Source: Terriglobus aquaticus
GTDB taxonomy: Bacteria; Acidobacteriota; Terriglobia; Terriglobales; Acidobacteriaceae
Reading direction: 5' to 3'
DNA length: 64,000 nucleotides
Assembly (NCBI RefSeq): GCF_025685415.1
Contig: NZ_JAGSYB010000001.1
Coordinates: forward strand, 3,348,001-3,412,000
The notes under the pieces are model-generated. The model made no database searches and was not told the DNA's origin. It saw only the letters and a program-made list of their open reading frames with translations. Of this stretch, positions 1 through 64,000 are shown piece after piece. How positions within the stretch are numbered: the stretch's first letter is position 1; every line of letters starts with the position of its first letter. The position numbers and the translations under genes are program-made.

Positions 1-1
1 G

Positions 2-640
2 GGCCTGACTGTGCGCGACAGCAGCGGAGAGCTGATCCGCATCGATGATGAGCGTCTGGCACCCATCTTCGATCGTGCCGGCGAGCTGGGCTTGCCCGTG
101 ATGGTGCACATCGGCGATCCCGAGGCGTTCTTCCTGCCCATCGACGCGCAGAACGAACGCTACGAGGAGCTTGCCGCGCACCCGGACTGGAGCTTCTACG
201 GCGCGCAGTACGGCAAGGGTGAGTTGCTGAAGCAGCGCGACCGCGTCTTCCAGCGCCACCCGAAGACCACTTTTGTGGGCGCGCATATTGCGGAGAACAG
301 TGAAGACCTGGCGCGGGTGACGCGCATGCTCGACGAGAACCCGAACGTGATGGTTGACATCAGCGCACGCGCGTCGGAACTGGGCCGCCAGCCGTACCGC
401 GCACGCGAGTTCTTTCTGCGTTTCGCGGATCGCATTCTGTTCGGCGCGGACCTGGTGCCCGACGAGAAGATGTACCGCCTCTACTACCGCTTCCTGGAAA
501 CAGCCGACGAGTACTTCGAGTACCCGACGCACGCCTCGGGTCAGGGCCGGTGGATGATCTACGGCCTGTACCTGCCAGACGAGGTGCTTCGCAAGGTCTA
601 CCGCGAAAACGCTCTGCGCCTGCTGGCGCCTTGGATGTAA
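2..640 (+). CDS. Amidohydrolase family protein (3' part)
   Basis: This is the C-terminal part of an amidohydrolase-2 type TIM-barrel hydrolase; the reading frame is open to the window edge, so the start lies outside. Family landmarks are a metal-binding His in VMVHIGDP, a second His in FVGAHIAEN and a catalytic-type Asp in ILFGADL. The end, RKVYRENALRLL, is the usual last helix, where the final residues sit after the metal site. These enzymes cleave C-N or C-C bonds of cyclic or carboxylated substrates; the substrate here cannot be read from the sequence. It is followed closely by a secreted protein on the same strand, but no functional link is evident. Confidence 0.8.
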   Translation, partial: GLTVRDSSGELIRIDDERLAPIFDRAGELGLPVMVHIGDPEAFFLPIDAQNERYEELAAHPDWSFYGAQYGKGELLKQRDRVFQRHPKTTFVGAHIAENSEDLARVTRMLDENPNVMVDISARASELGRQPYRAREFFLRFADRILFGADLVPDEKMYRLYYRFLETADEYFEYPTHASGQGRWMIYGLYLPDEVLRKVYRENALRLLAPWM

Positions 641-678
641 ACGCACTGCAATCTGAGGACAAGATCGAAAGCGAAGGA

Positions 679-1500
679 ATGATGAGCTCCTTGCGATGTG
701 GAATGCCGGCCGCGCTGCTGGCCACTGCATGTGTCTTATTCGCCGGTTCTGCGTTCGCTCAGACCGGGCAGCCGACCGGGTGTGAATCGCTGGTCGTGCC
801 CTCGTATATGGGGCCAGGCCCGGGCTGGGACACGATGATTGCGAGCGCTCCGAAGACCGGCGCGGCGGATCGCATCCTGATCGTGAACCCTGCAAGCGGC
901 CCGGGTATGGCGGCGCGACCGGGCTTCCGCGACGTGGTGCAGCGGGTGAAGCGCACCGGGCAGAAGGTGTACGGCTATGTGCCCACCGGGTACGGCGCGC
1001 GGTCGATGCAGTCGGTTGAGGACCGCGTTCGCAAGTACGTCGACTGGTACGGCGTAGACGGCATCTTCTTTGACGAGGTGTCGGACAAGGCCCCGCTTGT
1101 GCCTCGCTACTATCAGCCGCTGGTCACCTTCACCACGTCACAAATTCGTGGCGGCGGCGTGATGCTGAACAACGGAACCTTCCCCGCCGCGGCATACGCC
1201 ACGATCAAGGTGCCTGCGGGATCGAAGTTTCAGCTTGTCGTCTTCGAACATGACTACCGGTCGTTCACCAAGCGGAGCTTCACCGTGCCGCGCTGGGTCG
1301 CGCAGCATCCTTCGTCGATGTTTGTGAGCATTGTGTATGCAGCATCGGCCAGCCAGCTACCGGAGGTGCTGCGCCTGTCGGCAGAGCGGAACTTTGGCAC
1401 GGTGTACGTGACAGACAAGGATCTGCCGAATCCGTACGGCGTTCTGCCGGACTACTGGGATGCGCTGAGCCGGGCGACCCAGCCGGGCTGTAGCAGGTAA
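679..1500 (+). CDS. Spherulation-specific family 4 (spherulin-4-like) secreted protein
   Basis: A 273-residue exported protein. Two ATG codons lie side by side at 679 and 682. The purine-rich GAAGGA abuts the first, so the second is equally possible. A signal peptide spans about residues 1-27, with a hydrophobic core and an AFA-Q cleavage site. The mature part has spherulin-4 landmarks: VPSYMGPGPGWDTM, LIVNPASGPG, YGYVPTGYG, and DWYGVDGIFFDEVS followed by MLNNGT. This family resembles a TIM-barrel glycosidase fold (near GH135/GH114), and the DGIFFDEV segment carries candidate acidic catalytic residues. The substrate is unknown; an exopolysaccharide-degrading role is only an inference from family resemblance. 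Confidence 0.8.
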   Translation: MMSSLRCGMPAALLATACVLFAGSAFAQTGQPTGCESLVVPSYMGPGPGWDTMIASAPKTGAADRILIVNPASGPGMAARPGFRDVVQRVKRTGQKVYGYVPTGYGARSMQSVEDRVRKYVDWYGVDGIFFDEVSDKAPLVPRYYQPLVTFTTSQIRGGGVMLNNGTFPAAAYATIKVPAGSKFQLVVFEHDYRSFTKRSFTVPRWVAQHPSSMFVSIVYAASASQLPEVLRLSAERNFGTVYVTDKDLPNPYGVLPDYWDALSRATQPGCSR

Positions 1501-1521
1501 GCCGCACAGGACTGAAATAGA

Positions 1522-1550
1522 AGAGCCGCGCATGGACCCTGCGCGGCTCT
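1522..1550. terminator. Bidirectional hairpin terminator
   Basis: A perfect 11-bp stem (AGAGCCGCGCA / TGCGCGGCTCT) with a 7-nt loop lies between two convergent genes ending at 1500 and 1573. There is only a weak T-rich flank, so it may act on both strands or be partly Rho-assisted. Confidence 0.7.
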
Positions 1551-1572
1551 GCTGTTTATGCGGAGCGTTCGC

Positions 1573-3354
1573 CTATGCAGCCTCGAACGCCGCCTCCACT
1601 TCCTCCAGCGTCTTGCCCTTGGTCTCCGGCAGGAAGACGGCAACGCTCACCAGGTACACCAGTGCCGTGCCGGCAAATACGAGGAAGATCGTCGAGTACC
1701 CATGCTTGCTGACCAGCGGCAGGAACAGGATGGCCACCATGGTAGAGACGAACTGGTTCAGCACCAGCGCGACGCTCATGCCGACCGAGCGGATGCGCGT
1801 TGGCATCAGTTCCGACAGAGCAAGCCAGACACACACGCCCGGGCCCACGGCGTAGAACGCGATAAAGGCGAGCAGCGCAATCTCGAGCTGTACACCGTAT
1901 TTCGAATCGGGTACACCGCCCACGCGAGCGCCCTGGATCACCAGCGGCGCGTTCTGCGCGGCGGAGAGGTTCGCCAGAGGATTGCGGAAGAACGCCTCCA
2001 CCCGGTTGGAGGGCAGAGCCGCCGTGCGGTCAATGTGCAGGGGGTGCGCACCCGCCACGTCGGACCGCACGTAGGAGGTGGCACCGGTGAAGTCGCCGTA
2101 GGAGTAGATGACGACCAGCGAAGCGTGTTGCGCTGCTGCATCCGCCTCCTGCGCCCCAGCGGAACGCAGCAGTTGGTTGGCCTTGGCTTGGTCGAAGTCG
2201 AGCGTCAGTTGCTGGTCTGGCGTGACCATGGTCTGCACGATCGACTTCGCATCGACCACACCTGCCTCGGTCTTTCGGGAAATCCATGCCGCCGTGACCA
2301 TCGAGAGAACGATGCCGCTGGTGCCGAGGATCAGCAGGAAGCGCCGGCCGCGACGATCCACCAGCAGCATGCCGAGCATGGTCACCAGGAAGTTCATCGC
2401 GGTGAAAAAGACGTAGCCCCAATGCGCGCTCAAATCTGACAGACCGCCCTGCACCAGGATTTCGGTGTTGTAGCCAATGATCGAGTTCACGCCCGTCGCG
2501 GTGTTCAGGCTGAGGATGAGGCAGGCCAGCAGAAACGGCAGCACATACTTGCGGCGCAGCAGCGACCCGCTCGCGCTGCCGGTTGCGGTAGCGGTCCCAC
2601 TAATGCTCTCCATCTCGGCCATCTCAAGCTCGGCCTGCTGCTGCGATCTCGAGCGCAGCAGGGAAGCCATGGCGCGATCCTTGCGGCCCTTGCGGAAGAG
2701 CCAGCGCGGCGACTCACCAATGAAAAGCGCGCCGATGGTGAAGAGGACGCCGGGCGGCAGCGAGATCCAGAAGATGTGGCGCCAGGCGCTGTCCTTCATC
2801 TGGAAGATGGCACCGGCATTCTGCGTGTTCACCACGGCTTCGACGCGGTAGCTGTAGTAGATGCCGATGACCGCGGCAGACACAATGCCGAAGGTCAGCA
2901 GCCATTGAAAGACGCCCGTGCCCTTGCCGCGATTCGAGCTGGAGAGGCACTCCGCCAGGTACAGCGGAACGACCACGCCGATGAAGCCGCCGCTGACGCC
3001 TTGCAGCAAGCGGCCGATGAGCAGCGGACCGTACCCGTGTGAGAGCGCAATGATCGGGATGCTGAAGACGAACGTCAGACCGCTGAGCAGCATGACCGGG
3101 CGGCGACCCAGCCAGTCCGCCAGCATGCCGGCAAAGACGGTGGAGATGACGCTGCCCAGCAGCACCGCCGCCACGATGGTGGCGAGCTGGCCGGCATCCA
3201 ACCGCGACGTGGCTTCCAGGTAAGGCAGAGCGCCGCCGATAATGCCGACGTCCACGCCATACAGTAGACCGCCCAGACCGGCGACCACTTGCAGCAACAA
3301 GTTATAGTTCTTCCGCGCCGGCTCAGGCGCAAGGGCAACCACTGGGTCAGACAT
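1573..3354 (-). CDS. MFS sugar-porter family transporter with large periplasmic insertion
   Basis: A 593-residue inner-membrane sugar:proton symporter. ATG at 3354 is preceded by a GGAG box about 5 nt upstream. Sugar-porter signatures are LLYGVDVGIIGGALP in helix 1, DWLGRRP in loop 2-3, GRLLQGVSGGFIGVVVPLYLAE in helix 4, GESPRWL after helix 6, DRRGRRF in loop 8-9 and LPETKGKTLEEVE at the C-terminus. Sugar porters are usually about 450-500 residues. The excess is mainly a 125-residue hydrophilic stretch (about 361-488) between helices 9 and 10, predicted periplasmic. It is divergent from the glycosidase gene at 3557 and sits beside galactoside genes, so galactose or an alpha-galactoside is a plausible substrate; this is inferred from context only. 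Confidence 0.88.
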   Translation of the reverse strand: MSDPVVALAPEPARKNYNLLLQVVAGLGGLLYGVDVGIIGGALPYLEATSRLDAGQLATIVAAVLLGSVISTVFAGMLADWLGRRPVMLLSGLTFVFSIPIIALSHGYGPLLIGRLLQGVSGGFIGVVVPLYLAECLSSSNRGKGTGVFQWLLTFGIVSAAVIGIYYSYRVEAVVNTQNAGAIFQMKDSAWRHIFWISLPPGVLFTIGALFIGESPRWLFRKGRKDRAMASLLRSRSQQQAELEMAEMESISGTATATGSASGSLLRRKYVLPFLLACLILSLNTATGVNSIIGYNTEILVQGGLSDLSAHWGYVFFTAMNFLVTMLGMLLVDRRGRRFLLILGTSGIVLSMVTAAWISRKTEAGVVDAKSIVQTMVTPDQQLTLDFDQAKANQLLRSAGAQEADAAAQHASLVVIYSYGDFTGATSYVRSDVAGAHPLHIDRTAALPSNRVEAFFRNPLANLSAAQNAPLVIQGARVGGVPDSKYGVQLEIALLAFIAFYAVGPGVCVWLALSELMPTRIRSVGMSVALVLNQFVSTMVAILFLPLVSKHGYSTIFLVFAGTALVYLVSVAVFLPETKGKTLEEVEAAFEAA

Positions 3355-3511
3355 AGGGCTCCAGAGCAGGAGAATACCTTGTGGCAACTTGAAGGCACAA
3401 AGACGAAGATGAACCCGGCTCTTCCGAGAGCGCATATGCAGGCGTTATGGCTGACGAAGAGATCAAGGAGCAAGTGCGATCAATCGTAAGAAAAGTGTAT
3501 TTCGAATCAGC

Positions 3512-3524
3512 TTTCGTTTTATTC
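3512..3524 (+). promoter_or_regulatory. TTTC-repeat operator candidate (AgaR/DeoR-like)
   Basis: The core TTTCGTTTTATTC matches 12 of 13 positions of the pattern TTTCRTTTYRTTT, which I recall as the core of the E. coli AgaR consensus. It ends 32 nt before the ATG of the secreted glycosidase at 3557. It lies in the intergenic region that also serves the divergent sugar transporter. A closely related element is found upstream of agaS (8165-8177). Function is inferred. Confidence 0.45.
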
Positions 3525-3556
3525 TGGCTGCTCAGAATCGGGGAAGAAAGTTGCGC

Positions 3557-5551
3557 ATGGTCGGTTCCAGGTTTGTGCTCCACTCATTTCGCGCCGGCGT
3601 GGCGTTCGGCTCGACTCTTCTGTTTGGCTCGGTGCACTCCGCGGCCGCACAGGGCCTGCCCAGGGACCTGGCGGTCCGCGCTGGTGATCTGAGCGTTGAA
3701 GCCACGCTGCGGGACGGGCACGTGACGGGTCTGATCGCACGCGACAGCCAGTCGGGGGAGCAGGTGCGCATGCCCGAGGCGTTTTCTTTGCGCATGCAGG
3801 ACGGAACGGTCTTAACGGCGAGTGCGCTGGCTGCAACGCCGGGCCGCGCCGTGGAGGACCCGCACCAGGCATTCCGCCCCCGTGGCGAAAACAGTGACGA
3901 GCACACTGCCTGCGTGGCGTTCGACGCACCTGCGTCAGCGCTGAAGCTGAACTGGTGCCTGGTCGCCCGAGCTGGCACACACTACGTTCGCGAGCTGTTG
4001 CGCCTGGAGGCGACCACGCGTGATGTTCCGCTGGGCGAGGTCAGCCTGTTGCAATGGAATGGAGCGAACGCGAAGGTCGACGGCGTGGTGAAAGGGTCGC
4101 CGATCGTCACGCCTTCCATGTACTTCGGCTTTGAGCACCCGCTGTCCAGCAGCACGGTCAGTGGCGGCGCAGCGCGCGCGTCGCTGCAGCGAACACTGCC
4201 GCTGCGGGCAGGGCAGAGCATCACGTATTCGGCGGTCATCGGCACGGCTGCGCCGGGGCAGATGCGGCGCGACTTCCTCGCCTACCTGGAGCAGGAACGC
4301 CCACGCCGCTACCAGCCGTTTCTGCACTACAACACCTGGTACGACCTGGGTTACACCAACCGCTTCGATGAAGCCGGCGTTCTGGACCGCATCCAAGCCT
4401 TTGGCGAAGAGCTGACCGTGAAGCGGCACGTGCAGATGGACTCGTTTCTGCTCGACGATGGCTGGGACGACACGAGCAACCTGTGGAACTTCGTCAAGGG
4501 TTTCCCGGACGGCCTCGCCGCATCGTCCAAAGCCGCGGGCAAGTACGGCTTCGGCATCGGCATGTGGCTGTCGCCGTGGGGCGGCTACGCGAACGAGAAG
4601 AAGGAGCGCGTCGACTACGGGGAGAAGCACGGTTACGAGATCCTGAACGGGGGCTACGCTCTCTCCGGGCCGAAGTACTTCGCCCGCTTCGAGCGGACGT
4701 GCCAGCAACTGATCGCGAAGTACAACGTGAACCAGTTCAAGTTCGACGGCACCGGCAATGCGGACCGCGTCTTCCCGGGCAGCGCCTTCGACAGCGACTT
4801 CGACGCGGCGATCCACCTGATCGAAGATCTGCGGCGGCAGAAGCAGGACGTGTTTATCAACCTGACCACGGGCACCACCGCTTCGCCGTTCTGGGTCTTC
4901 TATGCGGATTCCATCTGGCGCGGCGGCGAGGATCACGACTTCGGCGGCGTGGGCTCCTCGCGCCAGCGCTGGATCACGTACCGTGACTCGCAGACCTTTG
5001 CCAACATCGTGCAGAAAGGGCCGCTGTTCCCGATCAATTCGCTCATGCTGCACGGCATCATCTACGCGAAGCAGGCGGAGAAGCTGGCGGACGATCCCGG
5101 CAACGACTTCGCCGACGAGGTGCACTCCTACTTCGGCAGCGGAACGCAGACGCAGGAGATGTACATTACGCCATCGCTGCTGACGCCTGCGAACTGGGAT
5201 ACGCTCGCCACCGCCGCGCGATGGAGCCGCGAACATCGTGACACCTTGCAGGACGTGCACTGGCTGGGCGGCGACCCCGCGCGCCTGCAGGTGTACGGTT
5301 GGGCAGCGTGGTCGCCCCAGCTTGGCATCGTCACGCTGCGCAACCCATCGGACAAGCCGCAGACCTTCACCCTCGAAGCGGCGAAAGCATTCGAACTGAC
5401 GCGCGGCGCGCCGGAGCGGTACCAGCTTCGCAGCGTCTGGGGTGGCAGTGAGCACGCCTTCGCTTCGTCCACACTGAACGCGTCGTCGCCCATGCAGGTG
5501 ACGTTGGCGCCGTTCCAGGTGGTCACGGTAGAGGCGACGCCGGTCCGTTAG
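3557..5551 (+). CDS. Secreted alpha-galactosidase-like glycoside hydrolase (GH36/GH27 clan)
   Basis: A 664-residue exported protein. I prefer ATG 3557 (GAAAG about 7 nt upstream) to the in-frame TTG at 3551. A signal peptide runs to about residue 31 (SAAAQ). A beta-rich N-terminal region is followed from about residue 260 by a TIM barrel. Clan GH-D-like motifs are LLDDGWDD (D300, D301), NQFKFDGTG with the presumed nucleophile D397, and RGGEDHDFGG with candidate acid/base D459 or D461. A beta-sandwich tail ends the protein. Homologues of this type are sometimes mislabelled 'enterotoxin'. Position among tagatose/galactosamine genes supports release of galactose or GalNAc from glycans. The exact GH family and substrate remain uncertain. 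Confidence 0.7.
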   Translation: MVGSRFVLHSFRAGVAFGSTLLFGSVHSAAAQGLPRDLAVRAGDLSVEATLRDGHVTGLIARDSQSGEQVRMPEAFSLRMQDGTVLTASALAATPGRAVEDPHQAFRPRGENSDEHTACVAFDAPASALKLNWCLVARAGTHYVRELLRLEATTRDVPLGEVSLLQWNGANAKVDGVVKGSPIVTPSMYFGFEHPLSSSTVSGGAARASLQRTLPLRAGQSITYSAVIGTAAPGQMRRDFLAYLEQERPRRYQPFLHYNTWYDLGYTNRFDEAGVLDRIQAFGEELTVKRHVQMDSFLLDDGWDDTSNLWNFVKGFPDGLAASSKAAGKYGFGIGMWLSPWGGYANEKKERVDYGEKHGYEILNGGYALSGPKYFARFERTCQQLIAKYNVNQFKFDGTGNADRVFPGSAFDSDFDAAIHLIEDLRRQKQDVFINLTTGTTASPFWVFYADSIWRGGEDHDFGGVGSSRQRWITYRDSQTFANIVQKGPLFPINSLMLHGIIYAKQAEKLADDPGNDFADEVHSYFGSGTQTQEMYITPSLLTPANWDTLATAARWSREHRDTLQDVHWLGGDPARLQVYGWAAWSPQLGIVTLRNPSDKPQTFTLEAAKAFELTRGAPERYQLRSVWGGSEHAFASSTLNASSPMQVTLAPFQVVTVEATPVR

Positions 5552-5585
5552 GGCCCGTTCGGACAAGCTAGTTATAGCTGTGAGT

Positions 5586-5619
5586 AGCAACGCCGCAACG
5601 GCTCCGTTCCGGCGTTGCT
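5586..5619. terminator. Bidirectional hairpin terminator
   Basis: AGCAACGCCG pairs with CGGCGTTGCT, and the interior AACGG/CCGTT extends the stem with a single C-C mismatch, giving about 15 bp in total. It sits between convergent genes ending at 5551 and 5649. Confidence 0.7.
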
Positions 5620-5648
5620 GTTGCAGATCTCTTTGTGCGTGAGGAGCT

Positions 5649-6935
5649 CTAGGTGGCGCGAACACCCTCGCATGCGGCAGCGTACTCGCGCAGCACGTCG
5701 CGGATCTTGTCCACGATGAGCGATGCCGGATCGTTCGCGATGGAGCCGTTGCGCACCTGCTTGTATTGCTGTGGCAGGTAGCGGCTGAGCATCGTGTCTG
5801 CGATCGTACGGGCCTGCAGGTTCTGCACCAGGCGTTCCACCGCGGTGCGGACTTCGGAGTCGTTCCAGTAATAGCGCACCCGGTCGCTATAGCTGTAGTG
5901 GCGCAGGAACTTCTGCTCCTCTGGCGAGCCGTGATAGTACGGCAGCCAGTTGTCGGGATGCGCGAGCATAACCCGCTCGAGCGTGGCATACAAATGAGAC
6001 CGGTCCGTCTCGGGCACCAGTTCGGCTTCCATATCTTCCAGCGCGTCCAGAGCTTCACGCATGGCAAACGTAAGCGCCGGACCGACTTTGAGGATGGCGA
6101 AGCCGTCCTCGACAAGCTCGCGGTACGCGGTCGGCCTCTGGTAATCGGTCGAGTGCGCCTCAAACACGATGTGCTCGCCGCTGGAGGGCAGCCAGCGCAC
6201 CAGGTCAGCGGCCTTATTGCGGTCGTAGTCAATCACAGCATCGTGGTCGAACTCCACACCGGGCTGCACCACCAGGGCGATCACGCTCGGCCAGGCGGAC
6301 TCCAGGCCGTGCTCGCGAAAGACCTCTCGATGCACCTGCAGAGTCTGCGCCGCGGCCTCGGGCGTGGTCGCCTCAAGCTCGTGCACGGCGTGAGTCGCTC
6401 CGCCTGGAACCGGGACTTCGGTGCCGATGACGTAAACGATCGGCTCAGTACCGGGCCGGGCCGCTTCGGCAGCGGCGCACAGCGCGGCAGCACGTTCCGC
6501 AACCACGCGGTCCGACAACGGGGAAGGGTCGCCCGCGCAGGCCATGCTGGCGTCCAGGTGAATCTTGGTAAAGCCGGCGCGCACGTACTCGGCGACCATG
6601 TCCACCGCGTGCGCCATGGCGGCTTCGGCCGGCTGCTTGCGCCACGGATTGGGGCCGAGGTGATCGCCGCCCAGCAGCAGCCGCACGGGGTCCAGGCCCG
6701 CGGCTTCCACGTGCTCCAGCACAAAGCTGCGGAAGTCTGCCGGACGCATGCCCGTGTAGCCGCCGAACTGATTGACCTGATTGCTGGTTGCTTCCACCAG
6801 CAGCAGGGTTCCGTCCTCTTTCGCCTGCTCGGCGGCGGCCCGGATGACCCAGGGGTGGGCCGAGCACACGGAGTAAATGCCGGCGCTCACGCCCCGCTGC
6901 CGTTGCGCCAGGTGCTCTTGCAAAAGCTTTGCCAC
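5649..6935 (-). CDS. kbaZ: D-tagatose-1,6-bisphosphate aldolase subunit GatZ/KbaZ-type protein
   Basis: A 428-residue cytoplasmic protein of the GatZ/KbaZ family, near the usual length of about 420-430. The start is GTG at 6935, with AGGAG 6 nt upstream. Family features are GIYSVCSAHPWVI, EATSNQVNQFGGYTGM, LLLGGDHLGPNPW, KIHLDASMACAGDP, YVIGTEVPVPGGA and LPYYHGSPEEQKFLRHYSYSDR. In enterobacteria the protein supports the catalytic aldolase KbaY/GatY. No KbaY is present here. Some solitary family members are reported to have fructose-6-/tagatose-6-phosphate 4-epimerase activity. The gene follows agaS after 25 bp and is almost surely co-transcribed with it. Confidence 0.9.
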   Translation of the reverse strand: MAKLLQEHLAQRQRGVSAGIYSVCSAHPWVIRAAAEQAKEDGTLLLVEATSNQVNQFGGYTGMRPADFRSFVLEHVEAAGLDPVRLLLGGDHLGPNPWRKQPAEAAMAHAVDMVAEYVRAGFTKIHLDASMACAGDPSPLSDRVVAERAAALCAAAEAARPGTEPIVYVIGTEVPVPGGATHAVHELEATTPEAAAQTLQVHREVFREHGLESAWPSVIALVVQPGVEFDHDAVIDYDRNKAADLVRWLPSSGEHIVFEAHSTDYQRPTAYRELVEDGFAILKVGPALTFAMREALDALEDMEAELVPETDRSHLYATLERVMLAHPDNWLPYYHGSPEEQKFLRHYSYSDRVRYYWNDSEVRTAVERLVQNLQARTIADTMLSRYLPQQYKQVRNGSIANDPASLIVDKIRDVLREYAAACEGVRAT

Positions 6936-6960
6936 AGCAGACTCCTAGTACGTCGCGACT

Positions 6961-8139
6961 CTAGTACAGCGCAAACTTCGCGACCACGCGATTGATCACG
7001 CCGCCCGCGCTGGGTGAATCCGGCTTCAGATCGTGCCCGATCGAGCTATACAGGCCCAGCAACTGGCCAAACATCACATCCAGAATAGGCCGGTATGCGT
7101 CGTCGCAGTCCACCGCGATGGGCAGAAAGATGTCGCACACATCGGCGAAGCGCGCCTGCACCGCCGCGGGCCCCACGGCGATACGCTGGCCCACAATCTG
7201 CTTCTGCGTGATTTCCGCGAGCAGGTCATAGGCGTATCCTCCGCGAGCCTCGTCGCCGGAGACAAAGGCGACGAACAGGGTCTCGGCATCCAGTGCAGCC
7301 ATGGGTCCGTGGCGCAGACCCAGTACCGTTTCGTAGCTGGACTTGATCTGGCCCGCCGTCATCTCCAGCACCTTCAGCGCCGCTTCCTGCGCCACCCCGG
7401 CCAGGGTTCCGCTACCAACAAAGCAGACACGCGGAAAGCTCATGCGCGCGGTGCGCTCGGCCAGTTCCGACGCGCGCGGCAGCAGGTCTTTGCCGGCGGC
7501 AATCAGCCCCTGCAGCGTATCGCCGTACTCGTCCAGGTTCCAGGCGTGCGCCAGGCACTGCCCGAAGACGATCATGTTGGTGTACGAGCTGGTCATGACC
7601 AGACTGCGGTCGTTCACCGCGTCGTCCAGCACCACCACGTGCGCGTTGGCGGCATTGCGGCAGATGTCTGCCATGGCCGCTTTCTGATTGCACGTGACCA
7701 CCAGTTGCGTCACCTCGGGGTAGCGCTTCACGGCGCGATCCAGCACGGCGACGCCTTCGGGCGAGTCACCCGACCGAGAAAACGAAATCCAAAGATACCG
7801 CCGGCCCGGAACCACGTACTCGTCCAGGTTTGGAAGCAGGTCAGTGCTTTCGACTGCGGACACTTCGCAACCCCATTTTTCGCGCAAGAGCAGCGCCAGC
7901 GACTGACCGATGTAGTCCGAAGTACCGGCACCGATCAGCCAGACGATCGGCCGCAGTGTCACTTCGTCGCGAACGCCAGCCGCTTCCAGAAAGCGGCATA
8001 GTTCGGCCTCATGCCGGCGAACGATGTCGTAAGTGCCCTGCCATGTCTGCGGCTGCTGCGCGATCTCCCGCGGAGTGAACAGCAGCCCACGGGCTGTCTG
8101 CTCTTCATTGGAGAGGGCGATCAGTTCAGAGAGGAGCAT
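6961..8139 (-). CDS. agaS: AgaS-type SIS-domain amino-sugar phosphate deaminase/isomerase
   Basis: A 392-residue cytoplasmic protein with two SIS domains. ATG at 8139 has AAAGGA 5 nt upstream. Motifs are IGAGTSDYIGQS and SFSRSGDSPEG in the first SIS domain, then SSYTNM, GSGTLAGVAQEAALKVLE and LGLRHGPMAAL in the second. AgaS converts galactosamine-6-phosphate to tagatose-6-phosphate and ammonia in the N-acetylgalactosamine/galactosamine pathway. It precedes kbaZ in the same transcription unit. A TTTC-repeat operator candidate lies 25 nt before the start codon. No deacetylase (AgaA/NagA) gene is in the window, so the pathway may use galactosamine directly or borrow NagA from elsewhere. Confidence 0.88.
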   Translation of the reverse strand: MLLSELIALSNEEQTARGLLFTPREIAQQPQTWQGTYDIVRRHEAELCRFLEAAGVRDEVTLRPIVWLIGAGTSDYIGQSLALLLREKWGCEVSAVESTDLLPNLDEYVVPGRRYLWISFSRSGDSPEGVAVLDRAVKRYPEVTQLVVTCNQKAAMADICRNAANAHVVVLDDAVNDRSLVMTSSYTNMIVFGQCLAHAWNLDEYGDTLQGLIAAGKDLLPRASELAERTARMSFPRVCFVGSGTLAGVAQEAALKVLEMTAGQIKSSYETVLGLRHGPMAALDAETLFVAFVSGDEARGGYAYDLLAEITQKQIVGQRIAVGPAAVQARFADVCDIFLPIAVDCDDAYRPILDVMFGQLLGLYSSIGHDLKPDSPSAGGVINRVVAKFALY

Positions 8140-8164
8140 GCGACATCCTTTGCCAGGCAGGCAT

Positions 8165-8177
8165 AAACGAAATGAAA
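8165..8177 (-). promoter_or_regulatory. TTTC-repeat operator candidate (AgaR/DeoR-like)
   Basis: On the minus strand the core reads TTTCATTTCGTTT, a 13/13 match to TTTCRTTTYRTTT. It lies in an AT-rich patch of the 135-bp gap upstream of agaS, in the same orientation and at a similar distance from the start codon (25 nt) as the element at 3512-3524. The spacing would allow a repressor to block transcription of agaS-kbaZ. Confidence 0.55.
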
Positions 8178-8274
8178 GATAAGCAATAATAACCCGGTCA
8201 GGACGGCAGCGTATATGCAAAACGGGACGGCCTTGGCGCTCCGGTATACCGCCCGGATGAAGCAAGTCTGGCGA

Positions 8275-9633
8275 TCAGTAGTGCAGGGTATCGCTTGCCG
8301 GGTCATCAAACGGCGGGAGTGCAGCCGCAGACGCGGGTCGGCCCACGCTCACCCACCCGACCGGGTGTCGGCCACCGCGAAAGTACGCTGACGTTGCGAA
8401 CCGAGCCGACGGCAGACCGGAGGCGGGGTCGAGGATTGCCAAGGCAAGCAGATAGCGCCCCGCGCGCAGGCCGCCGGGCGCAGTGAACTGGGCATGCAAA
8501 TCACCGCTACCCGCCACTCCGGGCAGAATGCGGCGCAGATCCACTTCAGGGAAGGTGGTCGCCCACGCCGGTTGCCGCGTGTTCCCATCGAGCAGGCTGA
8601 CTTCCAGCGGCCAGTTATAGTACAGCGGAGAAGATCCGGTGTTTTCAATGGAAAGCGAAACGGGCAACGAATCGCCCGGACGGATCGTGGGAGGGTACTG
8701 CACCTCGCGCAAAACGAAGCGGTAGCCCAGCGCCTCCTGAATGCGCGCTGCATTCGCCACCGCTTGCGGGTTCTGCTGATCGTAGTTGCTCAGCCAGCCC
8801 AGGTGATTCCAGTGCAACTCGCGAATGCGCGCAATGATCGCGTCCGCGTTGTGAACCACGGCATCGGTCGGATCTTTGCCCAGCGGGGTGCCCCAGTCGA
8901 AGGCGGTTTCGCCACCCATCGGCGCCGTCTTCCATCGGTCGATCAGCCGCGGCGACTGCAGCAGCGGCAGGTGCGTCAGCAGCTCCTCCTTGTGCGCGAA
9001 CGAGTCCCAGTAGATGCCGAACGGGTAGTCGACGAAGTCGCCAGGGTAGCGGTTCATCAGCAGCTTGTGCCGGAAGTTCGCAACGAAGGCATCGCCGATG
9101 GCTTTCTGCAGGGAAGCGCTGGGTTTCGGATCGTGCTGCTCGCCCCACAGGCCGACCAGGCCCGTTTCCACAAAGGCGACGCGCGGATCGTTGTCCCAGC
9201 AGGCGCCCAGCTTCTGGATCATCGCCACGGCGCGCTCCTGAAATTGCGGCGTGTCGTACCTGCCCTGCGGCAGGTCGGCAGGCCAGAAGTGGCCGCTCGG
9301 CGGCCAATCCAGGTACACGCGAGGAACCACCTTGGTGTTGATGTCGCGCAGGCCTTTCCATTGCGCGTCGCACACCTCGCCGATGCGATCCGTTCCGTCC
9401 GCGACGCTGCGCTCCAGGTCCGACCAGCGCAGATAGCTCTTCGCCAGCGAGGCGTAGGGCAGCTTAGCCGCCGACGCGGGATCCCCGGAGCGCAAACCTT
9501 TCAGCGGGTTGCGAAGCGCGCCCGAGTATGCCGGTGGCCGAACCGTAATGCGATCGCGTGCGAAGGCCGCAGCCCACGCGGGCCGGCATGCGAGAGCTGT
9601 GGCGAGCGCGCGCGCGAAGCTTCGGCGATCCAT
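8275..9633 (-). CDS. DUF4832 (DUF4874-DUF4832) secreted protein
   Basis: A 452-residue exported protein. ATG at 9633 has a GGAGG box 4-5 nt upstream. The N-terminus has a twin-arginine-like start (MDRRSFARAL) before an Ala-rich hydrophobic stretch. Residues about 35-300 look like a TIM-barrel glycosidase-like fold (NPLKGLRSG, YLRWSDLE, VPRVYLDWP, VAFVETGLVGLWGEQHD, LLMNRYPGDFVDYPFGIYWDS). About 310-440 is a beta-sandwich (PPTIRPGDSLPVSLSIENTGSSPLYYNW). This matches the DUF4874/DUF4832 pair, often found with polysaccharide-degradation genes. It starts 10 bp after the alpha-galactosidase stop, so the two are co-transcribed. Enzymatic activity is unproven. Confidence 0.78.
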   Translation of the reverse strand: MDRRSFARALATALACRPAWAAAFARDRITVRPPAYSGALRNPLKGLRSGDPASAAKLPYASLAKSYLRWSDLERSVADGTDRIGEVCDAQWKGLRDINTKVVPRVYLDWPPSGHFWPADLPQGRYDTPQFQERAVAMIQKLGACWDNDPRVAFVETGLVGLWGEQHDPKPSASLQKAIGDAFVANFRHKLLMNRYPGDFVDYPFGIYWDSFAHKEELLTHLPLLQSPRLIDRWKTAPMGGETAFDWGTPLGKDPTDAVVHNADAIIARIRELHWNHLGWLSNYDQQNPQAVANAARIQEALGYRFVLREVQYPPTIRPGDSLPVSLSIENTGSSPLYYNWPLEVSLLDGNTRQPAWATTFPEVDLRRILPGVAGSGDLHAQFTAPGGLRAGRYLLALAILDPASGLPSARFATSAYFRGGRHPVGWVSVGRPASAAALPPFDDPASDTLHY

Positions 9634-9643
9634 GCGTCCTCCA

Positions 9644-11065
9644 CTACCGTTGGCGCTTGCCGCCGCTTGCTTCACGGACGCGCAGAAGTAAGGTCTGCCG
9701 CGGCAGCAGATCAGCTGAGATCGCCGCTCCCGCCGGCTGCTCCTTGTGGGTCCACAGATCTCGCGTGACCAGGCTGCCGTGCAGGCCCAGCTTCGACGTC
9801 GGCAGCGAAAGGTGCAACGGAGCGTCTCCGCGGTTTACCAGCGCCACCGCGCGCGAACCGTCCTGCAAGGACTTCAGCAACACTTCGCCGTCGCCATTGC
9901 GCTCGACGACCACGGCCTGCCGGGCTAGCGGGTCCTGGTCCAGCGCGATGACCTCGCGATTGCCTGCGACCGCAACCAGCGCGGGCGACCAGCGGGTGAT
10001 GTCAGAACCGAGAATAAGCGGCGCATTCAGCATGGCCCACAGCGACAGGTGGGCGCGCGCCGCGTCCAGGTGGTCCGCGTCGAACTCGCCATTGCCGAGC
10101 TCCAGCATGTCCGGGTCGTTGAAGTGACCCGGGCCGGCGAGCTCGGGGTGCGCAGCGGCAGTGTCGAAGTTGGCCAGCATCGACTTCCAGGTGGGCTCGA
10201 TGTCGGGGCTGGTCCGCCACGAGGTGCCGTAGCGATTGCCCCAGCGCACCACGTCGGCCTCGCCCCAGGTGCAGATGGCCAGGGCGGTGTCGTGCTGCGG
10301 GCGAACGGTGTCGATCTCTCGCTTCAGCGAGGCGTAGAGCGCCTCAACTTTGGCGGTCTGGTCGGCGGATACCTGTCCGCGCACGATGTACGGCCCGAGC
10401 GCACGGTAGGTGCCGTTCTTTACAGCCGGTTTGTCCGGACCGAAGTCGGCCAGGCCGCAGGCGTCCACCTTGATTGCGTCGAAGTTCCATGCCCCGAAGA
10501 TCAGCCGCATGTCCTGCGCCTGGTGGTCCATGGAACCGATCTCGCGCTCGGCAACGCTGCCCTGTGGCAGGTTCGGGCTTTGCGGGTCCCATGCCTGCGA
10601 GCACGCGTTGCGGCCAATATCGGTATAGAGCCCGGCCAGAAGACCCATGCTGTGCAGCCGGTCTACGAAGGGACGCAGGCTGGTGGTGCCGTCGGGCATG
10701 ACTGCGCTGGGAAACATGCTGGTGCGAACGATGAGGCGGTGCTGTGCGTTGCGCTGCAGCCACCAGCCATCGTCCACGTCGATAAAGCGGTAGCCGGCCT
10801 CGGCCAGCCCGGTCTGCTTCAGAGCCTGCGCTACGGCCAGGATCTTGGCCTCGGTCACCTCGGTGCGGAAGGCGTTCCACGGATTCCAGCCCATGGGAGG
10901 CGTGCCGGTCGGGCGTGCCGCCGCCTGACCGTACGCGCCGCTCATCCCAGCGATCGCCAACGCCACCGTCAGAGCAAACGCCCTGATCGGGAAGCGTCTC
11001 GCTAGGGACGGTCGTGGAGCCGCCGTGTCGGTATTTGGCTTCGAACTATTTCGATCCCCATGCAT
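9644..11065 (-). CDS. Secreted alpha-galactosidase, GH27
   Basis: A 473-residue glycosidase with an N-terminal signal/anchor segment (about residues 24-47). GH27 motifs are complete: PPMGWNPWNAF (residue 57 on), FIDVDDGWW (95-102), LYTDIG (147), FDAIKVDACG with nucleophile D201, CTWGEADVVRWGN (265-277), SWRTSPDIEPTW with acid/base D288, and GPGHFNDPDML. A C-terminal antiparallel beta domain follows. It hydrolyses terminal alpha-galactosides (or alpha-GalNAc, as some GH27 enzymes do). The periplasm or cell surface is the likely place. It heads the minus-strand cluster with the DUF4832 gene 10 bp downstream. The nucleophile motif KVDACG differs slightly from the more common KYDxC. Confidence 0.93.
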   Translation of the reverse strand: MHGDRNSSKPNTDTAAPRPSLARRFPIRAFALTVALAIAGMSGAYGQAAARPTGTPPMGWNPWNAFRTEVTEAKILAVAQALKQTGLAEAGYRFIDVDDGWWLQRNAQHRLIVRTSMFPSAVMPDGTTSLRPFVDRLHSMGLLAGLYTDIGRNACSQAWDPQSPNLPQGSVAEREIGSMDHQAQDMRLIFGAWNFDAIKVDACGLADFGPDKPAVKNGTYRALGPYIVRGQVSADQTAKVEALYASLKREIDTVRPQHDTALAICTWGEADVVRWGNRYGTSWRTSPDIEPTWKSMLANFDTAAAHPELAGPGHFNDPDMLELGNGEFDADHLDAARAHLSLWAMLNAPLILGSDITRWSPALVAVAGNREVIALDQDPLARQAVVVERNGDGEVLLKSLQDGSRAVALVNRGDAPLHLSLPTSKLGLHGSLVTRDLWTHKEQPAGAAISADLLPRQTLLLRVREASGGKRQR

Positions 11066-11273
11066 GTAGCCATCGTACGGCGTCGCGAAGGTCAGCGAGG
11101 GAAGGAATCGTAACTTCTGATTGTCGATGTTTCCGGTCGGCGGCGTGCGGGCGGAGCCTCAGGCCTCAGCGTCCTCCTTCTTATTCCACCGCCAGGTGCT
11201 CTCGGTTGAGTACGCTGGCGGTTCCATTGGCCCGCCGAAAAGCGCGAACCGGGACGGAGGTCCTGGCGTATCT

Positions 11274-11287
11274 TGGTGTGCACACCA
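11274..11287. promoter_or_regulatory. Perfect 14-bp palindrome in divergent intergenic region
   Basis: TGGTGTGCACACCA is fully self-complementary. It lies between the divergent GH27 gene (start 11065) and the membrane-protein gene (start 11347), 59 bp before the latter. It is a reasonable operator for a dimeric regulator, but nothing shows which gene it would control. Confidence 0.35.
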
Positions 11288-11346
11288 TTGGTGCCCGCGT
11301 GAGCAGTCGACAGCGCGGCAGTGTAACGGGCTGTGGGAGGGATGCG

Positions 11347-12438
11347 ATGCGCGTGTATTCCGCGGGCGAGGCAATTGGGCCGGCGTGGGAGCATACCAAG
11401 GCGCTGATGTGGCGAGACCGCCGTTGGGGCAGGCTATTGAAGCTCGCTCTGGTGGCCTTCGGAGCGGAGCTGGGGACCAGCTTCAACTTCAACCTGAACG
11501 GCTTTCGCAATCATGGCACGGGCCACGCGGTAGCGGCCGTTATGGCCGGCGTTGCCGTGGTGGTGCTGTTCCTCGCGCTTATCTTTTTCGTCGTGCTGCT
11601 CTACCTGGGCTCGCGACTGCAGTTGGTGCAGTTCGACATACTGTTGCTCCGTGACCCGATGGTGGCGCCCGCGTGGGAGCGGCACGGCCCGCACACGTGG
11701 CGATGGGCAGGCCTGAAGGTCGTCATTATGATCGGCACGGTCATTGTGCTGCTGCCGCTGCTCATCCCGGCAATCCCGATCTTCGTGGCGTTCTTCAAGG
11801 CGGCGCAACCGACGGCAGGTTCTACGCCAGTGCCACTCTCGGGGATTCACTGGGGCGCGTTTTTCGTGGCCTTCGCCGAGGTGTTCGCGATCGTGATAGC
11901 AGCGGTGCTGCTCATCCGCTTCGTAACATCGCTGGTGCTGCCGGGCGTGGCGCTGGAGGACCTCCGGTTCGGCGACGCTCTGCGCCGTGGATGGGACATC
12001 TTCCGCACCGACGTGCCGGGCATGCTGTGGTTTGCCGTGCTGCAGCCCTTGTTTCTGATGTTGATGGGCCTGATGCTTGGCCTTGGGCTGCTGCTGATGT
12101 TTGCCGTGCTGGCGCTGCCCTTCGGCCTGCTGGGTTATCTGGTGTGGCACTCGGTGCACGCCGCCGGAACGGCCGCCTGGTTCCTGATGGGAACGCTGGG
12201 CGTTGTCGCAGGCGTGATTATTCTGGCGATCATGGGCTGCGCCTACCTGGCGACCGCGGGCACGCTGCTGATGTTTGCGCGGGCGTGGAGCCTGTATTTT
12301 CTGGGCGGAAGATACCCCCTGCTGGGGCAATACCTGGAGCCCGGACCGGCAGTGCCGGTCTGGACGCCGCCGCCCTCACTGCCGCGAGATGAAGACAGCG
12401 GCGGTCCGGGATTTCCGGCCAATCCAGCGCTGGCCTGA
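11347..12438 (+). CDS. Multi-pass membrane protein of unknown function
   Basis: A 363-residue protein. ATG 11347 is preceded by GGGAGGG at 5-nt spacing, which rules out the long upstream extension of the frame. After a charged N-terminal helix (EHTKALMWRDRRWGRLLKLAL) there are about six hydrophobic segments: AAVMAGVAVVVLFLALIFF, VIMIGTVIVLLPLLIPAIP, AFFVAFAEVFAIVIAAVLLI, MLWFAVLQPLFLMLMGLM with the segment after it, FLMGTLGVVAGVIILAIM and the last before SLYFLGG. The C-terminus is a short proline-rich tail. A conserved-looking motif, LEDLRFGDALRRGWDIFR, recalls other bacterial integral membrane proteins with repeated cytosolic helices. I cannot assign a function. Confidence 0.7.
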   Translation: MRVYSAGEAIGPAWEHTKALMWRDRRWGRLLKLALVAFGAELGTSFNFNLNGFRNHGTGHAVAAVMAGVAVVVLFLALIFFVVLLYLGSRLQLVQFDILLLRDPMVAPAWERHGPHTWRWAGLKVVIMIGTVIVLLPLLIPAIPIFVAFFKAAQPTAGSTPVPLSGIHWGAFFVAFAEVFAIVIAAVLLIRFVTSLVLPGVALEDLRFGDALRRGWDIFRTDVPGMLWFAVLQPLFLMLMGLMLGLGLLLMFAVLALPFGLLGYLVWHSVHAAGTAAWFLMGTLGVVAGVIILAIMGCAYLATAGTLLMFARAWSLYFLGGRYPLLGQYLEPGPAVPVWTPPPSLPRDEDSGGPGFPANPALA

Positions 12439-12502
12439 GCTGGACATCGAGGCGTATCAGGGCGCTGGAGATCGTCGCCAATAATCCCTAACGAAAACAG
12501 AA

Positions 12503-12528
12503 AAGGGCACAGCATACGCTGTGCCCTT
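12503..12528. terminator. Bidirectional intrinsic terminator
   Basis: A perfect 11-bp stem AAGGGCACAGC/GCTGTGCCCTT with loop ATAC, flanked by an A-rich tract on the left and T-rich bases on the right. It separates the convergent genes ending at 12438 and 12570. Confidence 0.82.
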
Positions 12529-12569
12529 GTTCTCTGCGCCCGTTCTCCGGGCTTCTTTCGATCCGGCGA

Positions 12570-13196
12570 CTACGCCTTGGCAAGTTCGGCGATCTTGTCT
12601 TCGCTGGGCTTCAGGTAGTCGGCTTCAGAGATCTTGCCGTACTGTACGCCGGCTCCGCCCTCGGCGTTGACGAAAGTCACGTCTGTAATCCCGATGAAGC
12701 CGAGGATGTGCTGCAGATAGGGGTTCAGGTAGTTAAAGTTCTCCGTCGGCGTGCCCTTCACGTAAGCGCCTGCGCTGGCGACGATCACCGTGACCTTTTT
12801 GCCGTTCAGTTGGCCGACCGGCCCCTTGTCGGTGTAGTTCACCGTGACGCCGACGCGGACCACGTGGTCGATCCAGGCCTTCAGCACCGCCGGCACCGTG
12901 AAGTTGTACATGGGCGTGGTGATCAGGATGTGATCGGCGGCTTTGACTTCCGCGATGTACTCGTCGGAGAGCTTGAGGGCTGCCTTGTGCGCGTCGGTCT
13001 GCTGATCGGGAGCGCTGAATGCGCCCTGGATCCACTGGATGTCGACGTACGTGGGCTGGTTCACCGCGAGGTCACGCTCGGCAACGGAGCCGCCGGAATG
13101 AGCGGACTTCCAGGCTTCGGTGAAAGTGTCGCCGAGGCGGCGGGAGTAGGAGGCGTTGCCGCGAGGGCTGACGTCGATGCGAAGAAGAGATGCCAT
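12570..13196 (-). CDS. azoR: FMN-dependent NADH-azoreductase
   Basis: A 208-residue flavodoxin-like quinone/azo reductase of the usual family length. ATG 13196 has GGAG 8 nt upstream. Diagnostic segments are LLRIDVSPRGNASYSRRLG (phosphate-binding N-terminus), ITTPMYNFTVPAVLKAWIDHVVR (FMN site and dimer contact) and VIVASAGAYVKGTP. AzoR reduces azo compounds and quinones with NADH in the cytoplasm, mainly as a two-electron quinone reductase against thiol and electrophile stress. It stands alone between terminators, with no obvious partner. Confidence 0.92.
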   Translation of the reverse strand: MASLLRIDVSPRGNASYSRRLGDTFTEAWKSAHSGGSVAERDLAVNQPTYVDIQWIQGAFSAPDQQTDAHKAALKLSDEYIAEVKAADHILITTPMYNFTVPAVLKAWIDHVVRVGVTVNYTDKGPVGQLNGKKVTVIVASAGAYVKGTPTENFNYLNPYLQHILGFIGITDVTFVNAEGGAGVQYGKISEADYLKPSEDKIAELAKA

Positions 13197-13351
13197 GCTG
13201 GTGCTCCGGAGGTCAGTTGATCGTTCGATTTCGAACTATCAGGTTGGATGGCAGGAGCGCCGGGCGCGGTGCAGGGAAATTCGTGTGAATTCCTGCCGCG
13301 GTAACCCAGCAGGCAGGGGGCGGGGCGGCCGATTACGAGCGAGCGGTATCT

Positions 13352-13846
13352 CTATGCGGACTTGAGGTTCGGGCCGATGGCCAGGACGAAGTAACTGGCC
13401 GTGGTGGTACCGGTGTTGCGCATGCCGTGCAGCACGTTGGAGGCAGCGTACAGGATGTCGCCGGGGCCGGCGGGTTCGCGCTTACCGTCGACCAGCCAGT
13501 CCACCTGTCCCTCGCGGATGAAGATAAATTCCTCATGCTCGTGCTGGTGCGGCGGATGGGGTTGCAGCCCGGCACCCAGGGTGCTGTTGTGCAGTTCGAC
13601 ACCTTCGCCGGTGGGCAGCGTGCCGTGGGTGACGGCCTGGGAGCTGCCGACTGCTGACGTCTTGATGGGGAGCTGGTTTGCCCGGAAAATCGTGTTATCC
13701 CGCAACAGAGCAGTGCCGCTGGGCAGGTGATCGGCGACGGCGCCATCCACGTGCTGGGCCTGTTGCGCGACCGCGGAGGTTTCGGCCAGGCGCGCAAGGG
13801 CGGCCAGAGCGGGCAAGGAGAGGCAAAGATCGCGGCGGCTGGTCAT
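13352..13846 (-). CDS. Exported cupin-domain protein
   Basis: A 164-residue protein with an N-terminal export signal (MTSRRDLCLSLPALAALARL, twin-arginine-like and ending near SAVAQ). A single cupin_2 barrel follows. The metal-binding motif HPPHQHEHEEFIFI is followed by the second cupin box GDILYAASNVLHGMRN. No catalytic assignment is possible; such small periplasmic cupins bind metal and small molecules. The ribosome-binding site is weak. It lies upstream of azoR in the same direction with a 155-bp gap, so co-transcription is possible but not obvious. Confidence 0.75.
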   Translation of the reverse strand: MTSRRDLCLSLPALAALARLAETSAVAQQAQHVDGAVADHLPSGTALLRDNTIFRANQLPIKTSAVGSSQAVTHGTLPTGEGVELHNSTLGAGLQPHPPHQHEHEEFIFIREGQVDWLVDGKREPAGPGDILYAASNVLHGMRNTGTTTASYFVLAIGPNLKSA

Positions 13847-13903
13847 AGCTCGGCAGCATACACGCTGCGCAGGACGGTCGTCGCGCAGACGGGTGAGCGC
13901 CGA

Positions 13904-14191
13904 TCAGGCCGGAAGGCCGGGATTCGTCTTCGATTCCGCCGGGGCTTTGCTCTTCAGGCGGAGCCATTCCAGCGGGCTGCAGTTGTCGGCGGCAACGGTA
14001 AACGGTTCCGTGCTGTGCACGCCGGTTGCCCCCATGTGGGTGTGCTGACGGCGCAACGCTTCGCCAACAATCCGCCGCACCTGCATGCGGCTGACCAGGT
14101 TTTCGGCCCTGGCGAGAATCAGGAAGCCTTCTCCGCAAACAGGACAGCGGAGGTCGTTGTAGGTGTGAGACAAGAGGCAGGTAATCGACAT
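13904..14191 (-). CDS. Small CPVCG protein, unknown function
   Basis: A 95-residue predicted cytoplasmic protein. ATG 14191 has a GGAG box about 9 nt upstream. The upstream extension of the frame is compositionally unlike it and was not used. It contains one zinc-knuckle-like CPVCGEGF pair (Cys 16 and 19), an amphipathic basic helix (LVSRMQVRRIVGEALRRQ), an HTH triplet and a third conserved-looking Cys (DNCSPLEW). One CxxC plus His residues could make a single metal site. It is divergent from thrS. I do not recognise the family and rate its reality as likely, not certain. Confidence 0.5.
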   Translation of the reverse strand: MSITCLLSHTYNDLRCPVCGEGFLILARAENLVSRMQVRRIVGEALRRQHTHMGATGVHSTEPFTVAADNCSPLEWLRLKSKAPAESKTNPGLPA

Positions 14192-14269
14192 CGGTACAAG
14201 CTCCAACCGAACAAGAAGTGCTGGGGTACTCCAGTCTTCGGCATAGCCCGTAGCAACGCGATTGCACTT

Positions 14270-14303
14270 CCGAGCCGCCCGGGTGCAACGCCCGGGGGCT
14301 CGG
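14270..14303. promoter_or_regulatory. Strong hairpin in thrS leader / divergent promoter region
   Basis: CCGAGCC and CCCGGG pair with CCCGGG and GGCTCGG across a 7-nt loop. This gives a 13-bp GC-rich stem with one bulged G (14277). It lies about 95 nt before the thrS start. No T-run follows, so it is not a typical intrinsic terminator. It may be a leader element controlling thrS or part of the divergent promoter. Confidence 0.4.
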
Positions 14304-14397
14304 CTATACCACCCGCACCCGGCGCCTGCCACTTCGGTGGGTGTCTTTGTCGCGAAGCAGGGCACCGGACGCGGAGCGGCCAAGTATTCTGTTGGGT

Positions 14398-16446
14398 GTG
14401 AGCGACGCAACCATTCAAATTACCCTGCCCGACGGCAGCACCCGCGATGTGCCCCGGGGCACCACGCCGTTTCAGATTGCGCAGAGCATCTCGCCCCGGC
14501 TGGCGGAAGCCGTGGTGGTGGCGAAGATCCGGTCGGCTGCCGCGACGACCGAAGGCGCAGAGGAACAGACCGACGCCGCGCACGGCGGAGCGCAGACCGA
14601 AGAAGCCATGTACAGCGACGTGGCCACCGCAGAGCGTGTGGTCGATCTTGCCGAGCCGCTGCAGGAGTCTGTCCACCTGTGGCTGCTGAAGGAGACCGAC
14701 CCCGAAGCTCTGCGGGTGGTGAGGCACTCGGCCGCACACGTCATGGCGACGGCGATCACGGAGTTGTTCCCCGAGGTGAAGCTGGGCCACGGGCCGGCGA
14801 CGGACCACGGCTTCTTCTATGACATTCTGCGAGAGAAGCCGTTCACGCCGGAGGACCTGATCGCCATCGAAGCGCGCATGGCCGAAGTGGTGGCGCGCAA
14901 CGAGCCGTTCCGCCACGAGTGGATCGGCCATGAGGAAGCGCTGAAGGGCTACGAAGAGCAAGGCGACTTCATGAAGGTGCACTTCGTTTCGAAGTTCACC
15001 AAGCCGGGCGAGAATGTCAGCTTCTACCGCAACGGCGAGTTCCTGGATTTTTGCCGAGGACCGCACGTTCCGACCACAGGCCGCGTTCGCGCCTTCAAGG
15101 TGATGAACCTGGCGGGCGCGTACTGGTTGGGCGACGAGAAAAATCCGCAGTTGCAACGCCTGTACGGCACGGCGTTCTTCCAGAAGAAGGAGTTGGACGC
15201 GCACTTCAAGCACCTGGAAGAGATCAAGGCGCGCGACCACCGCGTCATCGGCAAGCAGCTTGACCTGTTCAGCATCCAGGAGATCGCCGGCGCCGGCCTC
15301 ATCTTCTGGCATCCCAAGGGCGCCATCATCCGCAAGGAGATGGAAGACTGGATGCGCGCGGAGTGCCTGCGCCGCGGCTACGACCTGGTGGTTACGCCAC
15401 ACGTTATGCGTCGCGAGCTGTGGAAGATCAGCGGCCACGAGGGTTTCTACGGCGACAACATGTACTCGCCCATGGAATTGGATGACGCCGAGTACCGGCT
15501 GAAGCCGATGAACTGCCCGGGCCACATTCTTATCTACAAGAACTCGCCCAAGAGCTACCGCGACCTGCCGGTGCGCTACGCCGAACTGGGCAACGTGTAT
15601 CGCTACGAGCGCTCGGGCACCATGCACGGCCTGCTGCGCGTGCGCGGCTTTACGCAGGACGATGCGCACATCTTCTGCACGCCGGGTCAGATCGAAGACG
15701 AGATTGTCGCCTGCGTCGAGTTCGCGGAGGAAGTGCTGAAGAAGTTCGGCTTTGCCGAGTTCAAGGTCGAGCTATCGACGTGGGACGCCAGCAAGCCGCA
15801 GGATTACACGGGCGCGCCGGAAGACTGGCAGGTGGCCATCGACTCGCTGAAGTCGGCGCTCGGGCGGAAGGGCATTCCGTACCGCGAGATCCCGGGCGAG
15901 GCCGCCTTCTACGGTCCCAAGATCGACGTGAAGCTGGTCGACGTTCTGGGTCGGCTGTGGCAGTTGTCGACGGTGCAGTTCGACTTCAACCTGCCGAAGC
16001 GCTTCGAACTGGAGTACACGGGCGAGGACGGCGAGAAGCACCAGCCGGTGATGGTTCACCGTGCGCTGTTTGGCTCGGTCGAGCGCTTCTTCGGCGTGCT
16101 CATCGAGCACTACGCGGGCGCGTTCCCACTGTGGCTCGCGCCGGTGCAGGTGGGCCTGGTGCCCATCAGCGAAAAGCACCTCGACTACGCGGCCGAGGTG
16201 AAGGCCGAACTGGAAGCAGCTGGTCTGCGCGTGGAACTGGACGCTCGCAACGAAAAGATGAACGCCAAAATCCGCGAGTTCGGCTTGCAGAAGGTGCCGT
16301 TTGTCCTCGTGATGGGCGACAAGGAATCGGCGGCGAAGGCAGTCAGCGTTCGCACACGCGGCGTAGGCGATCAGGGTTCGGTGCCGCTGAGCGAGTTCGT
16401 CGCGCGTGCAGCCGGCTTGCTGCAGGAGAAGAGCGCAACGTTGTAG
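14398..16446 (+). CDS. thrS: Threonyl-tRNA synthetase
   Basis: A 682-residue class II aminoacyl-tRNA synthetase that charges tRNA-Thr. I chose GTG 14398 because the TGS domain begins there (VSDATIQITLPDGSTRDV); no strong Shine-Dalgarno site is visible. Order: TGS domain; the second editing domain with HSAAHVMATAI, LGHGPATDHGFFYD and DFCRGPHVP; the catalytic core with MNCPGHILIY (zinc Cys), RYERSGTMHGLLRVRGFTQ and VMVHRALFGSVERFFGVL (motif 3); and the C-terminal anticodon-binding domain. The protein is about 40 residues longer than the E. coli enzyme (642). The excess is an Ala/Glu-rich insert inside the TGS region. It stands convergent to gpx. Confidence 0.96.
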   Translation: MSDATIQITLPDGSTRDVPRGTTPFQIAQSISPRLAEAVVVAKIRSAAATTEGAEEQTDAAHGGAQTEEAMYSDVATAERVVDLAEPLQESVHLWLLKETDPEALRVVRHSAAHVMATAITELFPEVKLGHGPATDHGFFYDILREKPFTPEDLIAIEARMAEVVARNEPFRHEWIGHEEALKGYEEQGDFMKVHFVSKFTKPGENVSFYRNGEFLDFCRGPHVPTTGRVRAFKVMNLAGAYWLGDEKNPQLQRLYGTAFFQKKELDAHFKHLEEIKARDHRVIGKQLDLFSIQEIAGAGLIFWHPKGAIIRKEMEDWMRAECLRRGYDLVVTPHVMRRELWKISGHEGFYGDNMYSPMELDDAEYRLKPMNCPGHILIYKNSPKSYRDLPVRYAELGNVYRYERSGTMHGLLRVRGFTQDDAHIFCTPGQIEDEIVACVEFAEEVLKKFGFAEFKVELSTWDASKPQDYTGAPEDWQVAIDSLKSALGRKGIPYREIPGEAAFYGPKIDVKLVDVLGRLWQLSTVQFDFNLPKRFELEYTGEDGEKHQPVMVHRALFGSVERFFGVLIEHYAGAFPLWLAPVQVGLVPISEKHLDYAAEVKAELEAAGLRVELDARNEKMNAKIREFGLQKVPFVLVMGDKESAAKAVSVRTRGVGDQGSVPLSEFVARAAGLLQEKSATL

Positions 16447-16461
16447 GTGTCGTGCAACGAA

Positions 16462-16490
16462 GAACGGAGCCGCCTGTTGCGGCTCCGTTC
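16462..16490. terminator. Bidirectional intrinsic terminator
   Basis: A perfect 12-bp stem GAACGGAGCCGC/GCGGCTCCGTTC with a 5-nt loop. Outer GCAACGA/TCGTTGC arms can extend the pairing. It lies between the convergent thrS and glutathione peroxidase genes. Confidence 0.85.
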
Positions 16491-16505
16491 CTCGTTGCGG
16501 GTAAG

Positions 16506-17057
16506 CTAGCGGGCCAGTTCGGCTTCGATGGCGACGGTGATTGGCTGCGCCAACGGCAACGTGTCGGGTGAGAAGCGGGCGACCACCTGCCCGGTGCGGC
16601 TGACGAGGAATTTCTCGAAGTTCCACAGCAGTTCGGGCTCGGCGTTGGGTTCCACACCGAACTCCACCAGGTGCTGACGCCAGGCGTGCTTGCCCTCACC
16701 AGCTGCGGTGGGCTGCTGCGCGATCAGTTCGGCGAACAGCGGATGCTTTTCGGGGCCGACGACCTGAATTTTCGAGAACATGGGAAAGCTGACGCCGAAG
16801 TTGCCTGTGCAGAACTTCTGGATTTCCTGGTCGGTGCCGGGCTCCTGCTGGCCGAAGTCGTTGGCCGGAAAGCCGAGTACATTGAAGCCGCGGTCTCCGT
16901 AGCGCTTCTGCAAATGTTCGAGGCCCTCGTACTGCTCCGTCAGACCACATTGGCTGGCAACGTTGACGACCAGCAGCACCTGTCCGCGAAAATCGGCCAT
17001 GGAGCCGACGCTGCCGTCGATGCGAGTGATCGGGATGGTGTAGATATCCAGAGGCAT
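16506..17057 (-). CDS. Glutathione/thioredoxin peroxidase
   Basis: A 183-residue cytoplasmic peroxidase of the GPx family. The peroxidatic site is NVASQCGLTEQY (Cys37, not selenocysteine). The other catalytic-tetrad motifs are GFPANDFGQQEPGT (Gln) and WNFEKFLV (Trp, Asn). A second Cys in QKFCTGNFGVSFP matches the position where bacterial enzymes often carry the thioredoxin-reacting resolving Cys. The enzyme therefore probably uses thioredoxin to reduce hydroperoxides. It is separated from thrS by the hairpin at 16462. Confidence 0.92.
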   Translation of the reverse strand: MPLDIYTIPITRIDGSVGSMADFRGQVLLVVNVASQCGLTEQYEGLEHLQKRYGDRGFNVLGFPANDFGQQEPGTDQEIQKFCTGNFGVSFPMFSKIQVVGPEKHPLFAELIAQQPTAAGEGKHAWRQHLVEFGVEPNAEPELLWNFEKFLVSRTGQVVARFSPDTLPLAQPITVAIEAELAR

Positions 17058-17198
17058 GGGGCTAGGATAGCGGCGACAGACCGGTGTTGAAGCGCAGAAG
17101 TGTTCAGCGAGGAAGAGCAGGGATCACAGGCCCCTGCCCTCTCACACTCAAAAACAGATGTGCCCCCGCTTCAGCGGAGTGAGGGATCGGGTGCTTGC

Positions 17199-17714
17199 CT
17201 ACGCGGCGATGGTGGACTTGCGGCGCTTCTTCTTGTAAGCGACAAGGTCGTCCTGCCAGGAGCCAAGGGCTGCCGCGAGAGGCGCATCTTCGCCCAGCGG
17301 AGCGAGCTTGCTGAGCCTGCGAATCGCTTCGCCAAAGCTCGAGGCCGGCTTGCCCGAATTCATCGTGGCGGAGGCGGTGCCGTCGAGCAGGGCAGTGTCG
17401 GTGGCCAGGCGGCTCTCCGCGGCAACCGTCTGGTTCGGTGCAAGCGTGACCTCGGTGCGCGGATCGACCCAGCCTTCGGGTCGCAAGCAGCGCGGCAGTT
17501 CGTGGTCGGCGTACTCCACTCCGTTTGCATGCAGAGTGCGTGCTGTCGAGATGAGGGCGTCGCGCTTGGTGACCAGCTTGCGAATCGCGGCGTCACGCAA
17601 GGCTTGGGTGTCGAACGCTTCGTGCTTGTTGAGGTGAACTAACTTGCGGTCGTACAGATCGATCTCGCGATGGAGATCGCGGAGGAAGTACTTATCTTGC
17701 ACAATGGTGCGCAT
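17199..17714 (-). CDS. Conserved-looking hypothetical protein
   Basis: A 171-residue soluble protein. ATG 17714 has AGGAG 9 nt upstream, which supports translation. The N-terminal half is helical and charged (DKYFLRDLHREIDLYDRKLVHL, then QALRDAAIRKLVTKRDALI). The middle is an Ala/Thr-rich linker, and the C-terminus is a short helix ending in the basic tail VAYKKKRRKSTIAA, which could touch nucleic acid. No family recognised. It lies upstream of a 141-bp non-coding gap and downstream of the cold-shock gene's terminator, so it is transcribed alone. Confidence 0.6.
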   Translation of the reverse strand: MRTIVQDKYFLRDLHREIDLYDRKLVHLNKHEAFDTQALRDAAIRKLVTKRDALISTARTLHANGVEYADHELPRCLRPEGWVDPRTEVTLAPNQTVAAESRLATDTALLDGTASATMNSGKPASSFGEAIRRLSKLAPLGEDAPLAAALGSWQDDLVAYKKKRRKSTIAA

Positions 17715-17863
17715 CTCTGGATGCTCCTGTGATGTGGCGGGAAAAGTAGCAGAAATGACTGCAGGCAGGCCGGCATGGATGAGTTCGGCCTGCGGATATG
17801 TAGTGAGATGCCGATTTCGCGGGACGCAACAGCACTCCCCGGAACTTTTTGTGCATGAAAAGA

Positions 17864-17893
17864 CACAGGGGCGGCCCGAAGGCCGCCCCTGTG
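17864..17893 (-). terminator. Intrinsic terminator of the cold-shock gene
   Basis: A perfect 13-bp stem CACAGGGGCGGCC/GGCCGCCCCTGTG with tetraloop CGAA. On the minus strand it is followed by TCTTTTC. It lies 32 nt after the csp stop codon, a textbook intrinsic terminator. Confidence 0.9.
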
Positions 17894-17924
17894 GTGATCC
17901 GTGTGTGAGCCGGAGGCCCGTTAA

Positions 17925-18125
17925 CTATGCTGCCTGGACGTTCTCAGCCTGCCAGCCCTTGGGTCCCTTGACCACGTTGAACTGGACGCGCTGACCTTCC
18001 TGCAAAGAGCGGAAGCCCTGTGCCTGGATGGCGGTGTGGTGGACGAATACGTCCTCACCGTTGTCGCGCGAGATAAAGCCGAAGCCCTTGGCATCGTTGA
18101 ACCACTTCACAGTACCCTGTTCCAT
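17925..18125 (-). CDS. cspA: Cold-shock domain protein (CspA family)
   Basis: A 66-residue single OB-fold RNA chaperone of exactly the usual length. It carries [16 protein letters not shown] (RNP1, KGFGFI) and [10 protein letters not shown] (RNP2). ATG 18125 has AGGGA about 6 nt upstream. It binds single-stranded RNA and DNA and melts secondary structure. A roughly 200-nt untranslated stretch separates it from the upstream gene, leaving room for a structured 5' leader. A strong terminator follows at 17864-17893. The gene symbol denotes the family; several paralogues usually exist per genome. Confidence 0.95.
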
Positions 18126-18333
18126 CGCGTTTCCCTGTCCTCAATTGAGTGCTTTGCAAGTTTTCGCTTCAAATCCAGTACGGCCTTTGCAAGTGCGTTT
18201 GGGCAGGGCTAGCAAATTACCAAGACTGATTCGAACGATTTCGCACAGCGTACCACAGAAGTAGCAGGGCGCGGTTGACAAATTTCGCTGGTACGGAGTC
18301 CAACGCGCGCCCGGGAACAGGATGAGAAAGCGA

Positions 18334-18591
18334 CTAGGCGGTACGCCGGCGAATGAGGTGGTACAGCGCCAGCAGGATCAGAGCGCCGATGACCGACATG
18401 ATGAAGCCGGCGGGCTGACCGGGCTGATACAGACCAATGGCCTGACCCAGGTAGCTGCCCACGAACGATCCGGCAATGCCGAGCAGGGCAGTGATGATGA
18501 AGCCGCCTGGATCCTTGCCGGGCATGAGGAGCTTGGCGACGACACCGATGATGAGGCCGATGATGAGCGTAACGATGATCCCGTGGTGCAT
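18334..18591 (-). CDS. GlsB/YeaQ/YmgE family membrane protein
   Basis: An 85-residue inner-membrane protein. ATG 18591 has AGGAG 8 nt upstream. Three hydrophobic helices with glycine zippers are visible: IIVTLIIGLIIGVVAKLLMPG, GGFIITALLGIAGSFVGSYLG and FIMSVIGALILLALYHLIRR. The KLLMPGKDPGGF turn is the family signature. These transglycosylase-associated or stress-induced proteins have no firmly established function. It follows the MFS gene on the same strand, with a 97-bp gap. Confidence 0.9.
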   Translation of the reverse strand: MHHGIIVTLIIGLIIGVVAKLLMPGKDPGGFIITALLGIAGSFVGSYLGQAIGLYQPGQPAGFIMSVIGALILLALYHLIRRRTA

Positions 18592-18688
18592 GGGCAGATC
18601 TCCTGGAGGAAAAGTCTTGCAACCAACCGCTGCGCAGATAAGAGGTGGAAACCTGTCGGGACGTTGGATTGCTCCAGGGCGGAACGCA

Positions 18689-19975
18689 TTATTCGAGGGC
18701 GATGGCCTTCGTTTCAGGCACCATGGCCAGCCCGGCAAGCGTGAGCACCGCGGAGCCGGTCAGGTACCAGCCAACCGACTGCAGGCCGTAGCGCTGCGCC
18801 AGCCAGGTGGCAATATACGGTGCCAGCGAGGCTCCGAGGATGCCGGCGAGCGAGAACGCGAGCGAGGCCCCGGTGTATCGGACGGCGGTCGGGAACAGTT
18901 CGCTGATGACGGTGCCCAGCGGGCCATAGGTAAGGCCCATCAGAGTTAGTCCGATGATCAGCATGGCTGCGGCCCCGGAGGTTCCATGCTGGAAAAGCGG
19001 AGCGAGAACAAAACCGAAAATGCCGATGGCGACGGTTACGGCGGCCATGACGCGGCGACGTCCGCGCTCAGCCAGGATGGCGCTAATGGGAATGGTTGCC
19101 GCGAAGAAAACCACTCCCAGTAGTTGCAACAGAAGAAAGGTTTCGCGCGGGATGTGCAGCGCGGTCGTACCCCAACTGAGCGAGAAGACGATCATCAAGT
19201 AGAACAGGACGAACGTGGCGAGCGCGACCAGAACGCCCGCAATCAGCGGTCGCGTGTGCGACCGGACCACGGAGAAGAACGGCACCTTCACCTGCTCATG
19301 CTGCGCCAGCGCCTTGCTGAAGGCCGGCGTCTCCGTGATGGTCTGGCGAACGTAGAGGCCCAGCAGAACGAGGATGGCGGAAGCAAGGAACGGCAGTCGC
19401 CATCCCCAGGCCAGGAACTTCGCGTTGGGCATGTTGTGGCTCAGCAGGAGAAAGACCGCGCCGGAGAGCGCGAAGCCGACTGGCGCTCCAAGCTGGGGGA
19501 ACATGCCGTACCAGGCGCGCTTGCCGGGTGGTGCGTTTTCCACTGCAAGCAGGACGGCGCCGCCCCACTCGCCACCCAGGCCAAGGCCCTGGCCGAAACG
19601 GAACAGCGCCAGCAGAAGAGGCGCGGCAAGGCCGATGGTGGGGTAGCCCGGAAGGCAGCCGATGAGCACGGTGGACAGGCCCATGGTGCCGAGCGCAAGA
19701 ACCAGCGTCACCTTGCGGCCGACGCGGTCGCCGAAATGTCCGAAGAGCGCGGAGCCGATGGGCCGCGCGATGAACGCGACGCCGAACGTGGCGAAGCTGA
19801 GCAGCACCTGCGTCGCGGGGTCGCTCTTCGGGAAGAAGAGGCTCGGAAAGATGAGCACCGCGGCTGTGGCGTAGATGTAGAAGTCGAAGAACTCGATCGC
19901 GGTGCCGATGAGGGAGGCGAACAGGACCTGCGCGGGCCGGTTAATGGGCCGGGCGTTCAGTTGAGCTTCGTGCAT
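18689..19975 (-). CDS. MFS transporter, metabolite:H+ symporter family
   Basis: A 428-residue, 12-helix inner-membrane transporter of the MHS type (ProP/ShiA/KgtP relatives). Landmarks are LIGTAIEFFDFYIYATAA in helix 1, FGVAFIARPIGSALFGHFGDRVGRK through loop 2-3, and FRFGQGLGLGGEWGGAVLLAVENAPPGKR in helix 4. Likely substrates are organic acids or osmolytes; the sequence does not decide. ATG 19975 begins MHEAQL. An in-frame ATG at 19990, five codons earlier, has GGGAG but only 2-3 nt from the start, so either may be used. Neighbours give no substrate hint. Confidence 0.85.
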   Translation of the reverse strand: MHEAQLNARPINRPAQVLFASLIGTAIEFFDFYIYATAAVLIFPSLFFPKSDPATQVLLSFATFGVAFIARPIGSALFGHFGDRVGRKVTLVLALGTMGLSTVLIGCLPGYPTIGLAAPLLLALFRFGQGLGLGGEWGGAVLLAVENAPPGKRAWYGMFPQLGAPVGFALSGAVFLLLSHNMPNAKFLAWGWRLPFLASAILVLLGLYVRQTITETPAFSKALAQHEQVKVPFFSVVRSHTRPLIAGVLVALATFVLFYLMIVFSLSWGTTALHIPRETFLLLQLLGVVFFAATIPISAILAERGRRRVMAAVTVAIGIFGFVLAPLFQHGTSGAAAMLIIGLTLMGLTYGPLGTVISELFPTAVRYTGASLAFSLAGILGASLAPYIATWLAQRYGLQSVGWYLTGSAVLTLAGLAMVPETKAIALE

Positions 19976-20131
19976 AGGGTATCTTCGCATCGCTCCCGTG
20001 CTGCGCTGCGGGCAGATGTGAAAAGCGGGCGGCCGCAGAGGATTTTTCGTTGCTTTCAGGTTCCGGCGATGGCATGCTCCGAGTGCGCGACGGGCGCATG
20101 AGCGTCATTACGCTGCATCCGTGGAGGACCG

Positions 20132-20794
20132 ATGAGACTCAGGATTGTATTGCCCGCACTGACTGGATGTCTCCTCGTCTGCGGTGCGACGGCATACGGG
20201 CAGCAGTCGCAGGGGCTTGTCAGTTGCAAGCCTGCCAGTCAGAAGACGGGTGACGTAGGCTGTTGGATCCTGACGAACTTCCCGGTCGGCACACCTGCTG
20301 GCCCGGTCTACTGGACGTTGGACACGTTCCCCTCGAGAGACATTGCCGAGCAGGCAAGGGGGCCGCAGTCGGTAGTCCTCGAGTCGCTTGGCAAAGTATG
20401 GCTCTCGACGGTAGGCGACCGGCCCAAAGAGGTGCCTGGTGGCACTCGAGTTACGGTGGTGGGACCGCTCACTGTGCGACCTGGTGTGTCGTATGCCGCG
20501 CAAGTGATGGAAGCCACGCTGCAGCCCGGGATGGTGAGTAAGACGCACCTCCATTCCGGCGTCGAGGCGTTCTATACCGAAAGCGGCGCGTCTTGCCTGG
20601 AAACTCCCGCAGGTAAGCAGATCGGGAAAAAGGGCTCAGACATCGTCGTTCCTGAGGGCGTGCCAATGGAGCTGACCGCGGTTGGGCCAGACACACGCCG
20701 CGGGCTCATCCTGATCCTGCACGACGCGTCGAAGCCGCCCACGACGCTCGTCGACGATTGGAAGTCCAAGCACCTGTGCGCAGCCGAGAAATAG
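20132..20794 (+). CDS. Exported cupin-domain protein
   Basis: A 220-residue protein. The first 23 residues are a signal peptide (MRLRIVLPALTGCLLVCGATAYGQ). The C-terminal half is a cupin: YAAQVMEATLQPGMVSKTHLHSG carries the His cluster, and SDIVVPEGVPMELTAVG the second box. The first half (KTGDVGCWILTNFPVG and following) is also beta-rich and may be a second, metal-free cupin. Two Cys pairs in the mature part could form disulfides in the periplasm. Substrate unknown. It is convergent with the GH31 gene. Confidence 0.72.
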   Translation: MRLRIVLPALTGCLLVCGATAYGQQSQGLVSCKPASQKTGDVGCWILTNFPVGTPAGPVYWTLDTFPSRDIAEQARGPQSVVLESLGKVWLSTVGDRPKEVPGGTRVTVVGPLTVRPGVSYAAQVMEATLQPGMVSKTHLHSGVEAFYTESGASCLETPAGKQIGKKGSDIVVPEGVPMELTAVGPDTRRGLILILHDASKPPTTLVDDWKSKHLCAAEK

Positions 20795-20908
20795 ACCGTT
20801 CGAAGCATTGGTGGGACGGCGCGCTCTCCTGCGCCGGACTGACGCTGATCTACGGCCCGGCTCGGTCGCTGGTACACGCTCGAGCCGTCGTGGCCCGGAA
20901 GTAGAACT

Positions 20909-20930
20909 GCGCCGGCTGGCTTGCCGGCGC
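20909..20930. terminator. Hairpin between convergent genes
   Basis: A perfect 8-bp GC stem GCGCCGGC/GCCGGCGC with a 6-nt loop lies just before the GH31 stop codon at 20938. No T-run is present, so efficiency is uncertain. Confidence 0.5.
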
Positions 20931-20937
20931 GCGGATG

Positions 20938-23466
20938 TCAGCGCAGGACGACCTCCACCGCGGTGGTGGATCGGGGCACCTGAACGCCGGCGCGATCGTC
21001 CACCGTGGACAGCGTAGCGGTCTTGCCAGCGACCGTCGCCGACGTCGGCCGCAGGCCAATGACCTCGACGCGGTATTGCTTCCACCACGGATTGAACTTG
21101 CCTTCCGGAGCGGCGATGTGGACCGTTACGGCGCCGTCGGGAGCGGTGGAGCAGGTGAAGCGTACGCGGCTGTATTGTCCGCGTTGGTAGTTCAGCGTGT
21201 GACCGTCGTCGGTGTAGACCTCACCTTCGCAGGGTTCCGTGGTGCCGGTGCTGGATTGCGGAGCGGGTGGGAAGACGCGCAGAGTGAGCGGGCCGTCGGG
21301 TGTCTCCTGCGTGCTCTGCACCAGCGGAGCGACCGGCAGAATGGAGCCGCCACGCACAAAGACAGGCAGCTCTTCCAGCGTCGGCTTCACCATAAACGGC
21401 TTTTGCTCGACGACCTTGTCGCGCTGCTCCAGGTCAATCGCGGCGTTGTTCGACCGGCGCACGATCTGCTCGCCGGTCCAGTAGTTGTACCAGGTGCCCG
21501 CGGGCAGATCGACGCTGTAGTCGGCCACCTCCTCGGGCGAGGGGTTGGGCGCGATCAGCAGGTGCGAGCCCAGCAGGAAATTGGCGCCGCCCGTGTCCAT
21601 GGGCGAGCCGTCGGCGTTCGCGTGCGGGAACTCCAGGAACATGGGCCGGGTTATCGGCAGGCCGGTGCGCGAACCTTCCTCAGCGACCGTGTACAGGTAC
21701 GGCATCAGGCGGTAACGCTCCTCGATGTAGCGGCGGCGGATGGCCTCCTGTTCCGGGCCGTCGACCCACACCTCGTGCATGCGTGTGCCTTTGGCGGAGT
21801 GGTCGCGATCGATCGGCTGAAACGCGGCGTATTCCAGCCATTTAGTCAGCAGCGCGGGCGAGGGGGAACCGGCGAAACCGCCCACATCCGCACCGGCCAT
21901 GCTGAAGCCGCTGAGGCCAAGGTTGGTCAACTGCGGCACCGTCATGCGCAGGTGGTTCCAGGTGGCGGAGTTGTCGCCGGTCCAGGTCACGGCGTAGCGC
22001 TGGCCGCCCGCATAGCTTGCGCGTGTCATCGTGAAGGGCCGCTCGTTGGGCCGGAACTGCAACTGGCCCTCGTACGTGCCGCGCGTCTGCTGCATGCCGT
22101 ACACGTTGTGGATCTCAAGATGCGTTGCGGTGCGCCTGGCGAAGCCGGCCTCGCCCGGGCCCTGCGCGTCGATGCGATGCCGCACCGTGTCGGGCATGGT
22201 CTTGCCCGGCACGTTGAAGACGCTGGGCTCGTTCATGTCGTTCCAGAAACCGGCGATGCCCATCGCGGTGAAGTTTTTGTAGAGGCCGGCCCACCACTTG
22301 CGCGAACTCGCCTGTGTGAAGTCGGGAAAGTTGGACGGACCGGGCCACACGTCGCCGACGAACTCCGTGCCGTCGGGGTTGTGCACGAAATGGTCACCGG
22401 CATGGCCGGAATCGTAGGGCGCGTAGCCCACGTTGGGCTGGTGCGCCACGTGCAGATCGGTAATGACGATCAGCTTGAACTGCTGCGCCGCAAGATCTTT
22501 CACCAGGCCGGGGAAGTTGGGATAGTTCTGCTCGTCAATGGTGAACGGCCAGTTCTTGTGTTGAAAGTCGATGTCGAGCCAGAGGACGTCAGTGGGGATC
22601 TTGTCTTTGCGCGAACGGTCGGCGATCTCGCGCAGTTGTGATTCGGGGAAGTAGCTGTAGCGCGACTGCTGGAAGCCGAGCGACCAGAGCGGCGGCAGCG
22701 GCGTGGGACCCGTCAGCCAACGCCAGGTGCTCATCACCTCTTTCGGATCGGGGCCGTACATCAGGTAGTAGTCCACCGGTCCGCCCAGCGCGGCCATGGT
22801 GTAGCGGTTCAGGTCGGCGCGACCGAAGTCGAAGTTGGTGCGAAAGGTGTTGTCGAGGAAGACGCCAAGGGTGCGACCCTGCTTCACGTCGAGGAAGAAC
22901 GGGATGTCCTTGTAGATCGGGTCGGTCGACTCCTGGAAGCCGAAGGCGTCGGTGTTCCACATGGTGAACATTTGGCCGCCACGGTCGAGCGGTCCCGGCT
23001 TGTCGCCCAGGCCGAAGAAGTGATCGTCAAAGGTGCGGGCCTTCGCAATGGTGAAGCGGTCGCCATCCCAGGCGAGCGGTGCGGCGTCCTGCTGCAGCAC
23101 ATGGCCCTGCAGGTCGCTTACGGTCAGGCGAAGCTGCGGGTCGATGCGGACTTGCAGCGCCTTTGTCGTGAAGCCGGCGGCGGTGCTGGTCACGGCAACA
23201 TGAGCGGTGCGCGCTTCGGGCAGCACGGCCCAGCTCGCGTCTTCCGGGGTGGCCGTGCGCCAGGCTCGAACGCGCAAGACGTCATCGCGCAGCGCCGTCA
23301 CCTGCAGCGTGGTGCCTTTGGCTGTGGCGGTAATCCCGCTGGCGCTTGCGGAGCGTTGCTGGGCGGAAATGCAGGTGGCGGAGAGAGCAAGCGTGGTGAC
23401 AAGGGCAAAGCGTGAGATGGTCGGCACGGTGTAGCCACTCTGCCTGATGCGGCGGAGCCAGCGCAA
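20938..23466 (-). CDS. Secreted GH31 family glycosidase (alpha-glucosidase/alpha-xylosidase type)
   Basis: An 842-residue enzyme with a signal peptide of about 35 residues (ending CISAQQ). An N-terminal beta-sandwich includes FFGLGDKPGPLDRGG. The TIM barrel has DVLWLDIDFQ, and GFWNDMNEPSVF with nucleophile D410. It also has RYAVTWTGDNSATW with acid/base D498, GFSMAGADVGGF and EYAAFQPIDRDHS. C-terminal beta domains follow, with WYNYWTG and LPVFVRGGSILP. The motif set fits alpha-glucosidases acting on maltose- or nigerose-type linkages; xylosidase specificity cannot be excluded. It is the last gene of a minus-strand run, 30 bp after the exported isomerase-like gene, which suggests a shared sugar substrate. 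Confidence 0.93.
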   Translation of the reverse strand: MRWLRRIRQSGYTVPTISRFALVTTLALSATCISAQQRSASASGITATAKGTTLQVTALRDDVLRVRAWRTATPEDASWAVLPEARTAHVAVTSTAAGFTTKALQVRIDPQLRLTVSDLQGHVLQQDAAPLAWDGDRFTIAKARTFDDHFFGLGDKPGPLDRGGQMFTMWNTDAFGFQESTDPIYKDIPFFLDVKQGRTLGVFLDNTFRTNFDFGRADLNRYTMAALGGPVDYYLMYGPDPKEVMSTWRWLTGPTPLPPLWSLGFQQSRYSYFPESQLREIADRSRKDKIPTDVLWLDIDFQHKNWPFTIDEQNYPNFPGLVKDLAAQQFKLIVITDLHVAHQPNVGYAPYDSGHAGDHFVHNPDGTEFVGDVWPGPSNFPDFTQASSRKWWAGLYKNFTAMGIAGFWNDMNEPSVFNVPGKTMPDTVRHRIDAQGPGEAGFARRTATHLEIHNVYGMQQTRGTYEGQLQFRPNERPFTMTRASYAGGQRYAVTWTGDNSATWNHLRMTVPQLTNLGLSGFSMAGADVGGFAGSPSPALLTKWLEYAAFQPIDRDHSAKGTRMHEVWVDGPEQEAIRRRYIEERYRLMPYLYTVAEEGSRTGLPITRPMFLEFPHANADGSPMDTGGANFLLGSHLLIAPNPSPEEVADYSVDLPAGTWYNYWTGEQIVRRSNNAAIDLEQRDKVVEQKPFMVKPTLEELPVFVRGGSILPVAPLVQSTQETPDGPLTLRVFPPAPQSSTGTTEPCEGEVYTDDGHTLNYQRGQYSRVRFTCSTAPDGAVTVHIAAPEGKFNPWWKQYRVEVIGLRPTSATVAGKTATLSTVDDRAGVQVPRSTTAVEVVLR

Positions 23467-23496
23467 GCGTTTGTGCCGCTTTTCTTCACCGCACAG

Positions 23497-24387
23497 TCAG
23501 GCGGACCGCATGGCGCGGATCGCTTCTTCGCGGGCCTGCTTCAGTTCGGCAACGGGGTCGCCTACGGGCAGGAACTCCATGCAGATGACGCCGCTGTAGT
23601 GGATCTCCGCGAGCTTGCGGTACAGGTTCGCGAAATTGATTTCGCCGGTGCCGGGCCGGTGGCGCCCGGGCACGTCTGCAATGTGCACCAGGCCGACCAG
23701 GTCGATGTTCTTCTCCAAGCTCTCCAGCAGGTTGCCAGCCTGTCGCTGCTCGTGGAAGAAGTCATAGAGCACGCGAATGCGCGGGCTGCCCACGGCGCGG
23801 ATGATATGGAATGCTTCGACCACGCTGGTGACCGCCTCTTCCTTGTGCTCAAGCAGGTCAATAGGTTCCAGCACCAGGTTGAAGTTTGCGGGTTCCAGGA
23901 CGTCGGCGGCGTACTTCAGTGTGTCGACGATGGCGGCACGCTGCTGCTGTGGCGTCTGCCCCGCAACGCGGTTGTACGCGGTGTAGATGAACTGCGAACA
24001 GCCGAGCCGCTGCGCTCCCGGAATGGCGCGCAGCAGGTCGTCGCGCAGGGCTTTGCGTTGCGTGACGTCGGCAAGAGCGTTGCGACCGGGCACGGCGCTG
24101 TCCACCGCGATGCCGAGCCGCTGCTGCGCGGCAAGATTGCTGCGCCACTCCTCCTCGGTCCAATGTTCGTACTCGTTCAGCAGTTCCAGGCCCTGATACC
24201 CGGCGTCCGAAGCGATGTGTAGCTGCCGCTGGAAGCTGGGGTGGTCTGGCAGCGTCCACGCCATAATGGAGAAGCGATTGGCGCGTGGTTGCGGTTGCTC
24301 GGCAGCGGCGATCGGCAGCGGAAGAGGCGGAAGCATCGCGGCCACTGTAGCGGCCAGAGACGTCCGTGCAAAGTCCCGACGATTCAT
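23497..24387 (-). CDS. Exported hydroxypyruvate-isomerase-like TIM-barrel protein
   Basis: A 296-residue protein of the AP-endonuclease-2/Hyi fold. The start has a twin-arginine motif (MNRRDFARTSLAATVAAML) with a hydrophobic stretch, so it is exported folded, perhaps with metal bound. Motifs are GYQGLELLNEYEHW, VLEPIDLL (metal Glu), RVLYDFFHEQR, HIADVPGRHRPGTGEINF (the Hyi signature) and GVICMEFLP. The family isomerises hydroxypyruvate/tartronate semialdehyde or epimerises ketoses in the cytoplasm. The exported form is common in sugar-degrading acidobacteria and planctomycetes and its substrate is unknown. It lies between a lipoprotein gene (15 bp) and GH31 (30 bp), probably in one operon. 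Confidence 0.82.
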   Translation of the reverse strand: MNRRDFARTSLAATVAAMLPPLPLPIAAAEQPQPRANRFSIMAWTLPDHPSFQRQLHIASDAGYQGLELLNEYEHWTEEEWRSNLAAQQRLGIAVDSAVPGRNALADVTQRKALRDDLLRAIPGAQRLGCSQFIYTAYNRVAGQTPQQQRAAIVDTLKYAADVLEPANFNLVLEPIDLLEHKEEAVTSVVEAFHIIRAVGSPRIRVLYDFFHEQRQAGNLLESLEKNIDLVGLVHIADVPGRHRPGTGEINFANLYRKLAEIHYSGVICMEFLPVGDPVAELKQAREEAIRAMRSA

Positions 24388-24402
24388 GCAAGCTCCGATG
24401 CG

Positions 24403-25029
24403 CTACGGCTTGGGGCCGGTGCCATAGCGTTGCAGGTCGTAGTGGGCGCCTTTGCTGCGCTCGCCGCACATCTGCCCGGCCAGCGGCGTGTGCGCACTGC
24501 CCTCGCGAAGCGCGAGCGTGACGCCGGTGAGCTTGTAGCAAAGATTGTCTTGGAACACGGAACCGCTCACCCACCGCGCGCTGGTGGTGACCGACTGTTT
24601 CGGCTGCAGCACAATGGGCAGGACCACGGGACCGGGGTGCATGAACTTCGCGCCAGCGAGATCGGCGTCGGCCTTGACGGGCCCGTTGGCGTCGAGAAAG
24701 GTGAGCTGCGGCAGGCCCGGGATGCTGCAGGCGTTGCGACTCTTGTTGGTAAGCGTCAGGTAGGTGCCGCTGTGGCTCATGCCGTTGAAGTCGGCGTTAC
24801 TGTCGCCGGGCTTCAGGACGACGTCGCGTGCCGTACAGGCAATGGCGCCGGTGCCCTCGTTCGCCTGTGGCGGCGTGGCGCTCGCAGCAGATGCCGAATC
24901 GGTGAAGCTGGAACGCTGTGCAGCAGATGCTGAAGTCGAACTGGCGCCGGTCGCACCCTTGGTCGAGCAGCCGACCGTGGTCAACACCAGCACCGCAACA
25001 GGACCGAGGAAAAGCGGACGTCCGAGCAT
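24403..25029 (-). CDS. DUF4232-type lipoprotein
   Basis: A 208-residue lipoprotein. The start at 25029 is chosen because it opens a lipoprotein signal (MLGRPLFLGPVAVLVLTTVGCS, lipobox TVGC). A Ser/Ala-rich linker follows (about 24-60), then a beta-sandwich resembling DUF4232: YLTLTNKSRNACSIPGLPQLTFLDANG, VLQPKQSVTTSARWVSG and a Cys pair that may be disulfide-bonded. Function unknown; such domains occur in secreted proteins. GGAGG lies about 12 nt upstream, rather far. It sits between dnaB (67 bp) and the exported isomerase (15 bp) on the same strand. Confidence 0.72.
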   Translation of the reverse strand: MLGRPLFLGPVAVLVLTTVGCSTKGATGASSTSASAAQRSSFTDSASAASATPPQANEGTGAIACTARDVVLKPGDSNADFNGMSHSGTYLTLTNKSRNACSIPGLPQLTFLDANGPVKADADLAGAKFMHPGPVVLPIVLQPKQSVTTSARWVSGSVFQDNLCYKLTGVTLALREGSAHTPLAGQMCGERSKGAHYDLQRYGTGPKP

Positions 25030-25096
25030 GCAAATGGGATGATCCTCCGGTGTGCGAGGAAGCTCAAAGATCCCAAAGGCGGCGGGCAATCTACGC

Positions 25097-26476
25097 CTAG
25101 TAGTCGCCCCCGCCACCCTGCTGCAGATTTTCAAAGCGCGTGAAGTCGGCCAAATACGCCATCTTGATGGTGCCGGTTGGGCCATTACGCTGCTTGGCGA
25201 TGATGATCTCCGCCTGCCCCTTGATGTCTTCGTTCTCGCGGTCGTAGTACTCCTCGCGGTGAATGAAGCAGACCACGTCCGCGTCCTGCTCGATGGAACC
25301 GGACTCGCGGAGATCGCTGAGCAACGGTTTCTTGTCGCCCTGGCGCTGTTCCGATCCACGTGAGAGCTGCGACAGAGCGACGACCGGCACGGCCATCTCT
25401 TTCGCCAGCGCCTTCAGGCCACGGCTGATGGCGGAAACTTCCTGGTTGCGGTTTTCGGGGCGGCGACCGCCCGGGCCGGCAGCCATGGTCATCAATTGCA
25501 GGTAGTCGATCAGGATCAGATCAAGCTGGCCTTCCTGCTGCTTCAAGCGGCGCACCTTCGCGCGCATCTCCGTCAGCGTAATGCCGGGCGTGTCGTCGAT
25601 GAACATGCGCGAGCCCATCAGGCGATCCAGCGCGTTCACCAGCTTTTGCTTGTCTTCGCGCGGCAGGAAGCCGGTCTGGATCTTGCGGCTGTTCACCAGC
25701 GCCTCGCTCGCCAGCATGCGTCGCAGCAGTGACTCCTTCGACATTTCCAGCGAGAAGACGGCGACCACCTTCGCGTCGCGCACCGCGCAGTTCTGCGCGA
25801 TGTTGATCGCCCACGCCGTCTTACCCATGGACGGGCGTGCCGCGATGATCATCAGGTCCGACTTCTGCAGACCGCTCGTCATGCGGTCGAACTCGGAGTA
25901 GTGCGTCTCCAGGCCGGTGATTTCGCGGCCCTGCTCATACAACTGGTCGATTGATCCGAACGACTCCGACACGATTTGCCCGATATCGGAGAAGCCGCGC
26001 TTGATGGCGGACTCGCTGATCTCCAGCAGGCGCGATTCGACTGCGCCGAGCACGTCCAGCGACTGCTCGCCCTGGTCGGCGGCGCGGTTCAGGCCCATCT
26101 CGCACACCTGCATCAACTGGCGCAGGATCGACTTGTCCTTGACGATCTGAACGTAGTTCTCAATTGCAAGATGGCGCGGCAGGTTCTCGTACAGCGAGGC
26201 AAGATAGCTCTGGCCGCCGATGGCCTCCAGCTCCTTCTTGCGCTCCAGCGCGTCCATGATGGTGAATAGATCGATGGCGTGGCTCTGCTCCGACAACTCG
26301 ACCATGGCCTGGTAAATGCGGCGGTGCGAGTCGAGCGAAAAATCGTCGGCCAGCAGCTTAGCCGTCGCATCGACAACCGCGACCGGATCCGACAGCATGG
26401 CGCCCAAGATGACGCGTTCGGTGTGTACGGACGAGGGAAGGCCGTCGCGTTCGACGATTTGCAGAAAGGTAGCCAC
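25097..26476 (-). CDS. dnaB: Replicative DNA helicase DnaB
   Basis: A 459-residue hexameric 5'-3' helicase, typical length. The N-terminal domain starts at SSVHTERVILGAMLSDP. The RecA-like C-terminal domain has Walker A ARPSMGKTAWAINIA and VFSLEMSKESLLRRML, then Walker B LDLILIDYLQLM, VVALSQLSRGSE with an arginine, DLRESGSIEQDADVV and AEIIIAKQRNGPTG. It unwinds the replication fork and recruits primase. The Gly-rich C-terminal tail (QQGGGGDY) is common in this phylum. It is the first gene of a minus-strand run and divergent from the DUF5076 gene. Confidence 0.97.
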   Translation of the reverse strand: MATFLQIVERDGLPSSVHTERVILGAMLSDPVAVVDATAKLLADDFSLDSHRRIYQAMVELSEQSHAIDLFTIMDALERKKELEAIGGQSYLASLYENLPRHLAIENYVQIVKDKSILRQLMQVCEMGLNRAADQGEQSLDVLGAVESRLLEISESAIKRGFSDIGQIVSESFGSIDQLYEQGREITGLETHYSEFDRMTSGLQKSDLMIIAARPSMGKTAWAINIAQNCAVRDAKVVAVFSLEMSKESLLRRMLASEALVNSRKIQTGFLPREDKQKLVNALDRLMGSRMFIDDTPGITLTEMRAKVRRLKQQEGQLDLILIDYLQLMTMAAGPGGRRPENRNQEVSAISRGLKALAKEMAVPVVALSQLSRGSEQRQGDKKPLLSDLRESGSIEQDADVVCFIHREEYYDRENEDIKGQAEIIIAKQRNGPTGTIKMAYLADFTRFENLQQGGGGDY

Positions 26477-26610
26477 GGTTCAAGTCTAGAGAACCATTGC
26501 TGTGCTATCCAGCGTTGCAAATGCCGCGGGTACGGGGCATGTTTTCTGCAAAACAGCGGTGTGGCTGTGCATTCATGTGCATCTGCGCTGCCTGTGCGAA
26601 GATGGCAGCC

Positions 26611-26907
26611 ATGTCGCAGAAGGATTCACTCCCCATCCCCGCCGCCGCTTCGAAGGATCCACGATCGCTGGAAGTGCTGCGCGTCTGGATCGCAGGCGGC
26701 GAGCAGCATGTGGCACTCGCATTCGGCATGTGGGAAGATCCAGCTGCCTGGGGCCTCCTGCTGGCCGACCTCGCGCGTCACATCGCCGAAGCACACGCTC
26801 AGCAGGACGACTCAGTCTCCGCCGAAGACTTCCTTGAAGAAATTCGCGCCGGCTTCGAATCTGAAATGGACTCGCCCAGCGACGAAGTCAGCGGGCAGGT
26901 GCAGTAA
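26611..26907 (+). CDS. DUF5076 family protein
   Basis: A 98-residue cytoplasmic protein. ATG 26611 (MSQKDS) is preferred; an in-frame ATG nine bases earlier (26602) is also possible. The core LEVLRVWIAGGEQHVALAFGMW, with EDPAAWGLLLADLARHIAEAH after it, matches DUF5076. The tail is acidic (EDFLEEIRAGFESEMDSPSDE). Function unknown. It is divergent from dnaB, and its short intergenic region holds no clear motif. Confidence 0.7.
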   Translation: MSQKDSLPIPAAASKDPRSLEVLRVWIAGGEQHVALAFGMWEDPAAWGLLLADLARHIAEAHAQQDDSVSAEDFLEEIRAGFESEMDSPSDEVSGQVQ

Positions 26908-26941
26908 GGCGGGAGGCAGAAAGCGAGGTTTCGGGCACTGC

Positions 26942-27604
26942 TCAGGAAGACTCTGCTAAAGCTCGCGAGCCAGCATTTGGATCAACGCCCTGTGCAGCAC
27001 TTCGTGCTTTCTGAATTAACCCGTAAATGCTTCTCGCGTCTGCAACATCGTAGAAAGCCAGCCTAGAAAGATCGGGGTAGAACTGAGAACTTCCCGTGCT
27101 ACGCCGCGAGTTCCAAAACGAGGTGGCGACCAGAGGCTCCGGAGAGAAATCAAGAGTTCCCGTGCCATCCTGCCGAGTCGTCAGTGAAATGCTCTCCAGG
27201 TTGCACAACTGGCTGCTGACGACTTTGCGGGTCGCTCCAGAGTTAACGACCAGAACCCTTTTCGTTGTGACTCCGTAGTATGTGCGACCCTTCTTCCATG
27301 CCGTGTACAGAAAGCGTCCCCAGATCATGTACTGGCCGACGACAATGAAGGGTATGCCCCAGAGCGCCATGAAGATGGAAAACCCGTCTTTTGCATTCTC
27401 AGAGCCGAAGTGACCGGTGGCGCCCCACTCCCAAAAGATTGCGAAGCCTCCCCAAAGTAGGCTGAACGGGATCGCCCACCAGTCACTGGGATGGAAGATG
27501 ATCTGACGAAGTGGCTGTCCGCTCCAGAGGAGGGTTTCACCGTTCAGGAGTTCCTCGCCGATTTCTTTCTCAATCTGTTGTTGCTGCTCGAGAGTGGCGT
27601 TCAT
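26942..27604 (-). CDS. PH-domain-like membrane protein
   Basis: A 220-residue protein with a Gln/Glu-rich helix at the start (ATLEQQQQIEKEIGEELL), then NGETLLWSGQPLRQIIFHPSDWW. Two membrane helices follow (AIPFSLLWGGFAIFWEWG and FMALWGIPFIVVGQYMIWGRF). A bacterial PH-like beta domain then opens with YYGVTTKRVLVV. The GE-LLWSGxP opening is typical of these sensors or scaffolds of unknown role. Its stop codon is 34 bp beyond the DUF5076 stop (convergent). It follows mnmG on the same strand after about 43 bp. Codon use is less GC-biased than its neighbours, which may hint at a different origin. Confidence 0.7.
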   Translation of the reverse strand: MNATLEQQQQIEKEIGEELLNGETLLWSGQPLRQIIFHPSDWWAIPFSLLWGGFAIFWEWGATGHFGSENAKDGFSIFMALWGIPFIVVGQYMIWGRFLYTAWKKGRTYYGVTTKRVLVVNSGATRKVVSSQLCNLESISLTTRQDGTGTLDFSPEPLVATSFWNSRRSTGSSQFYPDLSRLAFYDVADARSIYGLIQKARSAAQGVDPNAGSRALAESS

Positions 27605-27647
27605 TCTGAAGTTGAGTTCGATGTCGTAACTTGCCGAGAGCACCACT

Positions 27648-29666
27648 TTACTGCTTAGCCAGTTCGCGGGTGTGGACTTCGACCAGGACGTTGATCAGGG
27701 TAAGCGCGGCGGGTGTGACGCCGGGGATGCGGCTGGCCTGACCGACCGTTTGTGGGCGGACTCGATCCAGCTTTTCCTGGATCTCGCGCGAGAGGCCGCT
27801 GACGCCCTTGTATTGGAAGGTGGCAGGGATGGCGCGTTCTTCGGCCCGCTTCAGCTTGTCGATGCTGCGGCGCTGCTGGTTCAGGTAGCCCGTGTACTTG
27901 ATCTCCGTCTCGACCGCCCGCAGCTCGTTACGAAGGTTGGCCGGAAGCTCGGCAGCGGCATACGCCGCCAGTTCGGGCGAGTCAGCGAGCCGCGCGCGCA
28001 GTGCTGGCATCAACTGCTCGATGCGGAGCTCAGGCCGCTTCAACAACTGTGACAACGTTTGAGGCTTCACCTGCGCGGAGTTCGCCGCGGTGCCCGGTGT
28101 GGCTTCGCTTGCACTATCCTGCGCTGAAGAGTTCGAATCCCCACTCGCGTTGGTTGCGAGCAGTTCGGCGAGCGTTGAAGTGTCGACGCGTGTGCTGTCG
28201 AGCACGGCGGTCAGCGCGGCCATGCGCGCCTGACGCTGTTCGTACTCGGCCCATGCCTCGTCGTCGATCAGGCCCAGGCGGCGGCCGTGCGGCGTCAGGC
28301 GGCGGTCGGCGTTGTCGATGCGTAGGTGCAGGCGGAACTCCGCGCGGCTGGTGAACATCCGATACGGCTCGTTCGTGCCCTTCGAGATCAGGTCGTCGAT
28401 GAGAATGCCGGTGTAACCCTCGCTGCGGTCCAGCGTGAACGGTGCTTCCCCGCGCGACCATAGAGCAGCGTTGATTCCGGCCATCAGGCCCTGGCAGGCG
28501 GCCTCTTCGTAGCCGCTGGTGCCGTTGATCTGACCGGCCAGGTACAGCCCGAGGATCGACTTGACCGCGAGCGAGCGGTCGAGTTCCGTCGGGTCGATCG
28601 CGTCGTACTCAATCGCATAGCCGGGCCGCAGCATCGTCGCGTTCTCCAGCCCCGGAATGGAGTGCACCATCGCGAGCTGCACATCGGGCGGCAGGCTGGT
28701 GCTCATGCCATTGATGTAGACCTCGTCGGTGTCCAGACCCTCCGGCTCCAGGAAAAATTGGTGCTGCGGCTTGTCGGCAAAGCGAACGATCTTGTCTTCG
28801 ATAGACGGGCAGTAGCGCGGACCGATTCCTTCGATGGCGCCCGAGTACATCGCCGAGCGATGCACGTTCGCGCGGATGATCTCCAGCGTCTCCGGCGTGG
28901 TGTACGCAATGTGGCAACTGATCTGCGGCAGTGCCGGGACGTTCTTCGACCGCAGCGAAAAAGGCGTGGGATCGGCGTCTCCGGGCTGCTCCTGGAAGCG
29001 CGACCAGTCGATGGTGCGACCGTCCAGGCGCGGCGGCGTGCCGGTCTTCAGGCGGCACTCGCGCAGGCCGAGACGCTTCAGCGATTCGCCTAGCAGGATG
29101 CTCGCCGCTTCACCGCTGCGGCCGGCGGTCCAGCGCTCTTCGCCGCAGTGGATCAGTCCGTTCAAAAAGGTGCCGGTGGTGATAACAACTGCTTGCGCGC
29201 GGAGTTCGGTGCCATCGGCCAGCAGGAGGCCGGTGCAGCGCCGCGAGCCGTCCACATCGTGTTGCAGCAGAACGTCCGCCACCTCTGCCTCGACCAGTTC
29301 CAGATTCGGAACGCGCTCCAGCAACTCGCGCATGCGAACGCGGTAGAGAGCTTTGTCGCACTGCGCTCGGGGCGACCACACGGCAGGGCCGCGCGACGTG
29401 TTCAGCAGGCGGAACTGGATGCCGCACAGATCCGCAACTTCGCCCATGACGCCGCCCAGCGCGTCCACCTCGCGCACCAAATGGCCCTTGGCAATGCCGC
29501 CAATTGCGGGGTTGCAGCTCATCTGCGCAATCTTGTCGAGCGACAGCGTCAGCAGCGCGGTGCGGCGGCCCATGCGCGCGGCCGCAACGGCGGCTTCGCA
29601 GCCAGCATGGCCGGCGCCGACCACCAGAATGTCGAAATTATGCTCCGAATTGGAGAGATCGCTCAC
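27648..29666 (-). CDS. mnmG: tRNA uridine-5-carboxymethylaminomethyl modification enzyme MnmG
   Basis: A 672-residue FAD enzyme that, with MnmE, makes the cmnm5U34 modification of tRNA wobble uridines. The GTG start at 29666 ([19 protein letters not shown]) is chosen because the FAD-binding fold [10 protein letters not shown] begins there; the upstream frame has no family features. Motifs are [65 protein letters not shown] and [21 protein letters not shown]. An Asn/Ser/Ala-rich insert (about residues 500-533) is not part of the canonical protein, which is otherwise complete. It follows the DedA-rhodanese gene. Confidence 0.96.
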
Positions 29667-29703
29667 AGTTCTATTGTAGTGAGCCCGGCGGCGAAGCGGG
29701 CGT

Positions 29704-30687
29704 CTACTCGAAACGCGGCAGGTGGTGCATCTCGTCTTCCGGCACGGGTTCGGTGGGTGCGCCCAGCTTGAGCCAGGAGCGCAGACCGCCTTCGACCACT
29801 CTCGCTTTGTGGCCGTGCTCGGCCAAGGTATGCGCGATGCGGACGCTGGTGGCATCGCGCAGGCACGAGCAGTACACGTAAATGTCGCACTCGGTGGCGA
29901 GCGTTTCGCGCAGCGCGTCCAGCTCTGTCAAGAGGCGATTCGGCTCCACGCGAATCGAGTTCTTGATGCGCTGCATGCCCGGGTCGTAGTAGCCGTGCGA
30001 GCGCACGTCGGCGATCACGATGGGGCGCGTTGGGTCGGGGTTTTCCAGCCGCGCAATCACTTCGTCGGCAGAGACACGCTCCACATCGCGGTACTTGCGG
30101 TCGCGCACGCGGGTAAAGATCCAGGTGCCAAAGTAGCCAAGCGCCACCGTCACGACCAGGCCCAGCATCACGTGGCCAAATACCGCGAGAGTATCAGTAA
30201 TGGCGCGAATGAACGGGCTGAGAAAGTAGCCAATGCCGGTCCACAAGCTCACGTGCAGCAGCACGCCAAGGATGTCGTAGCGCAGGTATCGTGCCGGCCG
30301 CATGTTCAGACTGCCAGCCAGAGGAGGAGCCATGCTGGCCAAACCGGGAATGAACCGCGCAAACAGCAGGGTGCGAGCGCCGCGCTTGTAGAAGAAGTCA
30401 GCGGAGCGGAAGATGCAGGTCTCCGGATCCATGCTCACGCGGCAAAGTTTGCCCAGCAGCCACCACCCGGTCTTCCGCCCGAGCACGAACAGCGTCGAAG
30501 CTCCCGCCTCCTGAGCGGCAGCAGCAACCAGCAATAGCACGAACCAGTTCAGCGATCCGTGGTGCGCGGCGGCGCCTGCCAGGATCAGCGTGAGAACCGA
30601 CGGCATCGGCAGTCCAAGATTTGACAGCAGCAGGATTCCCGCAACGGCAATATACCCCTGTGCAGCGATCCACTCGGCCCAGCCCAT
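29704..30687 (-). CDS. DedA-family membrane protein fused to a rhodanese domain
   Basis: A 327-residue protein. Residues 1-205 are a DedA/SNARE-associated transporter-like domain: [14 protein letters not shown], a reentrant-type loop [23 protein letters not shown], and several membrane helices. Residues about 215-320 are a rhodanese: [46 protein letters not shown] (candidate active Cys in YCSCLRDAT) and [12 protein letters not shown]. The rhodanese domain would sit in the cytoplasm. DedA proteins act in membrane homeostasis and lipid flipping. The fusion suggests sulfur or redox sensing coupled to transport, an inference. It precedes mnmG by 37 bp. Confidence 0.88.
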
Positions 30688-31076
30688 ACATGCACCTGCA
30701 ACACAGTTGAGATGCGAAAGTCGTCAATCTGCTGCTCATGGGCGTCAAATGGTTCGCTATGCCGATTCATCGCCTACTCGAAGCGGGAGGAAATGCGCCA
30801 GCTTTCGCCTACATCCGTGTTCGTGTGCCGCTTATCGCCCGGCAATTCGGGCCGTTGCAGGGCCGCCGTGGTGAAAGATGGAGCGCAACGGCCTTGCATC
30901 GCGACGCATCCAAGAGGCGAAGCCCTAGCCCCCGAGTCGCCGTCCGGTTTCGCGCGGAAGCGATCCGGAGTCGTCACTGTGCCGATTGAATCTCCTCGCC
31001 GCCGCGCAAGCGGATGAGCGTTTGACCGCATCGCTGCTACTGATGCGAGAAAGCAAGAGCACCCTTGCCTGCACGT
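30688..31076. other. 389-bp non-coding divergent region
   Basis: The gap lies between the divergent DedA-rhodanese and GH13 genes. I see no convincing gene, RNA element, strong hairpin or direct repeat. Short open frames here lack ribosome-binding sites and family features. It presumably holds the two divergent promoters. Confidence 0.5.
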
Positions 31077-34000
31077 ATGGAATTCCACATTGCCCGCTCG
31101 GTTCGCGACCTGACGGAACTCGACGAGTCGTTGTTTAGCTATACCGGCAACGTGGTTTTTGCCAATGTTGCCGCGAGCCGCAAGCTGGCGCAGCAACTGA
31201 ACGTGGCGCGCGGCACGGAAAGAGATCCCAAGCGCGCGATCAATGCTGGCGCCTTGTTTGCCATGGGCCTGATCGACGAACTGCAGCACGCGCTGATCGA
31301 CGCCTACCGCAAGGAGGTCGATCCGGCGGTGCTGTCTGCCGCCCTGCAGTGGTTCTCGAGTCAAACTTCGCCGGAAAAGCTGGATGCGCTGTTGCTGGCG
31401 TTTACCGAGCAGTTCCCCAACGTGGCGGTGTACCGCAAACAGCTCACAGCAAACGAGTGGCTTGCGGCTGCTGAAGACGGTCTGCCGAACCGCGAGGCTG
31501 CGCTGGAAGAACTAATGCTGCTGTGGCTGGCCAACAGTAACCCGGCGTTCACACCCTTTCGCGAGCTGTTTGAAGACACGGAGTTGCAGACGGCGGCACC
31601 CGCCTATAAGACGGTGACCGAGGCGCTGCCGAGCTATTTCGAGACGCGGCCCAAGGTGTCGCCGGAGATCGGCACGCTGCTGGACGCACTGATGGCGCCG
31701 ATCACGGCGTCCCCGGATTCTCTGACGGGTCAGTTGGAATACATCCGCACGCACTGGACGGTGCAGTTGGGCGGCCGACTGAAGAGCACTCTCCTGGCCA
31801 TCGACACGCTGCGCGAGGAAGAGATCGCGATCTGGCGCATGTTCAACCCGGCCGGTCCGGACCGGCATCGCCACGGAGCCTTCGGCACCGCCAAGGAAGG
31901 CTTCGTCGGCGACGAGTACATGGGCTTCGGCGACTACGAAGACGAAGAGATCACGCTGCCGGACGGCCGTCGTGTCCGCCGTCGGCGTTACGCTACGGAT
32001 TATCAGGCACCGCTGAACGAGTACGAGGCCTTCTCCGCCGACCAGGCCTGGATGCCCAACGTGGTGCTGCTGGCCAAGAGCACCTATGTGTGGCTCGAGC
32101 AGTTGTCACAGAAGTACGGCCGTCACATCTACCGCCTGGATCACGTGCCCGAAGAAGAGCTTCAGCTCATGGCGCGTCGCGGCATCACTGGTCTGTGGCT
32201 CATCGGTCTGTGGGAGCGCTCCGTCGCGAGCAAGACCATCAAGCACCTGCGCGGGCACATCGATGCGGTGGCGTCGGCTTACTCGCTGAAGGATTATCAG
32301 ATTGCCGAAGATCTGGGAGGCAACGAAGCCTATACGCAGTTGCGCGATCGCGCGGCGCGGTACGGCCTGCGGCTGGCCAGCGACATGGTGCCAAACCACA
32401 TGGGCATCGATTCGCCTTGGGTCATTGAGCATCCTGACTGGTTCCTGTACCGCTGGGAATCGCCATATCCGGTGTACAGCTTCAACGGCCCGGACCTGTC
32501 GAACGACTCGCGCGTCGAAATCAAGCTGGAAGATCACTATTACGACCAGACCGATGCGGCCGTCGTGTTCCGCCTGCGCCACCATGCCGACGGCGCAACG
32601 CGCTACATGTATCACGGCAACGACGGCACGACCTTTGCCTGGAACGACACGGCGCAGTTGGATTACAGCAAGGCCGAGGTGCGCGAACACGTGATGCAGG
32701 TGATCCTGCATGTGGCGCGCATGTTCCCGATCATCCGCTTTGACGCGGCGATGGTGTTGGCGAAACGCCATGTGCAGCGTCTGTGGTTCCCCCTGCCCGG
32801 CGCTGGCGGCTCCATCCCGTCGCGCGCGGAAAACGCCATCAGCGACGAGGAGTTCAACGCGCTGATGCCGAACGAGTTCTGGCGCGAGGTGGTCGATCGC
32901 GTTGCCGTGGAAGTACCCGGAACGCTGCTGCTCGCCGAGGCGTTCTGGCTGCTCGAAGGCTACTTTGTCCGCACGCTCGGCATGCACCGCGTGTACAACT
33001 CGGCGTTCATGGTCATGCTGCGTGACGAGGACAACGCGAAATATCGCAGCTACCTGAAGAAGACCCTTGAGTTCGACCCGGACATCCTGAAGCGGTATGT
33101 GAACTTCATGTCGAACCCCGACGAGAAGACTGCGATCGCGCAATTCGGTACCGGAGACAAGTACTTCGGCGTAAGCACGCTGCTGGCCACGCTGCCCGGC
33201 CTGCCCATGTTCGGGCACGGCCAGATTGAGGGCTTCACCGAGCAGTACGGCATGGAGTTCAAGGCCGCGAAGATGAAGGAGTGGCCGAACGAGGGCCTTA
33301 TCTCCCGCTTCGAGCACGAGATCGCGCCGCTGCTGCGCAATCGCAAAATTTTTGCCGAGTCCGCGAACTTCGTCCTGTACGACTTCTGGAAGGGCGACGG
33401 CTCGGTCGACGAGAACGTCTTCGCCTACTCGAACAACTACTACGGCGAGCGCTCGCTCATCCTGTACAACAACACCTATCCGAGCACGCGCGGCACCATT
33501 CACACGTCCGTAGGCTTCATGGACAAAGGCTCGGGCGAGATGCGTCAGCGCGCCATTGCCGATGGCCTGGCTCTGCCGTACGACGGCGATCTGTTTGTGG
33601 CGTACCGCGATGTGACGAGCAACCTGGAGTACCTGCGCCGCGCCACCGACATTCACCACAACGGTCTCACCTTTGACCTGCGCGGCTTCCAGTACATCGT
33701 GCTTCTGAACTTCCGCGAACTGCGCGCCACAGCGGAGAAGCCGTGGGACCAGTTGCACGACATGCTGCACGGCGCCGGTGTGTACTCACTCGACGAGGCG
33801 ATCACGAGACTTCGGTTGCGGCCCGTGCATGATGCTCTGCGGCTGACGATCCAGGAGGCCAACCTGCCGCTGGCCCCGGAAGAAGCCAGCAACACGGGCA
33901 AGGCTCAAACGCTGGACAGCACTCTGGCACGGAATGCCACTGACTTCCTGAACTCGGCGAAGGAGTTCCTGGCAGAGTCCAACATTCACTTGACGGTGCC

Positions 34001-35000
34001 TTCTGGCGTGCGTGCGTCAAGAGGTGCAGGCGCTGCGGGAAGCCTGGCTTCGCTCGCAGCACAGGGCACGCAGGGCCTTGCGAAGCAGTTGGATGGTGTG
34101 GCCAAGGCGACTTCTGCGGCGGCTTCAGAGCACCATGAGGCAGGTTTGCTGCATGTGCTGGAAGGTGTGGCGCACGAGGCGCGCGCGGTCGCACACGGCG
34201 TAGCCGCTGCCCTCGATCACCTTTTGCATCATGACTCCGCAGCGGAGAAGCGGGAACCGCAGGCGCAGCCAGGGGCTGCTGGTGACATCACCGCGAGTGC
34301 CGTGACCGCAGTCGCACCGGCCGGCCACGAGGGTGACGGCGAGGCGGCTCTGCAGGCTGTAGCGGAGAAGGCCGCCGCGCCGGAGCCGACACTGGACGCG
34401 GTATTCGAGAGCAACCTGCAACGCAACATTGCGCTGTTGCTGGAGCGGCACTACCGCGAGGGCCAGCCGACCACGGTTCCGGGAGTCCCAGCGCTTCTGG
34501 CGCCGCGGCGCGATGCGGTGTTGCTGGCTTCGGCCCTGGTGCGAGCCCTTCCGGTGGACGAGCAGACACCGCGCATCCATGCGGACCTGTTTGACCGGCT
34601 GCAGTTGCGGCATGCACTTGCGGAGACGTTCACTGCGCTCGGCTTTGAGGGCGATGCGGCGTGGCGTGCGGCCGCGGTGGTGCGCATCGCCACGGCCCAC
34701 AACATCGGCTCGCTGAACACCGAATCCTTCTGGGCGGACGGCGACGTGCGTTGGGTGCTCAATGTGAACGAGTCCGAGGGCACCGAGTACTTCAACCGCG
34801 AACTGTTTGCGGCATTACTGCCTTGGCTGGAGTTGGAGCCGGAGACGACGCCACTGACCGCTGATGAGAAGTCGCTCGACGAACGTCTGCTGGATCGCGC
34901 GGAGAAGGCCGGCTACCAGCTTCGCAAGTTCCTGCATGAACCCGGCTTTGCCGAGCGTTCGCACGGCCTGGTGGGCGTGGAGGAACTGGCGGCAAAGTAG
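31077..35000 (+). CDS. Very large GH13 (alpha-amylase superfamily) protein
   Basis: A 1307-residue protein (ATG 31077; an in-frame TTG at 31065 is possible). Residues 1-270 are helical with no recognised fold. From about 340 comes a GH13 barrel. Region I is SDMVPNHMG (D436, N440, H441). Region II is IRFDAAMVLAK with nucleophile D556. Region III is LLAEAFWLLEG with acid/base E621. Region IV reads NFMSNPDEKT, with P681 in place of the usual His and D682 kept. About 960-1110 is an Ala/His-rich low-complexity helical segment, and the last 200 residues are again helical. No signal peptide, so probably cytoplasmic. An alpha-glucan role is plausible; specificity unknown. Confidence 0.8.
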   Translation: MEFHIARSVRDLTELDESLFSYTGNVVFANVAASRKLAQQLNVARGTERDPKRAINAGALFAMGLIDELQHALIDAYRKEVDPAVLSAALQWFSSQTSPEKLDALLLAFTEQFPNVAVYRKQLTANEWLAAAEDGLPNREAALEELMLLWLANSNPAFTPFRELFEDTELQTAAPAYKTVTEALPSYFETRPKVSPEIGTLLDALMAPITASPDSLTGQLEYIRTHWTVQLGGRLKSTLLAIDTLREEEIAIWRMFNPAGPDRHRHGAFGTAKEGFVGDEYMGFGDYEDEEITLPDGRRVRRRRYATDYQAPLNEYEAFSADQAWMPNVVLLAKSTYVWLEQLSQKYGRHIYRLDHVPEEELQLMARRGITGLWLIGLWERSVASKTIKHLRGHIDAVASAYSLKDYQIAEDLGGNEAYTQLRDRAARYGLRLASDMVPNHMGIDSPWVIEHPDWFLYRWESPYPVYSFNGPDLSNDSRVEIKLEDHYYDQTDAAVVFRLRHHADGATRYMYHGNDGTTFAWNDTAQLDYSKAEVREHVMQVILHVARMFPIIRFDAAMVLAKRHVQRLWFPLPGAGGSIPSRAENAISDEEFNALMPNEFWREVVDRVAVEVPGTLLLAEAFWLLEGYFVRTLGMHRVYNSAFMVMLRDEDNAKYRSYLKKTLEFDPDILKRYVNFMSNPDEKTAIAQFGTGDKYFGVSTLLATLPGLPMFGHGQIEGFTEQYGMEFKAAKMKEWPNEGLISRFEHEIAPLLRNRKIFAESANFVLYDFWKGDGSVDENVFAYSNNYYGERSLILYNNTYPSTRGTIHTSVGFMDKGSGEMRQRAIADGLALPYDGDLFVAYRDVTSNLEYLRRATDIHHNGLTFDLRGFQYIVLLNFRELRATAEKPWDQLHDMLHGAGVYSLDEAITRLRLRPVHDALRLTIQEANLPLAPEEASNTGKAQTLDSTLARNATDFLNSAKEFLAESNIHLTVPSGVRASRGAGAAGSLASLAAQGTQGLAKQLDGVAKATSAAASEHHEAGLLHVLEGVAHEARAVAHGVAAALDHLLHHDSAAEKREPQAQPGAAGDITASAVTAVAPAGHEGDGEAALQAVAEKAAAPEPTLDAVFESNLQRNIALLLERHYREGQPTTVPGVPALLAPRRDAVLLASALVRALPVDEQTPRIHADLFDRLQLRHALAETFTALGFEGDAAWRAAAVVRIATAHNIGSLNTESFWADGDVRWVLNVNESEGTEYFNRELFAALLPWLELEPETTPLTADEKSLDERLLDRAEKAGYQLRKFLHEPGFAERSHGLVGVEELAAK

Positions 35001-35020
35001 CTCGCACCGAACGCGCAAAG

Positions 35021-35042
35021 GGCGAGGCTACATGGCCTCGCC
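35021..35042. terminator. Hairpin between convergent GH13 and obg genes
   Basis: GGCGAGGC/GCCTCGCC with a 6-nt loop, extendable by G-T and A-T pairs and flanked by AAAG and TTGCTTTGG. It fits a bidirectional terminator. Confidence 0.7.
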
Positions 35043-35064
35043 TTGCTTTGGTTCTCGCTCGCTG

Positions 35065-36171
35065 TTACACGCCTCGCTTGGCGCTGGCCAGCGGTGGAGC
35101 ATACGGCGACTTGTGCTTCTTCGGCTTGGCCGGCGCCTCGGAGACAACGACCGGCTGCTCGGCGCGGCGTTGTTCCACTGCATCGGCAATGGCGTACTTC
35201 AGCGGGTCCAGACCCTCGCCGGTCACGCCGCTGATGGCAAAGAAGGGCAGCTTGCGGCGCTTGGCATAGGTCTGCAGCTTCTTCAGCTTGTCCGGGTTTG
35301 CGGCATCCATCTTGGCCGCAACGACAATGACGGGCTTGTCTTCCAGACCATGACCGAAGTCTGCCAATTCAGCAGAGATGGTTTTGAAGTCTTGGACCGG
35401 ATCCTCACGGCCGCTGCCGTCGGAAACATCCACCAGGTGCACCAGCACTCCGGTGCGCTCGATGTGGCGCAAGAACTGGATGCCGAGCCCGGCGCCCTGA
35501 CTTGCACCCTCGATCAGGCCGGGCATATCCGCAATCACGAACGAGCGCTCGTGCGGAAAATCGCCGATCTTCACGACACCCAGGTTCGGTTCCAGAGTCG
35601 TGAAGGCGTAGTTCGCGATCTTGGGCCGCGCGGCGCTCAGGCGTGAGATGAGCGTGGACTTGCCGACGTTCGGATAACCGACCAGGCCCACGTCGGCGAG
35701 CAGCTTCAGTTCAAGCCGAAAGTGGCGCTCTTCGCCGGGGCGGCCCAGCTCGTGCTCGCGCGGTGCCTGGTGGGTGCTAGTGGCGAAATGCTGGTTACCG
35801 CGGCCTCCGCGACCGCCGCGCGCGATGCAGATCTCTTCATCGGGGCGCTCAAAGTCGTGGATCAGCTCGCCGGTATCGTCGTCGTAGAGTACGGTTCCCA
35901 CGGGCACGTTGAGCGTTAGGTGTTCGCCGCTCTTGCCGCTCATGTTCGAGCCCAGACCATGCGTGCCGCGGTCTGACTTGTACTCCGGATTAAAGCGAAA
36001 GTGCACAAGCGTGTTGTGCCGCTCGGACGAACGCATCAGTATGTCGCCGCCGTGACCTCCGTCACCGCCAGACGGGCCACCACGGGGCACGAACTTTTCG
36101 CGGCGGAACGCCATGCAGCCGTTGCCACCGTCGCCCGCCTTGACCCGGATTTTCGCCTCATCAATAAACAT
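35065..36171 (-). CDS. obg: GTPase Obg/CgtA
   Basis: A 368-residue ribosome-associated GTPase of late 50S assembly and stress control. The N-terminal Obg fold has glycine-rich type II helices ([29 protein letters not shown]). The G domain has G1 [10 protein letters not shown]2/G3 [13 protein letters not shown] and [16 protein letters not shown], and G5 [11 protein letters not shown]. The G4 motif, usually NKxD, reads AKMD here (Ala286). The C-terminus is a short Lys/Pro-rich tail instead of an OCT domain. The start at 36171 gives the canonical [18 protein letters not shown]. Confidence 0.96.
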
Positions 36172-36492
36172 TGCCCGTCATCTTCAAGTCTACCCGGTTG
36201 CGACGATCGCGGGCATCGGGCCATGATTTCCGCTGAAAATGCGGTTCGCCACCTTGAGTGTGGGCCTGCAACCTGCGAAACTGGAGCTACCCGCATGCTT
36301 CGATTCAGGGCGCTTTACGCCAGGTTCACACAGATGTGTGACGGTGAAGCAACGTGGCCATTTTCGACCCGCACGCCTCCGTGTGTGCGACGAAGTCGTC
36401 AGGCTGTGTGAATGTGCAGGACCGTACCGGCGAAGCGCGGCAGAGAAGACCGCAGCCACGCCCGGCGTTCGATGTGTGTTTCAGGAGAAGCA
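36172..36492. other. 321-bp divergent intergenic region with a 16-bp inverted repeat
   Basis: The gap lies between divergent obg and a TonB-dependent receptor gene. The only ordered element I see is TCACAC-AGAT-GTGTGA at 36326-36341, about 150 bp before the receptor start, a plausible operator. A second GTGTGA half-site lies near 36408-36413. No gene or RNA is recognised. Confidence 0.4.
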
Positions 36493-39400
36493 ATGACGCA
36501 GAAGATGAGCATGCGCAGCCTCGCCCTAGCGGCGGTACTGGCTGTGGCCACCGGCGCAACGGCGCTGGCGCAGAACACGACCCAGGGCGGCCTCGCCGGA
36601 ACCGTGTTCGATCCGACCGGCGCTGCCGTGCCGAACGCAACCATTCGGATTCACGATGAAGGTACCAATGCGGACCTGACCATCACGGCCGGAGCCAGCG
36701 GCGAGTTCAAGGCGCCGCTCTTGAATCCCGGCACCTACACGGTCACGATTGCCGCTCCGGGCTTTCAGGAGCAGCGCACCACGGGCGTCGTGGTCCAGGT
36801 GCAGCAGGTGACGGAACTGAATCCGCACCTGACCACCGGCTCCGAAAGCAGCACGGTCGACGTCACGGCCGACCTGCCCGCGATCAACTTCGAATCGCCC
36901 GAGTTCGGCGGTCACCTGAGCAACCGTGAGATCGAGAACATTCCGATCAACAACCGCCGCTGGTCCACGTTGGCACTGACCACCCCGGGCGTCACGATCG
37001 ATTCCAACGGCTTCGGCCTGCTCCAGTTCCGTGCGATCGCGCCCACCCTGAACAACGTGCAGATCGACGGCGCAGACGATAACCAGGCCTTCTTCTCAGA
37101 AGAGCGCGGACGTACACGTGCCGGCTACTCCACGTCGCAGGCTATGGTGCGCGAGTTCCAGGTGAACACCGGCGTGTACTCGGCAGAGTTCGGCCGCGCC
37201 GTAGGCGGCGTGGTGAACTCAGTAACGAAGACGGGCACCAACCAACTGCACGGTGAGGCGTACTTCTATCGACGCGATGACGAGCTGGGTGCCTTCAACC
37301 CGTACACCACCCTCAGCGTGCCGAACTCAAACGGCGTTGGCGTGCGCGTCATTCCGTTCAAGCCCAAGGACAAGCGCAACCAGTACGGCTTTGAAGTGGG
37401 TGGTCCGCTCATCAAGGATCGCCTCTTCTTCACATACGCCTTTGACGTATTCGATCGGCAGTTCCCCGGCGTCGCAAAGGCCAACAATGCCGTTCAGTTC
37501 TTTGACAACGCCGACGCGGCGCTGCCGACGGGTGCCACGTGCAACCTGACCACGGGTGCAGCCACGGGCCTGCCGAGCGGTACCGGCCTGAACGGGCAGG
37601 GCGTGACAACGACCTACCAGTCCTCGACCGACGCTGCGGCCTGTTTGCTGGCTGCGCGCCTGAACTCCCGCGCCGCGGGCAACACGTATGCCACTGCAGC
37701 CGCGGCCTATAACGCGCAGCTTGCGGCCCTGAACACCGATCTCGGAACGGTGCCGCGGTATGGCCACCAGAACATCAACACGCCCAAGCTCAACTGGCAG
37801 ATCACTCCCAAGCACAACCTGAGCGTGCTGTATCACCGCCTGCGCTGGGATTCGCCGGGTGGCGTGCAGACGCAGTCCAGCCTCACCGATGCGGTCGACT
37901 ACTTCGGCACGGACTTCGTGAAGCTGGACTACGGCCTGGCCAAGCTGGACTCGGTCATCACGAACAACATGGCCAACGAGCTGCGCTACCAGTACGGCCG
38001 CGAGTTGAACGATGAAGGCCAGCAGCCGCTGTCCAGCTACAGCAAGCAATTCCTGCAGAACCCGGCTACTGGCAATGTGGGGCAGTACAGCATCTTCTCG
38101 TCGCTGGGTTTTGCGCTGGGATCGCCGTACTACTCCTATCGCAAGGCATATCCGGACGAGCGCAAGTGGCAGGTGGGCGACACGCTGTCGATCAACATCG
38201 GCAAGCACAACATTCGCGTGGGCGAGGACATCGTCCACAACTACGATCTGCAGAACGCACCCAACCAGATCAACGGCGCGTTCACCTACAGCACAAGCAT
38301 CATCAACTACGTTTCGGATGTGTTGGCGCCGGGGCACGCCGGTACCTGCAATACGGGCCTGACGGGCGTGGGCAATCTGCCCTGCTACAACAGCTACCTG
38401 CAAAGCTTTGGGCCGTACACCTTCGACTTCTCAACGATGGACTACGGCTTCTTTGTGCAGGACGACTGGAAGATTGCGCCGCGCCTCACGCTGAACCTCG
38501 GCGCGCGGTACGACTTTGAGTCGATTCCGAAGCCGTTTGCGGCGCTGAACAACACCACGCTGGCGCCGCAGACCGCGGGTCACCCAGACGATAAGAACAA
38601 CATCTCGCCGCGCATTGGCTTTGCGTGGGATCCGTATGGCCAAGGAAAGACGGTCGTCCGCGGCGGCATGGGTTTCTACTACGGCCGTATCGCCAACTCG
38701 GTTCTGCTGAGCGCGCTGACGCAGACGGGGTCGGCAAACGGTGCCTACAACATCAGCTACTCGAATCAGACATCCGCCGCTCCCCTGTTCCAGGGACAGG
38801 TCGCCTCAGCCAGCCCCACCGCCGGTGGCAACATCGTGTACCTGGATAACCACTTCCAGAACCCGGTCACCTACCAGGCGGACCTGACGGTGCAGCAGGA
38901 CCTGGGCCGCCGCAACGTGCTGAGCCTGGCCTACCTGGGATCGGCGGGTCGCGAGCTGCCGAACTTCATCAACGTGAACCAGAACCCGAACGCCTTCTAC
39001 ACCGAAACCTACACGGTGCAGCCGAGCGCAAACGGCGGCTGCAACCTGCTCGCCTGCGGATCACAGATCCAGACCCGCGTATACGCCGGGCGGCAGTACG
39101 CTGCTACGGGGAATGCACCGGCGCTGAACTCCATCGGTCTGAATCCGACGTACGGCTCCGTGACGCAGGTGAGCAGCAACATCAACTCCAGCTATCACGC
39201 GCTTTCGTTCGACATCACCAACCGCTCGCTGCACTGGGCGACGTTTGACGCGAACTACACGTGGGCGCACGCGCTGGACTTCTCGCAGGGCTCGTTCACG
39301 GGCACGTCGATCAACAACTGGCTGGATCCATTCGGCAATCAGCGCCTCAACTATGGCACGTCGAGCTACGACGTGCACCAGCGTGTGGTGGGATGGGCGA

Positions 39401-39960
39401 TCTTCAACATCCCGGGCATCGAGAACGATAAGAGCGCCCTGGCCTACCTGACCAACGGCTGGTCCATTAAGCCGCTGATCCAGGCGCAGACCGGTCTGCC
39501 GTACTCCGCAACAGTCAGCGGAACTACACCGAACCAGTGCACCAACAACACGGCGACCAACGCTGCTTCACGCTTCTGCGACGGCACGCTGGCTCCGACC
39601 ACCGCGACCAACTCCGGCCTTCTGGGAACCAGCATTACGTACATTCCGCAGATCGGTCGCAACACCTTCCGCTACCCGCGCCTTGTGAACGTGGATGTGC
39701 GTCTGCAGAAGGACTTCCGCATCAAGGAAGGCAAGGCGTTCTCGCTGTACATCGAGAGCTTCAACCTGGCCAACCACCAGAACGTAACCGGTGTGAATGG
39801 TGGCGCGTTCACCATCTCGTCGCCTGCCGCGTCAGCTGGTGCTGCCAACGGCACGGCCAACCTGGTCAGCACCACCAACTTCGGCACGGTCAGCAACACC
39901 AACAGCAACTACGCATTCAGCCCGCGGCAGTTCCAGATCGCAGGCCGGTTCACCTTCTAA
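36493..39960 (+). CDS. TonB-dependent receptor, Oar-like with carboxypeptidase-regulatory domain
   Basis: A 1155-residue outer-membrane protein. ATG 36493 has AGGAGA 5 nt upstream, and the signal peptide runs to about residue 27 (TALAQ). Residues 30-115 are a carboxypeptidase-regulatory-like beta-sandwich (GTVFDPTGAAVPNATIRIHDE to GTYTVTIAAPGF). About 120-260 is a plug (NNRRWSTLALTTPGV, QIDGADDNQAFF, EFGRAVGGVVNSVTKTGTN). The rest is the barrel, ending in QIAGRFTF with the terminal aromatic needed for BAM assembly. Acidobacteria carry dozens of these; they take up or bind large carbohydrates or peptides, and the ligand is unknown. A strong terminator follows. Confidence 0.92.
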   Translation: MTQKMSMRSLALAAVLAVATGATALAQNTTQGGLAGTVFDPTGAAVPNATIRIHDEGTNADLTITAGASGEFKAPLLNPGTYTVTIAAPGFQEQRTTGVVVQVQQVTELNPHLTTGSESSTVDVTADLPAINFESPEFGGHLSNREIENIPINNRRWSTLALTTPGVTIDSNGFGLLQFRAIAPTLNNVQIDGADDNQAFFSEERGRTRAGYSTSQAMVREFQVNTGVYSAEFGRAVGGVVNSVTKTGTNQLHGEAYFYRRDDELGAFNPYTTLSVPNSNGVGVRVIPFKPKDKRNQYGFEVGGPLIKDRLFFTYAFDVFDRQFPGVAKANNAVQFFDNADAALPTGATCNLTTGAATGLPSGTGLNGQGVTTTYQSSTDAAACLLAARLNSRAAGNTYATAAAAYNAQLAALNTDLGTVPRYGHQNINTPKLNWQITPKHNLSVLYHRLRWDSPGGVQTQSSLTDAVDYFGTDFVKLDYGLAKLDSVITNNMANELRYQYGRELNDEGQQPLSSYSKQFLQNPATGNVGQYSIFSSLGFALGSPYYSYRKAYPDERKWQVGDTLSINIGKHNIRVGEDIVHNYDLQNAPNQINGAFTYSTSIINYVSDVLAPGHAGTCNTGLTGVGNLPCYNSYLQSFGPYTFDFSTMDYGFFVQDDWKIAPRLTLNLGARYDFESIPKPFAALNNTTLAPQTAGHPDDKNNISPRIGFAWDPYGQGKTVVRGGMGFYYGRIANSVLLSALTQTGSANGAYNISYSNQTSAAPLFQGQVASASPTAGGNIVYLDNHFQNPVTYQADLTVQQDLGRRNVLSLAYLGSAGRELPNFINVNQNPNAFYTETYTVQPSANGGCNLLACGSQIQTRVYAGRQYAATGNAPALNSIGLNPTYGSVTQVSSNINSSYHALSFDITNRSLHWATFDANYTWAHALDFSQGSFTGTSINNWLDPFGNQRLNYGTSSYDVHQRVVGWAIFNIPGIENDKSALAYLTNGWSIKPLIQAQTGLPYSATVSGTTPNQCTNNTATNAASRFCDGTLAPTTATNSGLLGTSITYIPQIGRNTFRYPRLVNVDVRLQKDFRIKEGKAFSLYIESFNLANHQNVTGVNGGAFTISSPAASAGAANGTANLVSTTNFGTVSNTNSNYAFSPRQFQIAGRFTF

Positions 39961-39987
39961 GCGCAACGCCGGTGCAAGCCGGATTTC

Positions 39988-40015
39988 AAGGGCGGTGGCT
40001 TCGGCCGCCGCCCTT
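39988..40015 (+). terminator. Intrinsic terminator with UUCG tetraloop
   Basis: A 12-bp stem AAGGGCGGTGGC/GCCGCCGCCCTT (one G-T pair) capped by TTCG and followed by TCTCTTGGT. It lies 28 nt after the receptor stop codon. Confidence 0.9.
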
Positions 40016-40217
40016 TCTCTTGGTGTGATGAAAGGCTCGACACGCTTTCGCGCGGCGAGGATTACACGCGCATGGAAACGGGGATACACTCGTGAGCACA
40101 GCTCACTCCCTGATGCGTTTGGCCGCGCTGACAGCACACGCAGCGGCGTCGCGGGACTTGCGCTGGTTTTCTCTCCTTCTGTGTCACGGCCTCCCGTGTG
40201 GAACGCGGGCCGTTTGC

Positions 40218-43200
40218 ATGTGTCCTCGAATCTCCTCCCCTTTGTCCTGTCTGTGGCCGCGCTCCTGTGCTGCCGGAATCGTCGCTGTCGCCGCTGCCGC
40301 GGTGTTGTTCGCGCCCGCCGGTGCGCGGTCGCAGGCGCTGACCACCGGCGCTGTGGGTGGCGTTCTGCGCGATGCTGCAGGCGTGGCTCTACCGGGAGTG
40401 CGGCTCACGATGCGTCTGGGACGGTTGCCCGAGCGCACCGTCGAAACCGATGCTCTCGGTGAGTTTCGCATCGACGATCTGCAACCCGGCGAATACGAGA
40501 TCCGCTGCGAGCGGGACGGCTTCGCTTCGCTCCGTGTGCCGCTGGTGCGCGTGGCGGCGGGCCAGGCGGTGCGGCTGGCACTGACCATGGTGGTTGGTTC
40601 GGCGCAGAGCCTCACGGTGCGCGCGTCGGAGGCGGAGCGGCCGTCGCTGGTCGACTCTCCGCTGAATGCAAGCCTGTTGCCACAGGAGCTCATCGCTCTG
40701 CCGATCGACGGTCGCCGCTTCCAGGATTTCGCGCTACTGACGCCGCTGACGAACCTTGGTGACGACAGCGGTGCCTTTGCGGTCAACCCTTCGGGCGGTT
40801 CATCGATGAGTGGAGATCGAGGCGAAGACGCAACCGGGACCATCCTGGACACCGATACGGGTGACAGTTCAGCCGAGACAGTGCAGACAACGACGCGCAG
40901 CTCCGATCCTTCCCAGGCGAGCTTCACGCTGGACGGGTTCACGGCCAACCGCAGCTACGACGGCGCTCCACGAGGCGGTGCGGCGATCCCGTTCAACGTG
41001 CCTCTGGAGGCGGTGCGCGAGTTCCAGGTGCGCTCCATCGGCGAGGGCTCGCCGCTGGGCCGCGATGCCGCAGGATCGGTGAACGCGGTAACGCGCCGCG
41101 CCGGTGAGGACTTGCATGGGAGCGCGTTCTTCCTCCTGCGGCACAGCGCGGCCGACGCTACGGATCCGTTTGCGATTGCCACGCACTACAACGGCGGTGC
41201 CCCGTTCAGCGAGATCGTGAAGCCCCGCGACCAGCGCGAGCAGTTTGGCGGTTCCATCGGCAGCCGCCTTCCGCACACGGCGAATCGCGTGTACGCGTTC
41301 GGCGCGGCGGAGGGCCAGTTGCGCAGCTTTCCGGGCATCAGCTCGCCAGACAACCCCGCGTTCTACACACTGACGGCGGTGCAGACGGCGCTCCTGGCCA
41401 ACCGAGGCGTGACCGCGGCAGAAACAGCGCGCGGCCTCGGGTTCCTGGATTCGCTCACGGGAGAAGTGCCGCGGCGGAGCTCTACGTTAGCGCTGACGCC
41501 GCGGCTGGACATTGTCACTTCCCCGAAGAGTTCCTTGCTGCTGACCTACACCGGGGCGCGCCACGATGCACCATCGGGCGCGCGCGGTGGTGCCGTGGTG
41601 GCGCAGTCGCGGGATAACTTCTCAACCCTGCACATCGCCGCAGACACGTTGCGCGCGACCGAAAGCGTGGGCCTGGGCGCTCGTTGGGTGGTTGAAACTG
41701 GCATGGCGATATCGCGCGACGCGACCACGGTTACGGAGGCGCCCACGCTGGCTGCCGAGCCGCAAACCGGACCTGCCGGATCGGTGCCGCAGGTGAGCAT
41801 CGATCTGGGGAACGCGACCAGTGGCGGCGCATTCCGGTTCGGTCTGCCGGTGGCGGCTGAGAAGCGCCGTTTGCCCAACGAGGACCGCGCCGAGGCAGAG
41901 GTGAGCGTGACCTTCTCCGGTCGCGCACATAGCGTCACGCTGCAGGCTGCCGGCAGCCTGATCGACACCGCTGTCGACACCGGCGCGGCGACCACAGGGG
42001 CGTACCAGTATGGAAGCCGCAGCACGGGTGGGCGCGCGGGTGGGCTGGTCGACTTTCTCACCGACTTCACGTACAGCGCGACGAGCTACCCGAACGGTGG
42101 CTGCCCGTCGATCTATGCGACAACGCACCTGTTCTGCTTCCAGAGCTTTACGCAAGGCTTTGGCGCGGGCACATCGGTGCGGTTTCACACCGGCGAGGGC
42201 TCCGCGGGAGTGCACGATGTGTGGCGGCTAACGCCGCGCCTGCACGTCACGTTGGGAGCGCGGTACGAATACTTCCGCATGCCGCTGCCGCAGCACGCCA
42301 ATGTGGCGCTCGATACTGTGTTTGGCAACCTGGGGCAGACGGGCTTTCTGCCCGGCGATCCCGGCAATCTGGCGCCACGGCTGGGCATTGCGTATGGCCT
42401 GCACGACCGCACGGTGGTGCGCGTGGGCTATGGGCTGCACTTCGGACGCGCGACGGGGCGGCTCTTGCAACAGGTGCTAACCAACACGGCGCAGGCAGCG
42501 TCGGTGTACAACCTGCGCGTGACGCCGACGACGGAGATCGAACCTGCGTGCAGTTCCGCGGGAACGAACTTCGGCTACCCGGCCACGTACACCTGCGGGA
42601 GCACCGGCCTTCCGGCCAAGACTTCGGCGGCGACGGTTCTGTCGCGGCGTTTTCAATTGCCAACGGTCGAGGACGGTGAAGTCACCGTCGAGCGGCAAAT
42701 ATCCCACGGCATCGTGGTGAGCGTGAGCTATGCGGCGGCGCTGTCGCATGAGTTGCCCAACTCGACCGATGTGAACCTGGCGCCGTCGCTGAGCGCGGGA
42801 AAGTTCGCGATCCAGCGTACGGACGCGGTCACGACGCCAGGGCTGCAGAACGGGGCGACGTTCGTGGTGCCGGTGTACACGTCGCGCATCTCGCCCGATT
42901 TCGGACCTGTGACGCTGGTGCGATCGAACGGCAATGCCGCGTACCAGGCGGGCGTGGTGCAGGTTTCGCGGGTGGCGGCGCGAGGTTTGACGGTTCGTGG
43001 AGCGTACACCTTCAGCAAATCGCTGGACAATCTACGCGTAACGGGATCGGCGGTGGATACCGACGCGCAGTTCGATCCGGTGGACCCCAGCTACGACCGC
43101 GCGCTCTCGAACCTGGACCGACGCCACAAGGTCACGGCGACAGCGGTGTGGGCTCCGGAACTGGAGCACGGGTCGCGCTTCGAGCGTCGGTTGGCGAACG

Positions 43201-43655
43201 GCTTCACAGTGGCGCCGATCCTGTTTGTCACCAGCGGCCGGCCGTACAGCTTTCTGGTCGAGGGTGGAACGACGCTGGCCGGCGGCCGCGCCAGCCTGAA
43301 CGGATCGGGCGGAGCGACGTACCTGCCCAGCGTCGGCCGCAATACGCTGCGGCTGCCCACGGAGGCGACGCTGGACCTGCGGCTCGCACGGGCGATTCCG
43401 CTGCATGAAGGCGCGACGTTGCGGCTAACCGCGGAGGGTTTCAACCTGTTCAACCACCGCAACGTGACGAGCGTGACCCAGCGCGCCTTCATCGTGGGAA
43501 CAACGGTAAATGGAGTGACGCCGCTGGTCTTTCAGGATGCGGCAGCGATCGCCGCCGAGGGCTTGACCACGCGTCCGTTTGGAACGGAAACGGGCAGCGG
43601 CACGGACCTGACACGGGCACGACGGCTGCAAGGCGGGCTGCGGTTTGAGTGGTGA
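40218..43655 (+). CDS. TonB-dependent receptor, Oar-like
   Basis: About 1145 residues. ATG 40218 is chosen because a normal signal peptide starts there (hydrophobic core CAAGIVAVAAAAVLFAPAG, ending ARSQA). A GTG at 40092 with a GGGGA box 7 nt upstream would add 42 residues and cannot be excluded. Residues 45-125 form the carboxypeptidase-regulatory domain (GGVLRDAAGVALPGVRL, ALGEFRIDDLQPGEYEIRCE). The plug follows (PQELIALPIDGRRFQDFALL, FTLDGFTANRSYDG, GRDAAGSVNAVTRRAGEDLHG), then the barrel, which ends GGLRFEW. It is not a close copy of the preceding receptor. Convergent with the ASH-repeat gene, 18 bp apart. Confidence 0.88.
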   Translation: MCPRISSPLSCLWPRSCAAGIVAVAAAAVLFAPAGARSQALTTGAVGGVLRDAAGVALPGVRLTMRLGRLPERTVETDALGEFRIDDLQPGEYEIRCERDGFASLRVPLVRVAAGQAVRLALTMVVGSAQSLTVRASEAERPSLVDSPLNASLLPQELIALPIDGRRFQDFALLTPLTNLGDDSGAFAVNPSGGSSMSGDRGEDATGTILDTDTGDSSAETVQTTTRSSDPSQASFTLDGFTANRSYDGAPRGGAAIPFNVPLEAVREFQVRSIGEGSPLGRDAAGSVNAVTRRAGEDLHGSAFFLLRHSAADATDPFAIATHYNGGAPFSEIVKPRDQREQFGGSIGSRLPHTANRVYAFGAAEGQLRSFPGISSPDNPAFYTLTAVQTALLANRGVTAAETARGLGFLDSLTGEVPRRSSTLALTPRLDIVTSPKSSLLLTYTGARHDAPSGARGGAVVAQSRDNFSTLHIAADTLRATESVGLGARWVVETGMAISRDATTVTEAPTLAAEPQTGPAGSVPQVSIDLGNATSGGAFRFGLPVAAEKRRLPNEDRAEAEVSVTFSGRAHSVTLQAAGSLIDTAVDTGAATTGAYQYGSRSTGGRAGGLVDFLTDFTYSATSYPNGGCPSIYATTHLFCFQSFTQGFGAGTSVRFHTGEGSAGVHDVWRLTPRLHVTLGARYEYFRMPLPQHANVALDTVFGNLGQTGFLPGDPGNLAPRLGIAYGLHDRTVVRVGYGLHFGRATGRLLQQVLTNTAQAASVYNLRVTPTTEIEPACSSAGTNFGYPATYTCGSTGLPAKTSAATVLSRRFQLPTVEDGEVTVERQISHGIVVSVSYAAALSHELPNSTDVNLAPSLSAGKFAIQRTDAVTTPGLQNGATFVVPVYTSRISPDFGPVTLVRSNGNAAYQAGVVQVSRVAARGLTVRGAYTFSKSLDNLRVTGSAVDTDAQFDPVDPSYDRALSNLDRRHKVTATAVWAPELEHGSRFERRLANGFTVAPILFVTSGRPYSFLVEGGTTLAGGRASLNGSGGATYLPSVGRNTLRLPTEATLDLRLARAIPLHEGATLRLTAEGFNLFNHRNVTSVTQRAFIVGTTVNGVTPLVFQDAAAIAAEGLTTRPFGTETGSGTDLTRARRLQGGLRFEW

Positions 43656-43673
43656 CCGCTACTGCGTGCGACC

Positions 43674-46600
43674 CTACTGCGCTGTGACGATCAGCGTGAG
43701 ACCGACTTGGCGGGTCAGTCCCGCAGCGGTTGCGGTGACCGTCAGGTTATAGGTGCCGGCTGGCGTCGGCGTTCCTGACGTGGAACCGCCAGAGCCGGTG
43801 GTGTCGGTGCCTTCGGGGATGTGCCGGCCCGAGCCGCAGCCCTGCAGCGCGACCGTGCCGATCGCGAGTACGGCAAGCAGTAGCGTGGCGATGCGGCGAC
43901 GCGAGGCGGCGAAGGGAAGCAGAAGCACAGGCAGCAGGAACGCCAGCGCGGAGGTGCGTCGCGCATCGCGCGTTTGGTTTGACTCGTTTCTTCGCCCGTT
44001 CCGCGCGACGGTGCGCACGGCTGCGGTGGTGCCGGTGACCACCGTGACCGAGACGGTGCTGGTGGCGGACAGGTCCGCATAGGTGGAGACCACGTTGCAC
44101 TTGCTGTTGGCCGGCGCACCGGTGCAGGTGAAGGTGACGGGTTGCGTACCGGCGGCGGCGGGAGTGAGCAGCAGCGGGTACACGGCGCTCTTGCCCGTGG
44201 CGACCGTCACGCTGGTTGCGCCGCTGGCGGTCAGCGTGAAGTTGATGCCCGTGCCGCTGAGAGCAATGCTCTGCGTCCCCGCGCTGCCGGTGACGGTGAT
44301 ACTGCCGGAGCGCGGGCCGGCCGCCTGCGGCGCGAAGGCAACGGGGAGAGTGCAACTGCCGCCGACAACGACCGTGGTCGTGGACGTGCAGGCACCCGCG
44401 GCGGCGGTCAGGCCGAAGTCGCCGCGGATGGTGATGCCGGTGATGGTCAGCGGAACTCCGCCGTTGTTGGTGATGGTGGCGATCTGGGGAGCGGTGGCGT
44501 TGCCCACGCCAGTTTGCGGAAAGGTGAGTGTGCCAGGTGCGAGCGAGACGCCTGGACCCGCGATGGCGCTGCCGGTGAGCGTGACGACCTGGTTGCGTTG
44601 CACGTCGGAGACGACCAGCGTGCCGGTTTGCGAGCCGACCGACCGTGGCGCAAACGTGACCGCGATGCTGCAGGTGCTGTGCGCTGCGAGTGAGGTGCCG
44701 CAGGAGTTCACGGCGGTGAAGTCGCCGCTGGTTACGTTAGCGCTAACGAGGGTGAGGGCGGCGTCGCCGTTGTTGGTGAGCGTGACGCTTTGCGCGGCGC
44801 TCGCCGTACCGACCGTGGTGCCGGTGAAGCTCAGGGTGAGCTGAGACAGCGTATCGGTAGCGGGCAGGGTACCGGTGCCGGAAAGCGTAGCGGTCTGCGG
44901 CCCCGCATCGGTCGCGATGGTGAATGTGCCGGAGCGCGCGCCGGAGGTCGACGGCGTGAAGGCAATGGAGACGGTGCAGCCGGTCTGCGTGGCGAGCGAT
45001 GTGCCGCAGGTGTTGCCGCGGATGAGGAAGTCGCCGGTGACCGTGGCCGCGCCGATGCCGCCGCTGTTGGAACCCGTGTTGCTGACCGTGATGTTCCGCA
45101 CGGCGGAAGTGGTGTTGACGGCGACGGAACCAAAGGTGAGCGTCGTGGGGGTGAGCACGACGGAGAAGCTGGCCTGACCGTTGCCCTGCAAGGCGACGGT
45201 TGCGGCGGTGCCGACCGCGCCGTTGCTGTTGCTGGCCACGACCAGCGTGCCGGAGCGCGCGCCGGACTGCGTGGGCGAGAACGTGACGCTGACCGTGCAG
45301 TTGCTGCCGGACGCCACGGTGGTGTTGCTGCAGGTGTCGGTCTCAGCGAAGTCGCCGCTCACGGTGACGGCGCCAATCTGAAGTGGGCCGTTGCCCGTGT
45401 TGTTGACGGTGACGGTGCGGACGGGGCTGAGGCCGTTCACCGGCGTGGTCGGGAAGGTGATGGTGGTCGGCGAAAGTGTTGCAACACCGGCGATGCCGAC
45501 GCCGGTCACCGGAACGCTGTGGGTGCCGTTGTTGTCGACCAGCTGCAGCGTTCCGGTGCGCTGGCCGCTTGCAGTCGGGGTGAAGGTGACGCCAAAGGTG
45601 CAAGTGGCCGAGGGGGCGAGCGAAGCCGTGCAGGTGTTCGCGGTGATGCTGTAGTCGCCGGAGACCGTGGGTGTTTGCAGGCTGGCCGCGAGGCTGCCGT
45701 TGTTGGTCACGGTGACCGTTTGCGCCGCGCTGGTGGAGTGGACGGCCGTGTTGGAGAACGTGATTGCCGTGGGCTGCACGGTAACGGAAGCCTGACCACT
45801 ACCCGTACCGGAAAGGCTGGCAACAAGGTAGCCGCCGAGCACGTTGCCGTACAGGGTTAGAGATCCGGGATCGGAGCCTGCTGCGACGGGCGCAAAGCTC
45901 ACCCGCACGGTGCAGGTTGCGCCGCGGGCAAGTGTGTTGCCCACGCAGGTGTCCGTGGAAACGTAGCCGGTGCTGGCGGTGATGCGGGTAAAGGTGAGCG
46001 GCGGGTTGCTAGTGTTGGTAACGGTGATGGTCTGTGCGGCGCTGGTATAGCCGACGTTTTGCGCGCCGAAGCTGAGTGAGCTCGGGGACAGCGAAGCCGT
46101 CGGCAGAGCGGTCTGTCCGGCGGTGAGCAGGGGGATCTGCCAGATGCCGCGGCCATAGGTGCCTACGCGCAAGACGCCGTTGGAGGAACTGCCGGGAACG
46201 GCGAAGTTGACTGACGCGGTGAGCTGCACGGCAGGCGCAAGTGGAAGGCCCGTGCCGTAGGGACTCCAGCACTGCGAGTTCGTGTTGGTGCAGGAGGTGA
46301 TGTCCGTGGCGACGTAGACGCCGGTGTCGGTCGCGACATAGACGACGCCGGAGTTGTTGGGGTCGGCCAGAACGGCGTTGGCGGGTGCGTTGGGCAGGTT
46401 TGCGGTGACGCTGGTCCAACTGGTGGCGCCATCCGTGGAGCGATACACAGCGGGCGAGTTGAAGCCGCTGACGGTGGCGTAGACGGTCTTGCCGGTGCTG
46501 TCATTCGGATCGACGGAGATGGACGAGACGTCGAAGCCGTAGGGATTGAAAATGCCGCTGTGGGTGCTGTCGTTGGTGACGGTGCCATTCGTCACGTCGG

Positions 46601-49010
46601 TCCACACGGTGCTGCCGGTGGCGAGGTTCGCCTGCAGCGTGCGATACAGGTGGCCGCCCGAGCCGTTGCCGCCGCCATCCGCAGTGCCTGCCATGCCAGC
46701 GTAGAGCACGGGCGAGCCGCTGGTTTGCGCGGAGCCGGTGAGCACTTGTGTGCCGCCCGCCGCCAGGGAGCGGATGAGGCCGTTGGCGCCGGTGCAGGCG
46801 CCGCCGGCTGGACCGCTAAGCGGAGCGCTGATGGCGTCTGTGCTGCCGGAAAAGTTGCTGCCGCCGGTAGCTGGGCCACGGTACACGCGGCAGGTGCCGA
46901 TGAGGACGTTGCTGTTCAGGGCGGGGTCGAGGATCGCGGGAGCGTCCTCGAGCTCGGCATCGCCGTTGATCTGAGATGGGCCGATCGACGGGATTCCGGC
47001 GAAGTCCGCGGAGTTGCAGGCTGCACCGTTCTGGCAGAGCTTCAGCGATGTGCCGAAGCCGCTTTGCACGAGCCAGTTCCGCGGGTCGGCCTGGTCGATC
47101 TGGACGGCGGCGCTTTCGCCGGTTCCCATCTGAGCCCATGTCGACTGAAAGCTGGCGGAAGCGGACGAGGTGGTGGAGGCGGCGGAACCGAGCGCGCCGA
47201 GCGCCACCAGGGCGATGCCGCCGTCGGTGGGATGCGTGCTGAGGCCGTTGACTTCCGCGAGCGAGCCAAGCGCCGGGTTGAGGTTGTTGAAGTGGGTCGC
47301 GTCGTCGGCGGAGCAGGGCGTGCTCTGCTGGTTCACGCCGTCGGGGGAGCGCCACAGGCCGCCATCATTGCCGAAGTAGAGCAGCGGAGCGGCGGCGTTG
47401 CTGCTGAGAATCTGGAAGGCGATGGCGTGTTGCGCGGGTGCAACCTGCGCCGGGGCGGCACAACCGTTGGTGGCGTTGGTGGTGTTGCGCAGGGCGCAGC
47501 CGTTGGGGTCGCTCAGCTTGCAGCGGTACAGGTCACCAACGCCGGCGAAGAGCAGCGTGTCATTCGCGCTGAGGGCGGTGGCCGCGGGAACGGCCGCGAG
47601 TGCCAGGTTGTAGTCGGCCTGGGCAATCGTGCCGGTGGTGCCGTTTTCAAGCGGTGTGCTGCTGAGTTGGTGCGACCACTGCACGGTGGCGCTCGAACAG
47701 TTCGAGCCCGCGAGGTTGCAGGTGTCCTGGAAGAGGCCGGTATCGGTATTGCCGCTGCCGACGGTCAGCGCGAACAGGTCGCCGGAGACGGGCTGGGCCG
47801 CGAGCGCTCCGCGAAAGATGGGGCAGGTAGTGAGGCCGGTGTTGCCGGTGCGGGTGGGGCAAGCGGTCGTGGTCAGGCCGCTGCCGGGCTGGGCGGCAAG
47901 GCGCGTCCAGGTGCGGCCGTCCGAGGACTCGTAGTAGCCGTGGAAGCGCACGGCAGCGTAGAAGCGCTGCCGGATGGGATTCCAGATTACAGCGGTAGCG
48001 GCGTTGCCCTCGAAGTTGCTGAAGTTGCTGGACGCGCTTTGCACGATCTGCGCGCCGTCCTGGATGGTTGCCAGTTGCCAGGTGGCGCCGGAGTCGGTGG
48101 AGTAGTAGAGGCCGCGCACGCTGGCACCGGCAGAACTCGCGGCGACCTGGGTGCCTTCGGCGCTGGAGGACACGGCGGCGACGACAAGGCCCGTGCTGCT
48201 GGTGCTCCAGGCAAAGCCGCTGAAACCTTCGCCGGTGAAGGAGTGGAAGCCAGCCACGCCGTCGTTCGAGGTCTGGATGAGCGTCCAGGTGACGCCGCTG
48301 TCGGTGGAGCGCAGAAGGCCGGTGCCGTAGTAGCTGTCGGTCGCGTCGTTTGGATCGCCGGTGCCGGCGAGGATCACGCCGGTGCCGCCGGGCTGCACGG
48401 AGACTGCTCCAATGGAGATGCTGCCGGTAGCGCTGGAGCCCGCGTTGGCGCTGAAGGCCTGCAAGCTGTCCATGAGCGGTGTGAAGCTGACGGAGGAGAC
48501 GGAACTGGCTGCTGCAGTGGTGCTCTTCCAGACGCCCCCGCCGGTGGTGCCAAGGTAAACCGTATTGCCGGAGGAGTCGGATGGGTCGACTGCGATAGAG
48601 GAAACGCGGCCGGTAACCGGGCCGTATGCCGAGGTCTGCACCTGCATGGGACCCACGGACTGCCACGGCGTGTTGAGCGGCGTGGTCGTGGGGGCATTGC
48701 CCGTGGCCTGCGCCGCGGCAACGTCACGTACAGCGGCAAGGCGGGTGTGCTCTTGCCGGGCTTGATGCAGCAGATCGGCGGGGTGTTCTTGGAGGGCGGC
48801 GGATCGGCGCGCGGCGGCGAATCGCTCTGCGTTGGCGCGGGCTGCTGCGGGTGCGGTGGGCTGCGGAGAGCTTTGCTGTGGCCGGGCGGCGACTGCTACG
48901 AGCGAAAGGCTGGCCACGCACATGCCGGCAAGGCGGCGCGTGGAGAGCCAGGAGGGGAGGCGGACGGAATCGATTCGAGAGGGCACAGGCAGCACAGGAG
49001 GCCGTTGCAC
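43674..49010 (-). CDS. Giant surface protein: Asp-box beta-propeller plus ASH (choice-of-anchor D) repeats
   Basis: A 1778-residue exported protein with an N-terminal hydrophobic signal (LAGMCVASLSLVAVAARPQ). Residues about 110-980 are a BNR/Asp-box propeller with repeated S-x-D-x-G-x-T-W turns (STDSGVTW, STDSGATW, SSDGRTW), as in VPS10/sialidase-like folds. About 1000-1640 are six ASH-type beta-sandwich repeats, each with LSFG.VxVGxxSxxQxxTxTNxG, a paired Cys motif (SCTV) and a closing LSGTG. An Ig-like module follows. The C-terminus has hydrophobic stretches split by RRR, a lipobox-like ALQGCGSG, then a Gly/Thr-rich linker and a last strand. Binding or adhesion at the surface is likely; the ligand is unknown. 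Confidence 0.87.
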   Translation of the reverse strand: MQRPPVLPVPSRIDSVRLPSWLSTRRLAGMCVASLSLVAVAARPQQSSPQPTAPAAARANAERFAAARRSAALQEHPADLLHQARQEHTRLAAVRDVAAAQATGNAPTTTPLNTPWQSVGPMQVQTSAYGPVTGRVSSIAVDPSDSSGNTVYLGTTGGGVWKSTTAAASSVSSVSFTPLMDSLQAFSANAGSSATGSISIGAVSVQPGGTGVILAGTGDPNDATDSYYGTGLLRSTDSGVTWTLIQTSNDGVAGFHSFTGEGFSGFAWSTSSTGLVVAAVSSSAEGTQVAASSAGASVRGLYYSTDSGATWQLATIQDGAQIVQSASSNFSNFEGNAATAVIWNPIRQRFYAAVRFHGYYESSDGRTWTRLAAQPGSGLTTTACPTRTGNTGLTTCPIFRGALAAQPVSGDLFALTVGSGNTDTGLFQDTCNLAGSNCSSATVQWSHQLSSTPLENGTTGTIAQADYNLALAAVPAATALSANDTLLFAGVGDLYRCKLSDPNGCALRNTTNATNGCAAPAQVAPAQHAIAFQILSSNAAAPLLYFGNDGGLWRSPDGVNQQSTPCSADDATHFNNLNPALGSLAEVNGLSTHPTDGGIALVALGALGSAASTTSSASASFQSTWAQMGTGESAAVQIDQADPRNWLVQSGFGTSLKLCQNGAACNSADFAGIPSIGPSQINGDAELEDAPAILDPALNSNVLIGTCRVYRGPATGGSNFSGSTDAISAPLSGPAGGACTGANGLIRSLAAGGTQVLTGSAQTSGSPVLYAGMAGTADGGGNGSGGHLYRTLQANLATGSTVWTDVTNGTVTNDSTHSGIFNPYGFDVSSISVDPNDSTGKTVYATVSGFNSPAVYRSTDGATSWTSVTANLPNAPANAVLADPNNSGVVYVATDTGVYVATDITSCTNTNSQCWSPYGTGLPLAPAVQLTASVNFAVPGSSSNGVLRVGTYGRGIWQIPLLTAGQTALPTASLSPSSLSFGAQNVGYTSAAQTITVTNTSNPPLTFTRITASTGYVSTDTCVGNTLARGATCTVRVSFAPVAAGSDPGSLTLYGNVLGGYLVASLSGTGSGQASVTVQPTAITFSNTAVHSTSAAQTVTVTNNGSLAASLQTPTVSGDYSITANTCTASLAPSATCTFGVTFTPTASGQRTGTLQLVDNNGTHSVPVTGVGIAGVATLSPTTITFPTTPVNGLSPVRTVTVNNTGNGPLQIGAVTVSGDFAETDTCSNTTVASGSNCTVSVTFSPTQSGARSGTLVVASNSNGAVGTAATVALQGNGQASFSVVLTPTTLTFGSVAVNTTSAVRNITVSNTGSNSGGIGAATVTGDFLIRGNTCGTSLATQTGCTVSIAFTPSTSGARSGTFTIATDAGPQTATLSGTGTLPATDTLSQLTLSFTGTTVGTASAAQSVTLTNNGDAALTLVSANVTSGDFTAVNSCGTSLAAHSTCSIAVTFAPRSVGSQTGTLVVSDVQRNQVVTLTGSAIAGPGVSLAPGTLTFPQTGVGNATAPQIATITNNGGVPLTITGITIRGDFGLTAAAGACTSTTTVVVGGSCTLPVAFAPQAAGPRSGSITVTGSAGTQSIALSGTGINFTLTASGATSVTVATGKSAVYPLLLTPAAAGTQPVTFTCTGAPANSKCNVVSTYADLSATSTVSVTVVTGTTAAVRTVARNGRRNESNQTRDARRTSALAFLLPVLLLPFAASRRRIATLLLAVLAIGTVALQGCGSGRHIPEGTDTTGSGGSTSGTPTPAGTYNLTVTATAAGLTRQVGLTLIVTAQ

Positions 49011-49164
49011 ACGGCATTCCGCAATACAGGCTGTCTGGTGAGAAAAGACTTAGAGAACAGGTGCGACACTCGCGGCCGCTTAGGCGGTAGTGTCTTCGAT
49101 TCGGACGCGGATGTCACGCGAGAGGGAGCGTGTCGTTGAAGCTTTATCCAAAGCGGTGCGGCGT

Positions 49165-50964
49165 TCAGCCTCCGTATTGGCCCTTGGCGCGCTGGGTGCG
49201 TGGGCGCTGGATGGGCGCGGGTGCGGCCGCGGCCGAGTCACCAAGCCGCGGGTTCTGCGCGATGTATGCCTTGCTGTTGAACTTCCTGCCGGTGCTGGCA
49301 CCGCTCATGTAACGGATCTTGCCAAAGATGGGCCGCTCGCCCCAGGGCCGGTCAAACTTGCCGTAAATGGCCCAGGCGATGCCGGCGTAGCCGCCGGGAT
49401 CGCGGCCATCAATGAAGTACTTGTCGTTCAGGTAGATCAGCGTCTTCATCGCTTCGGCGTTGCTGGGCGACCACTCGAGCACTTTCTTGGCCCAGTACAT
49501 GCGCATGAAGTTGTGCATCCAGCCGCGGCGCACCATCTGCCGCTGGGCGGCGTTCCACAATTCGTCGTAGGTCTCGGCGTTCTCCAGTTCCTTTGCGGTG
49601 TAAAGCTGATCGCGCTTGTCGTGCGCGTGCTTCTCGACCGTCTTGCGCGCCCAGTCTTCGGCGGTTTCGGGGTTGTCGTAGTTGGCGTCCCACTTGACCC
49701 AGGCGACGCACAGTTCGCGCCAGGTGACCATCTCGTCGAGGAAGCTGTCGGCGCTTTCGCGCAGGTGCGGGTTCTTCGCCGCGGCGTTTTCGATGGCCAG
49801 ATAAATGCGCAGCGGGCTGATGTGACCGAAGTGCAGGTAGGGGCTGAGGACGCTGGTGCCGTCCACGTCCGGGTGGTTGCGCAGGTGAGCGTACTGCGGC
49901 AGCATGTGCGCGACAAAATGATCGAGGCGCGCCTGTGCCGCGTGCGCACCGCCGGTGAGCTCGTCGACCTTGCCGACGCTGCGGTCCAGGTCTTTCCAGC
50001 CCTTGGTCATGTCCTCGTGCGGGTCGTCGGCGTGGAAGTTCGCGGGTTTGTGCCAGGCGTGTTTGGCGCTGGGCTTGGTGGACTCTTCCAGGTACTCCGG
50101 GAGCATCTTCCAGAGCCTGCCGCGAACGGTGTACGCGGCGTAGGGCGCCTTCTCGTGGCGCTTCGTGGGCACGATCACGTCCGCATCGACGGTCCAGTAG
50201 GGGCCGTCGAACTTCTGCTGCACCTCCTGCCTCCACTGTTCGGGAACGCGCATGGGGTTCTCGTCGCCGATGACGATGGCGGCGTTGACATCGCGGAAGA
50301 ACTGCAGCCGGTCTTCATGCGGAGCGTTGCGCAGGACGAAGCTAACGTTGCGCTTGTGCAGATCTTCCTCCACGTCGCGCAGGCCTTCGTTCAGGAAGAC
50401 GTAACCGCGCAGGACGCCGTGGGGAAAGTTGGCAACGCCGCTGAAGAAAGCGACGACCGGCAGGCCGAGTTCGTTGGCGACTTCGATTGCGACGTCCAGG
50501 GCGAGGTTGTCGACGCCGCGTTCCGCGCGTTGCATCCAGTAGACGACGACCTTGCCGTCGGGCTTGGGCGGGCCATCGCGGCGAACGGTCACGCGATCGT
50601 TGCTGGCGATGCAGCGCAGGGCTTCGGGCAGATCGGGTGAGAGCGCGGCGTATGCGGCAGCTTCGCGGCGTTCGCGCTCGGTGCCCTCGCTGTTCTTGCT
50701 GCGTTTGGCTTTGGCGGTTTGGCCTGACCCGGGCTTGGCCTGGGCGCGCACGCTCGCCGCAGCCCGGATCGCTTTTTCGCGCGCCGGATGCGGAATGCCC
50801 GTGGGATCAGGCTCGCTCATGCCGGGCGCGGCGGGATCATGCGCGGGCTCACCGGGCGGCACGGCATCCGTCTTCTGGTGAGGCTGTTTCGGAGCGATCA
50901 ATGCTTTCGGTTGGGTCTGGCGTGTCTTCGCTTTTGCTTCGCGAGAAGTTTTCGTGCCGGCCAT
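49165..50964 (-). CDS. Class II CPD photolyase
   Basis: A 599-residue light-driven repair enzyme for cyclobutane pyrimidine dimers, with FAD. Residues 1-110 are a basic, Lys/Ala/Pro-rich extension absent from typical class II enzymes (about 450-480 residues). The photolyase core starts at about 115. Class II features are VVVYWMQRAERGVDNLALDVA, SPYLHFGHISPLRIYL, FLDEMVTWRELCVAWVKW, RRGWMHNFMRMYWAKKVLEWS, DGRDPGGYAGIAWAIYGKFDRPW and FGKIRYMS. A later in-frame Met (residue 49) is an alternative start, but the extension stays lysine-rich. It is divergent from the receptor gene at 51097. Confidence 0.94.
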   Translation of the reverse strand: MAGTKTSREAKAKTRQTQPKALIAPKQPHQKTDAVPPGEPAHDPAAPGMSEPDPTGIPHPAREKAIRAAASVRAQAKPGSGQTAKAKRSKNSEGTERERREAAAYAALSPDLPEALRCIASNDRVTVRRDGPPKPDGKVVVYWMQRAERGVDNLALDVAIEVANELGLPVVAFFSGVANFPHGVLRGYVFLNEGLRDVEEDLHKRNVSFVLRNAPHEDRLQFFRDVNAAIVIGDENPMRVPEQWRQEVQQKFDGPYWTVDADVIVPTKRHEKAPYAAYTVRGRLWKMLPEYLEESTKPSAKHAWHKPANFHADDPHEDMTKGWKDLDRSVGKVDELTGGAHAAQARLDHFVAHMLPQYAHLRNHPDVDGTSVLSPYLHFGHISPLRIYLAIENAAAKNPHLRESADSFLDEMVTWRELCVAWVKWDANYDNPETAEDWARKTVEKHAHDKRDQLYTAKELENAETYDELWNAAQRQMVRRGWMHNFMRMYWAKKVLEWSPSNAEAMKTLIYLNDKYFIDGRDPGGYAGIAWAIYGKFDRPWGERPIFGKIRYMSGASTGRKFNSKAYIAQNPRLGDSAAAAPAPIQRPRTQRAKGQYGG

Positions 50965-51096
50965 GCTGTGTGGGATGCGGGGCGAACCGGGGCATCGCTT
51001 ACCGCGAAAAAAGTAGTTCGATGAGAAAAGAATTCGATTCCGTTTCTTTTACCCGTCAGTCCAATGGAGCACCATGCCAGATCAGGCCGTTGTCTC

Positions 51097-53910
51097 ATGC
51101 TGAAGCTCACAGTAGCCGCCCTGCTGTGTCTTCCGGTTCCTTCCGGGCTTATGGCCGTTGACCAGGGCGCCGCGGCAGTGGCCACGCTGACCGTGACCGG
51201 GTCGGTGACTGACCCCTCCGGGGCCAAGCTGCGCGGAGCAAGAATCCACATCGAGCGTGGCGCGGTGAAGGCAGACGCGGAGACCGATGACGCCGGCCGC
51301 TTCTCGCTGGATGTGCCGGCTGGCGTGTACCGCCTGGCGATTACGGCCGACGGCTTTGAGCCGTATGTGCGGGAAAGCTTCAACGTGCGTGCGCGCATGG
51401 CTCCGCTTACGGTGGCGCTGCCTGTGGCGACCCTGAGCGAAGTGCTGACGGTGGAGGCCAACCAGGCCGATACAAGCGCGGGGAGCAATGGAAGTGCGCT
51501 GGTCTTCAAAGGCAAGCAATTGGATACCTTGTCAAACGACGACGCGACCTTTCAGCAGCAGGTGCAGGCCCTGGCCGGCGGTGACGGACAGCACGCGCCG
51601 CAGGTGTATGTGGATGGGTTTTCCGGCGGCAGGTTTCCACCGAAGAGCGCGATCCGCGAGATCCGCATCAACCAGAACCCGTTTTCTGCGCAGTACGACG
51701 AGCTTGGGTTTGGGCGCATCGAGATCTTCACCAAGCCCGGCAGTGACAAGCTGCATGGATACGTGCAGGTGCAGGGCAACGATCGCAGCTTCAACGCGCT
51801 GAACCCGTTCACGGGCGCACAGCCGCCGTATCACATGCTGTTTGTCGATGGGAATGTGAGCGGGCCGATCGGCAAGAAGACGTCGTTCTTCGCGTCTGCC
51901 AACTACGGCGACCAGGAGAACAACGCGGTAGTGAACGCGGTGGTACTGGATTCTAACTTTGCGACGACCCAGCTTTCGCAGGCGGTACCCAATCCTTCGG
52001 TGCGGCACGACTACAGCGTTCGGCTGGACCGGCAGATGTCGACCAACAACACCCTGACCGCGCGCTACGACTACAACAGCAACAACCAGACGAATGCGGG
52101 TGTGGGATTGCTGGTCTTGCAGAGCGAGGGCTACAACAGCACAATCGCGACGCAGACCTTGCAGATCGGCAACACGCAGATTATCGGTGCGCACCGGGTG
52201 AATGAGACGCGCTTCCAGTACATCCGCACACGCACGTCACAAATTGCGGTGGACAGCTCGCCGACGATCGTGGTGCAGGGTTCGTTCAACGGTGGTGGAG
52301 CGCCGTCGCAGAGCCTGCGCGACAATCAGGACCGGTATGAGTTCCAGGACTACTTCTCGCTGGAACGCGGCAAGCACTTCTTGCGAATGGGCGGGCGCTA
52401 TCGATTGTTGCGCGACAGCAATGTGTCGAACGCAAACTTCAACGGGCAATATATCTTTCCGGATCTGGCCACCTACCAGATCACCCAGCGCGGCCTCGCG
52501 GCAGGGCTGACGCCTGCGCAGATTCGTGCACAGGGCGGTGGAGCAACGCAGTTCAGCCTGACGGCGGGAACGCCGGGCGCTGCCTTGCTGAGTGGCGACC
52601 TGGGCCTGTATGCGGATGATGAGTGGAAGGTGACAAAAAGCGTGACGCTGAATCTGGGCCTGAGGTATGAAAGCCAGTTCGGCGTTCCGGATCACAGCGA
52701 TCCGGCACCGCGTGTGGGGTTCGCGTGGGCGGTGCACCAGGGCGACAAGCATCCGGCGTGGTTCACGGTGCGGGGTGGCACAGGCGTGTTCTATTCAAGG
52801 CTGGATGGTCCGACGCTGCTGAACACCGTCAGGCAGAACGGCATCCTGCAGCAGTCGTATTACTTGCAGCAGCCGGATACCTATCCGAATATCCCGCCGG
52901 TGTCATCGCTAAGCGGTGTGCCTTCGACGACGTATAGCCTGCAGCCGCGGCTCCGCAATCAGTACGACTTCACATCGAGTATTGGCGTGGAGCGCGGCCT
53001 GGGCAAGAAGGGCAACATCTCCGCGACCTACCTTCATTTTCAGTCCGTGCACCAGTACGTTTCGGTGAACGTGAACGCACCGCTGCCTGGTACCTACAAC
53101 CCTGCTGTGCCCAACAGCGGGACTCGACCGTTTGGCGATACGGCGAATCGGTATGAGTACACGGGTGAGGGGTCGGGAACGAGCGATGTGTTCTTCGTCA
53201 ACCCGAACTACTCGCCGGTGAAGCAGGTAAACCTGTGGGGTTTCTATGTGAACCAGCACTCCCACAGCAACTCGAACGGTGCCAGCACCTTCGCGTCGAA
53301 CTCCTACAACCTGGCGCAGGACTTTGGAAGGACGAACTTCAATCGCACCAACCGGTTGTTCCTGGGAGCGAACCTCAACTTGCCGTACGGCTTTGGCCTG
53401 AGCCCGTTTCTGATTGCCACGGCGGGTATGCCGTTCAACATCACGACGGGCAGCGACAACAACGGCGATTCGATCTATAACGATCGCCCAGCGTTTGCGA
53501 CGGACCTGACGCGCGCTTCTGTGGTGCGTACGCGATTCGGCAACTTCGACACGTCACCCATCGCGGGGCAGCGCATTATCCCGGTCAACTATGGCACCGG
53601 GCCGGCGTTCGCATCGCTGCAGTTGGATCTGGAGAAGAATTTCAAGTTCGGACCGCGGCGCGCACCCGAGGGAGTACCGCCGCCGGACCCGAATGCGAAG
53701 CCGGGCACGCCGGCGCCGAAGCCGGATCCGGCGTACCAGCTGAGCTTTTCCGTGGAGGCGCAGAACGTGACCAACCACACCAACGGTGCTACGCCGGTGG
53801 GCGTGCTGACGTCGCCGTTCTTTGGGCAGTCGTTGACGTTGAACGGCAACTTCTTCAACAACTCCGCCGCGAACCGGACGGTGCTGCTGCAGACGGCGTT
53901 TCGGTTTTAG
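51097..53910 (+). CDS. TonB-dependent receptor, Oar-like
   Basis: A 937-residue outer-membrane protein. ATG 51097 starts a good signal peptide (MLKLTVAALLCLPVPSG); an in-frame ATG at 51064 is possible. Neither has a strong ribosome-binding site. Residues 30-110 are the carboxypeptidase-regulatory domain (VTGSVTDPSGAKLRGARIHIE, GVYRLAITADGFE). The plug follows (QVYVDGFSGGRFPPKSAIREI, EIFTKPGSDKLHG), then the barrel. Near the end a Pro-rich loop (EGVPPPDPNAKPGTPAPKPD) precedes the last strands, which end QTAFRF. The stop lies 12 bp from the convergent RidA gene. Ligand unknown. Confidence 0.9.
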   Translation: MLKLTVAALLCLPVPSGLMAVDQGAAAVATLTVTGSVTDPSGAKLRGARIHIERGAVKADAETDDAGRFSLDVPAGVYRLAITADGFEPYVRESFNVRARMAPLTVALPVATLSEVLTVEANQADTSAGSNGSALVFKGKQLDTLSNDDATFQQQVQALAGGDGQHAPQVYVDGFSGGRFPPKSAIREIRINQNPFSAQYDELGFGRIEIFTKPGSDKLHGYVQVQGNDRSFNALNPFTGAQPPYHMLFVDGNVSGPIGKKTSFFASANYGDQENNAVVNAVVLDSNFATTQLSQAVPNPSVRHDYSVRLDRQMSTNNTLTARYDYNSNNQTNAGVGLLVLQSEGYNSTIATQTLQIGNTQIIGAHRVNETRFQYIRTRTSQIAVDSSPTIVVQGSFNGGGAPSQSLRDNQDRYEFQDYFSLERGKHFLRMGGRYRLLRDSNVSNANFNGQYIFPDLATYQITQRGLAAGLTPAQIRAQGGGATQFSLTAGTPGAALLSGDLGLYADDEWKVTKSVTLNLGLRYESQFGVPDHSDPAPRVGFAWAVHQGDKHPAWFTVRGGTGVFYSRLDGPTLLNTVRQNGILQQSYYLQQPDTYPNIPPVSSLSGVPSTTYSLQPRLRNQYDFTSSIGVERGLGKKGNISATYLHFQSVHQYVSVNVNAPLPGTYNPAVPNSGTRPFGDTANRYEYTGEGSGTSDVFFVNPNYSPVKQVNLWGFYVNQHSHSNSNGASTFASNSYNLAQDFGRTNFNRTNRLFLGANLNLPYGFGLSPFLIATAGMPFNITTGSDNNGDSIYNDRPAFATDLTRASVVRTRFGNFDTSPIAGQRIIPVNYGTGPAFASLQLDLEKNFKFGPRRAPEGVPPPDPNAKPGTPAPKPDPAYQLSFSVEAQNVTNHTNGATPVGVLTSPFFGQSLTLNGNFFNNSAANRTVLLQTAFRF

Positions 53911-53921
53911 CGGCCGGGTAC

Positions 53922-54353
53922 TTAAGGCTTGACGGCGATGGCGGAGATCTCGATCTTCGCGTTGCCGATGAGGCCGGCGACCTGCACGGTGGCGCGCGCG
54001 GGGCGGGGGAACGGCATGAGCTTCTTGTAGATCTCGTTCATGGCGGGCACGTCCTTCAGGTCTGCGACGAAGACGGTTACGGTGACCAGGTCGGTCATCT
54101 TGTAGCCGGCGCCGGTGACAATCTTCTCAATGGCGTGAATGGCGTTGGTCGTCTGCGTTTCGATGGAGACGCCTTCCAGCTTGCCGTTTTCCGGGCCTTC
54201 CTGGCCGGCGATGTAGATCGTGTTGCCCGCGATCACGGCCTGCGAGAAGGGCATCTCCGGCTTGGCGTCGATGTGGCGGTTCTCTTGAGCCAGGAGCGGC
54301 GCTGCGGCCAGCAGGGCAACGGGAACGGCAGCACGGCACAGGTGCTTGAACAT
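53922..54353 (-). CDS. Exported RidA-family protein
   Basis: A 143-residue protein with ATG 54353 (GAGAGG 9 nt upstream) and a signal peptide MFKHLCRAAVPVALLAAAPLLAQ. The mature part is a YjgF/YER057c/UK114 trimer fold: PFSQAVIAGNTIYIAGQEG, TTNAIHAIEKIVTGAGYKMTDLVTVTVFV and PARATVQVAGL (the conserved Arg that binds the carboxylate). Cytoplasmic RidA hydrolyses reactive enamines. An exported form is less usual and its substrate is unknown. Convergent with the receptor gene. Confidence 0.88.
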   Translation of the reverse strand: MFKHLCRAAVPVALLAAAPLLAQENRHIDAKPEMPFSQAVIAGNTIYIAGQEGPENGKLEGVSIETQTTNAIHAIEKIVTGAGYKMTDLVTVTVFVADLKDVPAMNEIYKKLMPFPRPARATVQVAGLIGNAKIEISAIAVKP

Positions 54354-54511
54354 GGAGAAGACCTCTCTGGGAGTGCAAGTCTGCGTGCCGTTGCGCGGGT
54401 GCGACAGATGCCCGGCACGTGAGTGAAGCATACCGAAGGTCCCCCGAGTGTCTGTAGGGCGGAAGTCGGAGATTGCTGCAGCAGACCGGCGCTGATCGCT
54501 ATGCTGGAAGC

Positions 54512-55033
54512 ATGGCTGAGTTTACTTTGCGCCGATGTGTCTCCGGTGACGAACCGATGTTGTCGCTGGTGGGAGGTGCGAGCTTTCTGGAAGCATTCGC
54601 GGATGTGCTGGATGGGCCGGATATCCTAGCGCACTTTCACAAGAATCATTCGGTGCAAGCGTACTCGAAGTATCTGGCGCCTGCGGAGAACCGCATCTAC
54701 GTTGCGGAGGTTGCGCCGGGTGCGGCACCGGTCGGCTACATCGTATGCACTGCGCCTGACTTCCCAATCGAAACGACGGCTGAAGATTACGAGCTACGGC
54801 GCATCTACCTGCTGCACCGCTTCCAAGGGTGCGGCATCGGCAAGGCGCTGATGGACCAGGCGATCGCGTCAGGGCGCGAGCTTGGCTACAAGCGGCTGCT
54901 GTTGGGGGTGTACGGCAAGAACTATGGCGCGATCCGGTTTTACGAGAAGGCGGGCTTCACGCAGATCGGCGAACGGTTCTTCACCGTGGGTGCGACGACG
55001 CACCATGATGCGGTGATGGCGCGGTCGCTCTGA
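54512..55033 (+). CDS. GNAT family N-acetyltransferase
   Basis: A 173-residue enzyme. The start MAEFTLRRC at 54512 fits the GNAT fold; an upstream in-frame start at 54473 is unlikely. Motif B/A elements are AEVAPGAAPVGYIVC, ELRRIYLLHRFQGCGIGKALMDQAI (acetyl-CoA pyrophosphate loop R/QxxGxG/A) and LLLGVYGKNYGAIRFYEKAGF. Resembles RimI-type or spermidine/small-molecule acetyltransferases; substrate unknown. Its last 164 bp recur at 55642-55805 as the edge of a tandem duplication. Confidence 0.88.
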   Translation: MAEFTLRRCVSGDEPMLSLVGGASFLEAFADVLDGPDILAHFHKNHSVQAYSKYLAPAENRIYVAEVAPGAAPVGYIVCTAPDFPIETTAEDYELRRIYLLHRFQGCGIGKALMDQAIASGRELGYKRLLLGVYGKNYGAIRFYEKAGFTQIGERFFTVGATTHHDAVMARSL

Positions 55034-55039
55034 GGCGAG

Positions 55040-55453
55040 TTAGAAGTCGTAGCTGACGCGCGGTAGGGCGGCGTGCTTCGGGCTCTTTGGATTGACGATG
55101 AGTTGGATTGGCTCGCCGGGGGCGAACGGACCATAGCGGACGACAAAGAGGCGGGTGGTGTTGCCGTCCGGCAGCTCGGCCTCAACGTCCCAGGTGGGAA
55201 CGTTATTGGTATAACCCGCGCTACGCGCGTGGATGACGCGGCCGACGGTTCGGACGCCGACGCGGCGAATCCATAGCTCGCGGATCAAATTGAAGATGAT
55301 CCAACCCACACTGCTGAACATCACCACAACGAAACAGCTGAACGGGATCGCGATGAGCCACGGGTGAGCGCTTGCACGGGGCAAGCAAAATGCACCTGTC
55401 GTAAACATGGCCAACATGCCGATCCCGAAGAGCAGCCAGTTCGTCCGGGGCAT
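55040..55453 (-). CDS. DUF3592-like membrane protein, copy A
   Basis: A 137-residue protein: ATG at 55453 followed by MPRTNWLLFGIGMLAMFTTG. Two membrane helices in the first 55 residues (the second AIPFSCFVVVMFSSVGWII) precede a beta domain with RRVGVRTVGRVIHARSAGYTNNVP and LPDGNTTRLFVVRYGPFAPGEPIQLIV. The domain is typical of DUF3592, a family without known function. It has the same length as copy B (55827-56240), with clear similarity throughout (for example RRVGVR-GRV-HAR, NNVP-W-VEA, PKHAALPR-S-DF). Confidence 0.75.
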   Translation of the reverse strand: MPRTNWLLFGIGMLAMFTTGAFCLPRASAHPWLIAIPFSCFVVVMFSSVGWIIFNLIRELWIRRVGVRTVGRVIHARSAGYTNNVPTWDVEAELPDGNTTRLFVVRYGPFAPGEPIQLIVNPKSPKHAALPRVSYDF

Positions 55454-55503
55454 CAGGACACCTCCCGCAAACGGATGCGCTGCGAGGGTCTTTGGCAACT
55501 TGA

Positions 55504-55641
55504 TTACTCGTCTTTTTTCTTATTGCGCGGACGCACCTTGAACCAGATGGGTGAGCCGATGAACTTCCAGCAGTCGCGGATCAGGTTCTGCAGAAAACGT
55601 TCGTAGCTGGAGTGCAGACGCACGTCGCGGCCGGTGAAAAG
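55504..55641 (-). pseudogene. 3' fragment of der (C-terminal 45 codons)
   Basis: This is a stump of the der gene, encoding the last 45 residues (from LFTGRDVRLHSSYERF to RPRNKKKDE). It has no start and is fused at its 5' side to GNAT sequence. The reading frame is intact. Compared with the real der it has D to G, F to S and R to C changes plus an ED/DE swap at the end; most other differences are silent. Confidence 0.85.
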
Positions 55642-55805
55642 CAGGGCGCGAGCTTGGCTACAAGCGGCTGCTGCTGGGTGTGTATGGCAAGAACTATGGC
55701 GCGATCCGGTTTTGCGAGAAGGCAGGCTTCACGCAGATCGGTGCGCGGTTCTTCACTGTGGTTGCGACGACGCACCACGACGCAGCGATGGCCCGAAGTC
55801 TATAG
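55642..55805 (+). pseudogene. 3' fragment of the GNAT acetyltransferase gene
   Basis: It encodes the last 54 residues of the acetyltransferase (GRELGYKRLLLGVYGKNYG to MARSL), without its start. The 164 bp align with 54870-55033 without gaps. By eye about 13 codons differ silently and four change an amino acid (Y to C, E to A, G to V, V to A). Confidence 0.87.
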
Positions 55806-55826
55806 TTCCAGGTGTGTCTTGCCCGG

Positions 55827-56240
55827 TTAGAAGTCCTGGCTGTAGCGTGGCAGTGCAGCGTGCTTTGGCATGCGGGGATCCACTATCAGTTCCAGCGTTT
55901 CACCAGGGGTGAACGCAGCGAATCGATCGATCATCAGGCGAGTTGTGGTTCCGTCTGGCAGAACCGCCTCGACCTCCCAAGAAGGAACATTGTTGGAAAA
56001 GCCCGAACTGCGGGCGTGCGATACGCGTCCGATGACCCGAACGCCGACACGACGTATCCAAAACTCACGAATCAGGTTAAAAGTGGCCCAACCTGCCGTG
56101 CTGCCGAGCACCAGCAATACGCACATAGCAGGCGGGATCAGGAAGCCCGGATGCCCGTAGACTCGCGGCATACAGGTAAAGCCCGTAATGAGCATTCCGA
56201 GAACGCCAATGCCGAGAACAAGCCAGTTGATTCGAGGCAT
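55827..56240 (-). CDS. DUF3592-like membrane protein, copy B
   Basis: A 137-residue paralogue of the protein at 55040-55453. ATG 56240 begins MPRINWLVLGIGVLGMLITG. Two helices and a beta domain are arranged as in copy A (RRVGVRVIGRVSHARSSGFSNNVP). By eye roughly 60% of residues are identical, well below the DNA similarity of the adjoining stumps. The open frame and conserved C-terminus (PKHAALPRYSQDF) argue that both copies are or were functional. Function unknown. Confidence 0.75.
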   Translation of the reverse strand: MPRINWLVLGIGVLGMLITGFTCMPRVYGHPGFLIPPAMCVLLVLGSTAGWATFNLIREFWIRRVGVRVIGRVSHARSSGFSNNVPSWEVEAVLPDGTTTRLMIDRFAAFTPGETLELIVDPRMPKHAALPRYSQDF

Positions 56241-56290
56241 GATTGCACCTGCGCGACAAAGATGCACAGGCCGCGACTTTGGCTGCTGAG

Positions 56291-58213
56291 CTAGTCTTCT
56301 TTTTTCTTATTGCGCGGACGCACCTTGAACCAGATGGGTGAGCCGATGAACTTCCAGCGGTCGCGGATCAGGTTCTGCAGGAAGCGCTCGTAGCTGAAGT
56401 GCAGGCGCACGTCTCGGTCGGTGAAGAGTACGAACGTGGGTGGCGCTACCGCGGCCTGCGTCATGTAATAGATGCGCACGCGCTTGGACCACGGCACGCC
56501 GGCGCGCTCGAAGTCGATGCCGTCGAGGAATTTGTTCATCTGGCCGGTGGAGATGCGCTTGCGGCGTTCGCGCGCGACCAGTTGCACCTTCTTGAAAACC
56601 TCTTCGACGTTGATGCCCTCGCGCGCGCTGATGAACAGCAGCGGAGCGTAATCGAGGTACTTGAGCGCGTCGCGCACCTGCTCGGTGTAGACCTTCTTGT
56701 CGGCTGGCTCGGGCACGTTCTCTTCGCCGGCGGCGATGCGCTGCTCGCGCTCGATGGTCACGGCGTCCCACTTGTTCACGACGATCACGACGGAGCGTCC
56801 GCTCTCATGCGCGTAGCCGCCGATGTTGGCGTCCAGCCCGGTAACACCCTCGGTAGCGTCGATGACGAGCAGCGCAACGTCGGCTGCTTCCAGGTGCTTG
56901 CGCGCCATGATGACCGACAGCTTTTCGGCCATGAGCGTGGTTTTGCCTTTGCGCCGAATGCCAGCGGTGTCGACGAAGCGGAAGCGGTGGCCGTCGCGCT
57001 CGACGGTCTCGTCCACTGCGTCGCGCGTGGTGCCCGCGATGGGTGAGACGATGGCGCGGCCGGTACCAGTGAGCGCGTTGAGCAGCGTGGATTTGCCGAC
57101 GTTGGGGCGGCCGATGATAGCGACGCTGGTCTCGCGGCTGACGTGTTCACCGTGGGAGCGCAGCTTGCGTTCCCGCGGCTGCTCTTCGCCGGTATCGTCT
57201 GAGGTTTCGGTGTCGTCTTCCCAAACCTCTTCGAGCTCGGGTGCTTCCTCGGGCTCGGTCGCGGGCATGGCGGCAGAGACGGCGTCGAGCAGGTCGCCCA
57301 CGCCCAGGCCGTGTTCGGCGCTGATGGGGAAGACTTCTTTGAAGCCGAGGGTGCGGAAGTTCTCGGCCTGCGGCGCGATCTTCTCCGTGTCCATTTTGTT
57401 TACGGCGAGGAAGATGGGCTTGCCGGAGCGGATGAGCAGGCGTGAGAGTTCGAGGTCGGGCGCGGCGATCTCGCTGCGGCCGTCGACCACCATGACAATG
57501 GCTTCGGCTTCTTCGAGCGCGACCTGGGCCTGGCGAAAGATCTCGCTGGGGATGAGGGCTTCGTCGTCAGGGATGACGCCGCCGGTGTCGACGATGCGGA
57601 GGACGCGGCCGTCCCAGTCGACTTCGCCGTAGATGCGGTCGCGGGTGATGCCGGGCTCGTCGCCGACGATGGAGCGGCGCGTGCCAGTGAGGCGGTTGAA
57701 GAGCGTGGACTTCCCCACGTTGGGGCGGCCGCAGATGGCGAAGAGCGGCGCAGAGATGCTGTCGCTGGGGCGCTGCGCTTCTTCGATAAGCGGGAGCATG
57801 CTGGCGAGCGCGTTCTCGGTTTCGGGATCGCTGAGGGCGGCGGAGTGGACGCCGCGCCGCGGTGCTTGTTCTTCAGGACGTGTTGCGGCGTGCTTGCGGG
57901 CGTCGCTGGATGCCATGCCGCGATCACCACGCGCGGGGCGGTTGGAAGCAGGGCGCATTTCTTTCGGCAGGGCGCCGGGGGCCATCTGCGCGCCAGTGAC
58001 AGCGCGGCCCTTTTGCCGGTCGGGCGATTGGGTCCGCACCTTGCCCTTGCTGAAGGAGGCGGCCTTCTTCGCGGCTACAGCCTTGCGCCCCTTGGGGGAG
58101 GCTCCGCTGAGCGCGCCGGCGGAGGGCTTTGCGCCCTTGGGTGTGGCACCCTTGTGCGGACGCGTTTGTGCCGACCGGTGCTTTTTGCCGAGCCGCTTTT
58201 TCTCAGGAGCCAT
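56291..58213 (-). CDS. der: Ribosome-biogenesis GTPase Der (EngA) with basic N-terminal extension
   Basis: A 640-residue tandem GTPase needed for 50S assembly. The first G domain has G1 CGRPNVGKST (162-170), DTGGV and LAVNKMD. An acidic linker (ELEEVWEDDTETSDDTGEEQ) follows. The second G domain has [29 protein letters not shown] and IVVNKWDAV. The KH-like C-terminal domain ends IWFKVRPRNKKKED. Residues 1-150 are an added Lys/Arg/Ala/Pro-rich segment (for example KKRLGKKHRSAQTRPHKG) absent from the usual proteins of about 450-490 residues. It is the intact copy; its 3' end recurs at 55504-55641. Confidence 0.95.
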   Translation of the reverse strand: MAPEKKRLGKKHRSAQTRPHKGATPKGAKPSAGALSGASPKGRKAVAAKKAASFSKGKVRTQSPDRQKGRAVTGAQMAPGALPKEMRPASNRPARGDRGMASSDARKHAATRPEEQAPRRGVHSAALSDPETENALASMLPLIEEAQRPSDSISAPLFAICGRPNVGKSTLFNRLTGTRRSIVGDEPGITRDRIYGEVDWDGRVLRIVDTGGVIPDDEALIPSEIFRQAQVALEEAEAIVMVVDGRSEIAAPDLELSRLLIRSGKPIFLAVNKMDTEKIAPQAENFRTLGFKEVFPISAEHGLGVGDLLDAVSAAMPATEPEEAPELEEVWEDDTETSDDTGEEQPRERKLRSHGEHVSRETSVAIIGRPNVGKSTLLNALTGTGRAIVSPIAGTTRDAVDETVERDGHRFRFVDTAGIRRKGKTTLMAEKLSVIMARKHLEAADVALLVIDATEGVTGLDANIGGYAHESGRSVVIVVNKWDAVTIEREQRIAAGEENVPEPADKKVYTEQVRDALKYLDYAPLLFISAREGINVEEVFKKVQLVARERRKRISTGQMNKFLDGIDFERAGVPWSKRVRIYYMTQAAVAPPTFVLFTDRDVRLHFSYERFLQNLIRDRWKFIGSPIWFKVRPRNKKKED

Positions 58214-58310
58214 TGCGAAGACCTGCCAGAGTCAAGGGTAGCAGTGTCGGTGTTTCCATTGCCTGGGCAGCGTTGCGAAGTTCACACTGCTTGCAGGTGC
58301 GGGAGCGAGC

Positions 58311-59897
58311 GTGAATCGAAGAAGCTTTCTGGAGAAGTCAGCCGTCGCGGTGATCGCAAGCCAGGCAAGGGCGTTCGGACTTGCTTCGGAGGCGCCAGCC
58401 GCGGTGAATGCCGATGCGCCTGTGTTTCAGACGGCGGATGCTCGGTGGCAGGCGGGATACGATCACGCGTTGCGCGTGCTGGCGGGCAATGTGCAACGGC
58501 TGCCGAACTACAAGGACGTGGTGCTGATCGAGGGTGCGGTGTACCCCGGCATCTGGCAGGAGTGTGGGCCGCACGAGTCGCTGGTATACCGGAGGTTCCG
58601 GCCGGAGGTGGCGCGCGCGAGCCACATGGTGTTCTTTGACAAGCAGCGGAACGACGGCCAGTTGCCGGCGAATCACAAGCGCACCGAGACGGGATTCGGG
58701 CAAACCCAGATGGTCGTGCCGATCGCCGCGACGGCGTGGGAGCTGGCTGCGGCGACGCGCGACGAGGAGTTCCTGCATACGGCGTATACGGCGTGCAGTG
58801 GATGGGACGGCTGGCTTTCGCAGTACCGCAACACGCGTGCGACGGGGTTGGTCGAGGGCTTTTGCACGTACGACACCGGAATGGACAACAGCCCACGGTG
58901 GAAGGGTATTCCGAATCAGTGCCCGGGAAAAGATGCGAAGCGGTTTCCGGAGGGGTACAAGCTGCCGCGGCTGTGTCCGGACCTGTCGGCGACGGTGTAC
59001 GGCGGGCGGGTAGCGCTGGCGGAGATGGCGCGTGCGCTGGGTCGGCCGTCGGAGGCGCAGCAATGTCAGGACCGTGCGGAAAGGCTGCGTGCGCTGATCC
59101 TGAAGCGGCTGTATGTGCCGGAGGATGCGGCGTTCTACGACCTTGATGCGGACGACAAGTTCGTGCGGGTCGATTGCGACATCCTGTCGCGTATGTGCGG
59201 TGAGCATGTGGTGGAGCAGAAGCTGTTCGAGACGCTGTGGGCGCGGCAGTTCAGCGATCCGAAGAAGTTCTGGGCGCCGTACCCGTTGCCGTCGGTGGCG
59301 CTGGACGATCCGCAGTTTGTGCGGCCCATTCCGCGCAACAGCTGGGGTGGCGCGACCCAGGCACTGACCGCGCTGCGCACGCCACAATGGATGGACCACT
59401 ACGGCCGGTCGGCCGAGTTTGCTCACCTTGCGAATCAGTGGTGCGAGGCGATCCTGCGCGAGGGCGATTTCCGGCAGCAGATGGACCCGGTCAGCGGCGT
59501 CTTCAGCCATGAGGATTCGGGCGGCTACTCGCCGGCAGCGCTGGTGATGGTGGACTTCACGTGGAGGCTGGCGGGCATCGTGGAGACCCCGGGAGAGGTG
59601 CAGTGGAACGTTCGGCCCGGGTGTGCGGCCAGCAACGGGGCGAGCTTCCGTATGCGCTCGGATTCAGGAGCGATGCTCGACTTGAGCTACGCCGCCGATG
59701 GAGCGACACTGAGGCGGAACGGGCGCGAGATCGCGCGGCTGACCGGGGGCACAGCGCGTGTGATTACTGACCCTAATGGCACACCGACTGCCCTGCTCGG
59801 CATTCATGCCGAGGCGCAGGCCGTCACGTTCCAACAGGGCCGGCACAAGCGGCATTACACCCTTCGCGCCAATGAACGCGTGCTGCTGAAGGCGTAG
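58311..59897 (+). CDS. Exported (alpha/alpha)6-barrel glycosidase, GH63/MGH1-like
   Basis: A 528-residue protein starting at GTG 58311 (GGGAG 7 nt upstream). The N-terminus has a twin-arginine signal (MNRRSFLEKSAVAVIASQARA). Helical-barrel motifs recall glucosidase/trehalase-like GH63/GH37 folds: GIWQECGPHESLVYRRF, FCTYDTGMDNSPRW, LSATVYGGRVALAEMARALG, AAFYDLDADDKFVRVDCD and RNSWGGATQALTALRTPQW. A small beta-sandwich ends it (NVRPGC to HYTLRANERVLLKA). The DNSPRW and GGY segments are the likely sugar-binding face. Substrate unknown; it stands alone, between der and a helicase gene. Confidence 0.75.
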   Translation: MNRRSFLEKSAVAVIASQARAFGLASEAPAAVNADAPVFQTADARWQAGYDHALRVLAGNVQRLPNYKDVVLIEGAVYPGIWQECGPHESLVYRRFRPEVARASHMVFFDKQRNDGQLPANHKRTETGFGQTQMVVPIAATAWELAAATRDEEFLHTAYTACSGWDGWLSQYRNTRATGLVEGFCTYDTGMDNSPRWKGIPNQCPGKDAKRFPEGYKLPRLCPDLSATVYGGRVALAEMARALGRPSEAQQCQDRAERLRALILKRLYVPEDAAFYDLDADDKFVRVDCDILSRMCGEHVVEQKLFETLWARQFSDPKKFWAPYPLPSVALDDPQFVRPIPRNSWGGATQALTALRTPQWMDHYGRSAEFAHLANQWCEAILREGDFRQQMDPVSGVFSHEDSGGYSPAALVMVDFTWRLAGIVETPGEVQWNVRPGCAASNGASFRMRSDSGAMLDLSYAADGATLRRNGREIARLTGGTARVITDPNGTPTALLGIHAEAQAVTFQQGRHKRHYTLRANERVLLKA

Positions 59898-59955
59898 GCT
59901 GCGAGCGGCAGCGAACGCCTAAGATGAAGAGAGGGGCCTTCGCCTCTTCTTCGTC

Positions 59956-61998
59956 ATGCCTGCTGCCGCCACCAGTGCCGATGCTTTGCCCACGCTGCGC
60001 GAGTTCTTTGCGCCGGGTGGGGTGTTGGCGCAGTCGTCGCTGAGCTATGAGCATCGGCCTGGGCAGTTTGAGATGGCCAAGGCTGTCGAGAAGGCGCTGG
60101 AGGAGCGGCGGCACCTGATCGTGGAGGCGGGTACCGGCACGGGCAAGACGCTGGCGTATCTGTTGCCGGCGCTGCGCGTCGCGCGGGAGCAGGGCAAGCG
60201 CGTGATTGTCTCCACCGGTACCAAGAACCTGCAGGAGCAGTTGTTCTTCAAAGACATTCCATTTTTGGAGTCGCTGCTTGGGCCGCTGCGCGTGACGTAC
60301 ATGAAGGGGCGCGGCAACTACATCTGCAAGCAGAAGCTGTACGCGTTGCAGGCGGCACCGCTGCTGAGTGAGCCGGCGGAGATCCAGCAGTTCCACATCA
60401 TTCGCGATTGGGAGAAGGATACGACGACGGGTGATCGCGCGGAGATCGCGGGCTTGCCCGAGCCGTCGGCGCTGTTCAGCAAGCTGGATGCGCGCAGCGA
60501 GGCGTGCCTGGGGCAGACGTGCCCGAACTTCGAGCCGTGCTGGATCACGCAGATGCGCAAGCGGGCGCTGGAGAGCGACCTGATCATCGTGAACCATCAC
60601 CTGTTCTTTGCGGATCTCAACATCAAGCAGCAGGCTGCGGGAGCGCCGGATGCGGGTGTGCTGCCCGAGGCGGCGGCGGTCATCTTCGACGAGGCGCACG
60701 AACTGGAGCATGTGGCCAGCGAATACTTCGGCGTGGCGGTGTCGCAGCAGCGATGCGAGGAACTGGCGCGCGACACGGAGCTGCTGCTGAAGGCGAAGAA
60801 GGTCTCAATCGACGGTGTGCAGAATGCTACCAACATGCTGCGGGAGCGGTCGCGTCTGTTCTTTGGGACGCTGCCGCAGGCGGCTGGGACGATCGGCAGG
60901 CAGCCGTTTCCGGATCGTGCGAGCTTTCTGGAGGAGCATGGCGAGCACTACGCGACGTTTACCGTTGCACTGGAGCGGCTGTTCGACGAATTGGAGCGGC
61001 TGAAGGATGTGGAGGAGGCGGCAGGGCTGCGGCGGCGCGCGATGGACCTGCGGCTGAGCACGCGCTTCCTGATGGAATCGGACGATCCGAACACGGTGTT
61101 CTGGATCGAGCGGCGCGCCGGCGGCGGCGTGAAGAACGCTTCGCGCACCAGCCTGGGCACGGCGCCGAGTTACCACACGCACCTGCAGGCGACGCCGATC
61201 GATGTGTCGGAGATTTTGCAGACGCAGTTGTTCACCAGCTTCAGCACGGTGGTGCTGACCAGCGCGACGCTGACGGTGCAGGGTGGCTTCGACCACATCA
61301 GCAAGCGGCTGGGGCTGTTGGGCGCGCGCGAACTCACCGTGCCGTCACACTTTCAGTACGGCAAGCAGGCGCTGTTGTACCTGCCGCCGTACCTACCCGA
61401 TCCACGCGATTACGCATATAACGACCAGGCGGCGGAGCGCATGCGGCGCGTGTTGGAGCTGTCGCGTGGCCGCGCGTTCTGCCTGTTCACCAGCTATGCG
61501 CAGATGCGGCTGATGTATGAGCGCATGCTGGTGGAACTGCCGTTTCCGCTGTTGTTGCAGGGCACCGCGCCGCGCAAGGCGCTGATGGATGAGTTCCGCA
61601 CCACGCCGAACGCGGTGCTGTTTGGCACGTCGAGTTTCTGGCAAGGCGTGGACGTGCAGGGCGAGCAGTTGAGCTGCGTCATCATTGACCGGCTGCCGTT
61701 CGCGGTGCCAAGCGACCCGGTGGTGCAGGCGCGCATGGAGGCGGTGGAGCGCGCAGGCGGTAAGCCGTTTTACGACCTGCAGATCCCGCAGGCGGTGATC
61801 ACGCTGAAGCAGGGCTTCGGGCGCTTGATTCGTTCCGCTACGGATCGCGGTGTGCTGGTGCTGCTGGACAATCGCGTGCAGCGGCAGAGCTATGGCAAGG
61901 TCTTCCTGGACAGCCTGCCGCCCTATCGCATTACGCAGGACATTGAAGAGGTCGAACGATTCTTCATGCGGCCTGATGTGCCAGGTTCTACCCGGTAA
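59956..61998 (+). CDS. DinG/XPD-family ATP-dependent DNA helicase
   Basis: A 680-residue superfamily 2 helicase. Walker A is EAGTGTGKTLAYL (58-70), then VIVSTGTKNLQEQL. The iron-sulfur cluster cysteines are C124, C184, C189 and C195 (YICKQK; ACLGQTCPNFEPCW). LESDLIIVNHHLFFADL and the DEAH box FDEAHELEHV follow. HD2 has VVLTSATLT, LFTSYAQMRLMYERML, GTSSFWQGVDVQGEQLSCVIIDRLPF and LKQGFGRLIRS. DinG-type enzymes unwind D-loops, R-loops and forked DNA during repair. The 3' end overlaps the convergent transporter gene by 11 bp. Confidence 0.93.
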   Translation: MPAAATSADALPTLREFFAPGGVLAQSSLSYEHRPGQFEMAKAVEKALEERRHLIVEAGTGTGKTLAYLLPALRVAREQGKRVIVSTGTKNLQEQLFFKDIPFLESLLGPLRVTYMKGRGNYICKQKLYALQAAPLLSEPAEIQQFHIIRDWEKDTTTGDRAEIAGLPEPSALFSKLDARSEACLGQTCPNFEPCWITQMRKRALESDLIIVNHHLFFADLNIKQQAAGAPDAGVLPEAAAVIFDEAHELEHVASEYFGVAVSQQRCEELARDTELLLKAKKVSIDGVQNATNMLRERSRLFFGTLPQAAGTIGRQPFPDRASFLEEHGEHYATFTVALERLFDELERLKDVEEAAGLRRRAMDLRLSTRFLMESDDPNTVFWIERRAGGGVKNASRTSLGTAPSYHTHLQATPIDVSEILQTQLFTSFSTVVLTSATLTVQGGFDHISKRLGLLGARELTVPSHFQYGKQALLYLPPYLPDPRDYAYNDQAAERMRRVLELSRGRAFCLFTSYAQMRLMYERMLVELPFPLLLQGTAPRKALMDEFRTTPNAVLFGTSSFWQGVDVQGEQLSCVIIDRLPFAVPSDPVVQARMEAVERAGGKPFYDLQIPQAVITLKQGFGRLIRSATDRGVLVLLDNRVQRQSYGKVFLDSLPPYRITQDIEEVERFFMRPDVPGSTR

Positions 61999-62887
61999 CG
62001 GCGATCTCCGACGCCACGCTTGGCTTCTCAGTCGCGGCTGTGTACATGCCGGCTGCGACGATCAGAATCGCGCCGAGAAGCATCGCGAGCGTGAGCCGTT
62101 CTCCCCAGAGGACATACCCGATCACGGCTCCTACGGGGAGCTGGCTGTAGTGGAATTGCGAGACGTACGCCGTGGCAGCGTGGCGCAGGGCGAAGAAGAA
62201 GCAGAGGTTGCCGACGACTCCGAAGACCGAAATGGCGACGATCACGCCGGACATCCGCAACGACACGCTCTGCAGGTGACCAGCGGTGCATGCGCCCGCT
62301 ACCAGGGCGATGGTGATGCCGGAGACGAAGGCCAGGCTGTTGGCCGACTCCGTTTGCGTGAGGCGGCGCGACCACACCATGTTTGCCGAAAAGCAGGCGA
62401 CACACACCGCGCAGGCAGCGTAGCCGATGGCGTCGGCGTGGTGGACCGCACTCAATGGATTTACCGCAATCACGATGCCGCAGAAGCCAAGTGCGAGGGC
62501 AAGGATGCGTTGCCACCCCAGCCTCTCGCGCAGCCACAGGTGGGCAAGCACGGCGGCCACCAGGGGCGATAGGAATACGAGTATGTAGAACATGGTCAGC
62601 GATGCGTGCTGCAGTGCAATGAGCACGCCGATGTTGTTGCCCATGTCCAGCAGCGATCGGAGCACCTGCCGCACGGGCTGCCGGGGAAGCAGAGATCGGA
62701 TCTGGCCGCGCACAGCGGCTGCGAGCATGACGATCAGCGCCGCAGCCAGCCCCACGAGCGCGATGATCTCCAGGCGGGGAAGCGTGGAGGCGCCGGCAAA
62801 CTTGAGGCTGACATCGCACAGCACCCACAGCGAGTAGCCGAGCAGAGCCAGGCCGGCGGCCTGCAGATGGGAGACGGTTCGCCGCAT
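61988..62887 (-). CDS. EamA/DMT-family transporter
   Basis: A 299-residue inner-membrane protein with ten hydrophobic segments in two EamA halves. ATG 62887 (MRRTVSHLQAAGL) is chosen because the first helix follows at once; the long upstream frame is antisense to the next gene. Features are YILVFLSPLVAAVLAHLWLRERLGW and ILALALGFCGIVIAVNP in the first half, and QFHYSQLPVGAVIGYVLWGERLTLAMLLGAILIVAAGMY in the second. EamA proteins export metabolites or amino acids. Its stop codon lies inside the dinG 3' end (11-bp overlap). Confidence 0.88.
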   Translation of the reverse strand: MRRTVSHLQAAGLALLGYSLWVLCDVSLKFAGASTLPRLEIIALVGLAAALIVMLAAAVRGQIRSLLPRQPVRQVLRSLLDMGNNIGVLIALQHASLTMFYILVFLSPLVAAVLAHLWLRERLGWQRILALALGFCGIVIAVNPLSAVHHADAIGYAACAVCVACFSANMVWSRRLTQTESANSLAFVSGITIALVAGACTAGHLQSVSLRMSGVIVAISVFGVVGNLCFFFALRHAATAYVSQFHYSQLPVGAVIGYVLWGERLTLAMLLGAILIVAAGMYTAATEKPSVASEIAVTG

Positions 62888-63004
62888 GGTGTACCTGAAG
62901 AATAGCGACTGGACGGGGCGACCTGCGTTTTGTGCCAGCCCGCGTGCAGGCGTTCGCACGGCACACCTTCGCGCGAAATCACTACAATCGTTGCAGGACG
63001 CGCT

Positions 63005-63286
63005 ATGCTCAGCCGCAACTTGTACATCCTTGCCGCGACTCTGGGGTTCTTTGCCCTGGTGGCGTATGTCATTGGGTTCAGCGGGATTGCGCATGAGCCG
63101 GGGGCACCGCAGGATGCCAGCCTGTGGCACATGATCGGCATCATCCTGCTGTTGCTTGGCCTGGTGGTGACGCTGTTCGGCGTGTTTCAAAGCATGTTTG
63201 AGCAGGCGGAGCGCCGGTCGGCGCGGCAGGCAGGACAGGATCGGGCGAAGTCACCGCGGCGGTCTGATGGCGGACCGGTCCGATAA
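63005..63286 (+). CDS. Small two-helix membrane protein
   Basis: A 93-residue protein. ATG 63005 has AGGA about 7 nt upstream. One helix at 5-24 (NLYILAATLGFFALVAYVIGFSG), a periplasmic turn, a second helix at 40-60 (WHMIGIILLLLGLVVTLFGVFQ), and a charged cytoplasmic tail (EQAERRSARQAGQDRAKSPRR). No family recognised; small proteins of this shape are common in this group. It precedes queD by 12 bp, so it may be co-transcribed with the queuosine genes, but no functional link is known. Confidence 0.68.
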   Translation: MLSRNLYILAATLGFFALVAYVIGFSGIAHEPGAPQDASLWHMIGIILLLLGLVVTLFGVFQSMFEQAERRSARQAGQDRAKSPRRSDGGPVR

Positions 63287-63298
63287 ACTGAAAGAGCG

Positions 63299-63679
63299 AT
63301 GTACGAAGTGACTGTGGAAGCCGGGTTTTCGTCCGGACATTACCTGCGCGAGTATTACGGCAAGTGCGAGAACCCGCACGGCCACAACTATCGCGTGCTG
63401 GTGACGCTGGCCGGCGAAGAGCTGGAGCCAAACGGATTGCTGCTCGACTTCAAAGTGCTGAAAGACGTGCTGAAGCCGGTGGTGAACTACCTGGATCACC
63501 AGATGATCAATGACCTGGAGCCGTTCACGACGGTAAATCCTTCTGCAGAAAACCTGGCGCGGTATTTCTTCGACAAGACGAACGAACACCTGCGCGAGGT
63601 GACCGGCGGACGTGTCCGGGTAAAGCGCAGCACCATCTTTGAGACGGATACGTCGCAAGCGACGTACTACGTCGACTAA
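63299..63679 (+). CDS. queD: 6-carboxy-5,6,7,8-tetrahydropterin synthase QueD
   Basis: A 126-residue cytoplasmic enzyme. It converts 7,8-dihydroneopterin triphosphate to 6-carboxytetrahydropterin, the first committed step toward the queuosine base preQ0. The zinc site is H14, H27 and H29 with catalytic Cys23 (SSGHYLREYYGKCENPHGHNY). LLLDFKVLKDVLKPVVNYLDHQMIND and the conserved Glu near NPSAENLARY also match. It lies 11 bp before queE in an operon. Genes queC and queF are not in the window. Confidence 0.95.
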   Translation: MYEVTVEAGFSSGHYLREYYGKCENPHGHNYRVLVTLAGEELEPNGLLLDFKVLKDVLKPVVNYLDHQMINDLEPFTTVNPSAENLARYFFDKTNEHLREVTGGRVRVKRSTIFETDTSQATYYVD

Positions 63680-63690
63680 GCAGTAAGTTC

Positions 63691-64000
63691 ATGCGACTGA
63701 TTGAGCTCTATAAATCCGTGCAGGGCGAAAGCTCGTTCACCGGCGTGCCGTGCATCTTTGTGCGGTTTGCGGGGTGCAACCTGCGCTGCTCGTGGTGCGA
63801 TTCCACCTACACGTTTCAGGGCGGCAAGCCCTTTACCGAAGATGAGGTAGTGGCGCAGATCGAGGCTCTGCAACCGTGCCCGCTGATCGAGTTCACCGGG
63901 GGCGAGCCCATGCTGCACGAGCGCGAGCTGCTGCCGTTGATGCAGCGGCTGCTGCGCGATGAGAGCAGGCGCTACACGCTGATGATGGAGACGAGTGGTG
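63691..64000 (+). CDS. queE: 7-carboxy-7-deazaguanine synthase QueE (5' part)
   Basis: The first 103 codons of a radical SAM enzyme; the window ends inside the gene. ATG 63691 starts MRLIELYKSVQGESSFTGVPC. The modified cluster motif CX3CX2C is CNLRCSWC. FRxxGCNLRCSWCDSTYTF and IEFTGGEPMLHERELLPLM (GGEP motif for SAM binding) are typical. It rearranges carboxytetrahydropterin to 7-carboxy-7-deazaguanine in queuosine synthesis, following QueD in the pathway and in gene order. Confidence 0.94.
   Translation, partial: MRLIELYKSVQGESSFTGVPCIFVRFAGCNLRCSWCDSTYTFQGGKPFTEDEVVAQIEALQPCPLIEFTGGEPMLHERELLPLMQRLLRDESRRYTLMMETSG

Follow-up and report, generated by a model that had tools for sequence, protein, structure and literature searches.

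The window, a 64,000-nucleotide stretch of the 4.16-Mb, two-contig genome of Terriglobus aquaticus, contains a tandem repeat in which an intact GNAT acetyltransferase gene (+) is followed by copy A of a small gene (DUF; -), a headless stump of der (-), a headless stump of GNAT (+), DUF copy B (-) and intact der (-). The features of the locus, including two stretches of the repeat that stand out in silent divergence, are as follows.

54512..55033, + strand: intact GNAT acetyltransferase gene, 173 aa (Pfam PF00583, E 1.5e-16)
55040..55453, - strand: DUF copy A, 137 aa, predicted as two helices with strands after them; 60% amino-acid identity to copy B (DUF3592 E 0.18, below cut-off; model mean pLDDT 67.6)
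55504..55641, - strand: headless der stump, last 46 codons; 7 silent and 5 replacement codons relative to intact der
55641..55642, no strand: junction of the der and GNAT stumps, without shared bases at the break (three-way comparison)
55642..55805, + strand: headless GNAT stump, last 54 codons plus two bases; 14 silent and 4 replacement codons relative to intact GNAT
55776..55805, + strand: deep GNAT tail, stump codons 45-54 (partner 55004-55033); 9/10 codons differ, 8 silently (scan permutation P 0.006)
55827..56240, - strand: DUF copy B, 137 aa; dS 3.25 and dN 0.315 relative to copy A
56291..58213, - strand: intact der (EngA) GTPase gene, 640 aa (Pfam PF01926 twice and PF14714)
56300..56380, - strand: quiet der patch, repeat codons 17-43 (partner 55513-55593); 0 silent and 1 replacement difference (scan permutation P 0.007)

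The repeat unit is present as A (54870-55641) and B (55642-56428), which align over their full length and were the sole two matches in a search of the genome. The end-to-end alignment agrees with the initial annotation, which had described a tandem unit with headless GNAT and der stumps meeting at 55641/55642. A second copy of the surrounding 8.1 kb was not found anywhere in the genome. In a three-way comparison, the junction appeared as one join without homology, the present-day sequences having no bases in common at the break. The unequal recombination proposed earlier is, thus, tenable only as a join that lacked homology at its breakpoint, and the intact neighbours on both sides, read at the time as signs of a merger, are indeed compatible with an addition.

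TonB-receptor-like and RidA-like ORFs (named by reading) occupy 51064-54431, between orf49 (49165-50964) and GNAT. In genomes G014, G018, G003 and G010, orf49 adjoins GNAT, without matches to these ORFs. On the other side of the locus, a 528-aa ORF (58311-59897) lies between der and dinG and went unmatched in the G005, G007 and G010 stretches that carry these two genes. Judged by these comparisons, the 528-aa ORF and the TonB, RidA and DUF genes appear to make up a spot of several lineage-specific genes. In G010, der, dinG, orf49 and GNAT are found within 10 kb (L090, 6968-16814), arranged as a circular permutation of the order in the window. ORFs with low third-position GC (0.54-0.68, relative to a window mean of 0.76) are located at 3519-6232, 13695-14288, 17100-18744 and 26497-27646.

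The two DUF copies align over 138 codons without gaps, with 53 silent and 55 replacement differences and 60% amino-acid identity, and are saturated at silent sites. A dN of 0.315 with a dS of 3.25 indicates that both copies were under protein-level constraint through most of their separate history; these values imply past constraint, not a present need for both copies. The middle gene had been taken for DUF3592 (PF12158), an assignment that the profile search matched only below the cut-off: copy A scored 12.9 bits against a Pfam cut-off of 25.3 (E 0.18), and copy B had no DUF3592 match. The structure model of copy A, two helices followed by strands, is of low confidence (mean pLDDT 67.6, pTM 0.38). 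Both copies share the strand of der and are downstream of it, an arrangement in which they could be read from the der transcript; a promoter and terminator scan of 54900-56400 found none (chance expectation 0.6 and 1.8, respectively). A 160-aa ORF on the + strand (55812-56294) overlaps copy B and is probably non-coding, because the A/B differences track the codons of the - strand. A foreign composition of unit B was considered and rejected: GC3 was 85/138 in copy B and 107/138 in copy A (P 0.006), but copy B was within the spread of 39 window ORFs (mean 0.76, sd 0.09, minimum 0.54; the set contained the antisense ORF 55812-56294 instead of DUF B). A plasmid source of copy A was also rejected, as no match was found among plasmid records. 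By analogy with the immunity arrays of Vibrio cholerae, the small membrane-type DUF might act as an immunity-like or conflict factor, with successive arrivals stacked beside a housekeeping gene and each version still protective, an idea that we regard as improbable.

We compared the stumps with the intact genes codon by codon. The GNAT stump aligns to 54870-55033 without gaps and carries 14 silent differences (13 plus the stop) and 4 replacements in 54 codons, in line with the earlier count of about 13 silent codons and four replacements over an ungapped 164 bp. The der stump keeps its frame over all 46 codons, as had been stated, with 7 silent differences (one of them the stop) and 5 replacements. 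The description of the differences as mostly silent, thus, holds for GNAT (14:4) and only weakly for der (7:5). All four GNAT replacements are at residues invariant in 12 ortholog rows (from 11 genomes, L034 repeating G018). For the three der replacements in the interior (defined as GNAT codons 1-49 plus der codons 1-43), one residue is conserved in 29/29 relatives and one in 26/29, while the third (codon 24) is a variable site. When polarized with relatives (11 for GNAT and 17 of 29 for der), 6/7 interior replacements oppose a base common to all relatives used; at the seventh, the relatives lean to the intact copy, 4 to 1, with 12 matching neither. At silent sites, where an even split is expected, the relatives agree with the intact copy at 10 and with the stump at 5, one site being tied; this is compatible with an even split, but change leans to the stump. 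In unpartitioned trees, the stump branches were 5 to 6 times longer than those of the intact copies (0.095 and 0.018, respectively, for GNAT; 0.065 and 0.010 for der). This is partly due to the replacements, and some of it may come from looser codon choice in dead DNA. The stumps are decaying at present. A hand estimate, using a replacement:silent opportunity of 2.47 at a transition bias of 4 and GC of 0.5, puts the dead share of the stump/intact divergence time at ~0.35 to 0.38; the joining had been called recent, which stands only in the relative sense that about a third of this divergence postdates death.

Silent divergence was strongly uneven along the repeat. Among codons for the same residue, 53/76 differed in the DUF pair and 15/82 in the stump interiors (Fisher 5e-11), and dS was 3.25 for the DUF pair, 0.34 for GNAT codons 1-49 and 0.25 for der codons 1-43. 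The differences in the GNAT stump are clustered, with 9/10 codons differing at positions 45-54 and 9/44 at positions 1-44 (scan permutation P 0.006); this tail is nearly saturated at silent sites, yet 9/10 of its residues are kept. In der codons 17-43, 1/27 differed and none silently (scan permutation P 0.007). None of our interspecies comparisons of GNAT (12 rows from 11 genomes) or der (24 rows) reached the silent divergence of the DUF pair. So the GNAT tail and DUF spent a long period diverging as working sequence, and the tie between the interiors dates from much later. The uniform age of two units that is expected of a simple tandem gene duplication was, therefore, not observed (15/82 versus 53/76). 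Nor could we retain the single split depth that the initial annotation implied for both units, since the stump interiors are much shallower than both the DUF pair and the GNAT tail. Silent-site depth rules out both a merger at one depth and plain neutral decay, and the inequality of depth means that a mosaic step is required. Inspected by eye against 8 relatives for intact der and 6 for intact GNAT, silent divergence showed no clear step along either gene.

We simulated stumps that were dead from the start, keeping the total of differing codons fixed, at a transition bias of 4 with an equilibrium GC of 0.5, and at 6 with 0.4. As replacements then arise only on the stump side and silent changes on both, the silent:replacement ratio of such a stump is independent of its age and of gene conversion. 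The pooled ratio of 21:9 was matched by 0/609 (bias 4, GC 0.5) and 3/588 (6, 0.4) simulated pairs, the interior ratio of 15:7 by 3/555 and 6/477, and that of GNAT alone, 14:4, by 0/662 and 1/610. With the entire GNAT tail and the final three der codons excluded, the ratio of 12:6 was matched by 11/479 and 17/484. For der alone (7:5), the excess was not significant in most of 9 settings (P 0.02-0.20). The GNAT tail, with 8 silent differences to 1 replacement, was matched by 0/3000 dead-from-start simulations at each of 9 times in each of 9 rate settings; a positive control, in which both copies worked over most of the time before a short neutral phase, produced 8:1 in 0.1% to 4.5%. These results are good evidence against stumps dead from the start, carried mostly by GNAT. 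Taken with the stump-side replacements, the silent excess indicates that the pieces diverged first as working genes and that death came later. The rarity of the pooled ratio bears out the earlier argument that a silent excess is at odds with neutral decay after a simple duplication; the companion claim, that the units diverged as working genes before joining, is sustained in part, for GNAT and the pooled data.

The available relatives include Terriglobus roseus (the GNAT query matches L033 at 77% protein identity). In trees with 11 GNAT relatives and 17 of 29 der relatives, each stump and its intact copy were each other's nearest sequence (IQ-TREE support 90 for GNAT and 95 for der). Interior dS to relatives never fell below 0.76 for GNAT (12 rows) or below 0.52 for der (24 rows). 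A donor lineage was not found in 18 other genus, 300 family and 399 class genomes, and, by these comparisons, no sampled species appears to be the donor. DUF relatives were present in 0/18 other genus genomes, in 1 other of the family genomes and in 2 others of the class genomes (the two sets overlap, and each count takes in the window's own genome). The matches were weak: in G236, a 274-aa protein matched along part of its length at 35% identity, and in G156 the match had E 5e-4 and two stops. The single-copy GNAT-DUF-der order, which the initial annotation proposed to look for, was absent from all relatives searched. Among the 11 genus genomes having both GNAT and der, the two genes shared a contig in 6 (nearest 9 kb, in G010) and were on separate contigs in 5; none showed the adjacency seen in the window, with coverage extending only 1 to 1.6 kb past der at contig ends (for example, in G014 and G016).

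We lean, with moderate confidence, towards an addition in which a GNAT-DUF-der fragment of another, related lineage was placed beside the resident locus, not in its stead, by one non-homologous join and one homologous crossover, and exchange or conversion then made the mosaic. We infer two lineages sharing the GNAT-DUF-der order with deeply different DUF versions. The incoming piece would have been short, with one end at GNAT codon ~120 and the other ~46 codons short of the der terminus, and the non-homologous join would now be seen at 55641/55642. The ends of the fragment may have been joined into a circle that entered by a single crossover, or the fragment may have entered through homology-facilitated illegitimate recombination. 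The product would be intact GNAT, DUF A and the der stump, followed by the GNAT stump, DUF B and intact der, with the stumps decaying after the joining. The uneven depth could have arisen before the join, by exchange of cassettes, or after it, by heteroduplex repair and gene conversion; the interiors might be shallow because the lineages themselves were, with a deep DUF cassette swapped in, or because later conversion acted on deep lineages. At the second boundary, der and GNAT homology is present along with the quiet patch, and the intact genes display no divergence step by eye. The patch at der codons 17-43 may be the mark of the crossover, as a repaired heteroduplex. The genome encodes the end-joining protein Ku. 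It also encodes ComEC and DprA, but these are found in 10 and 11 of 14 control genomes, respectively, and are, therefore, uninformative on competence.

Alternatively, a 0.77-kb tandem duplication within the lineage could have created the stumps instantly, the DUF copies then drifting while gene conversion from the intact genes refreshed the stumps. The patchy identity fits such conversion, with der codons 17-43 lacking silent change and GNAT codons 1-44 differing at 9/44, and conversion would end near the DUF edge, where both tails diverged. Its age, however, leaves the ratio of a dead stump unchanged, and the silent excess stays (interior 3/555 and 6/477); the GNAT tail is near-saturated silently and still keeps 9/10 residues, and a DUF missing from the 18 other genus genomes would be odd for a genus-deep duplication. 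We consider this explanation doubtful. Even the plainest scheme, duplication and then neutral decay, with neither conversion nor merger, agrees with der alone (7:5) in most settings, but it receives almost no credence from us, as the tests rejected a uniform age (Fisher 5e-11; scan P 0.006 and 0.007), and the pooled silent count (21:9) is likewise incompatible with it.

The order of silent change first and death later would also follow from a larger tandem duplication within one genome, in which both copies of GNAT and of der stayed functional over a long period, until a der-to-GNAT deletion between the copies left the stumps face to face. The end product would be the same, and the permuted order of der, dinG, orf49 and GNAT within 10 kb of G010 speaks in its favour. 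Against it, no trace of a second copy was found elsewhere in the genome, and the uneven depth is left unexplained. Moreover, long tandem duplications in bacteria are unstable. We, thus, find a larger duplication decidedly unlikely.

If a fragment of another lineage was indeed added, the locus is a small, readable fossil of additive recombination, in which paired stumps serve as clocks both for divergence while working and for the time since death. A tandem pair in one genome is not necessarily a duplication, and the distinction can be drawn from silent-site depth along the repeat; without it, DUF A and DUF B would pass for ordinary paralogs.

The event belongs to a known class. Our searches of the literature on gene conversion of truncated tandem copies and on divergent alleles joined in tandem found no fitting bacterial case. 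In Streptococcus pneumoniae, DNA uptake in transformation leads to merodiploids with tandem duplications and two versions of a locus, and one 3,276-bp duplication lacked flanking repeats (PMC3784515). The pneumococcal duplications described there were mostly 100-900 kb, between repeats and with near-identical versions, whereas the present unit is <0.8 kb with a junction without repeats. In E. coli conjugation, incoming circles gave partial duplications of 109-950 bp by single crossover, the homologous end being duplicated via one homologous crossover, as would be the case here (PMC3240628). That system used a laboratory plasmid and a near-identical target; in contrast, the versions at our locus are diverged and old. 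The V. cholerae T6SS orphan immunity arrays, for which the authors proposed homology-facilitated illegitimate recombination, are similar in that a new version is inserted, the older downstream gene is retained behind it and the displaced upstream gene persists as a stump of its 3' end (PMC5361080). Unlike in those arrays, which are made of effector and immunity genes, the upstream gene here is the housekeeping GTPase der, and there is a second stump, that of GNAT.
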